Assembly (NCBI GenBank): GCA_013519935.1
Contig: JACDUA010000012.1
Location: 1 to 64,000, forward strand
Source of the DNA: Ectothiorhodospiraceae bacterium WFHF3C12
GTDB taxonomy: Bacteria > Pseudomonadota > Gammaproteobacteria > Nitrococcales > Nitrococcaceae
DNA: 64,000 nt
Direction of reading: 5' to 3'
Below the pieces are notes generated by a model. That model was given only the letters and a program-made list of their open reading frames with translations. It ran no database searches and had not been told where the DNA came from. Shown one piece after another: positions 1 through 64,000 of the stretch. The position numbers were made by a program, and so were the translations under genes. Numbering within the stretch: position 1 is the stretch's first letter; every line of letters begins with the position of its first letter.

Positions 1-164
1 GCCCGGGCGGGGCCGAGCCGGCCCAATCGGGCGAATCGGGCGAGGGCGGTGAGCCGCCCAGCCAGCCGTTCGTCCGGCAGCAGGAGAAGGTCGGCCGCAA
101 TCAGCCGTGTCCGTGCGGTTCCGGCAAGAAATACAAGCATTGCCACGGCAAGCTGGCGGGCTAG
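1..164 (+). CDS. secA: SecA C-terminal tail (partial, 5' end outside window)
   Basis: Only the last 53 residues are visible; the reading frame starts at base 3 and the stop is TAG at 162-164. The tail has a Gly/Glu/Pro-rich linker followed by [17 protein letters not shown], the CXCX8CH zinc-binding motif at the extreme C terminus of SecA. SecA is the ATPase motor of the Sec protein-export pathway at the inner membrane, and this zinc module binds SecB and ribosomes. A generic SEC-C motif protein could carry a similar tail, but the position directly before argJ and mutT is the usual gammaproteobacterial secA context. argJ begins 2 bases after this stop. Confidence 0.9.
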
Positions 165-166
165 CC

Positions 167-1369
167 ATGGCAGTCAGCAACCGCCTTTCCCTGCAGCCGC
201 AGCCGGTTGACGGCGTTCGCCTGGCCAGTGTAGCGGCCGGCATCAAGACGCCCGGGCGTAAGGATCTGGTGGTCATGCGGTTTCGGCCCGGTACGCGGTT
301 CGCCGCGGTGTTCACCCGCAATCGTTTCCGTGCCGCGCCGGTCCTGGTGGCCCGGCGCCATCTTGCCACCCCCCAGAACGAGCGCCTGGTCCTGGTGAAC
401 ACCGGTTATGCGAATGCCGGCACGGGGCCGGCCGGTGAGCGTGACGCCCTGGAATGCTGCAGCGCCCTCGCGGAAGCGGCGGGCGTGCCGGCGGAGTCGG
501 TGTTGCCCTTTTCCACCGGGGTGATCGGTGAGCCGCTTCCGGTTGAACGAATCCGGAGCGGTATCGACCTGGCGGTGGACGCCGTTGCCGCCGACGGCTG
601 GCTGGATGCGGCCGAGGGCATCATGACCACCGACACGCGGCCGAAGGCGGAGAGCGTCCGGTTCGAGAGCAACGGCAGGGCATTCACCATTACCGGTATC
701 GCGAAGGGCGCGGGCATGATCCGGCCCAACATGGCCACCATGCTGGCCTTCGTGGCAACCGACGCCGTGCTCCCGGACGGCGGCGAGGATCTCTTCCGTT
801 CCGTGATCTCGCGGACGTTCAACCGGATCAGCGTCGACGGGGATACCTCGACCAACGATGCCTGCCTGCTGGCCGCTACCGGCGCCGCCGGGGCGACGCC
901 ATTGCTGGCGGACTTCGAGCGTGCCCTGGAGGGTCTCTGCGCGCAGCTGGCCCAGGGCCTGGTACGCGATGCCGAGGGTGCAACGCGCTTTGTCGCGGTG
1001 ACGGTGCGCGGGGCGGGTAGTGAGCCAGCCTGCGAATCCGTTGCCTTCACGGTCGCCGAGTCTCCGCTCGTGAAGACGGCACTCTACGCGGGAGATCCGA
1101 ACTGGGGGCGGATTCTTGCCGCGGTAGGGCGCGCCCCCGGGGCGGAGTTCAATGTCGACGACGTGCGCGTATGGCTCGGGGACCAGTGCATTGTGGAGCA
1201 CGGTGGTGTTGCCGCGGGCTACGACGAAGCGATTGCCGGCGACTACATGGCGGGTGAGGATATCGATATCGTTATCGATCTCGGCCGTGGCGACGATGCT
1301 TCCGCCACCGTCTGGACCTGCGATTTCTCCTACGACTACGTGCGTATCAACGCCGAATACCGCAGCTGA
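167..1369 (+). CDS. argJ: Bifunctional ornithine acetyltransferase / N-acetylglutamate synthase ArgJ
   Basis: 400 residues. ArgJ transfers the acetyl group of N-acetylornithine to glutamate (and may also use acetyl-CoA), which recycles acetyl groups in arginine biosynthesis in the cytoplasm. The diagnostic autocleavage site KGAGMIRPNMATMLAF is intact: cleavage between Ala190 and Thr191 frees the Thr nucleophile and makes the alpha and beta chains. The DPNWGRI segment near residue 325 is also typical. The ATG at 167 is chosen because an upstream in-frame start at 107 would lie inside secA and add a tail unlike ArgJ. The stop overlaps the next gene's ATG by one base, which suggests translational coupling. 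argF and argD of the same pathway lie about 53 kb away in this window. Confidence 0.97.
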   Translation: MAVSNRLSLQPQPVDGVRLASVAAGIKTPGRKDLVVMRFRPGTRFAAVFTRNRFRAAPVLVARRHLATPQNERLVLVNTGYANAGTGPAGERDALECCSALAEAAGVPAESVLPFSTGVIGEPLPVERIRSGIDLAVDAVAADGWLDAAEGIMTTDTRPKAESVRFESNGRAFTITGIAKGAGMIRPNMATMLAFVATDAVLPDGGEDLFRSVISRTFNRISVDGDTSTNDACLLAATGAAGATPLLADFERALEGLCAQLAQGLVRDAEGATRFVAVTVRGAGSEPACESVAFTVAESPLVKTALYAGDPNWGRILAAVGRAPGAEFNVDDVRVWLGDQCIVEHGGVAAGYDEAIAGDYMAGEDIDIVIDLGRGDDASATVWTCDFSYDYVRINAEYRS

Positions 1370-2331
1370 TGTCGGGCAGCGCCGCAGGGGTCGTCCACGT
1401 TGCCGTGGGTGTCGTGGCGGATGGCCAGGGGCGCGTTCTGTTGGCCCAGCGGCACGCCGGCACCCATCAGGGTGGCAAATGGGAGTTTCCCGGCGGCAAG
1501 GTGGAGCCGGGAGAACACGTCGTGGCGGCGCTGCGCCGAGAGCTCGCCGAAGAGATCGGGATCATCGTTGAAGCGACCGAGCCCCTGGTCCGCATTCCCC
1601 ACGACTATGGTGACAGGCATGTCGTCCTCGACGTTCATCGCGTGACCGCTTTCCGCGGTGACGCCCGCGGCCTGGAGGGCCAGCCGCTGGAGTGGGTGCA
1701 GCCGGCCGACTTGCCTCGCTTCGATCTACCCGCCGCCAACCGGCCCATCACGGCTTTTCTGGCGCTGCCCAGGGCCTGCCTGGTCACGCCGGAGGTGGCG
1801 AACGCCGACAGGTTCCTCGCGGGAATCGGTGACGCCTTGCGAGGCGGAACGCGTTTCGTGCAATTGCGCCGCCATGACCTCGCGCGGGAGGAACTGTTGG
1901 CCGTGATCCGGGATGCGCGGGACCTCAGCCGGTCGGCCGGTGGGGTGCTCGTGGTGAACGCTTCGCCGGAGCTGGCGCTGGAATCCGGTGCCGATGGATG
2001 CCACCTGAGCGCCCGCGCCGCTGCCGGCTATTCGCCGGGGCGCCGGCCGCTGCCGCCCGGCGCCTGGCTGGGTATCTCGTGCCATGATCGCGCCGAAATC
2101 GAACACGCGCTCAGCCTGAGGGCGGACTACCTGTTCGTATCCCCCGTGCAGCCGACACCGACCCATCCGGATGCGGTGCCGCTGGGCTGGCACGGGTTAC
2201 GGGCGTTGATCCGCGACGTGCCGGTGCCCGTGTTTGCCCTTGGCGGTGTCGGACCCGCCGCGCTGGAGACCGCGCGGCGCCACGGTGCCCATGGAATCGC
2301 CGCGATTCGTGGTCTTTGGCCCCGGCGCTAG
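1369..2331 (+). CDS. mutT: Nudix hydrolase (MutT-type) fused to a thiamine-phosphate-synthase-like domain
   Basis: 320 residues. Residues 7-130 form a Nudix domain with a complete box (G43-X5-E49-X7-R57-E58-L-X-E61-E62-X-G64-I), as in MutT enzymes that sanitise 8-oxo-dGTP. Residues 137-318 resemble ThiE (TMP synthase): FVQLRRHD, ADGCHLS, SCHDRAEIEHA, ADYLFVSPV and FALGGVGP follow the TIM-barrel order of that family. Fused Nudix-ThiE proteins are known next to argJ and secA in pseudomonads and relatives. Canonical ThiE motifs are altered (LRRHD for LREKD, and no clear TKT phosphate loop), so activity of the second half is uncertain. The ATG shares one base with the argJ stop. Confidence 0.9.
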   Translation: MSGSAAGVVHVAVGVVADGQGRVLLAQRHAGTHQGGKWEFPGGKVEPGEHVVAALRRELAEEIGIIVEATEPLVRIPHDYGDRHVVLDVHRVTAFRGDARGLEGQPLEWVQPADLPRFDLPAANRPITAFLALPRACLVTPEVANADRFLAGIGDALRGGTRFVQLRRHDLAREELLAVIRDARDLSRSAGGVLVVNASPELALESGADGCHLSARAAAGYSPGRRPLPPGAWLGISCHDRAEIEHALSLRADYLFVSPVQPTPTHPDAVPLGWHGLRALIRDVPVPVFALGGVGPAALETARRHGAHGIAAIRGLWPRR

Positions 2332-2352
2332 CCGCCCGGGCACAGTCGTTTC

Positions 2353-2568
2353 CTAGCCCTCGTTGGCTGGATCGTCCCCGTCGCTGATCCGGCCGATGGA
2401 TTCGTCATCGAGGTCCGGGCCCGCGATGTGGTGACTGCCGTCGAACCAGCGCCCGAGATCCACCAGCTTGCAGCGTTCGCTGCAGAAAGGGCGATAGGGA
2501 TTGTCCGTGCTGTATTCGTAACGTTCGCCGCAGGCGGGGCATCGGGCCTGGACGGGCTGCTGCGCCAT
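2353..2568 (-). CDS. yacG: DNA gyrase inhibitor YacG (zinc-ribbon protein)
   Basis: 71 residues. The single zinc ribbon uses C10-X2-C13 and C29-X3-C33 (ARCPACG and FCSERCK), followed by KLVDLGRWFDGSHHIAG, which is the YacG signature. In E. coli YacG binds GyrB and blocks DNA binding. The tail from about residue 52 is acidic, as is usual. It is the last gene of the pilB-pilC-pilD-coaE-zapD-yacG strand and converges on the Nudix gene, with about 21 bases between the stops. The start is the ATG at 2566-2568; the same frame reads open upstream but that extension lies inside zapD. Confidence 0.92.
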   Translation of the reverse strand: MAQQPVQARCPACGERYEYSTDNPYRPFCSERCKLVDLGRWFDGSHHIAGPDLDDESIGRISDGDDPANEG

Positions 2569-2641
2569 TAGGCGGTTTCCTCCTCTGGTCACGTGACGGA
2601 GCGCGGTTCGGGTCCCTCGCCGGGCTCCCGATGGGTGTCGG

Positions 2642-3409
2642 CTAGAGCACGCAACACGATAGGCGAAAGCTGATATCCCGCTCGGTCTGCTGTGGACGGT
2701 GCTCCCCCACCCCGTGTTCCATGAAGCGGATCGTGCAGAAGTGCCGGTTCGCCGATATTTCGGCGAAAACGCCTTCGTCCTCGAGCGGTTCGACGCGAAT
2801 GAGCTGGAACGGAGTGTTGCGATCCAGCGTCCGTTGATAGGCACCGCCTTCGGCATTGAGATCGCGCGGCACGGCGCTGCTGCGGAGCAGGGAGAGAACC
2901 ATGTCCGTTGCCCGGCGCAGTACGTCGAGCTTCTCGAGCCAATCACCGAGCTGCGCGCGGCGCTCCTCGGCCGGACGGTGCAGCCAGTGATGGTAGCCGG
3001 GCAGGTCGAAGCCACACGTGCCGCCGACGATGCCGCTGCGCTGCATGATGGTATTGAGGAATTCGTTGGCCTTGAGTTCCGTGGCCGGGTTGAATCCGGT
3101 GGATCGCAACTCCTCCATCAGCTTCTGGGACTCGCGCAGGTAGTCGGACAGCCGCGCATCGTCGACCTCGGGGCGTTCCTGCCAGCCCTCCAGGGTACCG
3201 TACAGCCGCTCGAGCTCCTTGATGAGCTCGGAGCGCAGATCGCCGCGCCCGAGCAACGCCAGGATGTCCAGCACGGTCTGAACGGTGATCCGCGTGTGCC
3301 ACTCGGTATCGCCGTCCAGTCCGAAGGCAACCTGCTCGAACAGGAATTCCAGGCGCATGAGTGTCCGGATGCGCTCGTTCAGAGGTTGCTCGAAAACGAT
3401 GGGTGTCAT
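2642..3409 (-). CDS. zapD: Cell division protein ZapD (FtsZ-bundling factor)
   Basis: 255 residues. The protein begins MTPIVFEQPLNERIRTLMRLE and carries conserved FNTIMQRSG-like and CGFDLPGYHHWL segments of the ZapD/YacF (DUF1342) family. ZapD crosslinks FtsZ filaments at the Z-ring. The ATG at 3409 is chosen because family members start with this short N terminus; an upstream ATG at 3505 would add 32 residues of low-complexity sequence. It lies between coaE and yacG, the classical coaE-zapD-yacG trio placed downstream of pilD. Confidence 0.93.
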   Translation of the reverse strand: MTPIVFEQPLNERIRTLMRLEFLFEQVAFGLDGDTEWHTRITVQTVLDILALLGRGDLRSELIKELERLYGTLEGWQERPEVDDARLSDYLRESQKLMEELRSTGFNPATELKANEFLNTIMQRSGIVGGTCGFDLPGYHHWLHRPAEERRAQLGDWLEKLDVLRRATDMVLSLLRSSAVPRDLNAEGGAYQRTLDRNTPFQLIRVEPLEDEGVFAEISANRHFCTIRFMEHGVGEHRPQQTERDISFRLSCCVL

Positions 3410-3520
3410 AGTGGCGGCGTCGGCGGTTGATGATCCAGGCAGAAGCCCTCCATTCTCGCCCATCGGTGTGTGATCACTCAAACGTGGTTCGCCCCGTTCG
3501 TCCATTGCCGCCGCGCTCAG

Positions 3521-4147
3521 CTATGTTTCTCGGGTGCGCTCCGAGGCCATCTCGAGATACCGACGGTGCAGCGTATCCACCTGTTCGTGGAGATCCGCCA
3601 ACGATCCGTCATTGACGATCACGTCGTCGGCCCGCTGAAGCCTGGTCTCGCGGCTCGCCTGTGCGGCCATGATGGACTGGGCCTGGTCCCGGTCGATGTT
3701 ATCCCGGGCCATCACGCGCCGCAGCTGTGTCTCAACAGGCACATCGATCACCAACACGCGGTCGACCACATCCGCCATGCTACCCTCGACCAGCAGCGGA
3801 ACGACCAGCACCACGTAAGGTCCCTCGGCTCGCGCAACGCGCTGCATGGATTCCGCGCCGATCCTCGGGTGGAGAATGGCGTTGAGGTCGGAGCGGGCTT
3901 GTGGGTCGGCGAAAACACGCTCTCGCAGACGGCGGCGGTCGAGCCGGCCCTGCTGATCAAGAATGCCGCGGCCAAAGCGTGCCACGACGGCTTTCAGGCC
4001 GTCGGTTCCAGGTTCCACAACGTCCCTGGCGATGCGGTCCGTGTCGACGATGCTGGCCCCCAGCTCGGCCAGGCGGTCCGCGACGGCCGACTTGCCACTG
4101 GCGATGCCGCCCGTCAGGCCGATCAGGAGCTTTCTGTCTCGGCTCAT
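3521..4147 (-). CDS. coaE: Dephospho-CoA kinase CoaE
   Basis: 208 residues. It catalyses the last step of coenzyme A synthesis, the ATP-dependent phosphorylation of the ribose 3'-OH of dephospho-CoA. The N-terminal P-loop GLTGGIASGKS occupies residues 10-20; DTDRIARDVV and the lid region DNIDRDQAQSIMAAQ are typical of the family. Length matches the usual 200-210. It is 35 bases downstream of pilD on the same strand, as in many gammaproteobacteria. Confidence 0.96.
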   Translation of the reverse strand: MSRDRKLLIGLTGGIASGKSAVADRLAELGASIVDTDRIARDVVEPGTDGLKAVVARFGRGILDQQGRLDRRRLRERVFADPQARSDLNAILHPRIGAESMQRVARAEGPYVVLVVPLLVEGSMADVVDRVLVIDVPVETQLRRVMARDNIDRDQAQSIMAAQASRETRLQRADDVIVNDGSLADLHEQVDTLHRRYLEMASERTRET

Positions 4148-4182
4148 GGGTAGCTGCGCTCCTATCCCGGGTCGCGATCAGT

Positions 4183-5061
4183 CTAAGCGAGGCCTGCCCA
4201 CCGGAGATAGGCATCGGTCAGGTCATGCCGGTAGAGCAGCGCGACCCAGCCGGCGGCGGCCAGATAAGGGCCGAAGGGTATGGGAATGTTCCGGTCGTGG
4301 CCGCGGGTGAGGATCAGCGCCACGCCGACCACGGCCCCCACCAGCGATGAGAGAATGATGATGACCGGCAGCGCCTGCCAGCCCATCCACGCGCCAAGCA
4401 TTGCCAGCAGTTTGAAGTCGCCGAAGCCCATGCCCTCTTTGCCGGTGAGCAGCCGGAAGAGCTGGAATACCGACCACAGTGACAGGTAACCGGCGGCCGC
4501 TCCGATAATAGCCGACTGCATGTCGGCATAGAGGCCGGCCAGGGAGCCCAGCAGGCCCAACCACAGGAGTGGAAGAGTGAGATCGTCGGGGAGTATCTGG
4601 TGATCCAGGTCTATGACGCTGAGCGCGATGAGCACCCAGGTCAGCAAGAAGCCGGCTCCAGCCTCCCAGCCGAAGCCGAAGTGCCAGGCAACGGCCGCCG
4701 TCAGCAACCCGGACAGGCCCTCCACCAGCGGGTAGCGGAGCGATATCGCATTGCCGCAGGCGCTGCAGCGGCCCCGCAGAAGCAGGTAGCTCAGTACCGG
4801 AATGTTTTCCCAGGCGCGGATGCGATGGCCGCAGCTCGGACAGGTTGAAGGCGGCCACCACAGCGATGTCGATTGGGCGGGCTCACCATTGGCATCGGGG
4901 ATATCGAGGAGATCGCGGCACTGGGCGCGCCAGTCGGCCTCAAGCCGCTGCGGCATACGGTGAATGATGACATTGAGGAAGCTGCCCACCAGCAGACCGA
5001 GCACGAGAGAGACACCAATGAATAGTGCCGGGGTGCTCGCGAGTACTGAAACCACGTCCAA
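4183..5061 (-). CDS. pilD: Type IV prepilin peptidase / N-methyltransferase PilD
   Basis: 292 residues. This is an inner-membrane aspartyl protease that cleaves the leader of type IV pilins and type II pseudopilins and N-methylates the new N terminus. The cytoplasmic methylase loop has the zinc tetracysteine C74-X2-C77 ... C99-X2-C102. The catalytic Asp regions are VIDLDHQILPD (residues 149-159) and GMGFGDFK (Asp215 in GxGD). About seven to eight hydrophobic segments are present. Its likely substrates in this window are FimU, PilV, PilW, PilX, PilE and the FimT-like protein at 22371-30550. It lies 92 bases downstream of pilC. Confidence 0.96.
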   Translation of the reverse strand: MDVVSVLASTPALFIGVSLVLGLLVGSFLNVIIHRMPQRLEADWRAQCRDLLDIPDANGEPAQSTSLWWPPSTCPSCGHRIRAWENIPVLSYLLLRGRCSACGNAISLRYPLVEGLSGLLTAAVAWHFGFGWEAGAGFLLTWVLIALSVIDLDHQILPDDLTLPLLWLGLLGSLAGLYADMQSAIIGAAAGYLSLWSVFQLFRLLTGKEGMGFGDFKLLAMLGAWMGWQALPVIIILSSLVGAVVGVALILTRGHDRNIPIPFGPYLAAAGWVALLYRHDLTDAYLRWAGLA

Positions 5062-5153
5062 AACTCAGCTCCGGAACCGGGCGGATGGAGCGGCCGCGGT
5101 GCCTTTCCCGCGGCCGGCTGGATTCTTCTTCTGTCGACGAAGTCGAGCCGCAG

Positions 5154-6374
5154 TCAGACGACCTGGCCAAGCTTGAATATCGGCAGGTACATGGCGACAA
5201 CAAGGCCGCCCACCAGGATGCCGAGTACCGCCATGATCATCGGCTCCAGCAGGCTGCTGAGGCCATCAATCGCGGCGTCCACTTCCTCTTCGTAGAAGTC
5301 CGCGACTTTTGCCAGCATGCTATCTACCGAGCCGGCCTCTTCGCCGATCGCGACCATCTGCACCATCATGGTGGGAAACAGATTGGTCTGCTTGATGGCC
5401 CACTGGAGTTGCTGACCCGAGGCCACCTGATCCTGCATTTCCTTTACCGCCTGGCCGTAAACCACGTTACCGGTAGCGCCTGAAACGGAATCCAGTGCCT
5501 CCACCAATGGCACACCGGCCGCGAACATCGTGGACAGGGTTCTGGCAAAGCGGGCCACGGCCGCCTTGCGGACGATGTCCCCGATGACCGGAATCTTCAG
5601 AGTCAGCTTATCCATGAAATGGTTGAACTTCGGTGATCGCCGCTTCGCCTGAGTGAACGCGATGCCCGCACCGATCAGTCCGCCGAATATGAGGTACCAG
5701 TACGCCTGGAAGAAGTTGGACAGATTGATGACCAATTGCGTGAACGCGGGCAGGTCGGCTCCGAACCCCTTGAAGAGCTCGGCGAACTGCGGTACCACGA
5801 AAATCAGGAGTATCGCGGTGACGACAAAGGCCACAACCAGAACGGCCGTCGGGTAGAAGAGCGCCTTTTTTATCTTCTTCTTTATGGACTCGGTTTTTTC
5901 CTTGTAAGTGGCGATCTTGTCCAGAAGCGTGTCCAGAACACCGGCCTGTTCGCCGGCGTCCACGAGATTCACGAATAACTCGTCGAAGTAGTAGGGATGC
6001 TTCGAGAGCGCTTCGTGGAGTGACGTGCCTGCCTCGACGTCGGTCTTTATCGACTGCACGAGTTCTCGAAGGCTGGGATTCTCGTGACCCTGGGCGATGA
6101 TTTCAAACGCCTGCACAAGCGGAACCCCGGAGGCCAGCATAGTGGCGAGCTGGCGACTGAAAACAGCGATGTCTTCCGTGGTTATTCGTTTCTTCCGGGT
6201 GCCACTGAAGAGAGTGGACTTCTTGCGAATCCGACGGGCGCTGATGCCCTGGCGGCGAAGTTGCGCACGCAACGCGGCCGGGTTGGCGGCCTGGTTCTCT
6301 CCCTTGACCTTGGCACCATTCTTGTCGGCGCCCTCCCACGAAAAAGTGGCAAGCTTCACTGCTTTCTGTGCCAT
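5154..6374 (-). CDS. pilC: Type IV pilus inner-membrane platform protein PilC
   Basis: 406 residues. The protein has two tandem T2SSF domains (roughly 70-195 and 275-400), each with conserved FSRQLATMLASGVPL / FARTLSTMFAAGVPLVEAL repeats, separated by long hydrophobic segments. PilC sits in the inner membrane and is turned by the PilB and PilT ATPases to add or remove pilin subunits. The N-terminal FSWEGADKNGAKVKGE is typical. The gap to the upstream pilB gene is 5 bases, so pilB and pilC are co-transcribed. Confidence 0.97.
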   Translation of the reverse strand: MAQKAVKLATFSWEGADKNGAKVKGENQAANPAALRAQLRRQGISARRIRKKSTLFSGTRKKRITTEDIAVFSRQLATMLASGVPLVQAFEIIAQGHENPSLRELVQSIKTDVEAGTSLHEALSKHPYYFDELFVNLVDAGEQAGVLDTLLDKIATYKEKTESIKKKIKKALFYPTAVLVVAFVVTAILLIFVVPQFAELFKGFGADLPAFTQLVINLSNFFQAYWYLIFGGLIGAGIAFTQAKRRSPKFNHFMDKLTLKIPVIGDIVRKAAVARFARTLSTMFAAGVPLVEALDSVSGATGNVVYGQAVKEMQDQVASGQQLQWAIKQTNLFPTMMVQMVAIGEEAGSVDSMLAKVADFYEEEVDAAIDGLSSLLEPMIMAVLGILVGGLVVAMYLPIFKLGQVV

Positions 6375-6379
6375 GTCCG

Positions 6380-8107
6380 TTATTCTCGGGTCACGCGGTT
6401 GATTTCATCCAGGCTGGTTACGCCTTCTTTCACCTTTCGCAGGCCGGACTGCCGAAGGTCACGGATGCCCTCTTTGGCGGCCTGTTTGCCCAAATCCATG
6501 GCGTTGCCCCCTTCCATGATGATGCGGCCCATTTCCTCTGAAACCGGCATGACCTGATAGATGCCCACGCGACCCTTGTAACCCCCGGCGCATTGGTCAC
6601 AGCCATCGGGATTCGGCGCGAAGACCGTGAACTCTTCGGCCAGATCCTTCTCGGTGAACCCTTCTTCCAGGAGGGCCTCCCGAGGCACGTCGATCTTGTG
6701 CTTGCACTGCTTGCACAGCCGGCGCGCCAGACGCTGGGCGATAATCAGGTTCACCGCCGAGGCGATGTTATACGGCGGCACCCCCATGTTCATCATACGG
6801 GTCAGCGTCTGGGGCGCGTCGTTGGTGTGCAGCGTCGATAGCACCATATGGCCGGTCTGCGCGGCCTTGATGGCGATCTCCGCCGTCTCCAGATCGCGGA
6901 TCTCACCAACCATGATCACGTCCGGATCCTGGCGGAGGAAGGAGCGCAGTGCGCCCGCGAAGGTCAGGCCGGCCTTGGGGTTGACGTTGACCTGGTTGAT
7001 GCCCGTGACGTTGATCTCGACCGGATCCTCCGCGGTGGAGATGTTGCGGTCATCCGTGTTGAGGATATTCAGCGCCGTGTACAGGGATACCGACTTACCG
7101 CTGCCCGTCGGGCCGGTTACCAGGATCATCCCGTACGGCTTATGAATGTTACTGAGGAAGAGCTCCTTCTGATCGGCCTCGTAGCCGAGCTGCTCGATAT
7201 CCATCTTCGCCGCGGACGGGTCGAGGATACGCAGCACCAGCTTCTCGCCGTAGACGGTCGGGCAGGAGCTGACACGGAATTCGATGGACCGGTTGCGGGA
7301 CAGGTTCATCTTGATGCGACCGTCCTGCGGTACCCTTCGCTCGGCGATGTCCATGCGGGACATGACCTTGAGCCGGGCGGAAATGCGCGGCGCCAGGGTC
7401 ACCGGCGGTGCCGCCATCTCCTGGAGCATGCCGTCCTGGCGGAAGCGCACGCGATAGCGCTTCTCGTAGGGCTCGAAGTGGATATCGGAGGCGCCGCGGT
7501 TGATGGCGTCCAGCAACACCTTGTTGACGAAGCGGACCACCGGGGCGTCGTCCGCCTCTGGGTCCGCGTCCCCGCCTCCGGCGTCGTCGTCGTCGCCGGA
7601 GGTGATGTCGAGGTTTTCCAGGTCCTCGTCCAGATCCATGTCCGCCATGGCGCTGGAGCTGGACGTCAGCGCGGTCTCAATGGCCCGGACCAGCTTGTCT
7701 TCCTCGACCAGGACGGCGTCGGTGGTCAGGCCGGTGTGGAACTTGATCTCGTCGAGGGCTTCCAGGTTCGTCGGATCGGCCACGGCCACGAACAGACGCT
7801 TGCCCCGCTTGATTAGCGGCAGCGCCCGGTGGTGGCGTATGAGCTTCTCCGTGACGAGGGATACCTGCGCCGTGCCCAGGTCCATGCTGTCCAGATCGAA
7901 CAGCGGTACACCGAATTCCTGGGCGGAAGCCTGGGCGATATCTCGCGCCGCCACGATGTTCTTTTCGACCAGATAGGAGACCAGCGGCAGCTTGGCCTGC
8001 TTGGCGTCCTGGATGGCGTCCTGCGCCTGATTCTCTTCCAGGAACCCGTCGCGCACCAGGCGGCCGGCGAGGCCGCCAATCTTGACTGTGGGGTTTGCAG
8101 TGGCCAT
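6380..8107 (-). CDS. pilB: Type IV pilus extension ATPase PilB
   Basis: 575 residues. This is the cytoplasmic hexameric ATPase that powers pilus assembly. An N-terminal MshEN-type domain (about 1-145) is followed by an acidic linker (about 156-190) and the ATPase core. Walker A is GPTGSGKS (332-339), the Asp box contains ILNTDDRNISTAEDPVE, Walker B is DPDVIMVGEIRD (395-405), and the zinc tetracysteine uses C465, C468, C503 and C506. MshEN-like domains can bind cyclic-di-GMP in some homologues, which is relevant to the FimX-like gene upstream on the same strand. The major pilin gene is not adjacent. Confidence 0.97.
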   Translation of the reverse strand: MATANPTVKIGGLAGRLVRDGFLEENQAQDAIQDAKQAKLPLVSYLVEKNIVAARDIAQASAQEFGVPLFDLDSMDLGTAQVSLVTEKLIRHHRALPLIKRGKRLFVAVADPTNLEALDEIKFHTGLTTDAVLVEEDKLVRAIETALTSSSSAMADMDLDEDLENLDITSGDDDDAGGGDADPEADDAPVVRFVNKVLLDAINRGASDIHFEPYEKRYRVRFRQDGMLQEMAAPPVTLAPRISARLKVMSRMDIAERRVPQDGRIKMNLSRNRSIEFRVSSCPTVYGEKLVLRILDPSAAKMDIEQLGYEADQKELFLSNIHKPYGMILVTGPTGSGKSVSLYTALNILNTDDRNISTAEDPVEINVTGINQVNVNPKAGLTFAGALRSFLRQDPDVIMVGEIRDLETAEIAIKAAQTGHMVLSTLHTNDAPQTLTRMMNMGVPPYNIASAVNLIIAQRLARRLCKQCKHKIDVPREALLEEGFTEKDLAEEFTVFAPNPDGCDQCAGGYKGRVGIYQVMPVSEEMGRIIMEGGNAMDLGKQAAKEGIRDLRQSGLRKVKEGVTSLDEINRVTRE

Positions 8108-8345
8108 GTCTAAAGCTTTTGCCGTCTCTGGTGTAGCCCTCGGGGTTTGATTCCCTCGCGCCTTGCCCTCGTGGCGGCCGGTACCTCGGTTCTTTTGATG
8201 GGCTACGTCGCTTATGGACTATAACCCATGGAAAAGCCTTGTGTAACCGGCGACAGACACAGCGCCACCGGTAACCATGCGGCGCTCGACATGCCTATGG
8301 GACCATGCGAATCTTCGGGATTCTGTGCGTTCCATCTCATCACAC

Positions 8346-8370
8346 GCGCCGATTCCCCGGAAATCGGCGC
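8346..8370 (-). terminator. Hairpin just downstream of the FimX-like gene
   Basis: A perfect 9-bp stem (GCGCCGATT / AATCGGCGC, loop CCCCGGA) begins 3 bases after the stop of the 8373-10379 gene in its direction of transcription. No T-run follows, so it may be a weak or Rho-assisted terminator or a 3'-end protecting structure rather than an intrinsic terminator. It would separate the FimX-like transcript from pilB, whose start is 265 bases further on. Confidence 0.4.
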
Positions 8371-8372
8371 GA

Positions 8373-10379
8373 TCACCCGAGGCTCTCTTCCTGGCCGGCG
8401 AAGACGTCGGCCGGCTCCTGCATGAAATACCCCTGTATGTATTCGACGCCGGATTGCCACAAGGCGGAAAGGACCACGGCGTCCTGCACCTGGGCAGCAA
8501 TGGTCGCGATCCCCAGCCCCCGCGCGTGGCCCGTCACCTCGCTCACCTTCTTCTGCGCCTGCCTGTCGATGTGGGCGGAGTCACTGATGCTCGGCGAGAG
8601 CTTCACGTAGTCGGGCCTGAGCGTTTCGAGCAACTCGTTGCCCGCCTCGTCCGGGTCGAAATTCTCGACGGCCACGGCGAACCCGGCCTCCCGCAGGGCG
8701 TTGCAGAAAGCGCGCACCTCGCCCGCGCGCGTGACAACGGTTCGGTGCGGAATCTCGACGACGAGCCGGTCAGCCGGCAGGCCCGCCGTGCGGGCCTGGT
8801 CGATGATCCATCCGGCCAGGTTCTGCTCCGAGAGGCTTTCCGGGAACACCTTGACGAACAGGCGCGCCTGATCCAGGCGGCCCGCATGCTCGGATAGAAC
8901 ATGGATGGCCCGGGTAATGATCCAGCGGTCCAGCATTGCCGACAGCCCGGCGCGTTGGACGGCCGGCAGGAACTCCCGGGGCAGGATGTCGCTGTCGTCG
9001 TCGTCGAGCATGCGCACGAACACCTCGAACAGGGCGCTGGGCTGCCCATTAAGGCTGGATATGGGCTGATACACGAGCCTGAAACGGTCCTGGCGCAGGG
9101 CTTCCTGCACCCGGCTGCCCCAGAAATCCCCGAGATCGGTACTCGCGGCGCTCACCGCTTCGGCTTCCGGAGTGCGGGCCCCGGACTGGGGGTAGGCCCG
9201 CCGGGCGGCCTCCAGTGCGCCTTCAACGGTCTTTGCCTTGCCATCGAGAACCGCGACGCCGATCTGCGGCGCGGTGTGCCCGAGATCGGCCATGCCCTGC
9301 CGAAGCCCTTTCGCTACGGCTTCGAGCGCCCGCTCCGACGGTACCGAAAAGGCCGCTGCAAGCATGTTGTCCCCGAGTCTCGCGGCCGAGGCGAAGGGCG
9401 GGAGCTTGCGGCGCAGGACGTCCGCCGCCCGGACCAGCCCCGTGCCGTCGTCGGGCGCCGTGAATTCGGCCAGGGCCACGCCGGCGTGGGTCCGCTCGAA
9501 GGCCCCGGTCGCCAGGCTCTGGCTGAGCCCTTCCACGAACTGGCTGGCGGTCTGCAGTCCCGTCATCGGATCCCGGGTGGCGATGAAGCGAAACGCCTCG
9601 CGGAGCGTCGAGGCGCGCCGGATACGCCCTTCCACGATGGCCTCCAGGTCCTCCGCGGCCACCGGGAGACCGAGAACGCCGTCAGCGCCCTCGGCCGCTA
9701 CCAGCTCATCCAGGGCACGCTTGTCACCGCCGGTGCACAGCAGAACCGGTACGACGCTGAGGGGGTGAATCTGGCGTATCGTGCGTAACAGTGCGCCAGG
9801 CTCGAATTGCGCCATGTCGGCGTCCAGGAGGATCAGTTGCGGACTGGCCCGCTCCGAAACCTCCAGAAGCTGATCCGGCGGGACCACCTCGCAGTCCCAG
9901 CCTCGCTCGAGCAGTGCCGTCCGCCGCTGCGCCAGGGCCGAATCCGCGTCGGTGAGCATGACCACGCGCCCGTTTTCCCCGGCGCCGTCGCGGCGAGCGT
10001 GCCTGAGCTCGTAGATCAGCGTCATCAGGCTCACCGGGCGCGTGACGAAAGCCGCACTTCCCGCCCGGGCCGCGTTGAGCCGCGTCTCGAAGTCGCCCTG
10101 TTCGGATAGAAACAGGACCGGCGCTATCCGACCCAGGGGCTGCGCCGATGCCCAGTCGAGACCATCCTGTCCGAACAGTGCCGTGTCCAGGATGAAGCTC
10201 CCGGGCGGGGCGCTACGCGCAGCGTTGCCCATGACGTCCAGGCTGACGAAGGTGCGCGCCTTGAAGCCATAGTGCCGAAGGTCGAAGGCGATCGAGGCGC
10301 CCAGTTCGGAGCTCTGGGTGCACAGATAAACCGGGCGTTCACGCGCCGCGGGCAGCTCGTTGCCAAAGAGATCGCTCAA
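8373..10379 (-). CDS. FimX-like regulator: two degenerate REC domains, degenerate GGDEF and EAL domains
   Basis: 668 residues, no membrane segment. Residues 15-130 and 137-255 look like two receiver (REC) folds (FILDTALFG; QLILLDADMA, Asp186-Asp188). Residues 265-400 are a GGDEF-type fold whose active-site signature is replaced by LGDNM. Residues 415-660 are an EAL fold with EVF (452-454) in place of EAL, KVFPES where the catalytic Asn normally sits, and ENFDPDEAG in place of DDFGTG, but with YVKLS and QGYFMQEP retained. This predicts a cyclic-di-GMP receptor rather than a cyclase or phosphodiesterase, as for P. aeruginosa FimX, which promotes pilus assembly with PilZ and PilB. The location immediately upstream of pilB supports that. 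FimX has a PAS domain, not seen here, so orthology is inference. Confidence 0.8.
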   Translation of the reverse strand: MSDLFGNELPAARERPVYLCTQSSELGASIAFDLRHYGFKARTFVSLDVMGNAARSAPPGSFILDTALFGQDGLDWASAQPLGRIAPVLFLSEQGDFETRLNAARAGSAAFVTRPVSLMTLIYELRHARRDGAGENGRVVMLTDADSALAQRRTALLERGWDCEVVPPDQLLEVSERASPQLILLDADMAQFEPGALLRTIRQIHPLSVVPVLLCTGGDKRALDELVAAEGADGVLGLPVAAEDLEAIVEGRIRRASTLREAFRFIATRDPMTGLQTASQFVEGLSQSLATGAFERTHAGVALAEFTAPDDGTGLVRAADVLRRKLPPFASAARLGDNMLAAAFSVPSERALEAVAKGLRQGMADLGHTAPQIGVAVLDGKAKTVEGALEAARRAYPQSGARTPEAEAVSAASTDLGDFWGSRVQEALRQDRFRLVYQPISSLNGQPSALFEVFVRMLDDDDSDILPREFLPAVQRAGLSAMLDRWIITRAIHVLSEHAGRLDQARLFVKVFPESLSEQNLAGWIIDQARTAGLPADRLVVEIPHRTVVTRAGEVRAFCNALREAGFAVAVENFDPDEAGNELLETLRPDYVKLSPSISDSAHIDRQAQKKVSEVTGHARGLGIATIAAQVQDAVVLSALWQSGVEYIQGYFMQEPADVFAGQEESLG

Positions 10380-10615
10380 AGGACATCCCCCTCAAAATCG
10401 CTCCGCGATACTCTCTTGTGCTGTTTATCGGCAGGTATCGCGCAAACACAACGTCGGGTGGCCCGGCGCTCGCGAACGAATCCGGTTAAATCGCGAGCGG
10501 CATCACACCCCGCGTTGCGCCCGACGATAGCACAGCGGGAACGGGACGAAATGTGCGGCAGGTCGTCAGAAGAAGGTGACGGACCGCGAAAGCGCGAAGA
10601 GGGAAACGGTGGAAA

Positions 10616-10692
10616 TGGTCGGGGTGACTGGATTCGAACCAGCGACTCCTGCCTCCCGAAGACAGTGCTCTACCAAGCTGAGCTACACCCCG
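10616..10692 (-). tRNA. tRNA-Pro (anticodon CGG)
   Basis: On the minus strand the cloverleaf is complete: acceptor CGGGGTG/CACCCCG, D-arm GCTC..GAGC, anticodon stem CTGTC/GGCAG with loop TTCGGGA (anticodon CGG, reads CCG), T-arm CTGGTTCGAATCCAG, discriminator A and an encoded CCA at 10616-10618. It lies 17 bases downstream of ispB on the same strand, so it may be processed from an ispB transcript. Confidence 0.96.
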
Positions 10693-10709
10693 ACTAGAGG
10701 ACGGATCGG

Positions 10710-11678
10710 TCAGTAACGCCGATCCACCGCGAACCGGACCAGACGTTCAAGGGCTTCGCGGAACTCGCTGCCCGGGACGCCCGACAGGGCCTGGACGGCT
10801 TTATCCGCCTCCTGATCCGCAGCGCGGCGAGTATAGGCAATGGCGCCCGTGTTTTCAATCGCCTGTTGAATGGCCTCGACATTGTCCAGGCCGCCTTCCT
10901 CGATGGCGCGACGCAGTAATGCGGCCTGCTCACCGTCCGACTCGCGCAGCGCATGGATGAGCGGCAGCGTGGGCTTGCCTTCAGCCAGGTCGTCGCCGAG
11001 ATTCTTGCCTGTCTCATTGACGTCGCCGCCGTAATCCAGGGCGTCGTCGACGAGCTGAAAGGCGTTGCCCAGGTGCAGCCCATAAGCGGCCAGTCCCTCC
11101 GTGACCTCGTCCGCCGCGCCGCAGATGAGCCCGGCGCAACGACAGCCCGCTTCGAACAAGGTGGCGGTCTTGCGGTAGATGATCTCGCGATAGCGATCCT
11201 CGGTGACATCCGGATCGTGGCAGTTCATCAACTGCAGCACTTCGCCCTCGGCGATGACGTTGGTCGTGCGAGCCATCACGGCCATGATGGCCATGCTCTC
11301 CAGCTCCACCATCATCTCGAAGGCCCGGGAGTAGAGAAAATCACCGACCAGCACGCTGGCCTCGTTGCCCCAGACGTGGTTGGCCGTCTCCTGGCCGCGC
11401 CGCAGCCGGGAGTCGTCGACGACGTCGTCGTGGAGCAGGGTGGCCGTGTGGATGAACTCGATGACGGCCGCCAGGGGAAGGTGTTTGTCGGCGGGGTCGC
11501 CGGCAGCCCGCGCCGCCATCAGGACTACAAGCGGGCGCAGCCGTTTGCCGCCACTGTTGACGATGTAGGCGCCCAACTGGTTGATCAGGGCCACGGAGGA
11601 GCTCAGGCGTTCCTGGACCAGCCGGTTGACGGCCTCCATGTCGTCTCGGACCGGGGCGCGGATCTCTTCCAGTTTCAT
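10710..11678 (-). CDS. ispB: Polyprenyl (octaprenyl) diphosphate synthase IspB
   Basis: 322 residues. This trans-prenyltransferase extends farnesyl diphosphate with isopentenyl diphosphate to make the side chain of ubiquinone. Both Asp-rich motifs are present: LLHDDVVDD (first, substrate and Mg binding) and QLVDDALDY (second). SGGKRLRPLVVLMAARA is the usual N-terminal IPP-binding segment. The ATG at 11678 gives MKLEEIRAPVRDDM and the usual length of about 322; an extension upstream would run into the divergent rplU promoter. The ispB/rplU divergent pair is a classic gammaproteobacterial arrangement. Product chain length cannot be read from sequence alone. Confidence 0.95.
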   Translation of the reverse strand: MKLEEIRAPVRDDMEAVNRLVQERLSSSVALINQLGAYIVNSGGKRLRPLVVLMAARAAGDPADKHLPLAAVIEFIHTATLLHDDVVDDSRLRRGQETANHVWGNEASVLVGDFLYSRAFEMMVELESMAIMAVMARTTNVIAEGEVLQLMNCHDPDVTEDRYREIIYRKTATLFEAGCRCAGLICGAADEVTEGLAAYGLHLGNAFQLVDDALDYGGDVNETGKNLGDDLAEGKPTLPLIHALRESDGEQAALLRRAIEEGGLDNVEAIQQAIENTGAIAYTRRAADQEADKAVQALSGVPGSEFREALERLVRFAVDRRY

Positions 11679-11771
11679 CGGTTTCGGAGTCGGGGCCAGA
11701 ATGAGTTCCGGAATGCTAGGGTCGACCCCGGGGGGTGTCAACCAGACCGCGCGGCCGCCCGCAACCCGCAT

Positions 11772-11800
11772 TTGACCGTGGCGCCGGGGCCGGATAGAAT
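11772..11800 (+). promoter_or_regulatory. Sigma-70-type promoter of rplU-rpmA
   Basis: A -35 box TTGACC (11772-11777), a 17-bp spacer and a -10 box TAGAAT (11795-11800) predict a transcription start near 11807. It is the only good promoter in the ispB/rplU divergent gap and is suitably strong for ribosomal protein genes. Confidence 0.75.
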
Positions 11801-11813
11801 TTCGCGCCTTACA

Positions 11814-11845
11814 AAGGAAACGCTGAACCATTCCCGCGTTTCCTT
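11814..11845 (+). promoter_or_regulatory. 5'-leader hairpin of the rplU mRNA
   Basis: A perfect 10-bp stem (AAGGAAACGC / GCGTTTCCTT) with a 12-nt loop lies about 7 bases after the predicted transcription start and ends 29 bases before the rplU ATG. Its placement at the very 5' end, with no T-run after it, fits a ribosomal-protein autoregulatory leader or a 5'-stabilising structure rather than a terminator. Leaders controlling L21 operons are known in other bacteria; similarity to those is not established here. Confidence 0.5.
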
Positions 11846-11874
11846 GGCTCCCGATACGATGTGGAGAAGTATTC

Positions 11875-12186
11875 ATGTACGCGGTGATCAAGAGCGGCGG
11901 CAAACAGTATCGCGTTTCCGAGGGCGACGTGCTTCGCGTCGAGAAGCTGGACGCGGAAGAGGGCGCTGCTTACGACTTCAAGGAAGTCCTGTTCGTTGCC
12001 GACGGGGATGACGTCAAGGTGGGTGCGCCGATGCTCGACGGCGGCAAGGTGTCGGCGGAGATCGTGCGCCACGGCCGCAACCGCAAGATCGACGTCATCA
12101 AGTTCAAGCGGCGCAAGGACTACCAGCGCAAGCACGGTCATCGCCAGCACTTCACCGAGGTCAAGATCACCGGCATCAGCGCCTGA
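11875..12186 (+). CDS. rplU: 50S ribosomal protein L21
   Basis: 103 residues. Starts [25 protein letters not shown] and ends with the basic [23 protein letters not shown] tract that contacts 23S rRNA; the length is exactly that of E. coli L21. It is first in the rplU-rpmA operon, 25 bases before rpmA. A purine-rich GGAGAAG lies upstream of the ATG. Confidence 0.99.
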
Positions 12187-12211
12187 GTCGGTGGCCTGGA
12201 GGAACTAGGTT

Positions 12212-12472
12212 ATGGCACATAAGAAGGCAGGCGGCAGTACCCGCAACGGTCGCGATTCAGTTTCCAAGCGCCTTGGCGTCAAGCGTTTTGGCGGAGAGAT
12301 GGTCAGCGCCGGCAGCATCATCGTGCGCCAGCGCGGCACGGAGTTCCATGCCGGGGACTTCGTCGGGCAGGGCAACGACCATACACTGTATGCCAAGGCT
12401 GGCGGCCGCGTGGTATTCAAGCGGCGTGGCCCGGCCAAGCGCCGCTTCGTGAGTATCGAGCCGGCTCAATAA
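12212..12472 (+). CDS. rpmA: 50S ribosomal protein L27
   Basis: 86 residues. Begins [20 protein letters not shown], the flexible N-terminal tail that reaches the peptidyl-transferase centre, with no cleavable extension of the Firmicutes type. [15 protein letters not shown] and [12 protein letters not shown] follow. Preceded by a GGAGGAA Shine-Dalgarno. It is followed after about 28 bases by an intrinsic terminator. Confidence 0.99.
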
Positions 12473-13615
<1,143 letters not shown>

Positions 13616-13617
13616 GC

Positions 13618-14754
13618 ATGGAGGACTCGCAGCGCCCGTTGCTGGGCCGGGCGAGACACTGGGTGGTCAAGGTCGGTAGTGCCCTGGTCACCAACGATGG
13701 CCGCGGGCTCGACCACGAACGAATCCGGGCATGGGCCAGGCAGATCGCCGACCTGCGCGCCGCCGGCGCCCGGGTCACCCTGGTGTCCTCCGGCGCGGTG
13801 GCCGAGGGCATGCAGCGTCTGGGCTGGCAACGCCGGCCCCACGCGCTCTACCAGATGCAGGCGGCGGCGGCCGTTGGCCAGATGGGGCTGGTGCAGGCCT
13901 ACGAGACGGCCTTCAAGGACCACGGTCTGCATGCCGCGCAGATCCTGCTGACCCACGACGACCTTTCCAACCGCGCGCGCTATCTCAATGCCCGCAGCAC
14001 GTTGCGAGCATTGCTGGAAATGGACGTGGTGCCGGTGGTCAACGAGAACGATACCGTCGCCACGGAGGAAATCCGTTTCGGGGACAACGACAGCCTGGCC
14101 GCGCTGGTTGCCAACCTGGTCGACGCGGACGTGCTGGTGATTCTCACGGACCAGGCGGGACTGTACGAGGCCGACCCGCGTATGCACCCGGATGCCGCGC
14201 TCATTCACGAGGCCTATGCCAACGATGTCCGGCTGGAGGCCATGTGCTCCGACGCCCCGGGCGTGCTCGGCAGTGGCGGCATGCGCGCCAAGGTTCAGGC
14301 AGCCGCGCGGGCGGCCCGTTCCGGGGCCGCGACGGTCATTGCCTCGGGGCGGGAGCCGGATTGCCTGGCCAGGATCCGTGCCGGCGAGCCGCTGGGCTCG
14401 CTGCTGTTGCCGGCCCGTGAGCCGCTGGCGGCGCGCAAACAGTGGCTGGCCAATCACCTGCAGGTGCGCGGGCGGTTATGGCTGGACGATGGCGCGGTAC
14501 GGTCATTGTGCGAGGCCGGGCGCAGCCTGCTGGCCGTCGGAGTGAGGAGAGTCGATGGCGCTTTCGCCCGGGGCGAGCTTGTCGCCTGCGTCGACGGGGA
14601 GGGCAGGGAGGTGGCGCGTGGACTGGTGAACTACGGTGCGGAGGACGCGAAACGGATCGCCGGCCGGGCGAGCCACGAGATCGAGGCCGTGCTGGGTTTC
14701 GTCGACGAGCCCGAGCTCATACACCGCGACAACCTGGTGCTGGCGGAGCAGTAG
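13618..14754 (+). CDS. proB: Glutamate 5-kinase ProB (with PUA domain)
   Basis: 378 residues. It phosphorylates glutamate in the first committed step of proline synthesis. The amino-acid-kinase domain spans 1-260 ([67 protein letters not shown]) and a C-terminal PUA domain spans about 285-372. The kinase is usually feedback-inhibited by proline. The start at 13618, 2 bases after the obgE stop and preceded by a GGGGGA sequence, indicates co-transcription with obgE. Proline supply could matter for osmoadaptation, but that is inference. Confidence 0.97.
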
Positions 14755-14810
14755 ACACGCGCCGCGCCCTTTCCCTGCCGTGCCCTCAAGGTAGGGCGCT
14801 CGCAAACGCA

Positions 14811-14844
14811 AAGACGCCGGCAACCCTGGGGCTGCCGGCGTCTT
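14811..14844 (-). terminator. Intrinsic terminator of rpsT
   Basis: Perfect 12-bp inverted repeat (AAGACGCCGGCA / TGCCGGCGTCTT) with a 10-base loop, lying 21 bases beyond the rpsT stop and followed on the minus strand by TTTGCGTTTGCG. It sits between the convergent ends of proB and rpsT and could also slow transcription arriving from proB. Confidence 0.75.
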
Positions 14845-14865
14845 CAAGAAAACGCGCAGCGCTGC

Positions 14866-15126
14866 CTAGAGTCCGCGAATGTGGTTGTTCAGGCGGCTCT
14901 TGTGGCGCGCGGCCTTGTTCTTGTGAATGATGCCCTTGCCCGCCATGCGGTCGATGATCGGCACGGCCGCGTTGTAGGCCTCCGCGGCCTTGTCCTTGTC
15001 GCCGGCCTTGATCGCCTGCTCGACCTTCTTGATGTACGTCCGCATCATCGAACGGCGCGACTGGTTGTGGCGGCGACGCTGCTCCGCCTGCCGGGCACGC
15101 TTTTCAGCGGATGGTGAATTCGCCAA
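14866..15126 (-). CDS. rpsT: 30S ribosomal protein S20
   Basis: 86 residues. Begins [26 protein letters not shown] and ends [23 protein letters not shown], the highly basic helical S20 pattern that binds 16S rRNA. Monocistronic: it has its own promoter (15168-15196) and terminator (14811-14844), and it is divergent from murJ, the usual rpsT/murJ arrangement. Confidence 0.98.
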
Positions 15127-15167
15127 GGTTGATCTCCTGCGGAAGCCGGGAACTTCAAAGGGCGAGG

Positions 15168-15196
15168 AATATGCCCGTTACCCCGCGATTTGTCAA
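15168..15196 (-). promoter_or_regulatory. Sigma-70-type promoter of rpsT
   Basis: Read on the minus strand: consensus -35 TTGACA (15196-15191), a 17-bp spacer and -10 CATATT (15173-15168). It predicts a start near 15161, about 35 bases before the rpsT ATG. Confidence 0.7.
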
Positions 15197-15281
15197 CCGA
15201 ATGTGCCCGGCAGTTTCCCGTCCGCCGGCGAGGCGGTAGAGTGCCAGCTTTCTGTTTGACCTCCGGGAGATGCGTGGCCGC

Positions 15282-16859
15282 ATGGCTGGCTCGAAAGGTT
15301 CAGGGCTGCTGGGCTCGGTCTTTACATTCGGTTCCATGACCCTGGTATCCCGCGTGCTCGGGCTGGTTCGGGATGTCGCCCTGGCGACTCTGGGGCCGGG
15401 GCTGGCCACCGACGCGTTTTTCGTTGCTTTCAAGATCCCCAATTTCATGCGGCGCCTGTTCGCCGAGGGCGCATTCGCCCAGGCTGTCGTGCCGGTGCTC
15501 TCGGAGGTCAAGGCCGGAGGTGACGAGGCCCGCGTCAGACGCCTGGTGAGCCACGTCTCCGGCGCCCTGGCCATGGTGCTGGTGGCGCTGACGGTGCTCG
15601 GCGTCGTGTTCTCGTCCCAGGTCATCACGCTGTTCGCGCCGGGTTTCCTGGAGGACCCTGGCAAATTCGCGCTCGCCAGTGAGCTGCTGCGCTGGACCTT
15701 TCCCTATCTGTTGCTGATCTCCCTCACGGCCTGTGCCGGTGCCGTGCTCAATACCTATGGGCGCTTCGGGCCGCCGGCGTTCGCGCCGGTGCTACTGAAC
15801 CTTTGCCTGATCGCGGCGGCGCTGTGGGGCACCTGGGTTTTCGACTCCGAAGTCAAGGCGCTCGCCGTCGCCGTGCTGGTGGCCGGATTCGCGCAGCTGT
15901 TGTTGCAGCTGCCCTTCCTCGGGCGGGTCGGCATGCTTGTCTGGCCCGTGCCCATATGGTCCGATCCCGGCGTGAAGCGGGTGCTCAAGCTCATGACACC
16001 CGCTTTGTTCGGCTCTTCCGTGGCGCAGATCAATCTGCTGGTGGATACCGTCCTGGCCTCTTTCCTCATGACCGGTAGCGTGACCTGGCTGTATTTCTCG
16101 GATCGCCTGGTGGAGTTTCCGCTAGGGGTGTTCGGTGTTGCCATCGGGACGGTGATTCTGCCGCGATTGTCCGGCCAGCATGCGGACGCCAGTCCCGAAG
16201 GGTTCTCACACACCATGGACTGGGCGCTGCGCTGGGTACTGCTGATCGCCGCGCCGGCGACGCTGGCGCTGATGATGCTTTCCGGACCGATTCTCAGCAC
16301 CCTGTTCCAGCATGGCGGGTTTTCGGTGACGGATGTCCTCGCGGCCCGGTTGAGCCTCATGGCCTACTCGGTCGGACTCGCCGGTTTCATACTGGTCAAG
16401 GTGCTGGCGCCGGGGTTCTTCGCGCGGCAGGACATGCGCACGCCGGTCCGCTACGCCGCCGGCTCGATGATCATGAACATGGTGCTCAGCACCGGTCTTG
16501 TACTGTGGCTGATCGAGACCGGCGTGGGCCATGCCGCGGTGGCGCTGGCCACGGGGCTCGCGCAGACGTTGAATGCAGTGCTGCTCTATCGTGGGCTTCG
16601 CCGCCGGGATATCTACAGGCCCAATCCGGGCTGGGGCCGGCTCTGGCGGCGGGTGTCCGTGGCCTGTGCCGCCATGGGGGCGGTTCTCTACTGGCCGGCC
16701 GGCAACCTGGCGTCCTGGACGGAAGCGGACACGCTCGCGCGCATCTCTCTCCTGCTTGGCTTCGTGGGTGCGGGTGCCGCCGTTTACTTTCTGGCGCTTT
16801 ACGCTCAGGGGTGGCGGCTCGGCGCGATGCGCGAGCCCGTCCAGCCCCAGGGCGAATGA
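15282..16859 (+). CDS. murJ: Lipid II flippase MurJ
   Basis: 525 residues with about 14 hydrophobic helices. MurJ flips the lipid-linked peptidoglycan precursor across the inner membrane. The N-terminal SVFTFGSMTLVSRVLGLVRD and FFVAFKIPNFMRRLFAEGAFAQAVVPVLSE blocks are diagnostic of the MviN/MurJ family and hold the conserved Arg residues lining the central cavity. The ATG at 15282 is preferred because the GGGAG at 15265-15269 abuts the alternative ATG at 15270 with no spacing. ribF follows after 88 bases. Confidence 0.95.
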   Translation: MAGSKGSGLLGSVFTFGSMTLVSRVLGLVRDVALATLGPGLATDAFFVAFKIPNFMRRLFAEGAFAQAVVPVLSEVKAGGDEARVRRLVSHVSGALAMVLVALTVLGVVFSSQVITLFAPGFLEDPGKFALASELLRWTFPYLLLISLTACAGAVLNTYGRFGPPAFAPVLLNLCLIAAALWGTWVFDSEVKALAVAVLVAGFAQLLLQLPFLGRVGMLVWPVPIWSDPGVKRVLKLMTPALFGSSVAQINLLVDTVLASFLMTGSVTWLYFSDRLVEFPLGVFGVAIGTVILPRLSGQHADASPEGFSHTMDWALRWVLLIAAPATLALMMLSGPILSTLFQHGGFSVTDVLAARLSLMAYSVGLAGFILVKVLAPGFFARQDMRTPVRYAAGSMIMNMVLSTGLVLWLIETGVGHAAVALATGLAQTLNAVLLYRGLRRRDIYRPNPGWGRLWRRVSVACAAMGAVLYWPAGNLASWTEADTLARISLLLGFVGAGAAVYFLALYAQGWRLGAMREPVQPQGE

Positions 16860-16947
16860 CTCGCTGAAACCGGGGGCCCGCCATAGAGCTTGGCGCGCGG
16901 TGTGAAGTATACTCGGCGCTTTTGCGGGTGCTTGGTAGTCACTGAAC

Positions 16948-17889
16948 ATGGAGCTCGTGCGCGGATCCTACAGCCTCCGGTCGCGGCACCGGGGCAGCGT
17001 TGCCACTATTGGCAACTTCGATGGCGTGCATCTGGGGCACCAGGCAATGGTTGAGCGCTTGCGGGGCCGGGCCGAGGCACTGGCGCTACCGCTGACGGTG
17101 CTCACCTTCGAGCCGCACCCGCTGGAGTTCTTCGCACCGGAGCGCGCGCCGGCCAGGATTACCCGGCTGCGCGACAAGGTACGGCTATTGCGTGGCCACG
17201 GCGTAGACCGCCTGCTTTGCCTGCGTTTCGGGCGGCACCTGGCCGGCATGGAGCCGGAGGCGTTCGTCGAGGATATCCTGCTCGGTCGGCTTGGCGTCCG
17301 GCACCTGCTGATCGGGGACGATTTCCGTTTCGGGCGGCAGCGCCGCGGGGATTTCAAGCTTCTGGACGAGATGGCCGGCATCCACGGTTTCGGCCTCGAG
17401 CGCATGCCCACCCTGGCGGCTGCAGGCGACCGCGTAAGCAGTACCCGTGTCCGGGAGTGTCTGCTTGCCGGCAACCTGTCGCACGCCGAGGAGTTGCTGG
17501 GCCGGCCCTACGCGATAAGCGGCCGGGTGATGCGAGGGCAGGCGCTGGGCCGTGAGCTCGGGTATCCGACGGCGAACATCGCCTTTCACGGTCAGCCGCC
17601 GCCGTTGCGGGGGGTATTCGCCGTGCGCGTGCGTCTCAATGACGAGACGTCTTGGCGGCCCGCCGCCGCCAGCGTGGGTACCCGGCCGACGGTTAACGGG
17701 GTCGATACGCTCCTGGAGAGCTACCTGCTGGATTTCTCCGGCTCGCTCTACGGCCGGACCATGGAGGTGGCTTTTGACAGCCGGCTGCGCGACGAGCAGC
17801 ACTTTGACTCGCTCGAGGCCCTGAAGGCGCAGATGGCCGAAGATGTGGCCCGGACGCGGGCGTACTATGCGCAACACACACTGAACTGA
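16948..17889 (+). CDS. ribF: Bifunctional riboflavin kinase / FAD synthetase RibF
   Basis: 313 residues. The N-terminal FMN adenylyltransferase domain (1-180) has [11 protein letters not shown], and [13 protein letters not shown] near its end. The C-terminal riboflavin kinase domain (185-310) has [11 protein letters not shown], the PTAN motif that binds Mg-ATP. It converts riboflavin to FMN and FAD in the cytoplasm. It lies between murJ and ileS, the standard gammaproteobacterial order. A TATACT hexamer at 16908-16913 could be its -10 box, but no convincing -35 is present. Confidence 0.97.
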
Positions 17890-17902
17890 ACGGAAGGCCG
17901 TC

Positions 17903-20734
17903 GTGAGCGACTACAAGGATACCCTGAACCTGCCGCGTACCGACTTTCCCATGCGGGGCAATCTGGCCAAGAAGGAGCCGGAGCGTTTGCAGCACTGGGA
18001 ATCGATGGGGCTGTACCAGCGCATCCGCCGGGCGCGTGCCGGGCGGGAGCGCTACGTGCTGCATGACGGCCCGCCCTACGCCAACGGGGAGATCCACATC
18101 GGCCACGCGGTCAACAAGATCCTCAAGGACATCATTGTCAAATCGCGCACGCTGGCCGGGTTCGATGCCCCGTATGTGCCGGGCTGGGACTGCCACGGCC
18201 TGCCCATCGAGCACAAGGTGGAGCAGGATATCGGCCGCGCCGGCGAGAAGGTCGCGCCGGCGGATTTCCGGGCTGCCTGCCGGCGTTTCGCCGCCGAGCA
18301 GGTCGAGGGTCAGAAGGCCGACTTCAAGCGCCTCGGGGTCGTCGGCGACTGGGAGCGACCCTACCTGACGATGAATTTCCAGACCGAGGCGGACATTCTC
18401 CGGGCCCTGGGGGATATCATTCAGCGCGGCCACATGCGGCGCGGTTTCAAACCGGTCTACTGGTGCTCCGACTGCGGCTCGGCCCTGGCAGAGGCCGAGG
18501 TCGAATACGAGGGCCGGGTATCGCCGGCCATAGACGTGCGATTCCGCGCCCTCGATCCGGCGGCCGTCATGCAGGCGTTCGGTGCCGAGGCCCGGGACGG
18601 CGTGCCGGTATCCCTGGTGATCTGGACGACGACCCCGTGGACGCTGCCCGCCAACCAGGCGGTGGCCGTGCATCCCGAGCTGACGTACGTGGCGGTGCGG
18701 GTCGATCTCGGTGCGGGACCCGAAGTCCTGATCCTCGCCGAGGAGCTCATGGGCAGTGCGCTGGAGCGTTACGGCGCGACCGGTCACGACGTTCTGGCCC
18801 GTGCGCAGGGGCGTGCGCTGGAGCACATACGCCTGCAGCACCCGTTTCTCGCCCAGCGGCAGGTGCCGGTGATCCTGGGTGAGCACGTCACCGTGGAGGC
18901 GGGCACGGGCTCGGTGCACACCGCGCCGGGACACGGCGTGGACGACTTCGTCGTCGGCCAGGCTTACGGCCTGGCGGTGGACAACCCGGTGGACGACGAC
19001 GGGCGATTCAAACCCGGCACCGAGTATTTCGCGGGCGAGTTCGTGTTCGATGCCAACGCCCACGTCGTCGAGACGCTGCGCGAGCACGGGACGCTGGTTC
19101 ACCACGAGCGCTACGAGCATAGCTATCCCCATTGCTGGCGGCACAAGAGCCCGATCATCTTTCGCGCCACCCCCCAGTGGTTCATCAATCTCCAGATGCA
19201 CGAGGTGCGCGCGCGCACGCTCGAGGCGATCAAGTCGGTGCACTGGACGCCGGCCTGGGGCGAGGCCCGGATGGAGGCCATGCTGCGTAATCGCCCGGAG
19301 TGGTGCATCTCGCGCCAGCGCAACTGGGGCGTGCCCATCGCGGTGTTCGTGCATCGGGACAGCGGCGAGCTGCATCCGCGCACGGGCGAGCTCATCGAAG
19401 AGGTGGCCGCGCGCATGGAAGAGTCCGGTATCGATGGCTGGTTCGAGCTGGACCCGGAGGAGCTGCTCGGGAAAGAGTCGGCGGATTACGAGAAGGTCGA
19501 GGACATTCTCGACGTGTGGTTCGACTCGGGGGTGACCCATCACTCGGTCCTGGGCCGTCGCGAGGAGCTGCGCCGGCCGGCCGAGCTGTATCTGGAAGGG
19601 TCCGACCAGTACCGGGGCTGGTTCCAGTCATCATTGCTGACCGGCATGATGATGGACGGTCGGCCGCCGTACCTGGGGGTGCTCACCCACGGCTTCACGG
19701 TGGATGCGGAAGGCCGCAAGATGTCCAAGTCCCGGGGCAACGTGGTTGCCCCGCAGAAGGTCATGAAGACCCTGGGGGCGGATATCCTGCGTCTTTGGGT
19801 GGCCTCCAGCGACTACAGCGGCGAGATGGCCGTCTCCGATGAGATCCTCAAGCGCACCGCGGACGCGTATCGCCGCTTGCGCAACACGGCGCGCTTTCTG
19901 CTGGGTAACCTGGACGGTTTCGACCCGGAGCGCCATGCCGTGGAGCCCGACCGCATGCTCGCCCTGGACCGCTGGGCGGTGGACCGCGCGCTGCAGCTGC
20001 AAAGCGACATCCAGGCCGCCTACGAGCGTTTCGATTTCCACCACGTCTATCAGCGGGTGCACAACTTCTGTGTGCTGGACATGGGTGGCTTCTACCTGGA
20101 TGTCATCAAGGATCGCCAGTACACAACGCCGAGGGACAGTCTGCCCCGGCGCTCGGCACAGACGGCGATGTACCACATCGCCGAGGCGCTGGTCCGCTGG
20201 CTGGCGCCGGTGCTGAGTTTCACGGCGGAGGAGATCTGGGAGCATCTGCCGGGCGATCACGGGGAAAGCGTGTTCATCGCCGAGTGGTACGAGCGCCTGA
20301 CGGCACTGGACGATGAACGCTTCGACCGCGCCTTCTGGGAGCAGGTGCTGAGCCTGCGCGACGCCGTGAGCAAGGAGGTCGAGCGTCTGCGCAATGCCGA
20401 CGTGCTCGGTGCGACGCTGGAGGCGGAAGTCGACATATACTGCTCCGCCGAGCTCATGGAAGCCTACGCCCGGCTGGAGGACGAGCTGCGCTTCGTGCTG
20501 ATCACCTCTTCGGCGACGGTCCACGGCGAGGAGGAACGTCCCGGGGACGCCGTGGAGGCGGCCCTGGAGGACGGCAAGCGGATCTATCTGCGTGTGCGCC
20601 GCAGCGAGCACGAGAAATGCGTTCGCTGCTGGCATCGGCGCGCCGACGTGGGTGCCAACGACAGCTACCCGGATATCTGCGGCCGCTGCGTGGCGAACAT
20701 CACCGGTGAAGGCGAGGTACGACGCTTTGCCTGA
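17903..20734 (+). CDS. ileS: Isoleucyl-tRNA synthetase IleS
   Basis: 943 residues. A class I synthetase that charges tRNA-Ile. The HIGH motif is HIGH (65-68, in [15 protein letters not shown]), the KMSKS loop is KMSKSRGN near residue 606, the CP1 editing domain includes [11 protein letters not shown], and the C-terminal zinc finger has [12 protein letters not shown] and CGRC. This is the standard bacterial (mupirocin-sensitive type) architecture and length. The start codon is GTG at 17903, 13 bases after ribF, with GGAAGG upstream; the protein then begins [20 protein letters not shown] as in homologues. Confidence 0.98.
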
Positions 20735-20744
20735 GTCTTCCACC

Positions 20745-21227
20745 ATGGCCCGCCACAGGGCCCTGTGGATAGGCGTCGGCGTGGCCCTGCTGGTGGTCTT
20801 TCTCGACCAGGCCACCAAACTGGCGGCCGAGGCGTGGCTGATGCCCTATCGCCCGGTTTCGGTGATGCCCATGCTCAACATGACCCTGAGCTTCAATACC
20901 GGTGCCGCATTCAGCTTCCTGCATGATCAGTCGGGTTGGCAGCGCTGGTTCTTCGCGGCGCTGGCGCTGGTGGTCAGCGGCGCGCTGGTGGTCTGGCTGG
21001 CCCGGCTCGGCCGGTCCTTCGGCTGGCAGGGGCTGGGGATTGCACTGATCCTGGGCGGCGCGGTGGGTAACCTGATCGATCGGCTCGCTTACGGTCACGT
21101 CATCGATTTCATTGATGTTTACTACGGTGACTGGCACTGGCCGGCGTTCAACATCGCCGACAGCGGCATTACCGTCGGCGCGGTCATTCTCATCGCTGAG
21201 TCCGTATTCGCGCAGCGCCAGGCATGA
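20745..21227 (+). CDS. lspA: Lipoprotein signal peptidase LspA
   Basis: 160 residues with four hydrophobic helices. It cleaves signal peptides of diacylglyceryl-modified prolipoproteins in the inner membrane and is the target of globomycin. The catalytic Asp motifs are GNLIDRLAYGHVIDFI and FNIADSGITVG; FNTGAAFSFL is also typical. The ATG at 20745 is used. A TTG at 20727, overlapping the end of ileS and placed about 9 bases after GGCGAGG, would add six residues and cannot be excluded. It directly follows ileS as in most gammaproteobacteria. The fkpB gene often found next is absent. Confidence 0.95.
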   Translation: MARHRALWIGVGVALLVVFLDQATKLAAEAWLMPYRPVSVMPMLNMTLSFNTGAAFSFLHDQSGWQRWFFAALALVVSGALVVWLARLGRSFGWQGLGIALILGGAVGNLIDRLAYGHVIDFIDVYYGDWHWPAFNIADSGITVGAVILIAESVFAQRQA

Positions 21228-21317
21228 CTGGAGCAGTATCCGCTCGCCGGCTGTTGGTCCATATCGCCGGACCATGAGAAAATCCCGACCTCACTACTAG
21301 GAATTCAGGTCTGGAGC

Positions 21318-22316
21318 ATGCAAGAGATTCTGCTCGCCAACCCCCGCGGCTTCTGTGCTGGCGTCGACCGCGCCATCAGCATCGTCGAGCGCGCGCTTGA
21401 GGCGTTCGGCTCGCCGATATACGTCAGGCACGAAGTGGTCCACAACCGCACCGTGGTGGACGACCTGCGCGGCAAAGGGGCGGTTTTCGTCGAGGAGCTC
21501 CACGAAGTGCCGGACGGCGCCACCGTTATCTTCAGCGCCCACGGCGTCTCCCAGGCCGTGCGGGAGGAGGCCGAGGAGCGCGGCCTCCGCGTATTCGACG
21601 CCACCTGCCCCCTGGTGACCAAGGTCCATATCGAGGTTGAGAAGCATGCCCGGGCGGGCCGGGAGGTTATTCTCATCGGCCACGAGGGTCATCCGGAGGT
21701 CGAGGGTACCATCGGTCAGTATGTGGGCGAGGGCGCTGAGCGTGGCGCTATTTACCTGGTGGAGACCCCGGAGGATGTCGAGCGTCTCGAGGTGGCCAAC
21801 CCCGATGACCTGGCATTCGTCAGCCAGACCACGCTGTCCATGGACGACACGGCACAGATCATCGACGCCCTGAAGCGGCGCTTCCCGTCCATCGATGCGC
21901 CCCGCAAGGACGATATCTGTTACGCGACGCAGAACCGCCAGGATGCGGTCAAGTCGCTGGCCGAACAGGTGGACGTCATGATCGTCGTAGGCTCCCAGAA
22001 CAGCTCCAACACCAAGCGGCTTAAAGAGCTCGCGGAACGCATGGGTGTGCCGGCCCACCAGATAGATACTGCGGGAGATCTGAGTCGGCAGTGGGTTGAA
22101 GGCAAGCGCCGCATAGGCATAACAGCCGGTGCCTCTGCACCGGAGAGCCTCGTCAACGACGTGGTGCGGCTCCTGGAGCATTGGGGCGCAACCGTCCCGA
22201 ATGCTCAGAGCGGATATACAGAGGATGTAGTTTTCTCGCTGCCCCGTGATCTGCAGCGTGCCCTCCAGCGGCTGGGGGAGCGGGAAACTGCCGAGGTGGT
22301 CGCCAGGAAAAACTAG
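21318..22316 (+). CDS. ispH: 4-hydroxy-3-methylbut-2-enyl diphosphate reductase IspH
   Basis: 332 residues. Last enzyme of the MEP isoprenoid pathway; its [4Fe-4S] cluster reduces HMBPP to IPP and DMAPP. The three cluster cysteines are C13 ([13 protein letters not shown]), C97 ([10 protein letters not shown]) and C201 ([11 protein letters not shown]); the E/T motif region [11 protein letters not shown] is intact. It ends the murJ-ribF-ileS-lspA-ispH run, 90 bases after lspA. ispB, which uses the product of this pathway, is also in this window. Confidence 0.97.
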
Positions 22317-22370
22317 GAGTCGGCGCTTGCCCGCGTAGTCCGGCGTCGCGAGCTGTCTCTCTCGACGCTG

Positions 22371-22922
22371 TCAAGGGCAGTTAAGATCATCACTTTTCGC
22401 CTTGCGAATGCGCCCGCTCATGGACAGCACAAACCCTCTGTCCCTGACATCACTCGCTGCGCTGCATATGGAAAGAGTGCCGGCATAGCCGGTCGAGAAG
22501 CCCGTGGGGTGGAAACGGGCGCGACTTGCAAGCAGCCCGTTTCCCGTGATGCTCAGGCCGGATTCCACGGTTGTATGGACGCTGAGGATCTCACCGCGGT
22601 GACCATCACAGTGGGCGTCATTGTCCGCATCCACGCAGTTCGATGCGCCATCCGGGGCCGAAAACGCCAGCCAGCCCTGATGCCAGCCGCCGGTAGTCGC
22701 GCAGCCTCCGGATGCCGAGCCTTTGCATAGAAAGACATCTACGCCGCGGGTCACGGCTTCGGAACGGGCCATGTGTAGGTCGACGAGTAGGCGATTGGCG
22801 GTTGTGTTCGCTTGCTGGTCCCTGACCAGGCTCATGAACGACGGTGCCACCAATGCCGTGAGCGTTGCGGCTACGCTGAGCGAAACCAGCAATTCGGGAA
22901 GCGTGAATCCGGTGCGCTGCAT
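22371..22922 (-). CDS. fimT: GspH/FimT-family minor pseudopilin
   Basis: 183 residues. The prepilin leader MQRTG is cleaved before FTLPELLVSLSVAATLTALVAPSF, the class III signal with Glu at position +5; PilD would process it. FMSLVRDQQANTTANRLLVDLHMARSEAVTRG is the GspH/FimT N-terminal helix region. The C-terminal half has several Cys residues and a DADNDAHCDGHRGE stretch rich in Asp. It is last in the minor-pilin operon, 102 bases after pilE. In P. aeruginosa FimT is dispensable for pili; FimT homologues in some species bind DNA for natural uptake, but I see no basis here to claim that. Confidence 0.8.
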   Translation of the reverse strand: MQRTGFTLPELLVSLSVAATLTALVAPSFMSLVRDQQANTTANRLLVDLHMARSEAVTRGVDVFLCKGSASGGCATTGGWHQGWLAFSAPDGASNCVDADNDAHCDGHRGEILSVHTTVESGLSITGNGLLASRARFHPTGFSTGYAGTLSICSAASDVRDRGFVLSMSGRIRKAKSDDLNCP

Positions 22923-23024
22923 CGTCTGTCCTCCATGACGCGACGATTCAGAAAGATGTAAACGCTAGCTCCTTTTGGCCCTTCGATTTTCCTTGAATCC
23001 TGGTGGCAGTCAACCTCTGCTCGC

Positions 23025-23480
23025 TCAGCAGGAGTCGTCCCAGCAGTCCTCGCCGGCGTCAATGGCGCCATTATTGTTCCGGTCCCACCTCCGCGCGCCG
23101 GCATTGGTCAGCTCAAGGTAACCGTCCCCGACCTGGCCGTTGATGGGGGTGGCCCTCAGTACATAGCTGTCCGAAGACGGCAGCGTCTGAATCGTCAGGT
23201 CGTAGAACTTGCGGTTGCCATCCAGCGGTGCCTGCGTGGGGAAAATGTCCGGCGCGCCCGTGTCTGCCCCACCGGCTGCAGCACCTTCATAGCTAAGGTT
23301 TTCCGTGTAGTAGCGCTCCATAGCGGCGGCAAGGCCGTTGAGCGCCCCCATGGCGTCAGTGCGACGAGTCTCGGTGACGTGGGTTTGATAACTTGGATAG
23401 GCGATACCCGCCAGGATTCCGATTATCGCTACCACGATCATGAGCTCAAGGAGGGTGACTCCCTTTTCTCTTGCCTGCAT
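23025..23480 (-). CDS. pilE: Type IV minor pilin PilE
   Basis: 151 residues. A short leader (MQAREKG) precedes VTLLELMIVVAIIGILAGIAYPSYQTHV, a canonical type IV pilin N terminus with Glu5 and the PSYQ segment typical of PilE. The C terminus carries DRNNNGAIDAGEDC followed by CWDDSC, so a Cys pair can close the D-loop and an Asp/Asn loop could bind calcium. PilE proteins of this type are part of the priming and tip complex. It follows the small secreted protein gene by 28 bases. Because the major pilin is not in the window, it could in principle be a structural pilin, but its place after pilY1 argues for minor pilin. Confidence 0.88.
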   Translation of the reverse strand: MQAREKGVTLLELMIVVAIIGILAGIAYPSYQTHVTETRRTDAMGALNGLAAAMERYYTENLSYEGAAAGGADTGAPDIFPTQAPLDGNRKFYDLTIQTLPSSDSYVLRATPINGQVGDGYLELTNAGARRWDRNNNGAIDAGEDCWDDSC

Positions 23481-23508
23481 CGTCTCGGTTCTCTGCTGTC
23501 GATACGGT

Positions 23509-23874
23509 TTAATTCGGCTGCCAGCGGCCTGGCCGTAACATCCAGATTTCCACCACCCGAGCGGCGACCTTGTCTCCCGCCGGCACCGTGATCAATCCAA
23601 CGAGGCTTCCCTTCGGGATACGGCTGATGTATTGCGGCTCGCCTTCAGTATCGAAGGCCTTCGTGCCAGGAGAAACGGAATACTTCAGGGCGTCGACTTT
23701 GATCCGTCCGGTGCCGTCCGTGCTCTGGGTATAATGTCCTACTTCGTCAAATTGACGCGGTGCATTCGGTGGCCGATCCGTGAACCGTTCGCCGTCGGTC
23801 GCCGACTCCTCAGCCTGAAGAGGGGCAAGGCTCACGGCGAAAACCACCAGGGCTACCAGATATAGATATCGCAT
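23509..23874 (-). CDS. Small secreted protein in the PilY2 position
   Basis: 121 residues. A cleavable signal peptide is evident (MRYLYLVALVVFAVSLAPLQA, cut before EES), so the mature protein of about 100 residues is periplasmic. The sequence is hydrophilic with GRIKVDALKYSVSPGTKAF and KGSLVGLITVPAGDKVAARVVEIWML; there is no Cys and no lipobox. I do not recognise the family. It lies 15 bases after pilY1 and 28 before pilE, exactly where P. aeruginosa has pilY2, so a role in pilus biogenesis is likely from context only. Confidence 0.75.
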   Translation of the reverse strand: MRYLYLVALVVFAVSLAPLQAEESATDGERFTDRPPNAPRQFDEVGHYTQSTDGTGRIKVDALKYSVSPGTKAFDTEGEPQYISRIPKGSLVGLITVPAGDKVAARVVEIWMLRPGRWQPN

Positions 23875-23889
23875 TATCCCTTCCTTCCC

Positions 23890-26800
23890 CTATTCGTCCA
23901 CGACTTCCCGCCAGGAATGCCGGCCGATGGGGCCTGTTGTTTCCGTGTTGGTGCGGATGCTGCTGACCTCGTCGCCCACCTGGGTGACACGCAGATTGCC
24001 GATGAAACCGGCATCGGTTGGTACACCGCCCTCGAGACGGCGGCCCGTGACCACGTTCTCGGCGCTGGAGTCGCCATCAACGTTGTCGTTCAAATCGAAC
24101 ACGCCGTCGTTGTTCATATCGAATACGACCTTGTCGGGGCGGCTGCCGCTGAAGGGGTCCAGCCCGAGCTCGAAACCGCCCGGCCCCGATTCGCAGGGGT
24201 TGGCCGCCTTCGGAATGATGGTGTTCACGAACAATATATCGCCGCGAACCTGGAGGTTGCGCACCGCCCGCTCACCGGGGAACTCCGGCGGATCGCCAGC
24301 CGAGCCGCCCGCGGCGGGCATGTCCAGATCGATATACCAGCCGCGCTCCTGGTTGCTGCCGTTGTTGTTCCAGCTGATGGGATTGTCGCTGGAGGTCCGG
24401 ACCACGAATCCGTGCACCGGATCGACCTCGTTGGTAAAGGTCTGTTCCGTCAGGTCGTCGCGAGCGACGTCGGCCGTGGAGTTCAGATTACCGAGGTCAT
24501 CCCAGATACCGTAGATAGACTGGATCTCTTCGCTGGTGCGGTCATCGTTGGTCATCCAGCTGCCCGTTGCCGTGATGATAACGAAGCCGGGTTCGCCCGG
24601 CAGCGGGTGGTTCACCGCAATCGGGGCCGTGGTGATGGGTTGTACCGGGTCGGCCGTCGCCGCGTCGCCGTCATCGTAGGTCGCCTGGAACAGCACCCCA
24701 TCGTAGCTCCAGTTGGACGGCGACGTATTCGTGAGGTCGAAGCGCATGAGGTGGCCCTGCAGGTCACCGGCATAGACGTAGTCCGCGGTGCCGTTGCCGT
24801 CGCTGTCGATCACGCGGATGTCGCCGATGCCATTGGGTGTAGTGGCGTCGAGGTGGGGCATGCTGGCCGAGTTGTACTCTGCCATGCCGAAGCCGGTGTT
24901 GAGCTTGTAGTAGTCCGAACCCAACGACCACGTGCCGTCCTGGCCTTCCTCGATGAAGGCGACGAACAGCTTGGCATCACCGGCGGCCGCCGTGCTGTTG
25001 TAGCCGTTCCCGAAAATTGCCACCCAGCGCTTGTTGCCGCTGCCGTCGTCGGCGTTGGACATGGTGATGACCGGCTCGCTGAACGTATAGCCGAGGTCGC
25101 TATCGTCGGCGTTGGTGAATTCCCATAGCACCTGGTTGCTGGCCGTCGTTTCGTCGGTGAAATTGCCCGGGTTCGTGATGTCCAGTGCGAAGTAGCCCCG
25201 TCCACCCGCACCGGCGCCGCCGATGAGGACCGTATGCCATCCGCCGCCGCTCAACGACGGGGCAAAGATGTCGTTGATCGCGGGCGAAGCATCGACGAAG
25301 AAGCGATGGTTGTACTCCGGGTCCGCCAGGGCCGGAAGTCCCGATTGCAGGAACTCCGGCACGTACGCAAAGAGCTCTGAACCGGCGGGATTGCCGCCGG
25401 ACGCCTCGGCCCGAAAGGCATGCAGCATGCCGTCATTCGCTCCGACGTAAACCAGTGGTGAACGGTTGAGCTGGCTCTCCTTGAATTCCGCGTAGGTGTT
25501 GGGACTCACCGCTGGCCAGCTGCCGCCATTCCGGCCGGAAAACTCCGGCGCGCCAACGTAGACCGGCGATGAGTGTGTAATATCGCCGAGCTTGCCGGCC
25601 GTGACCGGGCGGTCCCGAAGATCGCCGGCATTGACGTCATCGCCCTCGTGCTGGCTCTGGCCGCGCACCCATTCAAGTCGCTCATCGCCGATACCGCCGT
25701 TGTCGGTACGATCCGCGTCGGTCACGTTCGAGCGTGTCGGCGTGTGCAACGCCGTCTGCTGCGTGGCGGTCAGATCCCCCCATGCGAAGGGGATGCCCGC
25801 GGAATTGGCACTGTCATAGGTAATTATGTTGCGGCTATCGCTGTCGTCGTCCGTCTGGTTGTCCAGCTCCTGGGCCGCGCTCCACAGGTTCGCGCTGGTG
25901 TCAATTGTGCCGTCAGCGAGGATTTCCTGGGCGACGAGATCGCCGGTATTGGTCTCGGTGTCGTAGAACGCCCGAAACACCACGGAGTCCGTACGGATGT
26001 TCTGGGTGTTGAACGCCACGGCCGAACCGGTGCCCACACCCTGCTGGATTTCCTCGAAAACGTCATTGAGCGCGTCCACCAGCTCCTGCGGGTTGCCCGC
26101 GCTCAGGAACTGGCCCCGGCCGTTGTACGCGGCGTGGCGCAGATCGTCGATGCGGTGCAGGCGATTGGTACTCGGATCCGGCCAGCTGGTGCTGGTGTCA
26201 TCGGGACCAGACGGCATCGACGTCAGAGTCCCGTTAACGCCGAAGCCGATCGTGTAAGTGCCCATGTGCTGGTGCATGATTTCGCCCAGATCTCCGGTGC
26301 CCCGATAAAGGAGGCGGTCACGGCTCGTGGTCGGCACCTGATCCGGCAAGCCGGAGAGATCGTTCTTGTAGAAGTACATGGCTACGTCGGCCAGGGTTTC
26401 GTCGTAGCTGTCGGCGAAGGCGCCTCCGGAAAAGTCACCCGTGGGCTGGTCCTCATTGTCCATATCGTTGGGATCGCCGCCGTTGTAGAACCCGTCCGTC
26501 ATGAGAATGGTGTAGTTCTGCTGGCAGGCTCCCCCTTCCGAGGACGACAGAATCGGGCAGTCGTAGTCCGCTCCGTCGCCGAAAAAGCTGTTGTCCTCGC
26601 AGGCAAAATACCGGCCCACATCGCGCAGGTTGGTCCGCAGCGGCGTGCCACCGGATGAGTTCGTCTGGTACAGCTGATCCAGCAGGCCCTGTTTTTCACC
26701 GCTTCCGGCGGAGACGTTCATGGTGGCGACCTCCCGCCCACTTACGCTGCCATTAATGGTGCCGTACCCGATCCTTGCTGAGGTGGCATCGCGTACGACT

Positions 26801-27699
26801 CGCGACAGGGCGGCCTTGGCGGCCAGCTCGCGGCTGCGGTAGTAGCCGAACCAGTTGGCGAAATTTTCCTGGACATCCTCTACGGTCGCGTACTGCTTGG
26901 CGTCCGAGCCGTAACGCGTGGTCAGATAGCTGTTCAGGTTGGCCAGATCGGTGCTGTCCATGTTGCCAACCTGATACTCGGTTTCCTCACCGTTTTCGAA
27001 GGTACCGTCGCCGTCGTCGGTCCAGGTGTAGAAACGGAAGCCGTCCGAGTTGCCGTCTCCGTCTCGGTCCGACTGTAGTCGGGTGGTGCCACCGTCCCAG
27101 TCGGAGTTGTCGGTCAGAAGATTCACCGTCTCCGTCGGGTTGTACGGATTGTTCGGGGCATTCTCCGGGTCGATGTCGTCGAAGGGGTCACCGTCGGAAT
27201 CAACGCCGGCCCACGGTACATAGGTCTGCGCAGGGTTGAAGTACACCTTGTTGAAGTCGCTGTTGCGGAACCGCCATGCTTCATCGTCTGCGGTGTTGCA
27301 GTCGTTGGCGTTGTCACCGTACTGATTGCTTCCAAACTCAACGCCGTAGACGTAACCGTCGTACGTGCTGCCATCCCCCTGCGTGAAGTCGCACTCCGCC
27401 GTGCCGTCGTCGTCGCTGTCGCGGTGGGTTACGCTTCCCGCGCTGGCATTGTTCGATCCGTCGGGCTGGTTAGCCGAAAAACGGAACTCGTTGTCGGCGT
27501 CCTGGGTGATGACCTCCCAGTCCATGCTGCCCGAGTCGTCGTTTAGCAGGAAGATGTTCGGGTTCACCGGCGGTATCGCTTCCAGGGCGTTGTCCGAAAT
27601 ATCCAGTTGCGCCTGGAGCGGCGTGGCCACGCTCGCGCCGATGACGAACACCAGCCAGCCAATGCGATGAACGTTCAACTTGGTGTCCTTCGCTTCCAT
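23890..27699 (-). CDS. pilY1: Type IV pilus tip adhesin / biogenesis factor PilY1
   Basis: 1269 residues with a signal peptide ending near LQAQLDIS. The N-terminal region has a von Willebrand A-like MIDAS start DDSGSMDW (about residues 53-60) and YTILMTDGFYNGGDP further on. The C-terminal half matches the PilY1 beta-propeller (SSPVYVGAP, PLVYVGANDGMLHAF, GGAGAGGRGYFALDI, FGNGYNS). A calcium loop DSDGNGTADYVYAGD lies near residue 965, the place where PilY1 binds calcium to control retraction. Further Asp-rich loops occur at both ends, including DRDGDGNSDG and DMNNDGVFDLNDNVDGD. The protein is markedly acidic. PilY1 caps the minor-pilin tip and can act in adhesion and surface sensing. Confidence 0.95.
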   Translation of the reverse strand: MEAKDTKLNVHRIGWLVFVIGASVATPLQAQLDISDNALEAIPPVNPNIFLLNDDSGSMDWEVITQDADNEFRFSANQPDGSNNASAGSVTHRDSDDDGTAECDFTQGDGSTYDGYVYGVEFGSNQYGDNANDCNTADDEAWRFRNSDFNKVYFNPAQTYVPWAGVDSDGDPFDDIDPENAPNNPYNPTETVNLLTDNSDWDGGTTRLQSDRDGDGNSDGFRFYTWTDDGDGTFENGEETEYQVGNMDSTDLANLNSYLTTRYGSDAKQYATVEDVQENFANWFGYYRSRELAAKAALSRVVRDATSARIGYGTINGSVSGREVATMNVSAGSGEKQGLLDQLYQTNSSGGTPLRTNLRDVGRYFACEDNSFFGDGADYDCPILSSSEGGACQQNYTILMTDGFYNGGDPNDMDNEDQPTGDFSGGAFADSYDETLADVAMYFYKNDLSGLPDQVPTTSRDRLLYRGTGDLGEIMHQHMGTYTIGFGVNGTLTSMPSGPDDTSTSWPDPSTNRLHRIDDLRHAAYNGRGQFLSAGNPQELVDALNDVFEEIQQGVGTGSAVAFNTQNIRTDSVVFRAFYDTETNTGDLVAQEILADGTIDTSANLWSAAQELDNQTDDDSDSRNIITYDSANSAGIPFAWGDLTATQQTALHTPTRSNVTDADRTDNGGIGDERLEWVRGQSQHEGDDVNAGDLRDRPVTAGKLGDITHSSPVYVGAPEFSGRNGGSWPAVSPNTYAEFKESQLNRSPLVYVGANDGMLHAFRAEASGGNPAGSELFAYVPEFLQSGLPALADPEYNHRFFVDASPAINDIFAPSLSGGGWHTVLIGGAGAGGRGYFALDITNPGNFTDETTASNQVLWEFTNADDSDLGYTFSEPVITMSNADDGSGNKRWVAIFGNGYNSTAAAGDAKLFVAFIEEGQDGTWSLGSDYYKLNTGFGMAEYNSASMPHLDATTPNGIGDIRVIDSDGNGTADYVYAGDLQGHLMRFDLTNTSPSNWSYDGVLFQATYDDGDAATADPVQPITTAPIAVNHPLPGEPGFVIITATGSWMTNDDRTSEEIQSIYGIWDDLGNLNSTADVARDDLTEQTFTNEVDPVHGFVVRTSSDNPISWNNNGSNQERGWYIDLDMPAAGGSAGDPPEFPGERAVRNLQVRGDILFVNTIIPKAANPCESGPGGFELGLDPFSGSRPDKVVFDMNNDGVFDLNDNVDGDSSAENVVTGRRLEGGVPTDAGFIGNLRVTQVGDEVSSIRTNTETTGPIGRHSWREVVDE

Positions 27700-27739
27700 G
27701 GGATTACCCCCGAAAATGCGCGTGCCAGAAATGGCCCAG

Positions 27740-28339
27740 TTAGAGTCGTTTGCCGTAGGTCGATTGCAGTATCACCACGGCATTGTCCGAGCCACCCGTG
27801 GCGCGGACAGTGATACGGAACAGGTCGACGTTCCCGGCGCCAGTACCCTCGCCGTAGTTGCCGATGTTGAGCTTGTTCTCTTCCGAGGTGACGGTGCCGT
27901 AATGTTCGATCACGAAGAGCGGATTGCTGCCCGGCCCCCCGCTCTCGCCGACGGCGTCGTAGCTGTATACGAGCGGGCCGGTGCCCGACCAGTTCACGTG
28001 TCGCCAGATCTGCGCGTCGTCGCCATCGACGTCGCCATCCCCGTCTAGGTCCACACTTTCCGAGTAAAGCCCGTCATCACCGTTGGCGTCGAAGCCGGCC
28101 AGAGTAATGACGTTGTTGTCTATGTATGCCTCCGCACCGCGGATGCCCGCTTCGGCGGCTTCGAAGGCGATCTGCCGGTCGCGCAGATTGCCGGCCATGC
28201 GCTCCTCGAGCACCGTGTTCCGAAGCGAGGTCACACCGATCAGCGTCATGATCAGGAGAAATATGAGGCTCACCGTCAGGGCCGCGCCGCGCTGGCTGAT
28301 TGTCGGTTTCTTCGTTGCCACAACGTGCACCATCTTCAC
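27740..28339 (-). CDS. pilX: Type IV pilus minor pilin PilX
   Basis: 199 residues. The N-terminal QRGAALTVSLIFLLIMTLIGVTSL lacks the Phe1-Glu5 pattern of most pilins but matches the PilX/GspK-like family (QRGAAL start), followed by NTVLEERMAGNLRDRQIAFEAAEAGIRGAE. PilX is in the priming complex with PilV, PilW and FimU. A DANGDDG...DLDGDGDVDGDDAQ tract around residues 108-130 resembles dockerin or EF-hand calcium loops. The start overlaps the pilW stop: GTG at 28339 (GTGA overlap), with an in-frame ATG at 28333 as an alternative. Confidence 0.9.
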   Translation of the reverse strand: MKMVHVVATKKPTISQRGAALTVSLIFLLIMTLIGVTSLRNTVLEERMAGNLRDRQIAFEAAEAGIRGAEAYIDNNVITLAGFDANGDDGLYSESVDLDGDGDVDGDDAQIWRHVNWSGTGPLVYSYDAVGESGGPGSNPLFVIEHYGTVTSEENKLNIGNYGEGTGAGNVDLFRITVRATGGSDNAVVILQSTYGKRL

Positions 28340-29445
28340 AGACCCCGGTTCCGGATCTGGATTGTCGTGTTGAAGGCATGCCGCAGTCTGCGGTCGGACG
28401 GGTGGGTTACCGCGCCGGATGTGCCTACCGCGGTGCCCGCGAGGTTGTAGGTTCGGCTGTCCGCATTCTGAGCCACGTTATCGTCAGAGCGGATCAGCAG
28501 CCCCATGCGGACCGTCCGCACTTCCTGCCAGTCCGACACGCTCGATGCGTCCTGGTATTCCTCGATCTGGCCGTCGGCGTCGGTATCGAGGCCATACTGC
28601 AGCTGCATGTTTTCGACCCCTCGAATGAGCTCTTCGCGGACGTAGCTGCTGCTGCCGCCCGAATTCTGCAGTCGCTGGCGGTACAGCGCGGTGTCGCTTC
28701 CATCGCCGCTAACGCCGATGTAATAGGCCACCGACTTGAACTGGACCAGTACCGCATCGGAGCCGTAGGTGTAGCCCACAGGGCTGGTGCATGGGTCCGA
28801 GGAATAACCCAGTTCCCGAACGCAATTTCCCGGGCTTACACTGCCGCCGGTGTTGTGCACCACGGTCTCATTGGACGACTGGGTGTTGGTGACCTGGAAT
28901 ACCGAGGCCTGTTGGGTGTCGCAGACCAACACGACGTCACCGTCTTCCAGCGTATTGACATCGTTCAGGAAGAACGCCGCGGAGGAGGCTGCTGGTTGAT
29001 GATTATTCACCTGGAAAGTGCGGTTGCCGCCACCCTGCAGCCAGAATGCATCGGTGTCCGTCACCCGGTCGCCGGCGGAAGTGCCGAAGGACGGGAGGGA
29101 AGCATCGGAGCCCTCGATGCCCACGACGCCCGCGCCACCGAAGCTTGAGGCCGGGCCGCCGCTGGTCGGGTTCAGCACGTTTGCCACTTCCGTGGTTATG
29201 CGGCAGGGCATGAATCCGGCCATGCGGATCTCTCGTGTCAACAGGTCCAGCGTAAAGCGGCCATTCTCCTGCATGCGGGATAGGCTTTCGGTCATCTGGC
29301 TGGTCTGCTTGTTACTCACGTAGACCTGGACGACCCCGGTCATGAGTACGAGTCCCACGACCAGAGCCACCATTAGCTCGACGATGGAGAACCCGCCGTC
29401 GTAGCGTTGGGGGAGGGCGGATCTCAAAGAGCTGCAGCCGCGCAT
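28336..29445 (-). CDS. pilW: Type IV pilus minor pilin PilW
   Basis: 369 residues. The leader MRGCSSLRSALPQRYDGG is cleaved before FSIVELMVALVVGLVLMTGVVQVYV (Glu5 present). NKQTSQMTESLSRMQENGRFTLDLLTREIRMAGFMPC is the PilW family signature. A paired-Cys region (DPCTSP) and GLDTDADGQIEEYQ, an EF-hand-like loop, are in the C-terminal half. It starts 5 bases after pilV and its stop overlaps the pilX start, so the genes are translationally coupled. Confidence 0.92.
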   Translation of the reverse strand: MRGCSSLRSALPQRYDGGFSIVELMVALVVGLVLMTGVVQVYVSNKQTSQMTESLSRMQENGRFTLDLLTREIRMAGFMPCRITTEVANVLNPTSGGPASSFGGAGVVGIEGSDASLPSFGTSAGDRVTDTDAFWLQGGGNRTFQVNNHQPAASSAAFFLNDVNTLEDGDVVLVCDTQQASVFQVTNTQSSNETVVHNTGGSVSPGNCVRELGYSSDPCTSPVGYTYGSDAVLVQFKSVAYYIGVSGDGSDTALYRQRLQNSGGSSSYVREELIRGVENMQLQYGLDTDADGQIEEYQDASSVSDWQEVRTVRMGLLIRSDDNVAQNADSRTYNLAGTAVGTSGAVTHPSDRRLRHAFNTTIQIRNRGL

Positions 29446-29450
29446 CTCGC

Positions 29451-29969
29451 CTAGATCTCCGTGTTGATGCTCAGATCCTGGACGTTGTCATCGCGATCAT
29501 TCCAGCGGATGGTGACGGTGAATTCGTTTCCGTTCCGCTCGATCGCGCCTTGGCCGCCCGGCAACACACCGGTAATGCCGAGGTTCTGGCATTCGGTGTC
29601 GTCGTTCCAGTTGCCCAAGGTGCATTGCCAGGTATTCAGGTCGAAGTCGGCAAGCTGTGCCGGGGTGCAGGTGCTGTTACAGGTCTGGTTGCTGTCCGGT
29701 TCCGTTCCCATAGCCCAGTCGTAGTCCCCGTTGATGGCCGCCTCGCGATTGGCGCGCATGCGATCGATTATGTCGTACGCCATGTACGTTGCCTGAGAGC
29801 GTAGGTAGGCACTCTGATTGAAGCGAAGCCCCTGGGCCTGCATGGCAGCCAGTCCAAGCAGTCCCAGAGAGAGCACCAGCAGGGCCACCAGAACCTCGAT
29901 CAGGGTAAAGCCCGACGCTTGCCGCGCCGGACGGGTCGATAGCAGACGCACCTGTGAAGCCTCCTTCAT
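29451..29969 (-). CDS. pilV: Type IV pilus minor pilin PilV
   Basis: 172 residues. The leader MKEASQVRLLSTRPARQASG precedes FTLIEVLVALLVLSLGLLGLAAMQAQGLRFNQSAYLRSQATYMAYDIIDRMRANR, the PilV family pattern. Four Cys residues (CNSTC, WQC, ECQN) could form two disulfides in the globular domain. The ATG overlaps the fimU stop by 4 bases (ATGA). PilV, PilW, PilX and FimU prime pilus assembly and carry PilY1 to the tip. Confidence 0.92.
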   Translation of the reverse strand: MKEASQVRLLSTRPARQASGFTLIEVLVALLVLSLGLLGLAAMQAQGLRFNQSAYLRSQATYMAYDIIDRMRANREAAINGDYDWAMGTEPDSNQTCNSTCTPAQLADFDLNTWQCTLGNWNDDTECQNLGITGVLPGGQGAIERNGNEFTVTIRWNDRDDNVQDLSINTEI

Positions 29970-30550
29970 GGGCAGGTCATCTCCGCGCCGTTGACGTCTT
30001 CGACGGTGCCGTCACTGTTGCTGTCCTGGCCCATTGCAGGCCGTCCAGTGACGTTGATGTTGATAGACCGTCCCTCCGCCGCACCCCGGGTGTCGCAGAC
30101 GAATAACGAGCCGTCATCAGCTTCCCGGAGAAAGCCGCTGGAAGCGTACTGGATGTGACGGCTCGTATTGCCGGTGTCCGCCGCAGCGCCGTCGAAACTC
30201 GTGAGCCGGATGGTCATGCCTTCGAGCGGGGACTGTACTCGCAGGATGGTTTCGCCGGCATCGCGGACGGCATCACCGTCCGTATCGCGGAATACGAGCC
30301 AGCCATCCTCCCAGGAGGTGGAGTTGCAGTTGCTCTGGTCCGACGATCCGCAGACCGTGATGATCTGCCCGGACTTGATCGCCTCGGAACGTGCCACCGT
30401 AAGCGCTGCGATCACCTCGTTGGTATTCGACGTCAGCCGATTGTCCCGGACCAGATTCATCATGCCGGGAGCACCCAGCGTCAGCACGACCGCCGCTACG
30501 GCGAGCGTGATCATCAGTTCGATCAGCGTGAAGCCAGTGTTCGTCTTCAT
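29966..30550 (-). CDS. fimU: Type IV pilus minor pilin FimU (GspH/FimT family)
   Basis: 194 residues. The short leader MKTNTG is followed by FTLIELMITLAVAAVVLTLGAPGMMNLVRDNRLTSNTNEVIAALTVARSEAIKSG, the GspH/FimT/FimU N-terminal signature. WEDGWLVFRDTDGDAVRDAGETILRV is the conserved Asp-rich turn of this family and could bind calcium. It is the first gene of the minor-pilin operon, as in P. aeruginosa, and overlaps pilV by 4 bases. FimU connects the tip complex to the major pilin. The upstream gap (30551-30732) shows no clear promoter for this strand. Confidence 0.88.
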   Translation of the reverse strand: MKTNTGFTLIELMITLAVAAVVLTLGAPGMMNLVRDNRLTSNTNEVIAALTVARSEAIKSGQIITVCGSSDQSNCNSTSWEDGWLVFRDTDGDAVRDAGETILRVQSPLEGMTIRLTSFDGAAADTGNTSRHIQYASSGFLREADDGSLFVCDTRGAAEGRSININVTGRPAMGQDSNSDGTVEDVNGAEMTCP

Positions 30551-30688
30551 GACCAGAGTAATAGCGTCGCGCGCGGGTGTTTGGCGAGTTCGCGGCGATG
30601 AGAGCGGGGTTTGCGCCGATGAGCGGAATGGTGCTCAGCTGCAGCGTTGGTCTGCGGACCAGGTAGGTCGAATCGTGGTCCGGTAGCG

Positions 30689-30717
30689 TTGTCGTTGCTC
30701 TGGCGGTTAGCTATACT
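30689..30717 (+). promoter_or_regulatory. Promoter of tRNA-Thr
   Basis: A -35 TTGTCG (30689-30694), a 17-bp spacer and -10 TATACT (30712-30717) place the start near 30724, about 9 bases before the mature tRNA-Thr. No other promoter-like pair is visible in this gap. Confidence 0.6.
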
Positions 30718-30732
30718 TCCGCCTCGCAATTG

Positions 30733-30808
<76 letters not shown>

Positions 30809-30825
30809 CCCTTCCCTCAGTTCGC

Positions 30826-31990
<1,165 letters not shown>

Positions 31991-32000
31991 GGTAATGGCC

Positions 32001-32270
32001 TCAGTCCATCAGGTTGCCGCGGAGCAGGTACTTGGCGAGGGCGATGGTCCCGACGAAACCGGTCATGGCGATCAACAGCGCCGCCTCGAAGTACAGCCTG
32101 GAATCGAACCGGATGCTGAGCATCAGCACCAGGGCGATGGTATTGATGTAGAGCGTGTCCAGCGCCAGGACGCGGTCCTCGGGCGCCGGGCCCCGCAGCA
32201 GCCGCCACAGGCTCAGCAGCATGGCCAGCAGGACCGCGGCGATGGCGATGTTCAGAGCGGCGGTCAGCAT
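32001..32270 (-). CDS. mrpF: Mrp-type Na+/H+ antiporter subunit F
   Basis: 89 residues with three hydrophobic helices. RLLRGPAPEDRVLALDTLYINTIALVLMLSIRFDSRLYFEAALLIAMTGFVGTIALAKYLLRG is the MnhF/PhaF signature, including the conserved GP..DR..ALD motif. It overlaps the mrpE stop by 7 bases. Confidence 0.95.
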   Translation of the reverse strand: MLTAALNIAIAAVLLAMLLSLWRLLRGPAPEDRVLALDTLYINTIALVLMLSIRFDSRLYFEAALLIAMTGFVGTIALAKYLLRGNLMD

Positions 32271-32758
32271 TCGAACAGCTCTCCCAGCGGTTGCTCATAA
32301 CGCCGTTTGATACCGGCGATGGCGTCCTCAGGATCCGGACAGTCCAGGGCATGGACGTGAAGCACGCCGGCGTCGGGATCCAGCTGAACCGAAACCGTGC
32401 CCGGTGTCAGTGTGATTATGCTGGCCAGCGCCACGGTGGCGTAGGGGTCGCGAATGTCCAGTGGTATTGCCAGGAACTGCGGGCGCAGTCGGTCGGCCGG
32501 GCGCGTCAGTACGATCCACGCCACCGTGAGATTCGCGACCAGGATATCCCACAGGACCACCGGGACCAGCCGGAGCAGCACCGCCGGCCGGTGCAGGCGC
32601 GGCGCCCGGATCCAGAAACGGGTCGTCAGGGGCGGGATGGCGATGGCCACCAGTAGCCCGAAAACCAGCGCACCCGGGGACAGGGAATTGACCAGCAGAA
32701 GCCAGGTGATGACCAGGAAGGCCGAAAGCAGCGGATGAGGTAACAGGCGACGTAGCAT
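32264..32758 (-). CDS. mrpE: Mrp-type Na+/H+ antiporter subunit E
   Basis: 164 residues. The N-terminal half has two to three membrane segments; the C-terminal half is soluble. VLWDILVANLTVAWIVLTRP and SIITLTPGTVSVQLDPDAGVLHVHALD are conserved in MnhE/PhaE subunits. It lies 9 bases after mrpD. Confidence 0.95.
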   Translation of the reverse strand: MLRRLLPHPLLSAFLVITWLLLVNSLSPGALVFGLLVAIAIPPLTTRFWIRAPRLHRPAVLLRLVPVVLWDILVANLTVAWIVLTRPADRLRPQFLAIPLDIRDPYATVALASIITLTPGTVSVQLDPDAGVLHVHALDCPDPEDAIAGIKRRYEQPLGELFEC

Positions 32759-32767
32759 CTCGGTCCC

Positions 32768-34318
32768 TCAGTGGCCGGTCGGCGTCTCGGACTGATGGAT
32801 GGCGTCGGCCCGTCCTTCGACGCCGTAGTCCACCACGGCATCGATGTAGGACTGGGGCGCGATGAGCGCGGCGGCCGTCGAGCGCGTGTAGTCCTGAACG
32901 GGAGCCGCGAACACGGTCAGTGCGACGATCAGTCCGCCCAGGGTCGCGACCGGCGCCAGCTCGCTGCCCGTAACCCGGGCGCCGGGCGCCGTATTCTGAT
33001 CGACCTTCCAGAACAGGACGCTGCCGGCCCGGCTGAAGGAGACGACCGCCAGCAGGCTGGTTACCAGGATGACGGCCCAGATCCACGCCGCCATGTCATG
33101 GCCGGCGCTCTCGCGCAGAATCATTGCCTTGCCGAGAAAACCGCTCAATGGAGGGACGCCCGCGGCCGCCACGGCCAGGGCCATGAACCACAGTCCCAGT
33201 GTGTTGCCCGAGGCCAGGGCGGGGCCGGGCTCGAGATGGTCATCCGAGCCGTGCCGGCCCCGGCTGATGGGCTCGGCGAGGAGAAACAGTGCCGCGACGG
33301 TAAGCGTACTGTGCACAAGATAGTACAGCGCAGCTGCCACACCCTGTTGGGTGAACATGGCCACGGGGATCAACATGGTGCCCACCGAGGCGATGGTCAT
33401 GTAGGCAACGAGCTGCCTCAGCCGCCGGGACGCCAGAACACCGATCATGCCCACCGCCAGGGTCAGCAGTGCCGCCCCGAGCAGCCAGGGCGCGATGAAC
33501 GCGCCGGCATCGTCGCCGAGCGGCGCAAAACACAGGGTGTAGACACGCAGGATGGCATAGACACCGATCTTGGTCATGATCGCGAACAGCGAGGCCACCG
33601 GCGCGGGTGCCGCGGAATAGGCATCCGGAAGCCAGAACATCACCGGCAACAGGGCCGCCTTGGTGCCGAAGACCACGAGGAACAGCAGCGCGCTGGCCTG
33701 GACGAGGCCACGGTCGGCCGGATCGAGGTTCTCGAGCGCCAGGGCAATGTCCGCCATATTGAGCGTACCGGTGGCCCCGTAGAGCAGCGCCACGGCGACC
33801 AGGAATAGCGCCGAGCCGGTCAGGTTGACGACCACGTACTTGATGCCCGCGCGCATCCTGGGCGCGCCCTGCCCGTGCAGCAGCAGGCCGTAGGAGGCGA
33901 TCAGCAGGATCTCGAAGAAGACGAACAGGTTGAAGATGTCGCCGGTGAGAAAGGCCCCCTGAATGCCCATGAGCTGGAACTGGAACAGGGCATGGAATAC
34001 CCGGCCGGCGGCATCGCCGCGCAGGCTTGCCGCTGTCAGCGCGGTCACCGAGAGGATTGCGGTGAGCAGGACCATCAATGCGCTGAGCTGGTCCAGCACC
34101 AGCACGATGCCGAACGGTGCCGGCCACGATCCCAGCTCGTAGACCAGCGGGCCGGTTTCCACGGCTGACGTCACGGCCCACACCGCGACAACGAGCCCCA
34201 GGACGGCCGCGATCAGCGAAACGCCGCGCTGCAGCGGCAGTGACGCGCGCTGCAGGAGCAGCAACGCGAAGCCGGCGAGGGCGGGGATCAGGATGGGCAG
34301 TACGGGCAAGTGGGTCAT
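32768..34318 (-). CDS. mrpD: Mrp-type Na+/H+ antiporter subunit D
   Basis: 516 residues with about 14 membrane helices. Member of the NuoN/NuoM-type proton-translocating family: TGDIFNLFVFFEILLIASYGLL, FGTKAALLPVMFWLPDAYSAAPAPVASLFAIMTKIGVYAILRV and LVAYMTIASVG contain the helix-5 Glu and helix-7 Lys positions that form the proton path. With MrpA it is thought to provide ion translocation. It overlaps mrpC by 4 bases. Confidence 0.95.
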   Translation of the reverse strand: MTHLPVLPILIPALAGFALLLLQRASLPLQRGVSLIAAVLGLVVAVWAVTSAVETGPLVYELGSWPAPFGIVLVLDQLSALMVLLTAILSVTALTAASLRGDAAGRVFHALFQFQLMGIQGAFLTGDIFNLFVFFEILLIASYGLLLHGQGAPRMRAGIKYVVVNLTGSALFLVAVALLYGATGTLNMADIALALENLDPADRGLVQASALLFLVVFGTKAALLPVMFWLPDAYSAAPAPVASLFAIMTKIGVYAILRVYTLCFAPLGDDAGAFIAPWLLGAALLTLAVGMIGVLASRRLRQLVAYMTIASVGTMLIPVAMFTQQGVAAALYYLVHSTLTVAALFLLAEPISRGRHGSDDHLEPGPALASGNTLGLWFMALAVAAAGVPPLSGFLGKAMILRESAGHDMAAWIWAVILVTSLLAVVSFSRAGSVLFWKVDQNTAPGARVTGSELAPVATLGGLIVALTVFAAPVQDYTRSTAAALIAPQSYIDAVVDYGVEGRADAIHQSETPTGH

Positions 34319-34638
34319 GCGCCGCCGTCCACGTCGTCGCTGCCGGTCTCCGTCCGGGCCTTCACCGCCAGCACCAGCACGAATGCCGTCATGGCGAACC
34401 CGATGACGATGGCGGTCAGTACCAGCGCCTGGGGAAGCGGATCCGTGTACTCACTCACGCCCGCCTGGATGACCGGCGGCTGATTGATGGCGATACGCCC
34501 GCTGCTGACCAGAAAGAGATTCACGGCGTAGGAAAGCAGTGACAGGCCCAGGATCACCGGGAAAGTCCGCCGGCGCAGCATCAGGTAGATGCCCGCCGCG
34601 GTCATGGCCCCGATGCCCGTTGCGATCAGGAACTCCAT
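34315..34638 (-). CDS. mrpC: Mrp-type Na+/H+ antiporter subunit C
   Basis: 107 residues, three helices, NuoK-like. MEFLIATGIGAMTAAGIYLMLRRRTFPVILGLSLLSYAVNLFLVSSGR and DPLPQALVLTAIVIGFAMTAF are the MnhC/PhaC signature. The ATG at 34638 lies inside the end of mrpA (13-base overlap) and the stop overlaps mrpD. The frame stays open upstream into mrpA, but that extension is out of frame with mrpA and is not coding. Confidence 0.95.
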   Translation of the reverse strand: MEFLIATGIGAMTAAGIYLMLRRRTFPVILGLSLLSYAVNLFLVSSGRIAINQPPVIQAGVSEYTDPLPQALVLTAIVIGFAMTAFVLVLAVKARTETGSDDVDGGA

Positions 34639-37412
34639 GAGGACTCCTCTTTGTCGCCGTGGGCGGGTTGCTTGCCCAGGTTGGCGAGCATCAGGACCAC
34701 GGCGCCCACCACGGTGAGGAACACGCCGAGGTCGAAGGCCATGGCGCTGGCGATCTCGAAGTGGCCGAGCACCGGCCAGTCCACGTAGGTGTAGGCGCTT
34801 GTCAGGAACGGTGCGCCGAACAGCCAGCTGACCACGCCCGTGGCGCCCGCGATGAGCAGCCCCCAGCCGATCACGGGAAAGTAGCTGCCCGTGAAGCGCC
34901 GCTCGCTCCAGTGGATACCGCTCGCCATGTATTGCGTGACCAGCGCGACCGTCGCCACCAGGCCGGCGATGAACCCGCCGCCTGGCAGGTTGTGACCCCG
35001 CAGGAAGATGTAGAGCGCCACGGCGACCATCATCGGCAGCATCACGCGACTGCCCACCAGGAGCATGAGCGGGTGATTGGACTCCCTGTGGGCGCTCTCG
35101 GTCGCGCTTGCCCCCTGGGCCAGCAACGCGAATACGCAGGCGGCGGCGATCCCCAGCACGGTGATCTCGCCGAAGGTATCGAAACCGCGGAAGTCCACCA
35201 GTATCACGTTGACGACATTCGAACCGCCGCCGCCCGGCACGCTGTTGACCAGATGGTAGTCGGATATGGTCGTGAACGGCTGGGTCATGACGGCATATGC
35301 CGCCGCGGCCACCCCGCCGCCGCCCAGCACCGCCAGCGCGCCATCGCGCAGGCGCCGCCCCGCGGAAGACTCCCGGGGCGTGTGCTCCGGCAGCAGCCGC
35401 AGGGCCATCAGCAGCAGGATGACCGATACCACTTCCACTGAGAGCTGGGTCAGGGCCAGGTCGGGTGCGCTTATGTAGATGAAGGTCACTGCCGAGAGCA
35501 GACCGGCGACGCCCACGAGTATCAGTGCGATCAGGCGGTTGCGATGCAGCACCACCAGCGCCGTCATGGCGGCGAGCAGCATGGCCCATATCCCAAAGGC
35601 CGCCCAGGGTGCCGGCGTCTGGTGAGCATCCCCGACGCTGTAGCCGCCCGTCCACAGGCCATAGCCGCCAAGGACGATGGCGGCGGTCAGGAGCCATGCC
35701 AGATTGCGCTGGACGCTGCCATTGTCGAAAGCGCGCGTGATCCCGCGCGACAGGGCGACGGCCCCGGCCAGCACGGCCTCGAAGGTGCCTTTGCCGGTGA
35801 TGGCCGGGAAGACCCGCTCATGAAGCGCCTCCGCCCGGTCCCGCCAGAGGTAGAGCAGCAATCCGCCGCCCAGCGCGATGACGCTCATGAACAGGGGCAG
35901 CTTGAAACCGTGCCATAACGCCAGGCTGTAGTAGGGCACCTCGCCGCGCAGCACGCCGGCCATGGCAACGTCCAGTACCGGACCGATGACCAGCGCCGGC
36001 GCGACGCCAACGGCCACGCAGATTCCGATCAGCACTTCCACCGGCACCCGCATGTAGCGCGGCGGCTCATGGGGCTCCTTGGGCAGGCTCTCGCGGCTGT
36101 CGCCGAAGAAAACGTCATGGACGAAACGGATGGAATAGGCCGCGCTCAGCAACCCGCCCAGTGTCGCCACGGCGGGCAGGAGCCAACCCGCCGCGCCGAG
36201 GCGCTCGCTCTCGACCACCACCTCGGCGAAGAACATCTCCTTGCTGATGAAACCGTTAAGGAGCGGCACGCCGGCCATGGAAGCCGCCGCTATGGTCGCC
36301 AGCCACATGGTGTGGGGCATTTTGTGTCGCAGTCCGCCGAGACGGCGGATATCCCGCGTGCCCGCCTCGTGGTCGATGATGCCGGCCGACATGAACAGCG
36401 ACGCCTTGAACGTGGCGTGGTTGATGATATGAAACACGCCCGCGACCGCCCCGGCCGGCGTACCCAGGCCGAACAGCAGGGTGATCAAACCCAGGTGGCT
36501 GATGGTGGAATAGGCGAGCAGCCCCTTGAGATCGTCCTTGAATAGCGCCCCGTAGGCACCGAAGACCAGCGTTGCCAGACCGACGCCGGAGACCAGGAAG
36601 AACCAGAGATCGCTGCCGGCGAGCGCCGGGAACAGGCGCGCCAGGAGAAACACGCCGGCCTTGACCATGGTGGCGGAGTGAAGGTATGCGCTCACCGGCG
36701 TCGGTGCGGCCATGGCGTGGGGCAGCCAGAAATGGAACGGCACCTGGGCGGATTTGGTGAAGGCGCCCAGGAGAATGAGGACCAGCGTCAGCTCATAGAG
36801 CGGGTGTGCGCGGATCAGCTCGCCGCTGTCCAGCACCGTGGTCAGCTCGTAGCTGCCGACGATCTCGCCGAGCAGCAACACCCCGGCCAGCAGGCACAAC
36901 CCGCCGGCGCCCGTTATGGTGAGCGCCATGCGCGCGCCTTGGCGCGCCTCGGCCAGATGCCGCCAGTAGCCGATCAGCAGGAAGGAGCTGATACTGGTCA
37001 GCTCCCAGAAGATCACCATCAGGATCAGGTTGTTGGACAGGACGATGCCAAGCATCGCGCCCATGAACGCCAGCAGCATGGCGTAGAAGCGGCCCATTGG
37101 ATCGGACTCGCTGAGGTAATACCGCGCGTAAAGGATTATGAGCAGGCCGATGCCCAGGATCAGCGCGGCGAACAGCAGGGAGTAGCCGTCCAGGACGAAT
37201 GCGAGCTCCAAGCCCAGTACCGGCAGCCAGGACCAGGCCACGGTAACCGTTTCCCCGCCGAACACCGTTGGGGCGCTGCCGAGGAGCAATGCCAGCGCGA
37301 TGGCCGGGCCCAGGGCGGTTACCCAGGCGCACGCCGTACGGCCGTAATGTACCGCCAACAGCGGCAGAGGGATGCACAGGAACGGCAGCAGGGCTATGAG
37401 CAGCAGCGACAT
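34626..37412 (-). CDS. mrpA: Mrp-type Na+/H+ antiporter, fused subunit A+B
   Basis: 928 residues, about 20 helices. Residues 1-780 are MrpA: a NuoL-like core with NLILMVIFWELTSISSFLLIGYWRH, FTKSAQVPFHFWLPHAMAAPTPVSAYLHSATMVKAG and the MrpA-specific MAAMTALVVL/DLALTQLSVEVVSVILLLMALRLLP part. Residues 780-928 are MrpB-like (SRVMLPMMVAVALYIFLRGHNLPGGGFIAGLVA, HFEIASAMAFDLGVFLTVVGAVVLMLANLG). A+B fusion is the known group 2 (Pha-type) arrangement, so six genes encode all seven subunits. The complex exchanges Na+ (or K+) for H+ across the inner membrane and typically serves pH and salt tolerance. Confidence 0.95.
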   Translation of the reverse strand: MSLLLIALLPFLCIPLPLLAVHYGRTACAWVTALGPAIALALLLGSAPTVFGGETVTVAWSWLPVLGLELAFVLDGYSLLFAALILGIGLLIILYARYYLSESDPMGRFYAMLLAFMGAMLGIVLSNNLILMVIFWELTSISSFLLIGYWRHLAEARQGARMALTITGAGGLCLLAGVLLLGEIVGSYELTTVLDSGELIRAHPLYELTLVLILLGAFTKSAQVPFHFWLPHAMAAPTPVSAYLHSATMVKAGVFLLARLFPALAGSDLWFFLVSGVGLATLVFGAYGALFKDDLKGLLAYSTISHLGLITLLFGLGTPAGAVAGVFHIINHATFKASLFMSAGIIDHEAGTRDIRRLGGLRHKMPHTMWLATIAAASMAGVPLLNGFISKEMFFAEVVVESERLGAAGWLLPAVATLGGLLSAAYSIRFVHDVFFGDSRESLPKEPHEPPRYMRVPVEVLIGICVAVGVAPALVIGPVLDVAMAGVLRGEVPYYSLALWHGFKLPLFMSVIALGGGLLLYLWRDRAEALHERVFPAITGKGTFEAVLAGAVALSRGITRAFDNGSVQRNLAWLLTAAIVLGGYGLWTGGYSVGDAHQTPAPWAAFGIWAMLLAAMTALVVLHRNRLIALILVGVAGLLSAVTFIYISAPDLALTQLSVEVVSVILLLMALRLLPEHTPRESSAGRRLRDGALAVLGGGGVAAAAYAVMTQPFTTISDYHLVNSVPGGGGSNVVNVILVDFRGFDTFGEITVLGIAAACVFALLAQGASATESAHRESNHPLMLLVGSRVMLPMMVAVALYIFLRGHNLPGGGFIAGLVATVALVTQYMASGIHWSERRFTGSYFPVIGWGLLIAGATGVVSWLFGAPFLTSAYTYVDWPVLGHFEIASAMAFDLGVFLTVVGAVVLMLANLGKQPAHGDKEESSWSS

Positions 37413-37798
37413 GGCTCGCGACAGAGATCCTTACCGGCCGATTGATGGCTCGCCGAAGCGCCGCCGACGCGGCCCCCCAACCCAAGCCCGGAACCCGGGA
37501 AACGCCGACGCCCGCGCGTGAACCCCACGGGCCTGCCCGCCGCTTCGCCGGACCAAACGGCTAGGCAGTCTACCAGAGCGGCGGGCGCAGTCCAGACATC
37601 TTGTACAAGACCTGTCACCCCGCGCCGGGGCCCCGTCGCCGCGGGACCGCGCCGCTCATGCCGGGCCGCGCGTGCACCGGCCGGCATGGACGGATAGCGG
37701 GCGTGACCGTATCGGAAGCGCCGTCCCGCGGACGGCCTTCACGAGCCCCCGGTGTTTTGCGCGCCGGGGGGGGCTTCATGCCCCCGCCGGCGCGGCGC
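37413..37798 (-). promoter_or_regulatory. mrp operon upstream region (386 bases without a gene)
   Basis: This gap separates the fba stop from the mrpA start, both on the minus strand, so it should hold the mrp promoter. It is very GC-rich. A 12-base perfect palindrome TCTTGTACAAGA lies at 37599-37610, beside GTGACA on the minus strand, and is the only strong symmetric site. A G/C-rich inverted structure with no T-run lies at about 37758-37796, just beyond fba. No small gene is evident. Confidence 0.35.
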
Positions 37799-38848
37799 TC
37801 AGGCGATGGTGACGTCGTTGTCCAGGTAGACGTCCTGGATGGCGTTGAGCAGGGCCACGCCGTCCTGCATCGGCTTCTGGAACGCCTTGCGCCCGGAAAT
37901 GAGGCCCATGCCGCCGGCGCGCTTGTTGATCACCGCGGTGCGCACCGCCTGCTGCAGGTCGTTCTCGCCGGAACCGCCGCCGGAATTGATCAACCCGGCC
38001 CGGCCCATGTAGCAGTTCGCGACCTGGTAGCGGGTGAGATCGATGGGGTGGTCCGTGGTCAGCTCGTCGTAGACCTTCTTGTGGGTCTTTCCGTAGTCGA
38101 GGGCATTGTAGCCGCCGTTGTTCTCCGCCTGCTTCTGCTTGACGATGTCCGCGTCGATGGTTGCCGCGAGATGATTCGCCTGACCGCTGAGGTCCGCAGA
38201 GACGTGGTAGTCGACGCCGTCCTTCTTGAAATCCGGGTTGCGCAGATAGGCCCAGAGAATGGTGACCATGCCCAGTTCCCGGGCGTGCTGGAAGGCCTCG
38301 CTGATCTCCTGGATCTGCCGGCGTGATTCCGGGGAACCGTAGTAGATGGTGGCCCCCACCGCGGCGGCACCCATGTCGAAGGCCTGGTCGACGGACGTGA
38401 ACAGGGTCTGATCGTAGATGTTCGGGTAGGTCAGCATCTCGTTGTGGTTGAGCTTGACCACGAACGGAATCCGATGGGCGTACTTGCGCGAAACGCTGCT
38501 CAGCACGCCCAGGGTCGAGGCCACCGCATTACAGCCGCCCTCGATGGCCAGGCGGACGATGTTCTCCGGATCGAAGAATTGCGGATTCGGTGCAAAGGAG
38601 GCGCCGGCGGAGTGTTCAACGCCCTGGTCGACGGGCAGGATCGACAGGTAGCCCGTGCCGCCCAGGCGCCCGGAGTCGAAGATGTGCTGGAGGTTGCGCA
38701 GCACGCCCGGTTTGCGGTCCTTGCAGGCGACCACCCGGTCCACGTAGTCCGGCCCGGGCAGATGCAGGCTGTCGCCCGGAATGCCCTGGCAGCGGTAGCC
38801 CAGCAGGTTCTCCGCCTCGTCGCCCAGAATGGCCTGAATATCCGTCAT
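37799..38848 (-). CDS. fbaB: Class I fructose-bisphosphate aldolase (FbaB/DhnA type)
   Basis: 349 residues. It belongs to the archaeal/DhnA-type class I aldolases: [60 protein letters not shown] and [38 protein letters not shown] match the E. coli FbaB family of about 350 residues. It uses a Schiff-base Lys to interconvert fructose-1,6-bisphosphate with triose phosphates in glycolysis or gluconeogenesis. Two ATGs are adjacent (38851, 38848); the second has better spacing from AGGA and is used. The gene stands alone and is divergent from the DUF1631 gene. Confidence 0.93.
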
Positions 38849-39158
38849 CATCGTCCTCCGAATTGCGGGTCGCGGGTCGTAAAGGCGCAGGCTGCCAGCC
38901 GTCTGCCGTGGGGCCGCCGGAGTACCCGGCGGGGTCATGGACCGCCTGGATGCCCTTCAGGGTGGCGGGCGCCGGCCGTCGCGGCCCGGCGCCATACCGA
39001 AGCTCGCGCGATTATAATGAGTTTGTTCGCGGCTGACACGTCGGCTCGATCAGTTCGCCTGCCGTAGGTTGTGATGGCAGTCACGGTCGTGTCGGTGTGG
39101 TGGCGTCAGACTCCGCAGGTGAGAACCCACGGGACGGGAACGTCGGGCAGGTGCGGCA
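38849..39158. promoter_or_regulatory. Divergent fbaB / DUF1631 intergenic region (310 bases)
   Basis: Holds the promoters for both genes. A consensus TATAAT at 39013-39018 overlaps its own near-mirror on the minus strand (39016-39011), so one AT-rich core could serve both directions. No convincing -35 partner is visible on either strand. No small gene, hairpin or operator repeat is evident otherwise. Confidence 0.35.
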
Positions 39159-41384
39159 ATGAGCTCTGAACACAAGGTAGTCTATCTCGACACTGCGAAG
39201 CCCACGCCCTCGGCACTGGAGCTCGTCGACGGCGTTCGGCAGCTGGCCGTCAAGCGTCTTTCGGCGCTTCTGCGCCATATGCTGGACAACGTTGATGACG
39301 CCCTTTTCAATCGCGCTGAACGCGCCGAGAGTGATTCCACCCAGGAGCTCTACTTCTACGCCATGCGCCAGATGCGGCTGCGGCGCCGAGAGATCGAGGA
39401 GGCGTTCCAGCGGGAACTGCTGGCCGACTTCCGCACCCTGACCGCTTCGGCGCCGCCGGCCCAGGAACCGGGCGGGGATGCGTCCGGCGAGGACGAGCCC
39501 GAGCTGGGCCTGGTCGACGAGGAGGCCCTGGAGCTGTCGGTTGCCACGGACGCCATGTCCTCCCGTGCCGCCAGCCGCATGTCCCTGACGCTGGAGCAGC
39601 TGCGCACGCGGCTCGATTACCTGCTGAGCGACCGCCGGGTCGAGGAAACCAGCAACCCGCTGCATCCTCGTTGCCTGACCAACGCGTTCGAGCGTGCCGC
39701 CGAGCCGGCGGAGCTGCCCATCCAGCCGCAACTGATCATTCTCAAGCTGTTCGAGAAGTACGTCCTCGGGCAGCTGCCAGGCCTCTGCGACGAGGCCAAC
39801 CGGCAGCTTATCGAAGGCGGTGTGCTGCCGCGGCTCAACGCCGGCCGTCAGCAGACCCAGGGTGGCGTCCGGTCCCAGAGCCCGAGACCGCCCCGGGGGG
39901 ACGATACCGGGGAACGCGACACCGACGCGCAGCAGACCTTCGAGCTCATCCACGGCCTGCTGGCGGAAACCAAGTATGGTTCCGGCGAGGCGCAATGGAC
40001 CGGCTCCGGTTACGTCGGCGGCTCCACCGCGTCGCTGCAGGACGTCGTTGCGGCGTTGTCCAAGCTGCAGAATGACCAGAGCGCGGCGGCGCCCACGGCG
40101 GGTGCCGCGGACGTCGACATCAAGACACTTCTGAACCGGGCCCTGTCCAGCGAAGGCGGGTCCGAGGCCCGCTCCCTGGGCCGGACCGAGGACGACACCA
40201 TCGACATCGTCAGCATGCTGTTCGATGTCATCCTGGACGATCCCAACCTGCCGGACACCATCAAGGCCCTGATCGCCCGGCTGCAGATCCCGGTGCTCAA
40301 GGTCGCCCTCGCTGAAAAGGCCTTTTTCAGCCGCAAGAACCACCCCGCCCGGGCTCTGATCAACGAGCTGGCCCGCTCCGCCGTAGGTTGGAACGAGCCC
40401 CAGGACGTGACTCAGGACCCGTTCTACCGGCAGGTCGAGTCGGTGGTGAATCGGGTGCTGGTGGGTTTTCAGCAGGATGTCACCCTGTTCGAGACCCTGC
40501 TCGAGGAGTTCCGCGGTTTCCTCGACCAGGAGCGTGAACGCGCCAGGCAGGTCGAAGAACGCACCCGGCAGGCCGCCGAGGGCAAGGCCAAGGTGGACCA
40601 CGCGAAGGCCCAGGTGGAGCGAGAGCTCACGGAGCGCCTGGCCGGCCGGGACGTGCCGCCGGTCGTGGAGCAGCTCCTGCAGGGACCCTGGTCGAAGGTG
40701 TTGTTCATCAACTACCTGAAGGAGGGCGATCAGGGAGAGGCCTTCTACGAGAAGCTCGAAGTGGTCGACCGGCTGCTGGGCAGCCTGGAGCGGCCCGCCG
40801 ACGGCGAGCAACGCCGCGCGATGCTCAAGGAGATACCGGCGCTTCTGACCGATCTCCGCGAGGGGCTGAACTCCATCATGTTCAATCCCTTCGAGATGAC
40901 GAAGCTGTTCAAGGAGCTGGAAGCCGTTCACGTGCGTCTGCTGGCCAATCCGGGTGCCGAGGCGCAGGCGCCGGAGGTCGAGCAGCCCCCGAGCGAGCCG
41001 CTGGATGAGCTGCTCGTGGAAACGGTCGAATACACCGGCGATCAGGTCGAAGAGCCGGATGCCGCCGCCGGCGGCGAGGCCGGTCCCGAGCGCGAGGCCT
41101 ACATGGAGGAGCTCGCCAGCGTACCTGTCGGTACCTGGTTCGAGTTCGGCGATGCCAGCGGCAACTGCGTGCGCGCCAAGCTCTCTGCAAGGCTCAACGC
41201 CGGGCGCCGTCTCATCTTCGTCAACCGCGCCGGTTTCAAACTTGCCGACAAGATCCTCGAGGACATGGCGGACGATCTGGTCGCCGGCCGTGCCGTGATG
41301 CTGGACGACAACATGCTCTTCGACCGGGCGCTGGAGACGGTCATCGTCAACCTGCGCAGCGCCCGGACCGCCCAGGGGAGCTGA
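39159..41384 (+). CDS. DUF1631 domain protein
   Basis: 741 residues, soluble and largely helical, acidic. The N-terminal MLDNVDDALFNRAERAESDSTQELYFYAMRQMRLRRREIEEAFQREL and the middle LIARLQIPVLKVALAEKAFFSRKNHPARALINELARSAVGW are hallmarks of the DUF1631 family in gammaproteobacteria. A central linker (about 225-345) is low complexity. The last 110 residues (VPVGTWFEFGD, KLSARLNAGRRLIFVNRAGFKL) read like a small beta-barrel, possibly PilZ-like, though no RxxxR motif is evident. Function is unknown; some homologues carry misleading enzyme names. A GCAGGTG sequence precedes the ATG. Confidence 0.85.
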   Translation: MSSEHKVVYLDTAKPTPSALELVDGVRQLAVKRLSALLRHMLDNVDDALFNRAERAESDSTQELYFYAMRQMRLRRREIEEAFQRELLADFRTLTASAPPAQEPGGDASGEDEPELGLVDEEALELSVATDAMSSRAASRMSLTLEQLRTRLDYLLSDRRVEETSNPLHPRCLTNAFERAAEPAELPIQPQLIILKLFEKYVLGQLPGLCDEANRQLIEGGVLPRLNAGRQQTQGGVRSQSPRPPRGDDTGERDTDAQQTFELIHGLLAETKYGSGEAQWTGSGYVGGSTASLQDVVAALSKLQNDQSAAAPTAGAADVDIKTLLNRALSSEGGSEARSLGRTEDDTIDIVSMLFDVILDDPNLPDTIKALIARLQIPVLKVALAEKAFFSRKNHPARALINELARSAVGWNEPQDVTQDPFYRQVESVVNRVLVGFQQDVTLFETLLEEFRGFLDQERERARQVEERTRQAAEGKAKVDHAKAQVERELTERLAGRDVPPVVEQLLQGPWSKVLFINYLKEGDQGEAFYEKLEVVDRLLGSLERPADGEQRRAMLKEIPALLTDLREGLNSIMFNPFEMTKLFKELEAVHVRLLANPGAEAQAPEVEQPPSEPLDELLVETVEYTGDQVEEPDAAAGGEAGPEREAYMEELASVPVGTWFEFGDASGNCVRAKLSARLNAGRRLIFVNRAGFKLADKILEDMADDLVAGRAVMLDDNMLFDRALETVIVNLRSARTAQGS

Positions 41385-41513
41385 TTTTCCGGCCCCGTCC
41401 GCGCCAGCGCCGGCGGCCCGCGCCAGTGCCGGATCCGCGTCGGCGGCGCTGGATCGGTGAGCCATGTGGGCTAGAATGCCGCACTGGTTCGTCTAGCCGA
41501 GTCGAGGAGTCAC

Positions 41514-42317
41514 ATGGGCGCGTTGCGTCAATTGCGGCGGCTGCCGCTGGCGGTGTTTTATCTGATCGTCGGCGGATTGGTCATCAATCTGGCCGTCCTC
41601 TGGGACCAGATTCGCGGTAACCCCGTCCAGCAGGGGGCCGCGCGCGCCGTTCAGGCCCTTTGGTGCAAGGGCTTTTGTCGCGCGCTGGGCATCCGCCTGC
41701 GTGTCGAGGGCGGTGCCATCCAGCCGCCGCCCGTGCTGACCATATCCAACCATGTCTCCTGGCTCGACATCGTCGTGGTGGCGGCGCACTGGCCCGTGGC
41801 GTTTCTCAGCAAGTCCGAGGTGGCCCGCTGGCCCATCATTGGCCGGTGCGCGACGGGGCTGGGCACGCTCTACATCGAGCGGGGGCGCCGCGATGCGGCC
41901 TCCCGCGCCGTCGAGTCCATGGTGCGGCGTCTCGACGACGGCGACCGCGTGCTGTTCTTCCCCGAGGGCACGACGGGCGAGGGTCACGAGCTGCTGCCTT
42001 TTCGTCCCCGGCTATATCAGGCCGCAGTTGACGCGCAGGCACCCGTGCAGCCGCTGGCGCTGCGGTATCTCAACCTGGACGGCAGTGTCTGCACCGAGGC
42101 ACCTTTCGTTGGCGATGACGGCCTGGTCTCCCACGTGGCGCGGATGTGCGCGCTGCCGGGGGTGGAGGCGGTGGTCAGTGTCGGCGAGGCGATCGTCCCG
42201 CCCCATGAGCGCCGCAGCGAGCTGGCACTGCAGACCCGAGAGCAGATCGCCGAAGCCCTGGCCGGCATGGATGCCGTAGACGGTGCGCCGGAGCTAGAGG
42301 TCGAGCGCCAGCCTTAG
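41514..42317 (+). CDS. plsC: Lysophospholipid (1-acylglycerol-3-phosphate) acyltransferase, PlsC family
   Basis: 267 residues with an N-terminal membrane anchor (residues 11-30). The catalytic HX4D motif is H80-VSWL-D85, followed by FLSKSEVARWPIIG and FPEGTTGEGHELLPFRP, the substrate-phosphate motif. It acylates lysophosphatidate, or in some relatives ornithine lipids, at the inner membrane; the exact acceptor cannot be read from sequence. A GAGGAGTC sequence precedes the ATG. The 3' end overlaps the convergent egtB gene by 24 bases. Confidence 0.92.
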   Translation: MGALRQLRRLPLAVFYLIVGGLVINLAVLWDQIRGNPVQQGAARAVQALWCKGFCRALGIRLRVEGGAIQPPPVLTISNHVSWLDIVVVAAHWPVAFLSKSEVARWPIIGRCATGLGTLYIERGRRDAASRAVESMVRRLDDGDRVLFFPEGTTGEGHELLPFRPRLYQAAVDAQAPVQPLALRYLNLDGSVCTEAPFVGDDGLVSHVARMCALPGVEAVVSVGEAIVPPHERRSELALQTREQIAEALAGMDAVDGAPELEVERQP

Positions 42318-43400
42318 GCCGGAAAAGACGTGGCGCACCTCGCGGGTATAGAAGTTGCGGAAGCTCGGGCGGCGCACCGCGGGGCGGGTGCTGGCGCTGG
42401 CGCCGCGAAGCACGTAATGCCGGCCGTCGAACCAGGGGTTTGAATAGCCCTCGTAGGGGAACGGCAGGAAACCGGGGTAGGGATGAAAGGGATTGGCGCA
42501 CCACTCCCAGGTGCTCCCGACGCCCGCCAGTAAACCGTGACGGTGGGCGGCCTCCCACTCGTACTCGTGGGGCAGGCGGGCCCCGGCCCATCGCGCGTAG
42601 GCCGTGGCCTCGAAATGACTCAGGCCCTGAACGGCGCTGTCACCGCGGGGCGGCCCCTGGTCGCGATGCCGCGCCCAGTAGCCGGGGCGGTCCACGCCGT
42701 GGCGGGCACGCCACTGCCAGCCCGCGTCGTCCCAGAGCTCAGGCCGCTCGTAGCCGCCATCGGCCATGAATTCGGCGAACTCGTCGTTGGTGACCGGTCT
42801 GCGCCCGAGGCGGGCACCGGCCAGACGCACGCAGTGCATCTCCTGCTCGTTGTCGTAGGCGTCCGGACCCGTGGCACCGATGCCGTACCGGCCCGGGGGC
42901 AGTACGATCCAACCCGGCTCATTGGCGGGCGACGGCACCGGCCTGTCGCCCGGGTCGCGCTGCGCCCGGACGTAATCCATGGTCTCCAGGTGCTGGGCGT
43001 AGTGCTGGAGCAGGAAGCGGGGCAGGTAGTCGTCATGAAGCAGCGGGTGGGCGCGCAGCCGTGCCGGCGGATCGGCCAGCACGCCCAGGTTCTCCTCGTG
43101 GCGCTCGACGCACCATGCCGCCAGGGTCCCGCGCTCGGGCAGCCGCAGGCCGCGGCCCGGCTTGTAGGCCATGTCCGGCTGGTACAGCGCCTTCCAGCGA
43201 TCGACCTCGCTGGAGCGTCCGAGCAGCTCGCCCTGCACCCAGAGCGTCTCGATGAAGCTGCAGTGGCCGACGTGCCAGCCCAGTGGGCTCAGCAGCGGGT
43301 GATGCTGGGCGCGAAGCTCTTCGTCCGGGAACGCCTCCGCCACCGCCAGGGTGGCGGTGTGATGCGCCGTTAACGCCTCGATCAGCGTGGCTGCGGTCAT
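42294..43400 (-). CDS. egtB: Ergothioneine biosynthesis sulfoxide synthase EgtB
   Basis: 368 residues. The N-terminal DinB-like domain carries the iron ligands: H43/H46 in LGWHVGHCSFIETLW and the HX3HXE motif H133-YAQ-H137-L-E139. The C-terminal FGE-sulfatase domain spans 160-368 (FVTNDEFAEFM-like, GLSHFEATAYARWAGARLPHEYEWEAA, STWEWCANPFHPYPGF, LRGASASTRPAVRRPSFRNFY). EgtB oxidatively joins hercynine to gamma-glutamylcysteine (or cysteine) through a non-heme iron. It overlaps egtC by 4 bases (ATGA), with egtC first. The C terminus is shorter than the 420-plus residues of mycobacterial EgtB. Confidence 0.9.
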   Translation of the reverse strand: MTAATLIEALTAHHTATLAVAEAFPDEELRAQHHPLLSPLGWHVGHCSFIETLWVQGELLGRSSEVDRWKALYQPDMAYKPGRGLRLPERGTLAAWCVERHEENLGVLADPPARLRAHPLLHDDYLPRFLLQHYAQHLETMDYVRAQRDPGDRPVPSPANEPGWIVLPPGRYGIGATGPDAYDNEQEMHCVRLAGARLGRRPVTNDEFAEFMADGGYERPELWDDAGWQWRARHGVDRPGYWARHRDQGPPRGDSAVQGLSHFEATAYARWAGARLPHEYEWEAAHRHGLLAGVGSTWEWCANPFHPYPGFLPFPYEGYSNPWFDGRHYVLRGASASTRPAVRRPSFRNFYTREVRHVFSGLRLALDL

Positions 43401-44173
43401 AGCTGGCGCGTCTCCGAGCTTCCGTCGGTTGCCATGACGCGGATCTCGCCGGCAGGCAGGGCCTGCCAGGTGTGGCGGTCGGTCATCGGCTCGGAGGCGA
43501 TGAGCGTGCCGCCCTCGAAGCCGGGTACGTCCCGTCCCAGGTAGAGCGAGGGCGGCTCGGCGTTGAGGGCGTGGCGCAGGAAGCCGAGACGACGCCCGTC
43601 GCTGATGATGATGTTGAGCAGCACCTGCCTACCCCGGGCCCAGCCATCGATCAGCTCCACCAGGTCCCGGAAAGCCCCGAGCCAATCGTCGCCGTTGTCC
43701 GCGGCCAGTTGCCGCCAGACCGCGAATACGTATTCGGAGTCGGTATTGCCGGCGATGGGGCGCTCGTGGGTGTCCCGCAGCCAGCGCCGGATGGCGCTGC
43801 GCGGACCGTCCGCAAAGTCGGTGATGAAGCCGTTATGAAGAAACAGCAGGTCATCCACGACGAAGGGCTGGGTATTGCTGTAGCCGCCGCTGAACGGATC
43901 GGTGGCGCTGCGCACGTTGGCGAACCAGCTCCCGCGGCAAAGGCTGCGGCCGAGCTCGGGGAGGTTGGGATCCGCCCAGGCAGGCGCCATGCTTCTGTAA
44001 GCGGCGGGGCGGCCGTCGTCGTTGAACCAGCCGACGCCGAAGCCGTCCGCGTTGAGGGCCGCGGTCTGCATCTCGGCCGGGGCATGGGCCTGGACCACCA
44101 GGCTGTGACGCGGATCCAGCATGAACCGCTGCAGCGTGATCGGCGGGCCCAGGTAGGCGGCCAGTCGGCACAA
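43397..44173 (-). CDS. egtC: Ergothioneine biosynthesis glutamine amidotransferase EgtC
   Basis: 258 residues when started at the TTG at 44173. EgtC is an Ntn hydrolase that removes gamma-glutamate from the EgtB product; the nucleophile must be the N-terminal Cys. TTG-TGC gives MCRLAAYLGPP with Cys2 exposed after Met removal. A GAGGA sequence lies about 7 bases upstream. The only other in-frame start, GTG at 44200, would bury the Cys behind nine extra residues. LNADGFGVGWF, RGSWFANVRSATD, NTQPFVVDDLLFLHNG and GNTDSEYVF are typical class II amidotransferase motifs. Confidence 0.88.
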   Translation of the reverse strand: MCRLAAYLGPPITLQRFMLDPRHSLVVQAHAPAEMQTAALNADGFGVGWFNDDGRPAAYRSMAPAWADPNLPELGRSLCRGSWFANVRSATDPFSGGYSNTQPFVVDDLLFLHNGFITDFADGPRSAIRRWLRDTHERPIAGNTDSEYVFAVWRQLAADNGDDWLGAFRDLVELIDGWARGRQVLLNIIISDGRRLGFLRHALNAEPPSLYLGRDVPGFEGGTLIASEPMTDRHTWQALPAGEIRVMATDGSSETRQL

Positions 44174-44419
44174 GGGCGAGTCCTCGTGTTGCGAATGCAC
44201 GGTGTGGGTAGCGGTGATAGCGTACTAACCTTTCAGGAAGTATTGCCAGGTCTCGGTGGCGGTGTGTGCCCGCGTGGCGTTGCGCTCGCCTGACGTCGGA
44301 CCGACACGCCGGCGCCCACGCCCATGGCCGGGACACGGCGCGGTGGCGCCGAAGCCTGACAATGCTTCCCGAACGGTCAGCAATTGCAAACGAAGGCAGG
44401 GAACAAGAGGACGTGGAGC

Positions 44420-45427
44420 ATGGTCGGTATGTCGCCAGAGTCGGTCGCAACGGAGTCGACGGTCGAGGTGCTTACGGTAGAGCCGACGCGTCGGCAGCCT
44501 ACCCTGGCGGAGGACGTGGCCGCCGGTTTCCGGCGTCAGCCGAAGTCGTTGCCGCCCAAGTACTTCTATGACGAGCGTGGCTCGGCGCTGTTCGACCGCA
44601 TCTGCGACACGCCCGAGTATTACCAGACCCGCACGGAAGACGGGCTGCTGAGTGACTGCGCCGAGGCGGTGCTGCAGCGGGCCCGTCCGGATCATGTCAT
44701 CGAGCTCGGCAGTGGCACCAGCCGCAAGACGCGGCGGCTGCTCGACGCCTGCCAGCGGCTTGGTGTCGCCCCCCGGTACTGGCCATTCGATGTCTGTCGC
44801 GAGGTGGTGGAGCAGGCTGGCGCCGAGCTTATGGCCGCCTACCCCTGGCTTGGCGTCACCGGGCTCGTGGGCGACTATCATGCCGGGCTGGATGCATTGC
44901 CGGCGCCGCCGGGTCGGCGGCTGTACGTATTCCTCGGCGGCACCCTCGGCAATTTCCCGGCCTCAGAATCAATTGCCTTCCTTCGTGAGCTCCGCGGCTG
45001 CATGGGCGACGACGACGCGCTGCTGCTGGGCGTCGACCGGGTCAAGCCGGCGGGAGTGCTGGAGGCGGCCTACGACGACGCCGCCGGCATCACGGCCGCG
45101 TTCAACCTGAACCTGCTCAGCGTGCTCAACCGGGAATTGCAGGCCGATTTTCCCCTCGAGTCTTTCAGCCATCGGGCCGTCTACAACGGGACCGACGCCC
45201 AGATCGAGATGTACCTGGAAGCACGCCGCGACCTGCAGGTGCGCATCGACGCGCTGAACGAGGTTCATACCTTTCATGCCGGCGAACGCATGCTCACGGA
45301 GATCAGCCGCAAGTTCACCCCGCGCTCCATCGAGCACGAGCTGGCCGCGGCCGGCTTCGGCGTGGAAACCGCATTCGAGCCGGCGGATGGGTATTTCTCC
45401 CTGGTGCTGGCGCGGCCCCGCGGGTAG
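44420..45427 (+). CDS. egtD: L-histidine N-alpha-methyltransferase EgtD
   Basis: 335 residues. A SAM-dependent enzyme that trimethylates histidine to hercynine, the first step of ergothioneine synthesis. PKYFYDERGSALFDRICDTPEYYQTRTE, IELGSGTSRKTRRLLDAC, DVCREVVEQA and FLGGTLGNFPASES match the EgtD/DUF2260 family. The ATG at 44420 is 9 bases after AAGAGG; an ATG three codons later (44429) is also possible. It is divergent from egtC-egtB across about 250 bases. A dedicated EgtA or EgtE is not in the window. Confidence 0.93.
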   Translation: MVGMSPESVATESTVEVLTVEPTRRQPTLAEDVAAGFRRQPKSLPPKYFYDERGSALFDRICDTPEYYQTRTEDGLLSDCAEAVLQRARPDHVIELGSGTSRKTRRLLDACQRLGVAPRYWPFDVCREVVEQAGAELMAAYPWLGVTGLVGDYHAGLDALPAPPGRRLYVFLGGTLGNFPASESIAFLRELRGCMGDDDALLLGVDRVKPAGVLEAAYDDAAGITAAFNLNLLSVLNRELQADFPLESFSHRAVYNGTDAQIEMYLEARRDLQVRIDALNEVHTFHAGERMLTEISRKFTPRSIEHELAAAGFGVETAFEPADGYFSLVLARPRG

Positions 45428-45515
45428 CGCCGGCCTTGCCCGCACCGCTTTGGGTGCGGGGAACGGGGGAAGGTGTTCGCCTGTGCCATCCCGCTGATTC
45501 CACGACACTATTACA

Positions 45516-45549
45516 GTGTCACACGGTCGTAACAATTCTCCATTGTAAT
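45516..45549 (+). promoter_or_regulatory. Pho box and -10 of phoB
   Basis: An 18-base site at 45516-45533 has two 7-base halves, GTGTCAC and TCGTAAC, spaced by 4 bases, resembling CTGTMAY-N4-CTGTMAY (6/7 and 5/7 matches). A TGTAAT hexamer at 45544-45549 sits about 10 bases further on, where the -10 of a PhoB-activated promoter should lie. This implies autoactivation of phoBR. Confidence 0.6.
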
Positions 45550-45578
45550 GTGCCCGGTCTCTGATCCAGCGGGGAACT

Positions 45579-46268
45579 ATGGCAGCAACAGTGCTCATCG
45601 TTGAAGACGAAGCCGCTATCCGGGAGATGGTGGCCATGGGTCTCAATCGCGCCGGCTTCGAGGTGCGCCACGCGGATTCGGCGGAAGATGCCGAGGGCGC
45701 CATCCGCCTGGGCGTGCCGGATCTGATCCTGCTCGACTGGATGCTGCCCGGACAGAGCGGCATTGATTTCGCCCGCCGGCTGCGACGGGATCAGCATTTC
45801 CGCGAAGTGCCCATCATCATGCTCACCGCGCGCGGCGAGGAAGAGGATCGTGTGCGCGGTCTCGACATCGGCGCGGATGACTATCTCACCAAGCCATTCT
45901 CGCCACGGGAACTGGTAGCGCGCATCCGCGCCGTGCTGCGCCGGACCACGCCCACGGCGGGGGACGAGCTCGTCGCGGTGGACGGGCTCCAGCTCGACCC
46001 GGTCAGCCACCGGGTCAGCGCCGACGACACCACGATCAATCTCGGTCCCACCGAGTTCCGGCTGCTGCATTTCCTGATGACCCATCCGGAGCGAGTATTC
46101 ACCCGTGGCCAGCTCCTGGACAACGTCTGGGGCACCAACGTGTACGTTGAGGAGCGCACGGTGGATGTTCATGTTCGGCGTCTGCGCAAGGGCCTGTCCA
46201 CCACGGGGCATGACAGGCTGGTGCAGACCGTTCGGGGTACGGGCTACCGTTTCTCGAGCAAGGCCTGA
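45579..46268 (+). CDS. phoB: Phosphate regulon response regulator PhoB
   Basis: 229 residues. Receiver domain (1-120) with phosphoacceptor Asp53 in [10 protein letters not shown], Thr in IMLTARGEE and Lys in YLTKPFSP. The C-terminal OmpR/PhoB winged helix (130-229) has [30 protein letters not shown] and [12 protein letters not shown]...VRGTGYRF. On phosphate starvation, phosphorylated PhoB binds Pho boxes such as those at 45516 and 47992. phoR follows after 220 bases. Confidence 0.97.
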
Positions 46269-46488
46269 GACGCCGGGCGCACCGGCTGAGGTAGACTGGC
46301 GGGTGTGGGTCGCAGAGCCGTAGAATCTGCCCGCGCGCCTCGCCTGAGTCCGTCCGCGGCCTGCCGGGAAACGGTAAACGCGTGCCGCCAGTGCGGGGAC
46401 GCTCCGGAGTGAGCCCGGGACCGCCGACCAGCGCGGGCTTCATCCGGATTTCTGCCTGAAGGCTGCGCAGTGGAGGTTCTCTGGTCTG

Positions 46489-47853
46489 ATGCGCATTCGT
46501 AATCCCTGGCCGGTCGCCATTTTCCGTCTGGTCGCCGTGCTGGTGGTCTGCGGGCTCGCCGGCTGGGCGGGCGGTTATCCGGTCGTGGGGCTGCTGGTGG
46601 GTACGGCGGGTTACCTGGGTTGGCAGATGCGCAATCTGGTCCGCCTGGAGCGCTGGCTGCGCAAGGGCCGGCGGATCCACCCGCCCCAGTCCCAGGGCCT
46701 GTGGGAAGTCATCTTCGATAACCTCTACCGCCTGCAGCGCCGCCACCGGGTTCGCCGTCAGCGCCTGGCCACGCTATTGCGGCGATTCAAGGAATCGGCC
46801 AATGCCATGCCCGATGCCACGGTGGTGTTGCGCGGCCAGGGGGAAATGCAATGGTGGAATCAGTCGGCAACGCGTTACCTGGGGCTGCGCTGGCCCCAGG
46901 ATGAAGGGCAACGCGTCGCCAACCTTCTGCGTCACCCCGACTTTGCCGCATTTCTCCAGGAGGCGGACTACCGTCGCGCCATCAAGGTCCCTTCGCCGGT
47001 GGACGAGCGCATCGTCCTGGAGGTGCGCATCGTGCCCTACGGTGACAACCAGCGCCTGCTCCTGGGGCGGGATGTCACGCGGCTGCACCGTTTGGAGACC
47101 ATGCGGCGGGACTTCGTCGCCAATATCTCCCATGAGCTGCGCACGCCGCTGACGGTCATACAGGGCATGGCGGAGACCCTCGCGGAATACGGCGTGACCG
47201 ACGTGGACGAGCTGCGAGGCTCCCTGGACATGGTTCAACAGCAAACGCGCCGGATGGGCCGGCTGATCGACGATCTGTTGCTGCTGTCCCGCCTGGAGAC
47301 CGGCGAGCGCCCTCTGGAGAGCAATACCGTTAACGTGCCGTCACTGCTGCGAGGACTGGCGGAGGAGGCGCGTACCGTCAGCGCCGGGCGCCACGAAATC
47401 ACTCTGGAAGTGGACGAGACCCTGCGGCTGAGTGGCGACGAGAACGAGCTGCGCAGCGCGTTCTCGAACCTGGTTAACAACGCCGTCAAGTACACGCCCG
47501 ACCAGGGCCGCATTGCCGTGCGCTGGTTTCAGCAGGGTGAGGAGGCGCGCGTGGAGGTCAGTGACAGCGGCATCGGCATCCCGCCACACCATATTCCGCG
47601 CCTGACCGAGCGCTTCTACCGCGTCGACAGCGGGCGGACCACGTCCAGCGGCGGCACCGGCCTCGGGCTGGCCATCGTCAAGCACGTGCTGTCGCGCCAT
47701 CAGGGCCAGTTGCACATCACCAGCCAGCCCGAGCACGGCAGCACCTTCACGTGCAGCTTCCGGGAGTTCTTTCGAATCGACGGCGAGCAGACCGGGCCGC
47801 GCTCGGCCGGCCGCCCGGCGCGGGCATCCACGGCGACCGCAACACGCTCGTAA
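46489..47853 (+). CDS. phoR: Phosphate regulon sensor histidine kinase PhoR
   Basis: 454 residues. Two N-terminal membrane helices (9-28, 30-46) with almost no periplasmic part, a charged linker, a PAS domain (about 95-200) and a kinase core. The phospho-acceptor is His215 in FVANISHELRTPLTVIQG; N, G1 and G2 boxes are LVNNAVKYTP, VSDSGIGIPPHHI and GGTGLGLAIVKHVL. PhoR senses the state of the Pst transporter through PhoU rather than phosphate itself, and all those genes follow directly. The C-terminal 25 residues are Ala/Arg/Thr-rich and may be disordered. Confidence 0.95.
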   Translation: MRIRNPWPVAIFRLVAVLVVCGLAGWAGGYPVVGLLVGTAGYLGWQMRNLVRLERWLRKGRRIHPPQSQGLWEVIFDNLYRLQRRHRVRRQRLATLLRRFKESANAMPDATVVLRGQGEMQWWNQSATRYLGLRWPQDEGQRVANLLRHPDFAAFLQEADYRRAIKVPSPVDERIVLEVRIVPYGDNQRLLLGRDVTRLHRLETMRRDFVANISHELRTPLTVIQGMAETLAEYGVTDVDELRGSLDMVQQQTRRMGRLIDDLLLLSRLETGERPLESNTVNVPSLLRGLAEEARTVSAGRHEITLEVDETLRLSGDENELRSAFSNLVNNAVKYTPDQGRIAVRWFQQGEEARVEVSDSGIGIPPHHIPRLTERFYRVDSGRTTSSGGTGLGLAIVKHVLSRHQGQLHITSQPEHGSTFTCSFREFFRIDGEQTGPRSAGRPARASTATATRS

Positions 47854-48237
47854 CACGATGTCGCTAGTGTCCGGACCGTGGCTGCGCGCCCGCGGGACGG
47901 CAACCCGGCCCTGCAATCGAAGAATCCGGGAATCCCGTGGTTTTTCAATCGTCTGACAGGCTTGCTCAAAGGCGGTCGCTGCGTCTTTGCCGTGTAACAT
48001 TTCTGTCATAATTCTCCTATACCATCCGAGCCCGTGATAGACTCTGCCGCGGTTCCGGACCGTGGCGGCACCGGATGCGCCGACGGCCATCCAGGCGTCG
48101 ATCACCTTGGCCCCCGGCCGTTAGGCCGACGCGGGGCACGTGTCCTCCGCGGGACCCCGTACAGCGGCCCCCGGACGGAAAGGCAACACGCAGCAGTCAT
48201 TCGGTAAGCGTTCGACTGAATCCAAGGAGCCGCATAC
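47854..48237 (+). promoter_or_regulatory. pstS upstream region (384 bases) between phoR and pstS
   Basis: Contains the Pho box and -10 described separately (47992-48023) and then a leader of about 200 bases before the pstS ATG. A small inverted repeat CGGGAATCCCG followed by TGGTTTTT at about 47927-47945 could weakly terminate phoR transcripts. No gene is evident. Confidence 0.5.
47992..48023 (+). promoter_or_regulatory. Pho box and -10 of pstSCAB-phoU
   Basis: An 18-base site GTGTAACATTTCTGTCAT (47992-48009) matches the Pho box of two CTGTMAY repeats spaced by 4 bases almost perfectly (6/7 and 7/7). A TATACC -10 box follows at 48018-48023, with the Pho box replacing the -35, as in known PhoB-activated promoters. 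This is the best regulatory site in the window. Confidence 0.85.
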
Positions 48238-49248
48238 ATGAGAGTTTGGCAACGCACGGTCATCGGCCTGACGGTTGCGCTCACCGCCATCGGCATCGCC
48301 CAGGCCCGCGAGCAGATCCGCGTGGTCGGGTCCAGCACGGTCTACCCCTTCTCCAGCTACGTGGCCGAGGAGTTCGGCGCTACCACGGATTTCACCACGC
48401 CCATCGTCGAATCGACGGGCTCGGGCGGTGGTCTGAAACTGTTCTGCAACGGCGTCGGCAGCGACACGCCCGACGTGACCAACGCCTCTCGGCCCATCAA
48501 GAAGAGTGAGTTCCAGCGCTGCCAGGATAATGGTGTCGGCGACATCATCGAGGTGATGTTCGGGTACGACGGCATCGTGATCGCGCAGAACGAGAAGAAC
48601 GAGCCGCTGAGCCTCACCCGAGAGCAGTTGACGCTGGCCGTTGCCGCACAGGTTCCGCAGGACGGTGAGCTGGTCGAAAACCCCTACGTACGGTGGAGTC
48701 AGATCGACGCCAGCCTGCCGGACAAGGAGATCCTGATCTACGGGCCGCCCACCAGCTCCGGTACCCGCGACGCCTTCGAAGAGCTGGTCATGGAGGCCGT
48801 CAGCGAGGATCTCGGCTACGGGGGCGAGTACAGCAACATCCGTCAGGACGGTGCGTTCGTGCCTTCCGGCGAGAACGACAATCTCATCGTGCAGAAGCTC
48901 GGCCAGAACCGCCACGCCGTGGGCATCTTCGGCTACAGCTTCCTGGAGGAGAACAAGTCGCTGCTGTCCGCTGCCTCCGTCGGCGGAGTGGAACCGAACC
49001 CGTCCACCATCTCCAGCGGCGAGTACCCGGTTTCCCGCAGCCTTTTCTTCTACGTGAAGAAGGCGCATCTCGGCGAGGTGTCCGGCCTGGCGGAGTACGT
49101 GGATCTGTTCCTTGCCGAGAAAATGGTTGGCAACTATGGCTACCTCAAGGACCTGGGGCTAATCCCGCTGCCCAAGGAGCGCCGCGAGGCGGTGCGCGCG
49201 AAGTGGGCCGATCGCGAGGGCATGACGAAGGACGACCTGGTCCACTGA
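48238..49248 (+). CDS. pstS: Phosphate ABC transporter periplasmic binding protein PstS
   Basis: 336 residues with a signal peptide cleaved after AQA (about residue 23). The mature protein starts REQIRVVGSSTVYPFSSYVAEEFG; VVGSST, STGSGGGLKLFCNG, NASRPIKKSEF and GPPTSSGTRDAFEEL provide phosphate-binding residues of the PstS family. It captures phosphate in the periplasm and hands it to PstCA. A Pho box promoter precedes it and a strong hairpin (49298-49325) follows, which can raise pstS mRNA over the distal genes. Confidence 0.95.
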   Translation: MRVWQRTVIGLTVALTAIGIAQAREQIRVVGSSTVYPFSSYVAEEFGATTDFTTPIVESTGSGGGLKLFCNGVGSDTPDVTNASRPIKKSEFQRCQDNGVGDIIEVMFGYDGIVIAQNEKNEPLSLTREQLTLAVAAQVPQDGELVENPYVRWSQIDASLPDKEILIYGPPTSSGTRDAFEELVMEAVSEDLGYGGEYSNIRQDGAFVPSGENDNLIVQKLGQNRHAVGIFGYSFLEENKSLLSAASVGGVEPNPSTISSGEYPVSRSLFFYVKKAHLGEVSGLAEYVDLFLAEKMVGNYGYLKDLGLIPLPKERREAVRAKWADREGMTKDDLVH

Positions 49249-49297
49249 AGCTCGAGGCGTCGGCCCGGATGCGGTGCCGACGCCTGAATCAACACCG

Positions 49298-49325
49298 AGC
49301 GCGCCCCGCGGCCACGGGGCGCGCT
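49298..49325 (+). terminator. Intercistronic hairpin between pstS and pstC
   Basis: Perfect 11-bp stem AGCGCGCCCCG / CGGGGCGCGCT with loop CGGCCA, followed by GCTTTT. The short T-run suggests partial termination or 3'-end stabilisation of the pstS message, a common device for expressing more binding protein than permease. Confidence 0.65.
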
Positions 49326-49359
49326 GCTTTTGCCCGGGGGCTATTGGGACAATGCGCTC

Positions 49360-50604
49360 GTGAACGCCGGAGAGACCATATTCGTCTTCGTGGCCGGACT
49401 GCTGCCACTCGGCTACGTCGCCTACGTGCTCGGCAAGCGCCGTGCCCTGGAGGCCCGCGCGGGCGGTGCCCCCATACACTCCCAACCCGGGCAGTACGGC
49501 TGGTTTTCCGTGGTCAGCATGGCCCTGCCGGCCCTGGCGGTGGCGCTGGTGGCGGCATTCGCGGACCTGCTGGGCCTCTACCAGACACCCAAGCCCATGA
49601 TCCTGGTGGCCTCGTTGCTCGTGGCGGCCGCCGGGCTGGCCGTGGGTCTGCGGGCGGTCCGCCCGGATCTGCGGGCCCGCAACGCGCTCGACCGGCTGAT
49701 CCGCTGGATACTGCTTCTGGCCGCGCTGGTCTCCATTCTCACGACGCTGGGGATCATCGTCTCCATCCTGTTCGAGGCGGTCCGATTCTTCCAGCTAGTG
49801 AGCTTCTGGGATTTCGTGACCGGCACCGACTGGGCGCCGGATACCGCTTTCATCAGTGGCGCCGGCCGGGAAGGCGAGGCCGCACCGCAGCCCCTTTTCG
49901 GTTCCGTCCCGCTGTTCGCCGGCACCTTCATGGTCACCGCGATCGCCATGGCGGTATCTCTGCCCATCGGGCTGCTCTCGGCCATCTACATGTCGGAATA
50001 CGCGTCCCACGGGGTACGGGGCATGGCCAAGCCGACGCTGGAAGTGCTGGCGGGCATCCCGACGGTGGTTTACGGTTTCTTCGCCGCGATCACGGTGAGC
50101 CCCTTCATTGTCGACGTGGCCAACAGCGTGGGCCTGGATGCCTCCTACAACAATATCCTGGCGCCGGGCATCGTCATGGGCATCATGATCATCCCTTTCA
50201 TTTCCTCCCTGTCGGATGACGTGATCAATTCCATACCGCAGGATCTGCGCGAGGGCGCTTACGCGCTGGGAACCACCAAGTCGGAAACCATCAAGCACGT
50301 GCTGCTGCCGGCGGCGCTGCCCGGGGTTATCTCAGCTTTCCTGCTCGGGGTTTCGCGGGCCCTCGGCGAGACCATGATCGTGGTGATGGCCGCCGGCCTG
50401 CGCCCGAACCTGACCCTGAACCCGCTGGAGGACATGACGACGGTTACCGTGCGCATCGTCGATGCGCTCACCGGCGACCAGGCCTTCGACAGTGCCGAGA
50501 CCCTGGCCGCGTTCGCGCTGGGACTGGTGCTGTTCGTGGTGACTCTTACGCTGAACCTGATCTCCACGATCATGGTTCGCAAGTTCCGCGCCAAATACGA
50601 CTAG
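49360..50604 (+). CDS. pstC: Phosphate ABC transporter permease PstC
   Basis: 414 residues from the GTG at 49360, which gives MNAGETIFVFVAGLLPLGYVAYVLGKRRAL and has GGGA about 9 bases upstream. A TTG at 49330, at the foot of the hairpin, is an alternative. About eight helices, with extra N-terminal helices compared with E. coli PstC, as in other long PstC forms. The EAA loop is LREGAYALGTTKSETIKHVLLPAALPGVISAFLLGVSRALGET, which contacts PstB. pstA follows after 13 bases. Confidence 0.92.
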   Translation: MNAGETIFVFVAGLLPLGYVAYVLGKRRALEARAGGAPIHSQPGQYGWFSVVSMALPALAVALVAAFADLLGLYQTPKPMILVASLLVAAAGLAVGLRAVRPDLRARNALDRLIRWILLLAALVSILTTLGIIVSILFEAVRFFQLVSFWDFVTGTDWAPDTAFISGAGREGEAAPQPLFGSVPLFAGTFMVTAIAMAVSLPIGLLSAIYMSEYASHGVRGMAKPTLEVLAGIPTVVYGFFAAITVSPFIVDVANSVGLDASYNNILAPGIVMGIMIIPFISSLSDDVINSIPQDLREGAYALGTTKSETIKHVLLPAALPGVISAFLLGVSRALGETMIVVMAAGLRPNLTLNPLEDMTTVTVRIVDALTGDQAFDSAETLAAFALGLVLFVVTLTLNLISTIMVRKFRAKYD

Positions 50605-50617
50605 AGCCTTCACGTCA

Positions 50618-51781
50618 ATGGACCTGAGCCAAGCCGATTCCACGCGCCTGCGCAGGCGCTACCGGGCCGAGAAGCGCTTCAAGGCCTACTGCATAGCCGC
50701 GCTGGCAATGTCAGTGCTGTTCCTGGTGGTCTTCTTCGCGGACATGATCAGCCAGGGCTACCCGGCCTTCGTTCAGGCGGAGGTCAGGGCCGAGGTGACG
50801 TTCTCCGAGCAGACCATGGAGATCCCGCCGCTGTCGGTGCCCGAGGCCTTCAGGCCACTGGTGAGCCGCGGCGAGCTGCGATTGTTGCCCGAGTACGCGC
50901 GCAACAACCCGACGGTGATGGGCACCACCGAGACCCGCTGGCTGCTCGCCAAGGCGGACATCGATCAGTACCTCAAGGGCAAGGACGTCAACCTGCCCGA
51001 GGACGTCCGCCGCACCGTCGACCGCCTGTACGAACAGGGCCAGCTGGAGCTCAACTTCAACACCTATTTCTTCGCCAACGGGGATTCCAAGCTGCCCGAG
51101 CTGTCCGGCATTTTCGCGGCGCTGATGGGGTCGGTGGCCGTGCTGGCGCTGACACTGGCTTTCAGTTTTCCGATCGGCGTGATGACGGCGATTTACCTGG
51201 AAGAGTTCGCCCGGGACAACCGCTTTACGCAGGCCATAGAGGTCAATATCAACAACCTGGCGGCCGTGCCGTCGATACTCTTCGGCCTGCTCGGCCTGGC
51301 GGTGTTCATCAACTTCTTCGGGGTGCCGCGCTCGTCGGTACTCGCCGGCGGCCTGACCCTGGGGCTGATGACCCTGCCGATCATCATCATCAGCACGCGG
51401 GCTGCCTTGCGGGCGGTGCCCGATCCGATCCGCCTTGGTGCCTTCGCCATGGGCTGTTCGCGCTGGCAGGTCGTGCGCGATCACGTGCTCCCGGTGTCGC
51501 TACCGGGGATTCTGACCGGCACCATCATCGGCCTGGCCCAGGCGATGGGTGAAACGGCGCCGCTACTGATCATCGGCATGATCGCCTACATTCCCGAGGC
51601 GCCCTCCGGTATTGCCGACGCCGCCACAGTGCTGCCGGCACAGATCTATACGTGGGCTGGCATGCCCGACCGGGCCTACGTGGAGCGCACCGCCGCCGGC
51701 ATACTGTTGCTGCTGGCCGTGCTGATTTCCATGAACGCAATCGCCGTCTACCTGCGCAAGCGCTTCGAGCGGCGCTGGTAG
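50618..51781 (+). CDS. pstA: Phosphate ABC transporter permease PstA
   Basis: 387 residues. After the first helix (about 28-50) a large periplasmic domain (50-165) is present, a feature of long PstA forms; five helices follow. The EAA loop is [47 protein letters not shown]. It forms the transmembrane pore with PstC. It lies 13 bases after pstC and 22 before pstB. Confidence 0.95.
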
Positions 51782-51803
51782 CATCAGAGCAAGGTATGAT
51801 GCC

Positions 51804-52661
51804 ATGTATTCGACCGAGTCAGCAGAGTATTCCGAAACCGTGACGGACCGCGACGCGAGCACCGATACGGCCACCGAGCCGGCCGGCGTACAGACCCCGG
51901 AAGCGCAGGCCAAGGTCCTGGTTCGGGACTTGAAGCTCTGGTACGGGGAAACCCAGGCGCTTTACGACATCAACATGGACGTTGTCGAGCGGCAGGTAAC
52001 CGCTTTGATCGGGCCCTCGGGCTGCGGCAAGTCGTCCTTTCTACGCTGCCTGAACCGGATGAACGATCTCATCCCCGATGTGGCGATCCGGGGGCGAGTG
52101 GAGCTTGATGGCCAGGACATCTATGCGCCGCACGTGGATATCGTCCAGCTGCGCTCGCATGTTGGCATGGTGTTCCAGAAGCCGAATCCGTTTCCCAAGA
52201 GCATCTACGAGAACATCGCCTACGCACCGCGCCTGCACGGGATCGCCGAGAGCCGTTCGCAGATGGACGAGCTGGTGGAGGACTCTCTGCGCCGGGCCGG
52301 CCTGTGGAACGAGGTGGCGGATCGGCTGGACACACCCGGCACGGCGTTGTCCGGCGGCCAGCAGCAGCGCTTGTGTATTGCCCGGGCCATCGCCGTGAAC
52401 CCGGAGGTGATCCTGATGGACGAGCCGGCCTCGGCGCTGGATCCCATGGCCACGGCCACCATCGAGGAGCTGATCGACGAGCTGCGGCACAATTACACCA
52501 TTGTCATCGTCACGCACAACCTGCAGCAGGCGGCGCGGGTGGCCGGTTACACGGCGTTCTTCCATATGGGCCGGCTGATCGAGTACAACGATACCGATAC
52601 CCTGTTCACGACGCCGCGGGAGCAGAAGACCGAGGATTACATCACCGGCCGTTATGGCTGA
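51804..52661 (+). CDS. pstB: Phosphate ABC transporter ATP-binding protein PstB
   Basis: 285 residues. Walker [11 protein letters not shown]-loop [18 protein letters not shown], signature [16 protein letters not shown], Walker [14 protein letters not shown] and H-loop VIVTHN are all intact. An acidic N-terminal extension of about 35 residues precedes the ABC core. It drives phosphate import through PstCA and signals through PhoU to PhoR. The ATG at 51804 is preceded by AAGG at 9 bases. Confidence 0.96.
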
Positions 52662-52853
52662 GGGTGGATTATCCTCGCCGCCTGCCAAATGCCGCACGCG
52701 GCAGACCGGCGAGCAGGTGTTAATATTGAATCAAGGGTGGGACGCGCCAATCTTTTCCGTATTGAAGTTGATGCGGATGCGAAGAAGACCGGCGCATCCC
52801 TAAATACAGCCGTGTCAGGCTGCCGGTCAGCGGCCAGGAGTTGGTCCGGAGTC
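52662..52853 (+). other. pstB-phoU gap with two hairpins
   Basis: This 192-base gap interrupts an otherwise tight operon. A long hairpin at 52674-52713 pairs CTCGCCG with CGGCGAG and, inside it, CTGCC with GGCAG. A second at 52774-52799 pairs GGATGCG with CGCATCC. Neither has a T-run. They may protect the 3' end of pstB mRNA or tune phoU expression; no separate gene or clear promoter is visible. Confidence 0.4.
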
Positions 52854-53576
52854 ATGGATAAGAAAAGCTTCACCCAGCATATTTCCCAGCAGTACAACGA
52901 GGAACTGGAGGACATCCTCAACCAGGTCATGACCATGGGTGGCCTGGTTGAGCAGCAGCTGTCCGACGCGCTGGTGGCCCTTATAGAGGGCGACAACGAG
53001 CGCGGCGAGCACGTCGTGACCAATGACTACCGTGTCAACGCCATCGAGGTGGAGCTGGACGAGGCCTGTACCCACATCCTCGCACGGCGCCAGCCCGCTG
53101 CAAGCGATCTGAGACTCATCATGGCGGTGATCAAGACGATCACCGACCTGGAGCGGATCGGCGATGAGGCCGAGCGCATCGGCCGAATGGCGCTCCACCT
53201 ACTGGATTCCGACCGCCGGCGAAGCCCCATGGCGGCCGTGGAAAGCCTGGGACAGCACGTACGCGGTATGTTGCGCGGCGCGCTGGACAGCTTCGCCCGC
53301 ATGGACACGGCCCAGGCCGTTCGCGTGGCCCAGGAGGATATCCAGGCGGACAGCCAGTACGAGGTCATCATGCGCGAGCTGATGCAGTACATGCAGGACT
53401 ATCCCAAGTCCGTGCCGCGCGTGATGGACGTGGTCTGGTCGGTCCGCGCGCTGGAGCGCATCGGCGATCGCGCCCGGAACATCTGTGAATACGTGGTCTA
53501 CTTCGTGCGCGGCAAGGACGTGCGGCACACGAGCTTCGAGCAAATGGCCCAGGAGGCCACCGGCGACCGCCACTGA
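52854..53576 (+). CDS. phoU: Phosphate signalling protein PhoU
   Basis: 240 residues, two repeated three-helix bundles. Each contains the metal-binding E/DxxxD pattern: DNERGEHVVTNDYRVNAIEVELDEAC and VIKTITDLERIGDEAERIGRMA in the first, and VVWSVRALERIGDRARNICEYVVYFVRGKDVRH in the second. PhoU relays Pst status to PhoR and keeps the regulon off in high phosphate. The ATG at 52854 gives MDKKSFTQHISQQYNEEL; the upstream open frame looks non-coding. Confidence 0.95.
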   Translation: MDKKSFTQHISQQYNEELEDILNQVMTMGGLVEQQLSDALVALIEGDNERGEHVVTNDYRVNAIEVELDEACTHILARRQPAASDLRLIMAVIKTITDLERIGDEAERIGRMALHLLDSDRRRSPMAAVESLGQHVRGMLRGALDSFARMDTAQAVRVAQEDIQADSQYEVIMRELMQYMQDYPKSVPRVMDVVWSVRALERIGDRARNICEYVVYFVRGKDVRHTSFEQMAQEATGDRH

Positions 53577-53582
53577 GTTCTA

Positions 53583-53774
53583 TTAGCCACAGATGGACAC
53601 AGATGAACACGGATGTTTCGGGTTGAGGTCAGTTGGTAGGCTGGCATCGGCACTGACGACGAGCCGGTCCGCAATAACGGCTTGACCCGCTCCGTGCGGG
53701 GCGGGCATGCAAGGATATGAGCGTCTCTCGTGCGCCGTTCATATCCGTGTCTATCTGTGTTTATCTGTGGCTAA
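53583..53774. repeat. Long imperfect inverted repeat element between phoU and argF
   Basis: The arms at 53583-53614 and 53743-53774 are 32 bases each and match as inverted repeats at 28 of 32 positions. Each arm is itself built from about 11-base units (CCACAGATGGA, CACAGATGAA, CACGGAT). The 128-base interior is GC-rich with a small GC hairpin and no reading frame of note. The element separates convergent phoU and argF and looks like a small non-autonomous repeat; the unit type (CACAGATGAACAC) is a kind of motif seen dispersed in many bacterial genomes. Confidence 0.75.
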
Positions 53775-53783
53775 ATACGGTGT

Positions 53784-54698
53784 TTATTTGCTGTTGGTAT
53801 CCTGCAGTACCAGGAACTCCAGCAGCGCCTTCTGGGCGTGGAGGCGGTTTTCCGCTTCGTCCCAGACCACGCTCTGCGGGCCGTCGATGACCTCGGCGTC
53901 CACTTCCTCGCCACGGTGGGCCGGCAGGCAGTGCATGAACAGCGCGTCGTCGTTGGCCCGGTCCATCAGCGACCGGGTGACGCGGTATGGGGCGAAATCG
54001 GTCTTGCGCCGCTGCTGCTCCTCTTCCTGACCCATGCTCGCCCATACGTCGGTGACCACGAGATCCGCGCCGGCCACGGCTTCGCCCGGGTCCTCCATCA
54101 GCTCCACGTTGGACGACTCCAGCCACCGCGCCTCGGGGGCGTACTCCGACGGACAGCTGATGCGCAGCCGGAAGTCGAAGAGCTCCGCGGCGTTGATGTA
54201 GGAGTGGCACATGTTGTTGCCATCTCCGAGCCATACCACCCGCTTGCCGGCTATGTCGCCACGGTGCTCGTGGAAGGTCTGCATATCGGCAAGCAGCTGA
54301 CACGGATGAAACTGGTCGGTCAGCCCGTTGATCACCGGCACCCGCGAGTGGGCCGCAAAACGCTCCAGCAGATCATGCCCGAAGGTGCGGATCATGACTA
54401 CGTCCACCATGCGGGAGACCACCCGGGCGGTGTCCTCCAGCGGCTCGCCCCGGCCGAGCTGAGTGTCACGCGGCGAGAGGAAGATGGCATGACCGCCGAG
54501 CTGTGCCATGCCCGCCTCGAAGGAGACCCGGGTTCGGGTGGAGGACTTCTCGAATATCATGCCCAGCACGCGACCCCGGAGCGGCTCGTGAATCAGGCCC
54601 TCATGGCGCTGTTCCCGCAGCTCCGTGGCCCGTCCGAGCAGCTGCCGCAGCTCGACGGGCGTGAGGTCTCGCAGGGTGAGGAAGTGGCGCGGTTCCAT
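53784..54698 (-). CDS. argF: Ornithine carbamoyltransferase ArgF
   Basis: 304 residues. It makes citrulline from ornithine and carbamoyl phosphate. The carbamoyl phosphate site is S53-TRTR57 in [21 protein letters not shown] and [12 protein letters not shown] (ornithine and active-site Cys) are intact, with [14 protein letters not shown] for the second domain. The ATG at 54698 gives [14 protein letters not shown]; the frame reads open further upstream into argD but that is not coding. It follows argD by 7 bases, so argD-argF form an operon. Confidence 0.96.
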
Positions 54699-54705
54699 AG
54701 CTGCC

Positions 54706-55890
54706 CTATTTCGAACCCGTTCCGCAGAATTCCAGTACCAGGGCCGAGACCGTATCGGCGATTTCATCAGCCTGTTCGTCGGTGAGTATGTACGGCGGCA
54801 ACAGCCGGATGACACGCTCGGCGGTCACGTTGATGAGCAGCCCTCGCTCCAGAGCCCGCTCGACAAGCACGCCGCAGGGCTCGCGCAGCTCGATGCCGAT
54901 CATCAGGCCGCTGCCGCGAATGGCCTCCACGGCCGGCTGCTCACCCAGCCGATCGCGAAGGCCTTGCTCAATGCGCTGGCCCAGGGACGAGGCCCGGTTC
55001 AGCAGACCCTCGGACTCGATGGTCTCCAGTACGGCCAGTGCGGCGCTGCTGGCCAGGGGATTGCCGCCGAAAGTGGAGCCGTGAGTTCCCGGCTGCAGGA
55101 CATCCGCCGCTGCGCCACGGGCCAGGCAGGCGCCAATCGGCACGCCATTGCCCAGGGCCTTGGCCAGGGTCGTGACGTCGGCGCTGACGCCCTCGTGGCT
55201 TGCCGCCAGCCACTGACCGGTGCGCCCCATGCCGGACTGGATTTCATCGCAGATGAGCAGCAGATCACGCTCGTCACAGAGCTCGCGAAGTCCTTTCAGA
55301 TACCCCGCGGGCGGAGTGACGATGCCGCCTTCGCCCTGGATGGGCTCAACCATCACCGCGATGAGTCCTGGGGTGTTGGACGCCGCCCGCCGCGCCGCGT
55401 TCAGGTCGCCGAAAGGTACCCGGACGAAACCGGGAAGAAGCGGTTCGAATCCGGCCCGCGCCTTACGGCTGCCAGTTGCGGTGAGCGTCGCCATGGTGCG
55501 GCCGTGGAAAGCCCCTTCCATAACCATGATGGCCGGGTCGCCTATGCCGCGCTGGCTGGCGTGAAGCCGCGCGAGCTTGATGGCGGCCTCGTTGGCCTCG
55601 GCGCCGGAATTGCAGAAGAATACCGCGTCATTGCCGGTAAGCTCGCTCAGCCGCTCACCCAGGGACTCCTGGACCGGCACGCGGTACAGGTTGGAGCAGT
55701 GCAGCAGACGACCGGCCTGGTTCCGGATGGCCTCGGTGACGGCCGGGTGGGCATGTCCCAGCGCGCACACCGCGATGCCGCCCAGCGCGTCGAGGTAGCG
55801 GTTGCCCTCCGTGTCCCAGAGGTAGGGCCCTTCGCCCCGTTCGAAAGACACGGGGAGCCGGGCGTATGTACGCATCAGGCTGTCAAGCAT
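54706..55890 (-). CDS. argD: Acetylornithine aminotransferase ArgD
   Basis: 394 residues. A PLP-dependent class III transaminase that makes N-acetylornithine; many homologues also act in lysine synthesis. Features: [92 protein letters not shown] (PLP Lys) and [18 protein letters not shown]. The ATG at 55890 is used; a TTG at 55905 would fall at the edge of the upstream terminator. The start lies only 14 bases after the T-run of that terminator, which is odd and is discussed in the findings. argJ of the same pathway is at 167-1369. Confidence 0.95.
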
Positions 55891-55903
55891 GGCCTCGGCT
55901 CGC

Positions 55904-55934
55904 AAAAAAGAAAAGGCAGCCGGATCGGCTGCCT
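55904..55934 (-). terminator. Strong intrinsic terminator between sodB and argD
   Basis: On the minus strand a perfect 9-bp stem AGGCAGCCG / CGGCTGCCT with a 3-base loop (55934-55914) is followed by TTTTCTTTTTT (55914-55904). It ends 63 or more bases after the sodB stop and only 14 bases before the argD ATG. Confidence 0.9.
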
Positions 55935-55997
55935 AGCGCAATTATAGGGGGACGCCCCGATTGCGGCAAGCGCGCCGGCTCCCGGCGCGCCGGCTGC

Positions 55998-56585
55998 CTA
56001 CTTCTCGAAGTTCTGGTTCACGAAGTCCCAGTTCACCAGGTTCCACCAGGCCTCGAGGTACTTCGGCCGGGCGTTGCGGTAGTCGATGTAGTAGGCATGC
56101 TCCCAGATGTCGCAGGTGATCAGCGGCACAACGCTGTCGTCGGTCAGTGGCGTTTCCGCGTCGTCGGTCTCCACGATCTTCAGGCTGCTGTCGGCCTTGT
56201 TCTTGACGATCCAGCCCCAACCGGACGCGAAATTGCCCGCCGTCTTCTCGTTGAACTCCTTCTGCAGGTTCTCGAAGGAGCCGAAGCTCTCGCGAATGGC
56301 GTCGGCAATGGGGCCCTTGGGCTCACCGCCGCCGTTGGGGCTCATGCTGTTCCAGTAGAACGTGTGGTTCCAGACCTGGGCCGCCTGGTTGAACAGCCCG
56401 CCGGAAGCCTTCTTGATGATGGACTCCAGGTCCATGTCGGCATACTCGGTGCCCTCGATGAGGCTGTTGGTCTTGTCCACGTATGTCTTGTGATGCTTGC
56501 CGTAGTGATATTCCAGGGTCTCCTGGGAGATGTACGGCTCGAGGGCATTCATGGCGTAGGGCAGGTCGGGTTGCTCGATTTTCAT
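55998..56585 (-). CDS. sodB: Superoxide dismutase, Fe type SodB
   Basis: 195 residues. It dismutates superoxide in the cytoplasm. Metal ligands are H27, H74 (AAQVWNHTFYW), D159 and H163 (CDIWEHAYYIDYRN). Gln70 in AAQVWNH is the residue position typical of iron enzymes (the equivalent Gln sits elsewhere in Mn enzymes), so Fe is the likely metal. The ATG at 56585 has AAGGAG 6 bases upstream. The gene is monocistronic with its own terminator. Confidence 0.95.
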   Translation of the reverse strand: MKIEQPDLPYAMNALEPYISQETLEYHYGKHHKTYVDKTNSLIEGTEYADMDLESIIKKASGGLFNQAAQVWNHTFYWNSMSPNGGGEPKGPIADAIRESFGSFENLQKEFNEKTAGNFASGWGWIVKNKADSSLKIVETDDAETPLTDDSVVPLITCDIWEHAYYIDYRNARPKYLEAWWNLVNWDFVNQNFEK

Positions 56586-57296
56586 GTTCCGCTCCTTGTT
56601 GCTGTGGCCCTGGACGCTTGCGTCGCCGCCGTGCGCCGGCCGCCGTTCCAGGCAATGAGAAATGCGCTTATTGTTCTGCCGTGACGTGCTGGCGCCGCGC
56701 GCCATGGATGAAAAACATGAGTCTACCTAGGGGCGTGGGGCGGTTCAATACAAGGCTGCCGCAGCCGGTCATCAGAACCGGATAAAAGGGCACTTTCGCA
56801 CGCTCATGCCTTTATTGAGTGCTGTAGTTTCACGCGCTCGCGATCCCCTGTTCAATACAAAAACTTTGAAACGACGTGGCTATTGCCCGCAGATGCCTCA
56901 AATGCCAGGAAAATACAAGAAATCCTCCGGAAGACCGATGCGTGGTCCCGTTGCGGGCTGTATCGGTGTCCCCGTAAGGGTTTGCCCGTTAGGCGCCCAT
57001 GCGCATTGTGCTTTGGGCCGCAAGAGCAAAATACAATGGTCTTGCGTGCTGGCGCTTCGCTGCAGGCGACATCCCGGCGCGGGATGTCGGCGGTTGACGC
57101 GTTCCGCGCATATGGATCACGGGGCTTGCCCGGAGGCGGCGCCAGGGTTTGAAACGCGTGTCGAAGTCAGGTATGTCACGGCGCCGGCAGCGCGAAGGGC
57201 GGCCTCGCCCGGAGGATCAGTGGCGGGGCGGTCGTCTCGGGGATGAGGGCCGGCCGCTGCACGGAGCAGCGGCCGGAAACACTGTGGCCGGGATCG
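56586..57296. other. 711-base gene-poor region between sodB and a small orphan gene
   Basis: No convincing gene on either strand. It should hold the sodB promoter at its left end. Two perfect hairpins occur: CGACATCCCG / CGGGATGTCG with a GCG loop at 57067-57089, and CCGGCCGCTG / CAGCGGCCGG at 57050+200 (57250-57276), the latter 20 bases after the small gene's stop. The heptamer AATACAA recurs four times between about 56745 and 57035. Base composition dips in GC around 56780-56930 compared with the flanks. Confidence 0.5.
57250..57276 (-). terminator. Hairpin downstream of the small orphan gene
   Basis: Perfect 10-bp stem CCGGCCGCTG / CAGCGGCCGG with a 7-base loop, 20 bases beyond the stop of the 57297-57533 gene in its direction. 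There is no T-run, so termination would have to be Rho-assisted; it may instead protect the 3' end. Confidence 0.4.
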
Positions 57297-57533
57297 TCAG
57301 TGGCCGCGGTGCAGGAGCTCCTTGAGATCAGCGAAAGGTTGATAGGTAGCGTCCGCCGCGTGAACGACTGGCTCTGTTACTGGCCCTCCGGCGCTTTCAT
57401 CGGCCGTGGCACGGGCTGTCGTCGACCCCTCGTCGTGTCGGGACATCCACGCGTCCGCGACGATTCTGCCGAAGCGGTCCGTGTCGAGGCTGCTCTCGCC
57501 GATCTTCCGCGGGTCGGAGCTCTTGATTGCCAT
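57297..57533 (-). CDS. Small hypothetical protein with a strong ribosome-binding site
   Basis: 78 residues, soluble, no signal peptide. Begins MAIKSSDPRKIGESSLDTDRFGRIVADAWMSRH, then a Ser/Thr/Ala-rich linker, and ends TYQPFADLKELLHRGH. I do not recognise the family. Support for being real is a near-perfect AGGAGGA about 7 bases before the ATG and a downstream hairpin. It lies 98 bases after the DUF3301 gene on the same strand. Confidence 0.6.
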   Translation of the reverse strand: MAIKSSDPRKIGESSLDTDRFGRIVADAWMSRHDEGSTTARATADESAGGPVTEPVVHAADATYQPFADLKELLHRGH

Positions 57534-57631
57534 ATTGTATTCCTCCTGTGAGGTACAGTCGGACGTGATACCGCGGAGGCGGATGAGCGGCGATGTTCGA
57601 CGCACACACCCACCCCAGGGGACGCAATCCC

Positions 57632-57964
57632 CTAATGCACAAGCATAGTCGTTCCCTGCTCGTCCTCTACCTGAATGCGTACCGCTCGTCGGCCGAGGCA
57701 GTAGATCTCGCCAGGCCAACGGTCCTCACCATCGCGGCTGTACTCGAAACGATAGCGCCATAGCAGCAGGGGCTGCCCGCGGCGCAGACTCAGCCGCGCG
57801 CCGTGGAAGGAGACCGTCCCGTCCAGGAATTGCAGGCCGGAGGCCGAGCAGGCGCGTGCCGCAGCGCTGGTGGCGGCTTCCCGCGTACCGCTGAGCCGGT
57901 ACCAGGCGCCCACGATCAGGGCGATGGCCATGATCATCAAAAGGGCAGTGGCAGGGTCCCTCAC
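57632..57964 (-). CDS. DUF3301 family membrane-anchored protein
   Basis: 110 residues. An N-terminal hydrophobic helix (about 7-25) is followed by REAATSAAARACSASGLQFLDGTVSFHGARLSLRRGQPLLLWRYRFEYSRDGEDRWPGEIYCLGRRAVRIQVE, which matches the DUF3301 pattern (A..C...GLQ.LD.TV.L, FEYS..G..R..G). Function is unknown. It is divergent from the PHP phosphoesterase gene with 60 bases between, an arrangement suggesting shared regulation. Confidence 0.8.
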   Translation of the reverse strand: MRDPATALLMIMAIALIVGAWYRLSGTREAATSAAARACSASGLQFLDGTVSFHGARLSLRRGQPLLLWRYRFEYSRDGEDRWPGEIYCLGRRAVRIQVEDEQGTTMLVH

Positions 57965-58024
57965 AAGGTGTTCCTCGATGAAGTCTGTTTAGTTCGGGCC
58001 GGCAGTTCGCGATAGAGTGGCCGC

Positions 58025-58867
58025 ATGTCCCGCATCTACGACCTCCACAGCCATTCCACGGCCTCCGACGGTGCTCTGGCGCCCGCGCAGCTCGTCCAGC
58101 GCGCGCTCGCCCACGGGGTTACACACCTGGCTCTCACGGACCACGATACCGTCGCCGGTATCGCGGAGGCGAGGGGGGCTGCTTCTCATCAGGGGCTCGT
58201 ACTGATACCGGGCGTGGAGATCTCCGCCAGCTGGAGTGGCCGCCACCTGCATATCGTGGGGCTCGGAGTCGAGCCGGACCAGCCCGCCCTCAACCAGGCA
58301 CTGGAACACATCCAGGGGCTGCGAGCGGATCGCGCGCGACGCATGGACGAGGGCCTTCGGCGGCGCGGGATCGAGGGCGTGCTCGAGTCGGCGCGGGGGC
58401 TTGCCGGGGACGCCCCGGTCACCCGGACGCACTTTGCGCGGGTGCTGTTGCAGCGTGGCTACGGCGGTTCCATGGATAGAGTTTTCCGGCACTTCCTGCG
58501 CCGGGGCAAGCCGGGATATGCCAGGGTGGAATGGCCGGCAATGGCTGATGCGGTGGACTGGATTCGTGGCGCGGGCGGGATAGCCGTGCTGGCCCATCCT
58601 TTCGGATACGGTCTGACGCGGGCCTGGTTGCGGCGTATCTGCGAGGCGTTCGTCGACGCGGGCGGCCAGGGCATCGAGGTCGCCACGGGCACGAGCTCCG
58701 CCAACATGGTGTCGGCGGGTGCCGCACTGGCCCGGCGATTCGGCCTGGCGGCGTCGTGGGGGTCGGACTTTCACGACCCCGCCCTGCCGTGGATTGAGCT
58801 GGGCCGGATGCCGCCGATCCCGGAGGATCTGCAGCCGGTCTGGACGTTGCTGCCGGAGACCGCCTGA
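58025..58867 (+). CDS. PHP-domain phosphoesterase (TrpH/YciV, RNase AM family)
   Basis: 280 residues. The N-terminal metal site DLHSHSTASDG, with LTDHDTVAGI and IPGVEISASW following, and the later HPFGYGLTR and WGSDFHDP are the PHP-fold metal motifs. E. coli YciV of this family removes 5' nucleotides from RNA (3',5'-nucleoside bisphosphate phosphatase and 5'-3' exonuclease activity). The stop is directly adjacent to the convergent bactofilin stop at 58868, with no gap. Confidence 0.9.
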   Translation: MSRIYDLHSHSTASDGALAPAQLVQRALAHGVTHLALTDHDTVAGIAEARGAASHQGLVLIPGVEISASWSGRHLHIVGLGVEPDQPALNQALEHIQGLRADRARRMDEGLRRRGIEGVLESARGLAGDAPVTRTHFARVLLQRGYGGSMDRVFRHFLRRGKPGYARVEWPAMADAVDWIRGAGGIAVLAHPFGYGLTRAWLRRICEAFVDAGGQGIEVATGTSSANMVSAGAALARRFGLAASWGSDFHDPALPWIELGRMPPIPEDLQPVWTLLPETA

Positions 58868-59368
58868 TCAGCCGTTTCTGGCCTTGGCGTGCGCAGTGCC
58901 GTCGTCACTTGAGACCAGTGAGGGGCCGCTGCCGGTCGCGGCTTCGTCGCGGTCAGCATCCACCGAGCCGGCTTCATCGCCTTGCTGCTTGTAGCTCAGC
59001 GCCGCCACGGCCTGCTTGTCCCTGGTCAGGCTCTCGCCAATGAACTGCCCGCCCGGCTCGATGACGAAGCGCTCGCTGGCAATCTCCCCATAGACCCTGC
59101 CGGTGCTGACGATCTCCAGGGATTCACACTCGACGCGTCCCTGGACGTGCCCGCTGACCATCAGCCGGTTCGCCTTGAGCGTGCCCTCGAAATAGCCCGT
59201 CCGGCCGACGGACACATCGCCGTGGCACTCGATGGTGCCCTCGATGGTGCCGTCAATGTGGAGCGTCCCGTCGAGGGTCAGTTCGCCGAAGAATCTTGTC
59301 CCCTCAGCGACAATCGTGGTCCCAGATTGCTTACTCGTCTCTTCACCGCCTTTGCCAAAGAGTCCCAT
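58868..59368 (-). CDS. Bactofilin (polymer-forming cytoskeletal protein)
   Basis: 166 residues. Core beta-helix (about 17-118) with repeated GxL.x.G.xxGxI units: GELTLDGTLHIDGTIEGTIECHGDVSVGRTGYFEGTLKANRLMVSGHVQGRVECESLEIVSTGRVYGEI. N- and C-terminal tails are disordered as in other bactofilins. The N terminus MGLFGKGG is typical. Bactofilins polymerise without nucleotide and position cell-wall enzymes. The gene starts inside the 3' end of the M23 peptidase gene (91-base overlap) with an AGGAGG about 10 bases before its ATG. Confidence 0.92.
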   Translation of the reverse strand: MGLFGKGGEETSKQSGTTIVAEGTRFFGELTLDGTLHIDGTIEGTIECHGDVSVGRTGYFEGTLKANRLMVSGHVQGRVECESLEIVSTGRVYGEIASERFVIEPGGQFIGESLTRDKQAVAALSYKQQGDEAGSVDADRDEAATGSGPSLVSSDDGTAHAKARNG

Positions 59369-60228
59369 TTGACCCCGTCCTCCTGCTCAAAGAGCGCGTC
59401 GTAGTTCTCCAGGCTCCACGCCAGGAACGCGCTCGGGTCCAATTTGCGGTAAATGTGTCGCACCTCGTAGTGCAGGTGCGGCGCGCTGGACAGCCCCGTG
59501 CTGCCCACCTTGCCAATTACCGTTCCCTTTTCGACGAAGTCACCGGGCCGTACCAGCGTCTCGTCCATATGGCCGAAATAGGTCCTAAAGCCGAAGTTAT
59601 GGCGCAGGATCACCAGCTTGCCGAGCCCGCTGCGCTCGTGGAACGCCGCCCATTCGACCACGCCATCGGCGGTGGCGCGCACCGGGTGTCCCCGGCCGGC
59701 GCGCAGGTCGGCGCCATTGTGGAACGCGCGCTCCTTGGTGACCGGATGCACCCGCCAGCCGAAAGAGCTGGTGATGCCGCGCTTGTCCACGGGATAACCG
59801 CTGGGGATCTGTTCGAGCATCAGCGTCTTCTCGCGTGCCGTCTGGCTGGCCGTGTCCAGCCGGGAACGCATATCCTGCTGGTTCTCGGGCGCCTTGAGGC
59901 CGATGAGTATCTCGATGTCGCCGAGGTCCTCGTTGACCTCCGCGAGCTCCTGGCTGGCGTCCTTGAGCTCCGAGTTCTTGTCCTCGATCGTGCCGAGCAG
60001 CTCACGCTTCTCCCGCAACAGGTTCTGATACTCCTGCTCCGTCTGGTTGCGCCGCGCGTCGAGCCGGTCGATCTCGGAGTTGAGCCAGAAAATGACCCCG
60101 CCGCCGGTGAGCAACGTCAGCACGAGCACCAGTGCACTGCCCGCGGCGAGCAGCTTGGCCAGCTGGCTCAGCGAATAGTGCCTGGCACCGCGAAAATCGG
60201 TGATTGTTACAGTGAAGCGGTCGCGCAC
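59278..60228 (-). CDS. M23 family peptidoglycan endopeptidase, membrane-anchored
   Basis: 316 residues. An N-terminal membrane helix (about 26-48) is followed by a coiled coil (50-115) and an LytM/M23 domain (150-270). Zinc ligands are intact: H170 and D174 (HNGAD) and H253 in HLHYE, with catalytic H220 and H251. It likely cleaves peptide crosslinks in the periplasm. Pairing of an M23 endopeptidase with a bactofilin is a known cell-shape module (for example in Caulobacter relatives and Helicobacter). Its 3' end overlaps the bactofilin gene by 91 bases. Confidence 0.92.
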   Translation of the reverse strand: MRDRFTVTITDFRGARHYSLSQLAKLLAAGSALVLVLTLLTGGGVIFWLNSEIDRLDARRNQTEQEYQNLLREKRELLGTIEDKNSELKDASQELAEVNEDLGDIEILIGLKAPENQQDMRSRLDTASQTAREKTLMLEQIPSGYPVDKRGITSSFGWRVHPVTKERAFHNGADLRAGRGHPVRATADGVVEWAAFHERSGLGKLVILRHNFGFRTYFGHMDETLVRPGDFVEKGTVIGKVGSTGLSSAPHLHYEVRHIYRKLDPSAFLAWSLENYDALFEQEDGVKWDSLAKAVKRRVSNLGPRLSLRGQDSSAN

Positions 60229-60508
60229 GTTCCGGTACCCGGTTCGGGACCCCCCAATGACGTTCCGCCTCCATGCGGAGCTGAATACCGCGATCCTCTG
60301 AGCATGCCCTTGTTGCCGCGGCAGGGTCTGTTATTCGTATCGCAGAACTTGCCCAAGATCAGGCTACCACCCGGTCAGACGGCGACAAACCGCCCGACTG
60401 GGAACTGCTCCACATTTCCGTCGATCCACGCCACCGCCCGGCGGTCGACGCGGTGGAACGCGGGCCCTATAGTGAGCGGTCCCCCCGGTGCGCGGAATGG
60501 GAGTCGCC

Positions 60509-61489
60509 GTGCCAGACGAACATCCTTACGCGGAGCTGACGCCCGCCACCATCCTGGCGGCCGTGGAGTCCTTCGGCTGGCTTTCCGACGGCCGGCTGTT
60601 GCCGTTGAACAGTTACGAGAACCGGGTCTACCAGGTTGGAATCGAGGAAGACGCCCCGGTGGTGGTCAAGTTCTATCGTCCCGATCGCTGGTCGGACGCG
60701 GCCATCGAGGAGGAGCACGCCTTCGCCTTCGAGCTGGCCGAGGCGGAAATTCCAGTAGTGGCGCCCCTGCGTCGGGATGGCCATTCGCTTTTGGCATGGG
60801 AAGGCTTCCGCTTCGCCGTCTTTCCCCGCCGTGGCGGGCGTCCACCCGAGCTGGACCTTTCCTCGGACCGTGAATGGCTCGGGCGGTTCCTGGGCCGGAT
60901 CCATACGGTCGGGGAGGCCAGAGCGTTTCAGCACCGCCCGCGGCTTGATGCGCAGGCCTTCGGCCACGAGACCCGGCGGTACCTGCTGGAGCAGGGTTGG
61001 CTGCCCGCCGAGCTGGAATCGGTGTACGAGGGGGTCTCCGCCGATGCACTGCTGGAGGTGGATGCCTGCTTTCAGCGTGCCGCGGGGGTTGACTGGATAC
61101 GCGTTCACGGCGACTGCCATCCCGGCAACGTGCTGTGGACCGATGACGGGCCACATTTCGTGGATCTGGACGACTGCCGCATGGCACCGGCCATCCAGGA
61201 TCTGTGGATGTTGCTGTCAGGCCCGCGTGAAGAACAGGTGGTGCAGATCGGGGAGATCGTGGAGGCCTACGAGACCTTCCGCGAGTTCGATCCCCGCGAG
61301 CTGCATCTGGTGGAAGCGCTGCGCACGCTGAGGATCATGCACTTCGCCGCCTGGCTGGCACGGCGCTGGGATGACCCGGCCTTTCCCCAGGCCTTTCCCT
61401 GGTTCGCCGAGCCCCGGTTCTGGGAGGAACACATCCTCAGCCTGCGCGAGCAGATCGCGGCGATGCAGGAGCCGCCCCTGCCGATCTGA
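60509..61489 (+). CDS. srkA: Stress response serine/threonine kinase SrkA (YihE/RdoA)
   Basis: 326 residues from the GTG at 60509, which has GGGAG 5 bases upstream; ATG at 60497 or GTG at 60488 would add a few residues. APH/choline kinase-like fold: LTPATILAAVESFG, PLNSYENRVYQVG, VVKFYRPDRW, IRVHGDCHPGNVLW (catalytic Asp) and HFVDLDDCRMAPAIQDLWML (metal-binding DLDD). E. coli SrkA (YihE) protects against stress-induced death and is part of the Cpx response. It is divergent from the M23 peptidase gene across about 280 bases. Confidence 0.93.
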   Translation: MPDEHPYAELTPATILAAVESFGWLSDGRLLPLNSYENRVYQVGIEEDAPVVVKFYRPDRWSDAAIEEEHAFAFELAEAEIPVVAPLRRDGHSLLAWEGFRFAVFPRRGGRPPELDLSSDREWLGRFLGRIHTVGEARAFQHRPRLDAQAFGHETRRYLLEQGWLPAELESVYEGVSADALLEVDACFQRAAGVDWIRVHGDCHPGNVLWTDDGPHFVDLDDCRMAPAIQDLWMLLSGPREEQVVQIGEIVEAYETFREFDPRELHLVEALRTLRIMHFAAWLARRWDDPAFPQAFPWFAEPRFWEEHILSLREQIAAMQEPPLPI

Positions 61490-61714
61490 GCAACCGGGGC
61501 CGGCCCGGGTCTGGTCGCAGTCCGGCATTGCACCAGTTGGCGGCGCCACTGAACGCGGCACCGGCTGGCGGGCGAGGGTCATGGCACGGCTTTCCAGAGT
61601 GCGGGCATACTGTCTGTCGAACTTCATTGAGTTCTTTTTTATGCTTCTCCGGGTTAGCGTCAGGAACGTCAGGGATGCCATGGGACATTCGCATCGCAGC
61701 GGGATGACCGCACC

Positions 61715-62428
61715 ATGACGGCAGCCTGGGAGCGCGTTGAGCAGGCCGGTTTCGACTACATGCTGAAGCGTTCCCGGCGTCGTACGCTGGCCATCCACGT
61801 GCGGCCCGGGCCGGTGGTGGAGGTACGCGCCCCTCAGAGGCTCTCACGCGCGGTGATCGAGCGTTTCATAGCCGAGCGCGCGGACTGGATTGACGCCAAG
61901 CTTGCGGAGCTGGAGGCATTGCCGGCACCGTTTCGTCCCGCCTACCGGGACGGCGAGCGCCATCCTTTCCTCGGCACCGACTATCCCCTGATAGTGACCG
62001 GCGGTTCGCGGGGGGTTTCTCTGCGCGCGGGCCGTCTCGAGGTGGGGGTTCCCGACGCGGATGACCGTGATGCCGTGCAGCGGGCGCTCTATCGTTGGTA
62101 CCGGGCGCGGGCGGGCGAGGTCTTCCGCGAGCGCCTGGACGCGGCGTTGCAGGCGCTCGCGTCCTGGCAGCTGCCACAGCCACGCCTGGCCATCAGGGCC
62201 ATGCGCCGGCGCTGGGGCAGCTGCTCGTCCACCGGGAAGGTCACCCTCAACCTGCATCTGATCAAGATGCCCGTGGCGTTGCTCGACTACGTCGTCTGCC
62301 ACGAGCTCTGCCATCTCCTGGAGATGAATCACAGTCCCCGGTTCTATGCGCTCATGGATGCGGCCATGCCGGACTGGCGGGGGCACCGGCATAATTTGCG
62401 GGCTTATGGCAGCCTTTATCTGGGCTGA
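61715..62428 (+). CDS. YgjP-like zinc metalloprotease (M48/SprT-like, DUF45)
   Basis: 237 residues. The zinc motif is HELCH (196-200) with a third His or Glu partner in LLEMNHSPRFYALM (H206). RAMRRRWGSCSSTGKVTLNLHLIKMP before it is the strongly conserved YgjP/DUF45 signature, and the N-terminal half is the usual R-rich IHVRPGPVVEVRAPQ domain. Proteins of this type often lie near type I restriction systems, but none is present here. Function is not established. Confidence 0.9.
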   Translation: MTAAWERVEQAGFDYMLKRSRRRTLAIHVRPGPVVEVRAPQRLSRAVIERFIAERADWIDAKLAELEALPAPFRPAYRDGERHPFLGTDYPLIVTGGSRGVSLRAGRLEVGVPDADDRDAVQRALYRWYRARAGEVFRERLDAALQALASWQLPQPRLAIRAMRRRWGSCSSTGKVTLNLHLIKMPVALLDYVVCHELCHLLEMNHSPRFYALMDAAMPDWRGHRHNLRAYGSLYLG

Positions 62429-62703
62429 CAGGCCGTCCCTGGCCCGACAGCCGACGCGCGTCGTCCCTAGTGCTTCAATCGAAGTTGCGGAGCAAAGTCG
62501 GAATTTCCCGGACAGAAACCTCAATGGGCTTCGAAGCCATCCCGACTTCGGATCCACAAACTTCGACCCACCGTGGTGGCTTCCGGCTGGGTCACTGCGG
62601 CCTTGTCCGCCGATCACTGCGATGCCCGGCCAGCAAAGGGCAAACGGCGGGTTACGATTAAGGCTATAGGTCGACTGGGCTTGCCATCCGACATCTGACA
62701 ATT

Positions 62704-62740
62704 GATCGTCGGCGCCGGCTTTGCCGGTGCCGACCTACGC
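62704..62740 (-). repeat. REP-like element, copy 1
   Basis: Read on the minus strand it begins GCGTAGGTCGGCACCGGC and folds into a stem with GTCGGC/GCCGAC ends. The GTAG tetranucleotide at the 5' foot is a mark of REP sequences mobilised by RAYT (REP-associated tyrosine) transposases. It is an inverted copy of 63174-63210 with 36 of 37 bases identical. Confidence 0.75.
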
Positions 62741-63173
62741 TTGCCCGGTCAGCCGGGATCCTTACCGGAGTCGGTGAGGGTTCCATTGAGTCGCGTGGGT
62801 CATCGAAGTGGGTTATCCCCTCTTGCCGCGCCGAGCATCGCAGGGCTCTCCGGAAACTCACCCGCACCGCGGGTGAGTTGGGTCATCACAGCTACGAATA
62901 CCGGCATCGGCCTCTCTGAAATCGCGGTCTCGCGTTTTCCCGAGTTCTGTTGGGCGAACGTCAATGGAGCGCCGCATGGATGCGGCGCGTCGGCTGTCAG
63001 GACAGGGAGGTCCTGTCAGCCGACCTCCGGAGAGCGCGAGAAGCACAGGGGACCGGGATCTGGCGCCGCCAGATCCCGGCGCGGTAACGGGGTGGTACGG
63101 ATCAAGCAAGAAAGGTAACTCGGCCGCCGGTAGGCGGACGAAAAGCGCCTTTGTGGAACGGGACTATAGACAG

Positions 63174-63210
63174 GCGTAGGTCGGCACCGGCGAAGCCGGC
63201 GCCGACGATC
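63174..63210 (+). repeat. REP-like element, copy 2
   Basis: Begins GCGTAGGTCGGCACCGGC and folds into a stem with GTCGGC/GCCGAC ends around a GAA loop. It is the inverted partner of 62704-62740. Together they form a BIME-like pair 433 bases apart. No RAYT transposase gene is present in this window. Confidence 0.75.
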
Positions 63211-63314
63211 GGCCTCGGCCGCCGGAAGGCGGACGGAACCGTAGTTGACGTCAGAAGGATGATTCGTGGCCAGAGGCCGCTCCCACGGCCCCTGACCCGG
63301 CGGTGCCGCCCCGG

Positions 63315-64000
63315 CTACCCCGCCTTGGCCGCCTTCTTCCGCTCGTGCTCCTTGAGGAACTTCTTGCGGATCCGGATCGCAGTCGGCGTGGCTTCCACCA
63401 GCTCGTCGTCGTTTATGAACTCCAGCGCCTGTTCCAGCGACATGCGCAGCGGCGGGGTGAGGATGATGTTCTCGTCCGAACCGGCGGCGCGGACGTTGGT
63501 CAGCTGCTTGGCCTTCATCGGGTTCACCACCAGGTCGTTGTCCCGGTTGTGGATGCCGATGATCATGCCCTCGTAAACCTCCTCGCCGGGCTCGATGACG
63601 AGCTTGCCGCGCTCCTGCAGGTTGAACAGCGCATAGGCGAGGGCCTTGCCGGCGGCCATGGAGATCATGGCGCCATTGATGCGCTGCCCGTATTCGCCGG
63701 TCTTGACCGGGCCGTAGTGGTCGAAGACGTGGAACATCAGCCCGGTGCCGGAGGTGGCGGTGAGGAACTCGGTGCGGAAGCCGATCAGCCCGCGGGCGGG
63801 GATGATGTAGTCCAGCCGCACGCGACCCTTGCCGTCCGGCAGCATGTTGGTCAGGTGGCCGCCGCGCTCGCCCAGGCGCTCCATGACGTTGCCCTGGTAG
63901 GCCTCCTCGACGTCCACGGTGAGCTCCTCGTAGGGCTCCTGCTTCTGCCCGTCCACCTCGCGGACGATGACCTCGGGGCGGGAGACGCCCAGCTCGTAGC
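63315..64000 (-). CDS. typA: Ribosome-associated GTPase TypA/BipA (partial, N-terminal part outside window)
   Basis: About 227 C-terminal residues are visible on the minus strand; the start is beyond 64000. The fragment reads YELGVSRPEVIVREVDGQKQEPYEELTVDVEEAYQG, then GERGGHLTNMLPDGKGRVRLDYIIPARGLIGFRTEFLTATSGTG and the TypA-specific C-terminal domain ending NVRAAGSDENIILTPPLRMSLEQALEFINDDELVEATPTAIRIRKKFL. TypA is an EF-G-like translational GTPase that acts in ribosome assembly and stress adaptation. The G domain cannot be checked here. Confidence 0.96.
   Translation of the reverse strand, partial: YELGVSRPEVIVREVDGQKQEPYEELTVDVEEAYQGNVMERLGERGGHLTNMLPDGKGRVRLDYIIPARGLIGFRTEFLTATSGTGLMFHVFDHYGPVKTGEYGQRINGAMISMAAGKALAYALFNLQERGKLVIEPGEEVYEGMIIGIHNRDNDLVVNPMKAKQLTNVRAAGSDENIILTPPLRMSLEQALEFINDDELVEATPTAIRIRKKFLKEHERKKAAKAG

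Follow-up and report, generated by a model that had tools for sequence, protein, structure and literature searches.

A second, divergent FimX-type protein with degenerate REC, REC, GGDEF and EAL domains is encoded beside pilB in a gammaproteobacterium

In Pseudomonas aeruginosa, the binding of FimX to the motor protein PilB depends on ligand (PMC5595344), and FimX increases pilus extension (PMC12533971). In Xanthomonas citri, PilZ forms a bridge between PilB and the EAL domain of FimX (PMC8389850). The route from FimX to PilB is disputed, being direct and ligand-dependent in P. aeruginosa and running through PilZ in Xanthomonas. A second EAL protein of Xanthomonas, PdeR, acts via FimX (reviewed in PMC11656802). 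For the REC-GGDEF-EAL protein PD1671 of Xylella, the reported phenotype concerns gum genes and biofilm, and pilB is unmentioned in that report (PMC4374697). Our literature search returned nothing on FimX in the bacterial group considered here or on a FimX relative carrying two REC domains, which is not proof of absence.

The window analyzed here, a 64,000-nucleotide stretch from Ectothiorhodospiraceae bacterium WFHF3C12, carries on its minus strand a single open frame (positions 8,373-10,379) with a TTG start, 5′ of which inspection reveals the purine-rich stretch GAGGGGG. The predicted 668-residue protein, designated FimX2, matches the Pfam models EAL (1.1e-46, residues 423-656) and Response_reg (3.5e-11, split over two stretches), with no match to PAS; its GGDEF fold has no Pfam match in the window copy, and that of the orthologue at L019 is matched at 2e-5. 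With 16 relatives as input, AlphaFold gave a model (mean pLDDT 83) whose strands and helices follow one another as expected for REC, REC, GGDEF and EAL. The first-pass annotation had described four eroded domains with LGDNM in place of GGDEF, EVF in place of EAL, and QGYFMQEP and YVKLS retained; the Pfam matches to REC and EAL and the modeled domain succession bear out the former, and the motif readings are correct. The top solved match in a PDB sequence search is P. aeruginosa FimX (1.7e-39), and a fold search likewise ranks Xanthomonas and Pseudomonas FimX first, by their EAL domains (Z 29.4-32.2; rmsd mostly 1.8-2.8 Å over about 228-256 residues, with 3.8 Å for the top row), the alignment rows covering mainly residues 267-666. 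PleD is also found among the fold matches, for its tandem-REC architecture. No FimX model is present among the NCBIfam matches listed for FimX2 or for the canonical FimX described below, and a search of a plasmid collection gave no match.

The same genome encodes a canonical FimX (FimX1), a 712-residue REC-PAS-GGDEF-EAL protein on contig C146 of G000 (L015, positions 3,615-5,753) that matches P. aeruginosa FimX in the PDB at 8e-86. When the GGDEF-EAL portion of P. aeruginosa FimX is used as the query, FimX1 scores 276 bits and FimX2 136 bits, which is below the 160-167 bits of two ordinary GGDEF-EAL proteins (L016 and L017); with the Xanthomonas FimX EAL domain alone, FimX1 and FimX2 score similarly, at 129 and 124 bits. 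The possibility that FimX2 is this organism's own FimX is ruled out, since the canonical protein resides elsewhere and is matched about twice as well by P. aeruginosa FimX. As to architecture, it is the C146 protein that has the domain order of a FimX orthologue, whereas FimX2 has two REC domains and lacks PAS. Because the genome has FimX1, FimX2 represents a second, divergent FimX relative, separate from the canonical protein, and not a FimX in which PAS has been exchanged for REC. Directly 5′ of FimX1 lies a gene (L015, positions 1,857-3,614) for a 585-residue protein with no Pfam or NCBIfam match, whose C-terminal part appears PilZ-like by eye. In P. aeruginosa, FimW is encoded together with FimX, and this protein could be its counterpart. 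Among the canonical FimX proteins of the order (L040-L064), position 477 is mostly Arg, replacing EVL (EAR in the copy of this genome), and His or Asn mostly replaces Tyr673, so the FimX1 pocket is altered too.

On the minus strand the genes follow in the order ispB, tRNA-Pro(CGG), FimX2, pilB, pilC, pilD and zapD. The octaprenyl diphosphate synthase gene ispB (10,710-11,903) and the tRNA gene (10,616-10,692) form the left flank of what proves to be a conserved slot; on the other side are pilB (6,380-8,107; TIGR02538, 870 bits against a cut-off of 676), encoding the type IVa pilus extension ATPase, the platform protein gene pilC (5,154-6,374) and the prepilin peptidase gene pilD (4,183-5,061; identified by Pfam). 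FimX2 precedes pilB on the same strand, in agreement with the linkage originally claimed, with 265 bp between them (8,108-8,372). This gap holds a sigma70-like site, GTTACA-18-TATAGT (8,247-8,218), a consensus match only, and the predicted site might drive pilB alone. The window PilB is the only one above the curated cut-off in this genome (168 contigs, 100% complete), and it has residues equivalent to R103 and F108. A type IV pilus PilZ is likewise present (L034; 7e-45 to Xanthomonas PilZ; C-terminal THTM), with equivalents of the Xanthomonas FimX- and PilB-binding residues I10, F49, L51 and W69, and Tyr at F28. Also on the minus strand (22,371-30,550), 12-20 kb away and extending to near tRNA-Thr, is a minor-pilin cluster comprising fimT-, pilV-, pilW- and pilX-like genes (by eye), pilY1 (1,269 residues) and a gene for a GspH-type pilin. 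It includes a ComP-type minor pilin, whose match to the ComP/DUS-receptor model (3.8e-18) may concern DNA uptake.

A FimX2 profile searched over 54 genomes of the order recovered 12 full-length matches spanning the whole profile (525-885 bits) and one EAL-only match (405 bits); next came FimX1 and other GGDEF-EAL proteins, at 373 bits or less and mostly with coverage of GGDEF-EAL only. In G041 and in G023, ispB is flanked by a further short copy of the form REC1-EAL; these two were assigned to FimX2 by position and pocket residues (Gln at 654). FimX2 is thereby found in 15 of the 54 genomes, all 15 being among the 27 with a PilB above the curated cut-off and none among the other 27 (Fisher 4e-6, for genomes that are related and hence non-independent). 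In a GGDEF-EAL tree, FimX1 and FimX2 each form one clade (support 100/99 for each), and either alternative placement of the Pseudomonas and Xanthomonas FimX proteins relative to these clades gives an AU p of 0.08-0.09. FimX2 also occurs outside the order, in family f108, with no pilB nearby within the stretches examined there. A second kind of FimX relative has the architecture Hpt-REC-REC-GGDEF-EAL (L083, positions 8,122-10,587), its receiver sites being intact and its PFVEE loop of the FimX type; it is found in genomes that also have FimX.

The usual position of FimX2 is between ispB/tRNA-Pro and pilB. At four other loci (L019, L020, L027 and L028) the gene is directly 5′ of pilB, and in three of these (L019, L020 and L028) it is still flanked by ispB and tRNA-Pro on the opposite side. 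The recurrence of orthologues with the same domain order and location argues that FimX2 is not a chance arrangement. At the two family f2 loci, L023 and L024, FimX2 and pilB lie about 8 kb apart. Of these loci L024 was annotated, and its intervening genes specify a sigma54 regulator, a TRAP transporter, an SDR and an AMP-ligase. In G032 and G045, ispB-tRNA-Pro adjoins pilB directly, with FimX2 absent from the slot. The copies vary considerably in content: L070 encodes 598 residues with a shrunken GGDEF domain, L087 and L088 lack REC2 and GGDEF, and L028 consists of EAL only (293 residues), so that EAL is retained in all of these reduced copies. Domains have been lost repeatedly and independently. 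The genes contain no internal stops, and dN/dS is 0.15-0.27 overall, 0.08-0.11 for EAL and 0.36-0.60 for GGDEF; FimX2 is under purifying selection.

The EAL domain (residues 420-661; 8,397-9,122, minus strand) has lost its catalytic residues and kept those of the ligand pocket. In the window copy the EAL motif is E452-V-F, DDFG reads ENFD (572-575), and YVKLS (591) and QGYFMQEP (649) are present. At the catalytic positions, Lys510, which is invariant in the family, occupies the place of the metal-binding Asn of active enzymes, E572-N573 that of the DD pair, and Q632 that of a Glu. Erosion is not total, as E542 is retained at an active-site Glu position that is Gln in most relatives. With the metal-binding Asn, DD and Glu set missing, FimX2 was rejected as an active phosphodiesterase. 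The GGDEF fold (9,195-9,581, minus strand), which is under less constraint than any other domain of the family, reads ARLGDNM at the motif site (residue 333), and the motif is absent from every FimX2 row; a PleD-like diguanylate cyclase, which would carry GG(D/E)EF, was rejected likewise. Judged by residues only, FimX2 has neither a phosphodiesterase nor a cyclase center.

Comparison of the EAL domain with FimX, for which the cyclic-di-GMP contact residues of the P. aeruginosa protein were taken from PMC3527489 and PMC12292220, shows that the pocket, unlike the active site, is mostly retained. The 15 pocket-bearing FimX2 rows are invariant at Q461, E475, R479, P490, D507, K533, Q654, Q671, G672 and Y673. 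Over the ten contact columns mean entropy is 0.32, as opposed to 1.52 for the EAL domain, and none of 20,000 random column sets is as low. Since all EAL families conserve their pockets, this conservation alone does not name the ligand. The guanine-stacking F652, for which 23 of 25 FimX1 proteins of the order carry Tyr or Phe, is mostly Leu in FimX2 and otherwise Gln, Ser, His or another non-aromatic residue, and E654 of FimX is Gln in every copy; affinity or ligand may therefore differ. The suggestion of the first-pass annotation that FimX2 is a cyclic-di-GMP receptor gains from the near-invariant pocket columns and loses from the absence of the stacking Phe in every copy. The only well-preserved part of the protein is, by its residues, a pocket of the cyclic-di-GMP-binding kind, and binding of cyclic-di-GMP by this altered pocket is plausible. 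The X. citri FimX residues that contact PilZ are only partly present; they were discarded as a discriminator, because W445 is shared with ordinary EAL proteins and the others are not retained.

We favor a reading, to which we assign a probability of roughly 55%, in which FimX2 is a catalytically dead, nucleotide-binding EAL effector of the type IVa motor PilB, acting beside the canonical FimX. Its EAL domain, the presumed working part, would bind cyclic-di-GMP with altered base stacking and without metal chemistry; the ligand-bound domain would dock on PilB, directly or via PilZ, and by analogy with FimX would promote or tune extension. The two pseudo-receivers may serve dimerization or polar placement, as is thought for the degenerate REC of FimX, with no part in phospho-signaling. 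This proposal is supported by the dead centers, the retained pocket, the signature of purifying selection, the physical link to pilB and joint occurrence with it, and the presence of PilZ and PilB partners in the genome, and is weakened by the replacement of F652 and E654, the partial X. citri PilZ contacts, the promoter-like site of pilB, the gap of about 8 kb in f2, and f108. Its strongest competitor is a scaffold that docks constitutively on PilB or PilB-PilZ, cyclic-di-GMP binding having been lost. The disappearance of the stacking aromatic and E654 from every copy would fit such a protein, as would the G003 copy (L071, positions 2,389-4,224), a 612-residue open frame at the conserved slot in which the EAL domain (28.9 bits, below the Pfam cut-off) has no EAL glutamate, no QGY and few of the pocket residues. 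The near-invariance of the remaining pocket residues in 15 rows speaks against it, and we regard a ligand-free scaffold as unlikely.

Somewhat less likely still is the possibility that FimX2 would hetero-oligomerize with FimX1, or compete with it for PilB-PilZ, to yield a graded response. Canonical FimX is found in 13 of the 15 genomes with FimX2, and the two exceptions are genomes that are 78% and 82% complete. FimX1 is also the nearest homologue of FimX2 within its own genome (5e-37, with the runner-up at 8e-27), and PdeR offers a precedent, though PdeR is active (PMC11656802). Against this, many PilB genomes carry FimX1 without FimX2.

The original proposal of a receptor gated by phosphorylation fares far worse. 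The window copy has Asp at each phospho-acceptor position, D65 in REC1 (residues 14-133; 9,981-10,340, minus strand) and D186 in REC2 (residues 136-262; 9,594-9,974, minus strand; family signature GDKR...GLP), and in the distant relatives L082 and L083 both receivers have the full phosphorylation residue set, preceded in L083 by an Hpt domain, an arrangement that may resemble the ancestral one. Both receivers of the window copy nevertheless lack the acid pocket and the beta5 Lys, which is Arg (R114) in REC1 and Leu in REC2. Across the FimX2 rows, REC1 has Asp in most, an acid pocket that is mostly lost and the beta5 Lys in one row only; REC2 has Leu for this Lys in nearly all relatives and D, H, T, N, S or R at the phospho-acceptor position, so that few share D186. 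REC2 has been dropped by two short copies and both receivers by one. With the residue set of a phospho-accepting response regulator (DD pocket, Asp, Thr/Ser, Lys) incomplete, FimX2 was rejected as a member of that class; the degenerate or variable acid pockets and phospho-Asp positions and the lost Lys make a phosphorelay input unlikely, and phosphorylation gating very improbable. What stands of the FimX-like reading in the first-pass annotation is a dead, FimX-related EAL protein linked to pilB, in which REC is doubled and PAS is absent; its phospho-relay-like input does not. Decay of a gene without function, to which repeated domain loss, the pocket-less copy and the empty slots might point, deserves hardly any credence given dN/dS, which already weakens it, the uninterrupted frames and the conserved pocket.

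What makes FimX2, a variant of known FimX-type regulators, of interest is that a second FimX-type protein is conserved at pilB and that its copies form a natural deletion series, and not a phosphorelay. The series, which runs from four domains through REC1-EAL to EAL alone, some with changed pockets, reveals which parts selection keeps; coming from pilB-bearing genomes that mostly have FimX too, it supplies ready minimal versions for motor-binding tests. In the FimX2 pocket the catalytic set is replaced by Lys, Glu, His and Gln, and the stacking aromatic is absent. A broader idea, which we hold tentatively and consider doubtful, is that FimX2 constitutes a second pilB-linked branch of motor receptors in these gammaproteobacteria, its rewired pocket sensing another nucleotide or concentration range than FimX, and that it is evolving toward EAL alone.

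Among described systems, the FimX proteins of P. aeruginosa and X. citri (REC-PAS-GGDEF-EAL) have degenerate REC, GGDEF and EAL domains in common with FimX2, as well as the EVL/EVF motif and Q461, E475, R479, P490, D507, K616 and Q671-G672-Y673; FimX regulates PilB, and FimX2 is linked to pilB. Unlike FimX, FimX2 has two RECs and no PAS, replaces F652 and E654, forms a separate clade, and is encoded beside pilB in a genome that also has canonical FimX. PleD-type REC-REC-GGDEF regulators share the tandem REC followed by GGDEF, and one from the same genome (L018) is 32% identical to FimX2 over residues 15-295; FimX2 differs in lacking a cyclase motif and a full phosphorylation site and in having EAL. 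PdeR, a GGDEF/EAL/REC phosphodiesterase, provides a second EAL protein acting on FimX-PilB, as FimX2 is proposed to be, but is active and phosphorylation-dependent, whereas FimX2 lacks catalytic and phosphorylation residues. Degenerate GGDEF-EAL receptors of the LapD and CsrD type resemble FimX2 in that a non-catalytic EAL domain serves for binding (LapD); LapD, however, is a membrane protein, and the FimX2 EAL domain scores lower against this type than against FimX. PD1671 combines degenerate GGDEF and EAL with an N-terminal REC, as does FimX2, but differs in its single REC with a predicted phosphorylation site.
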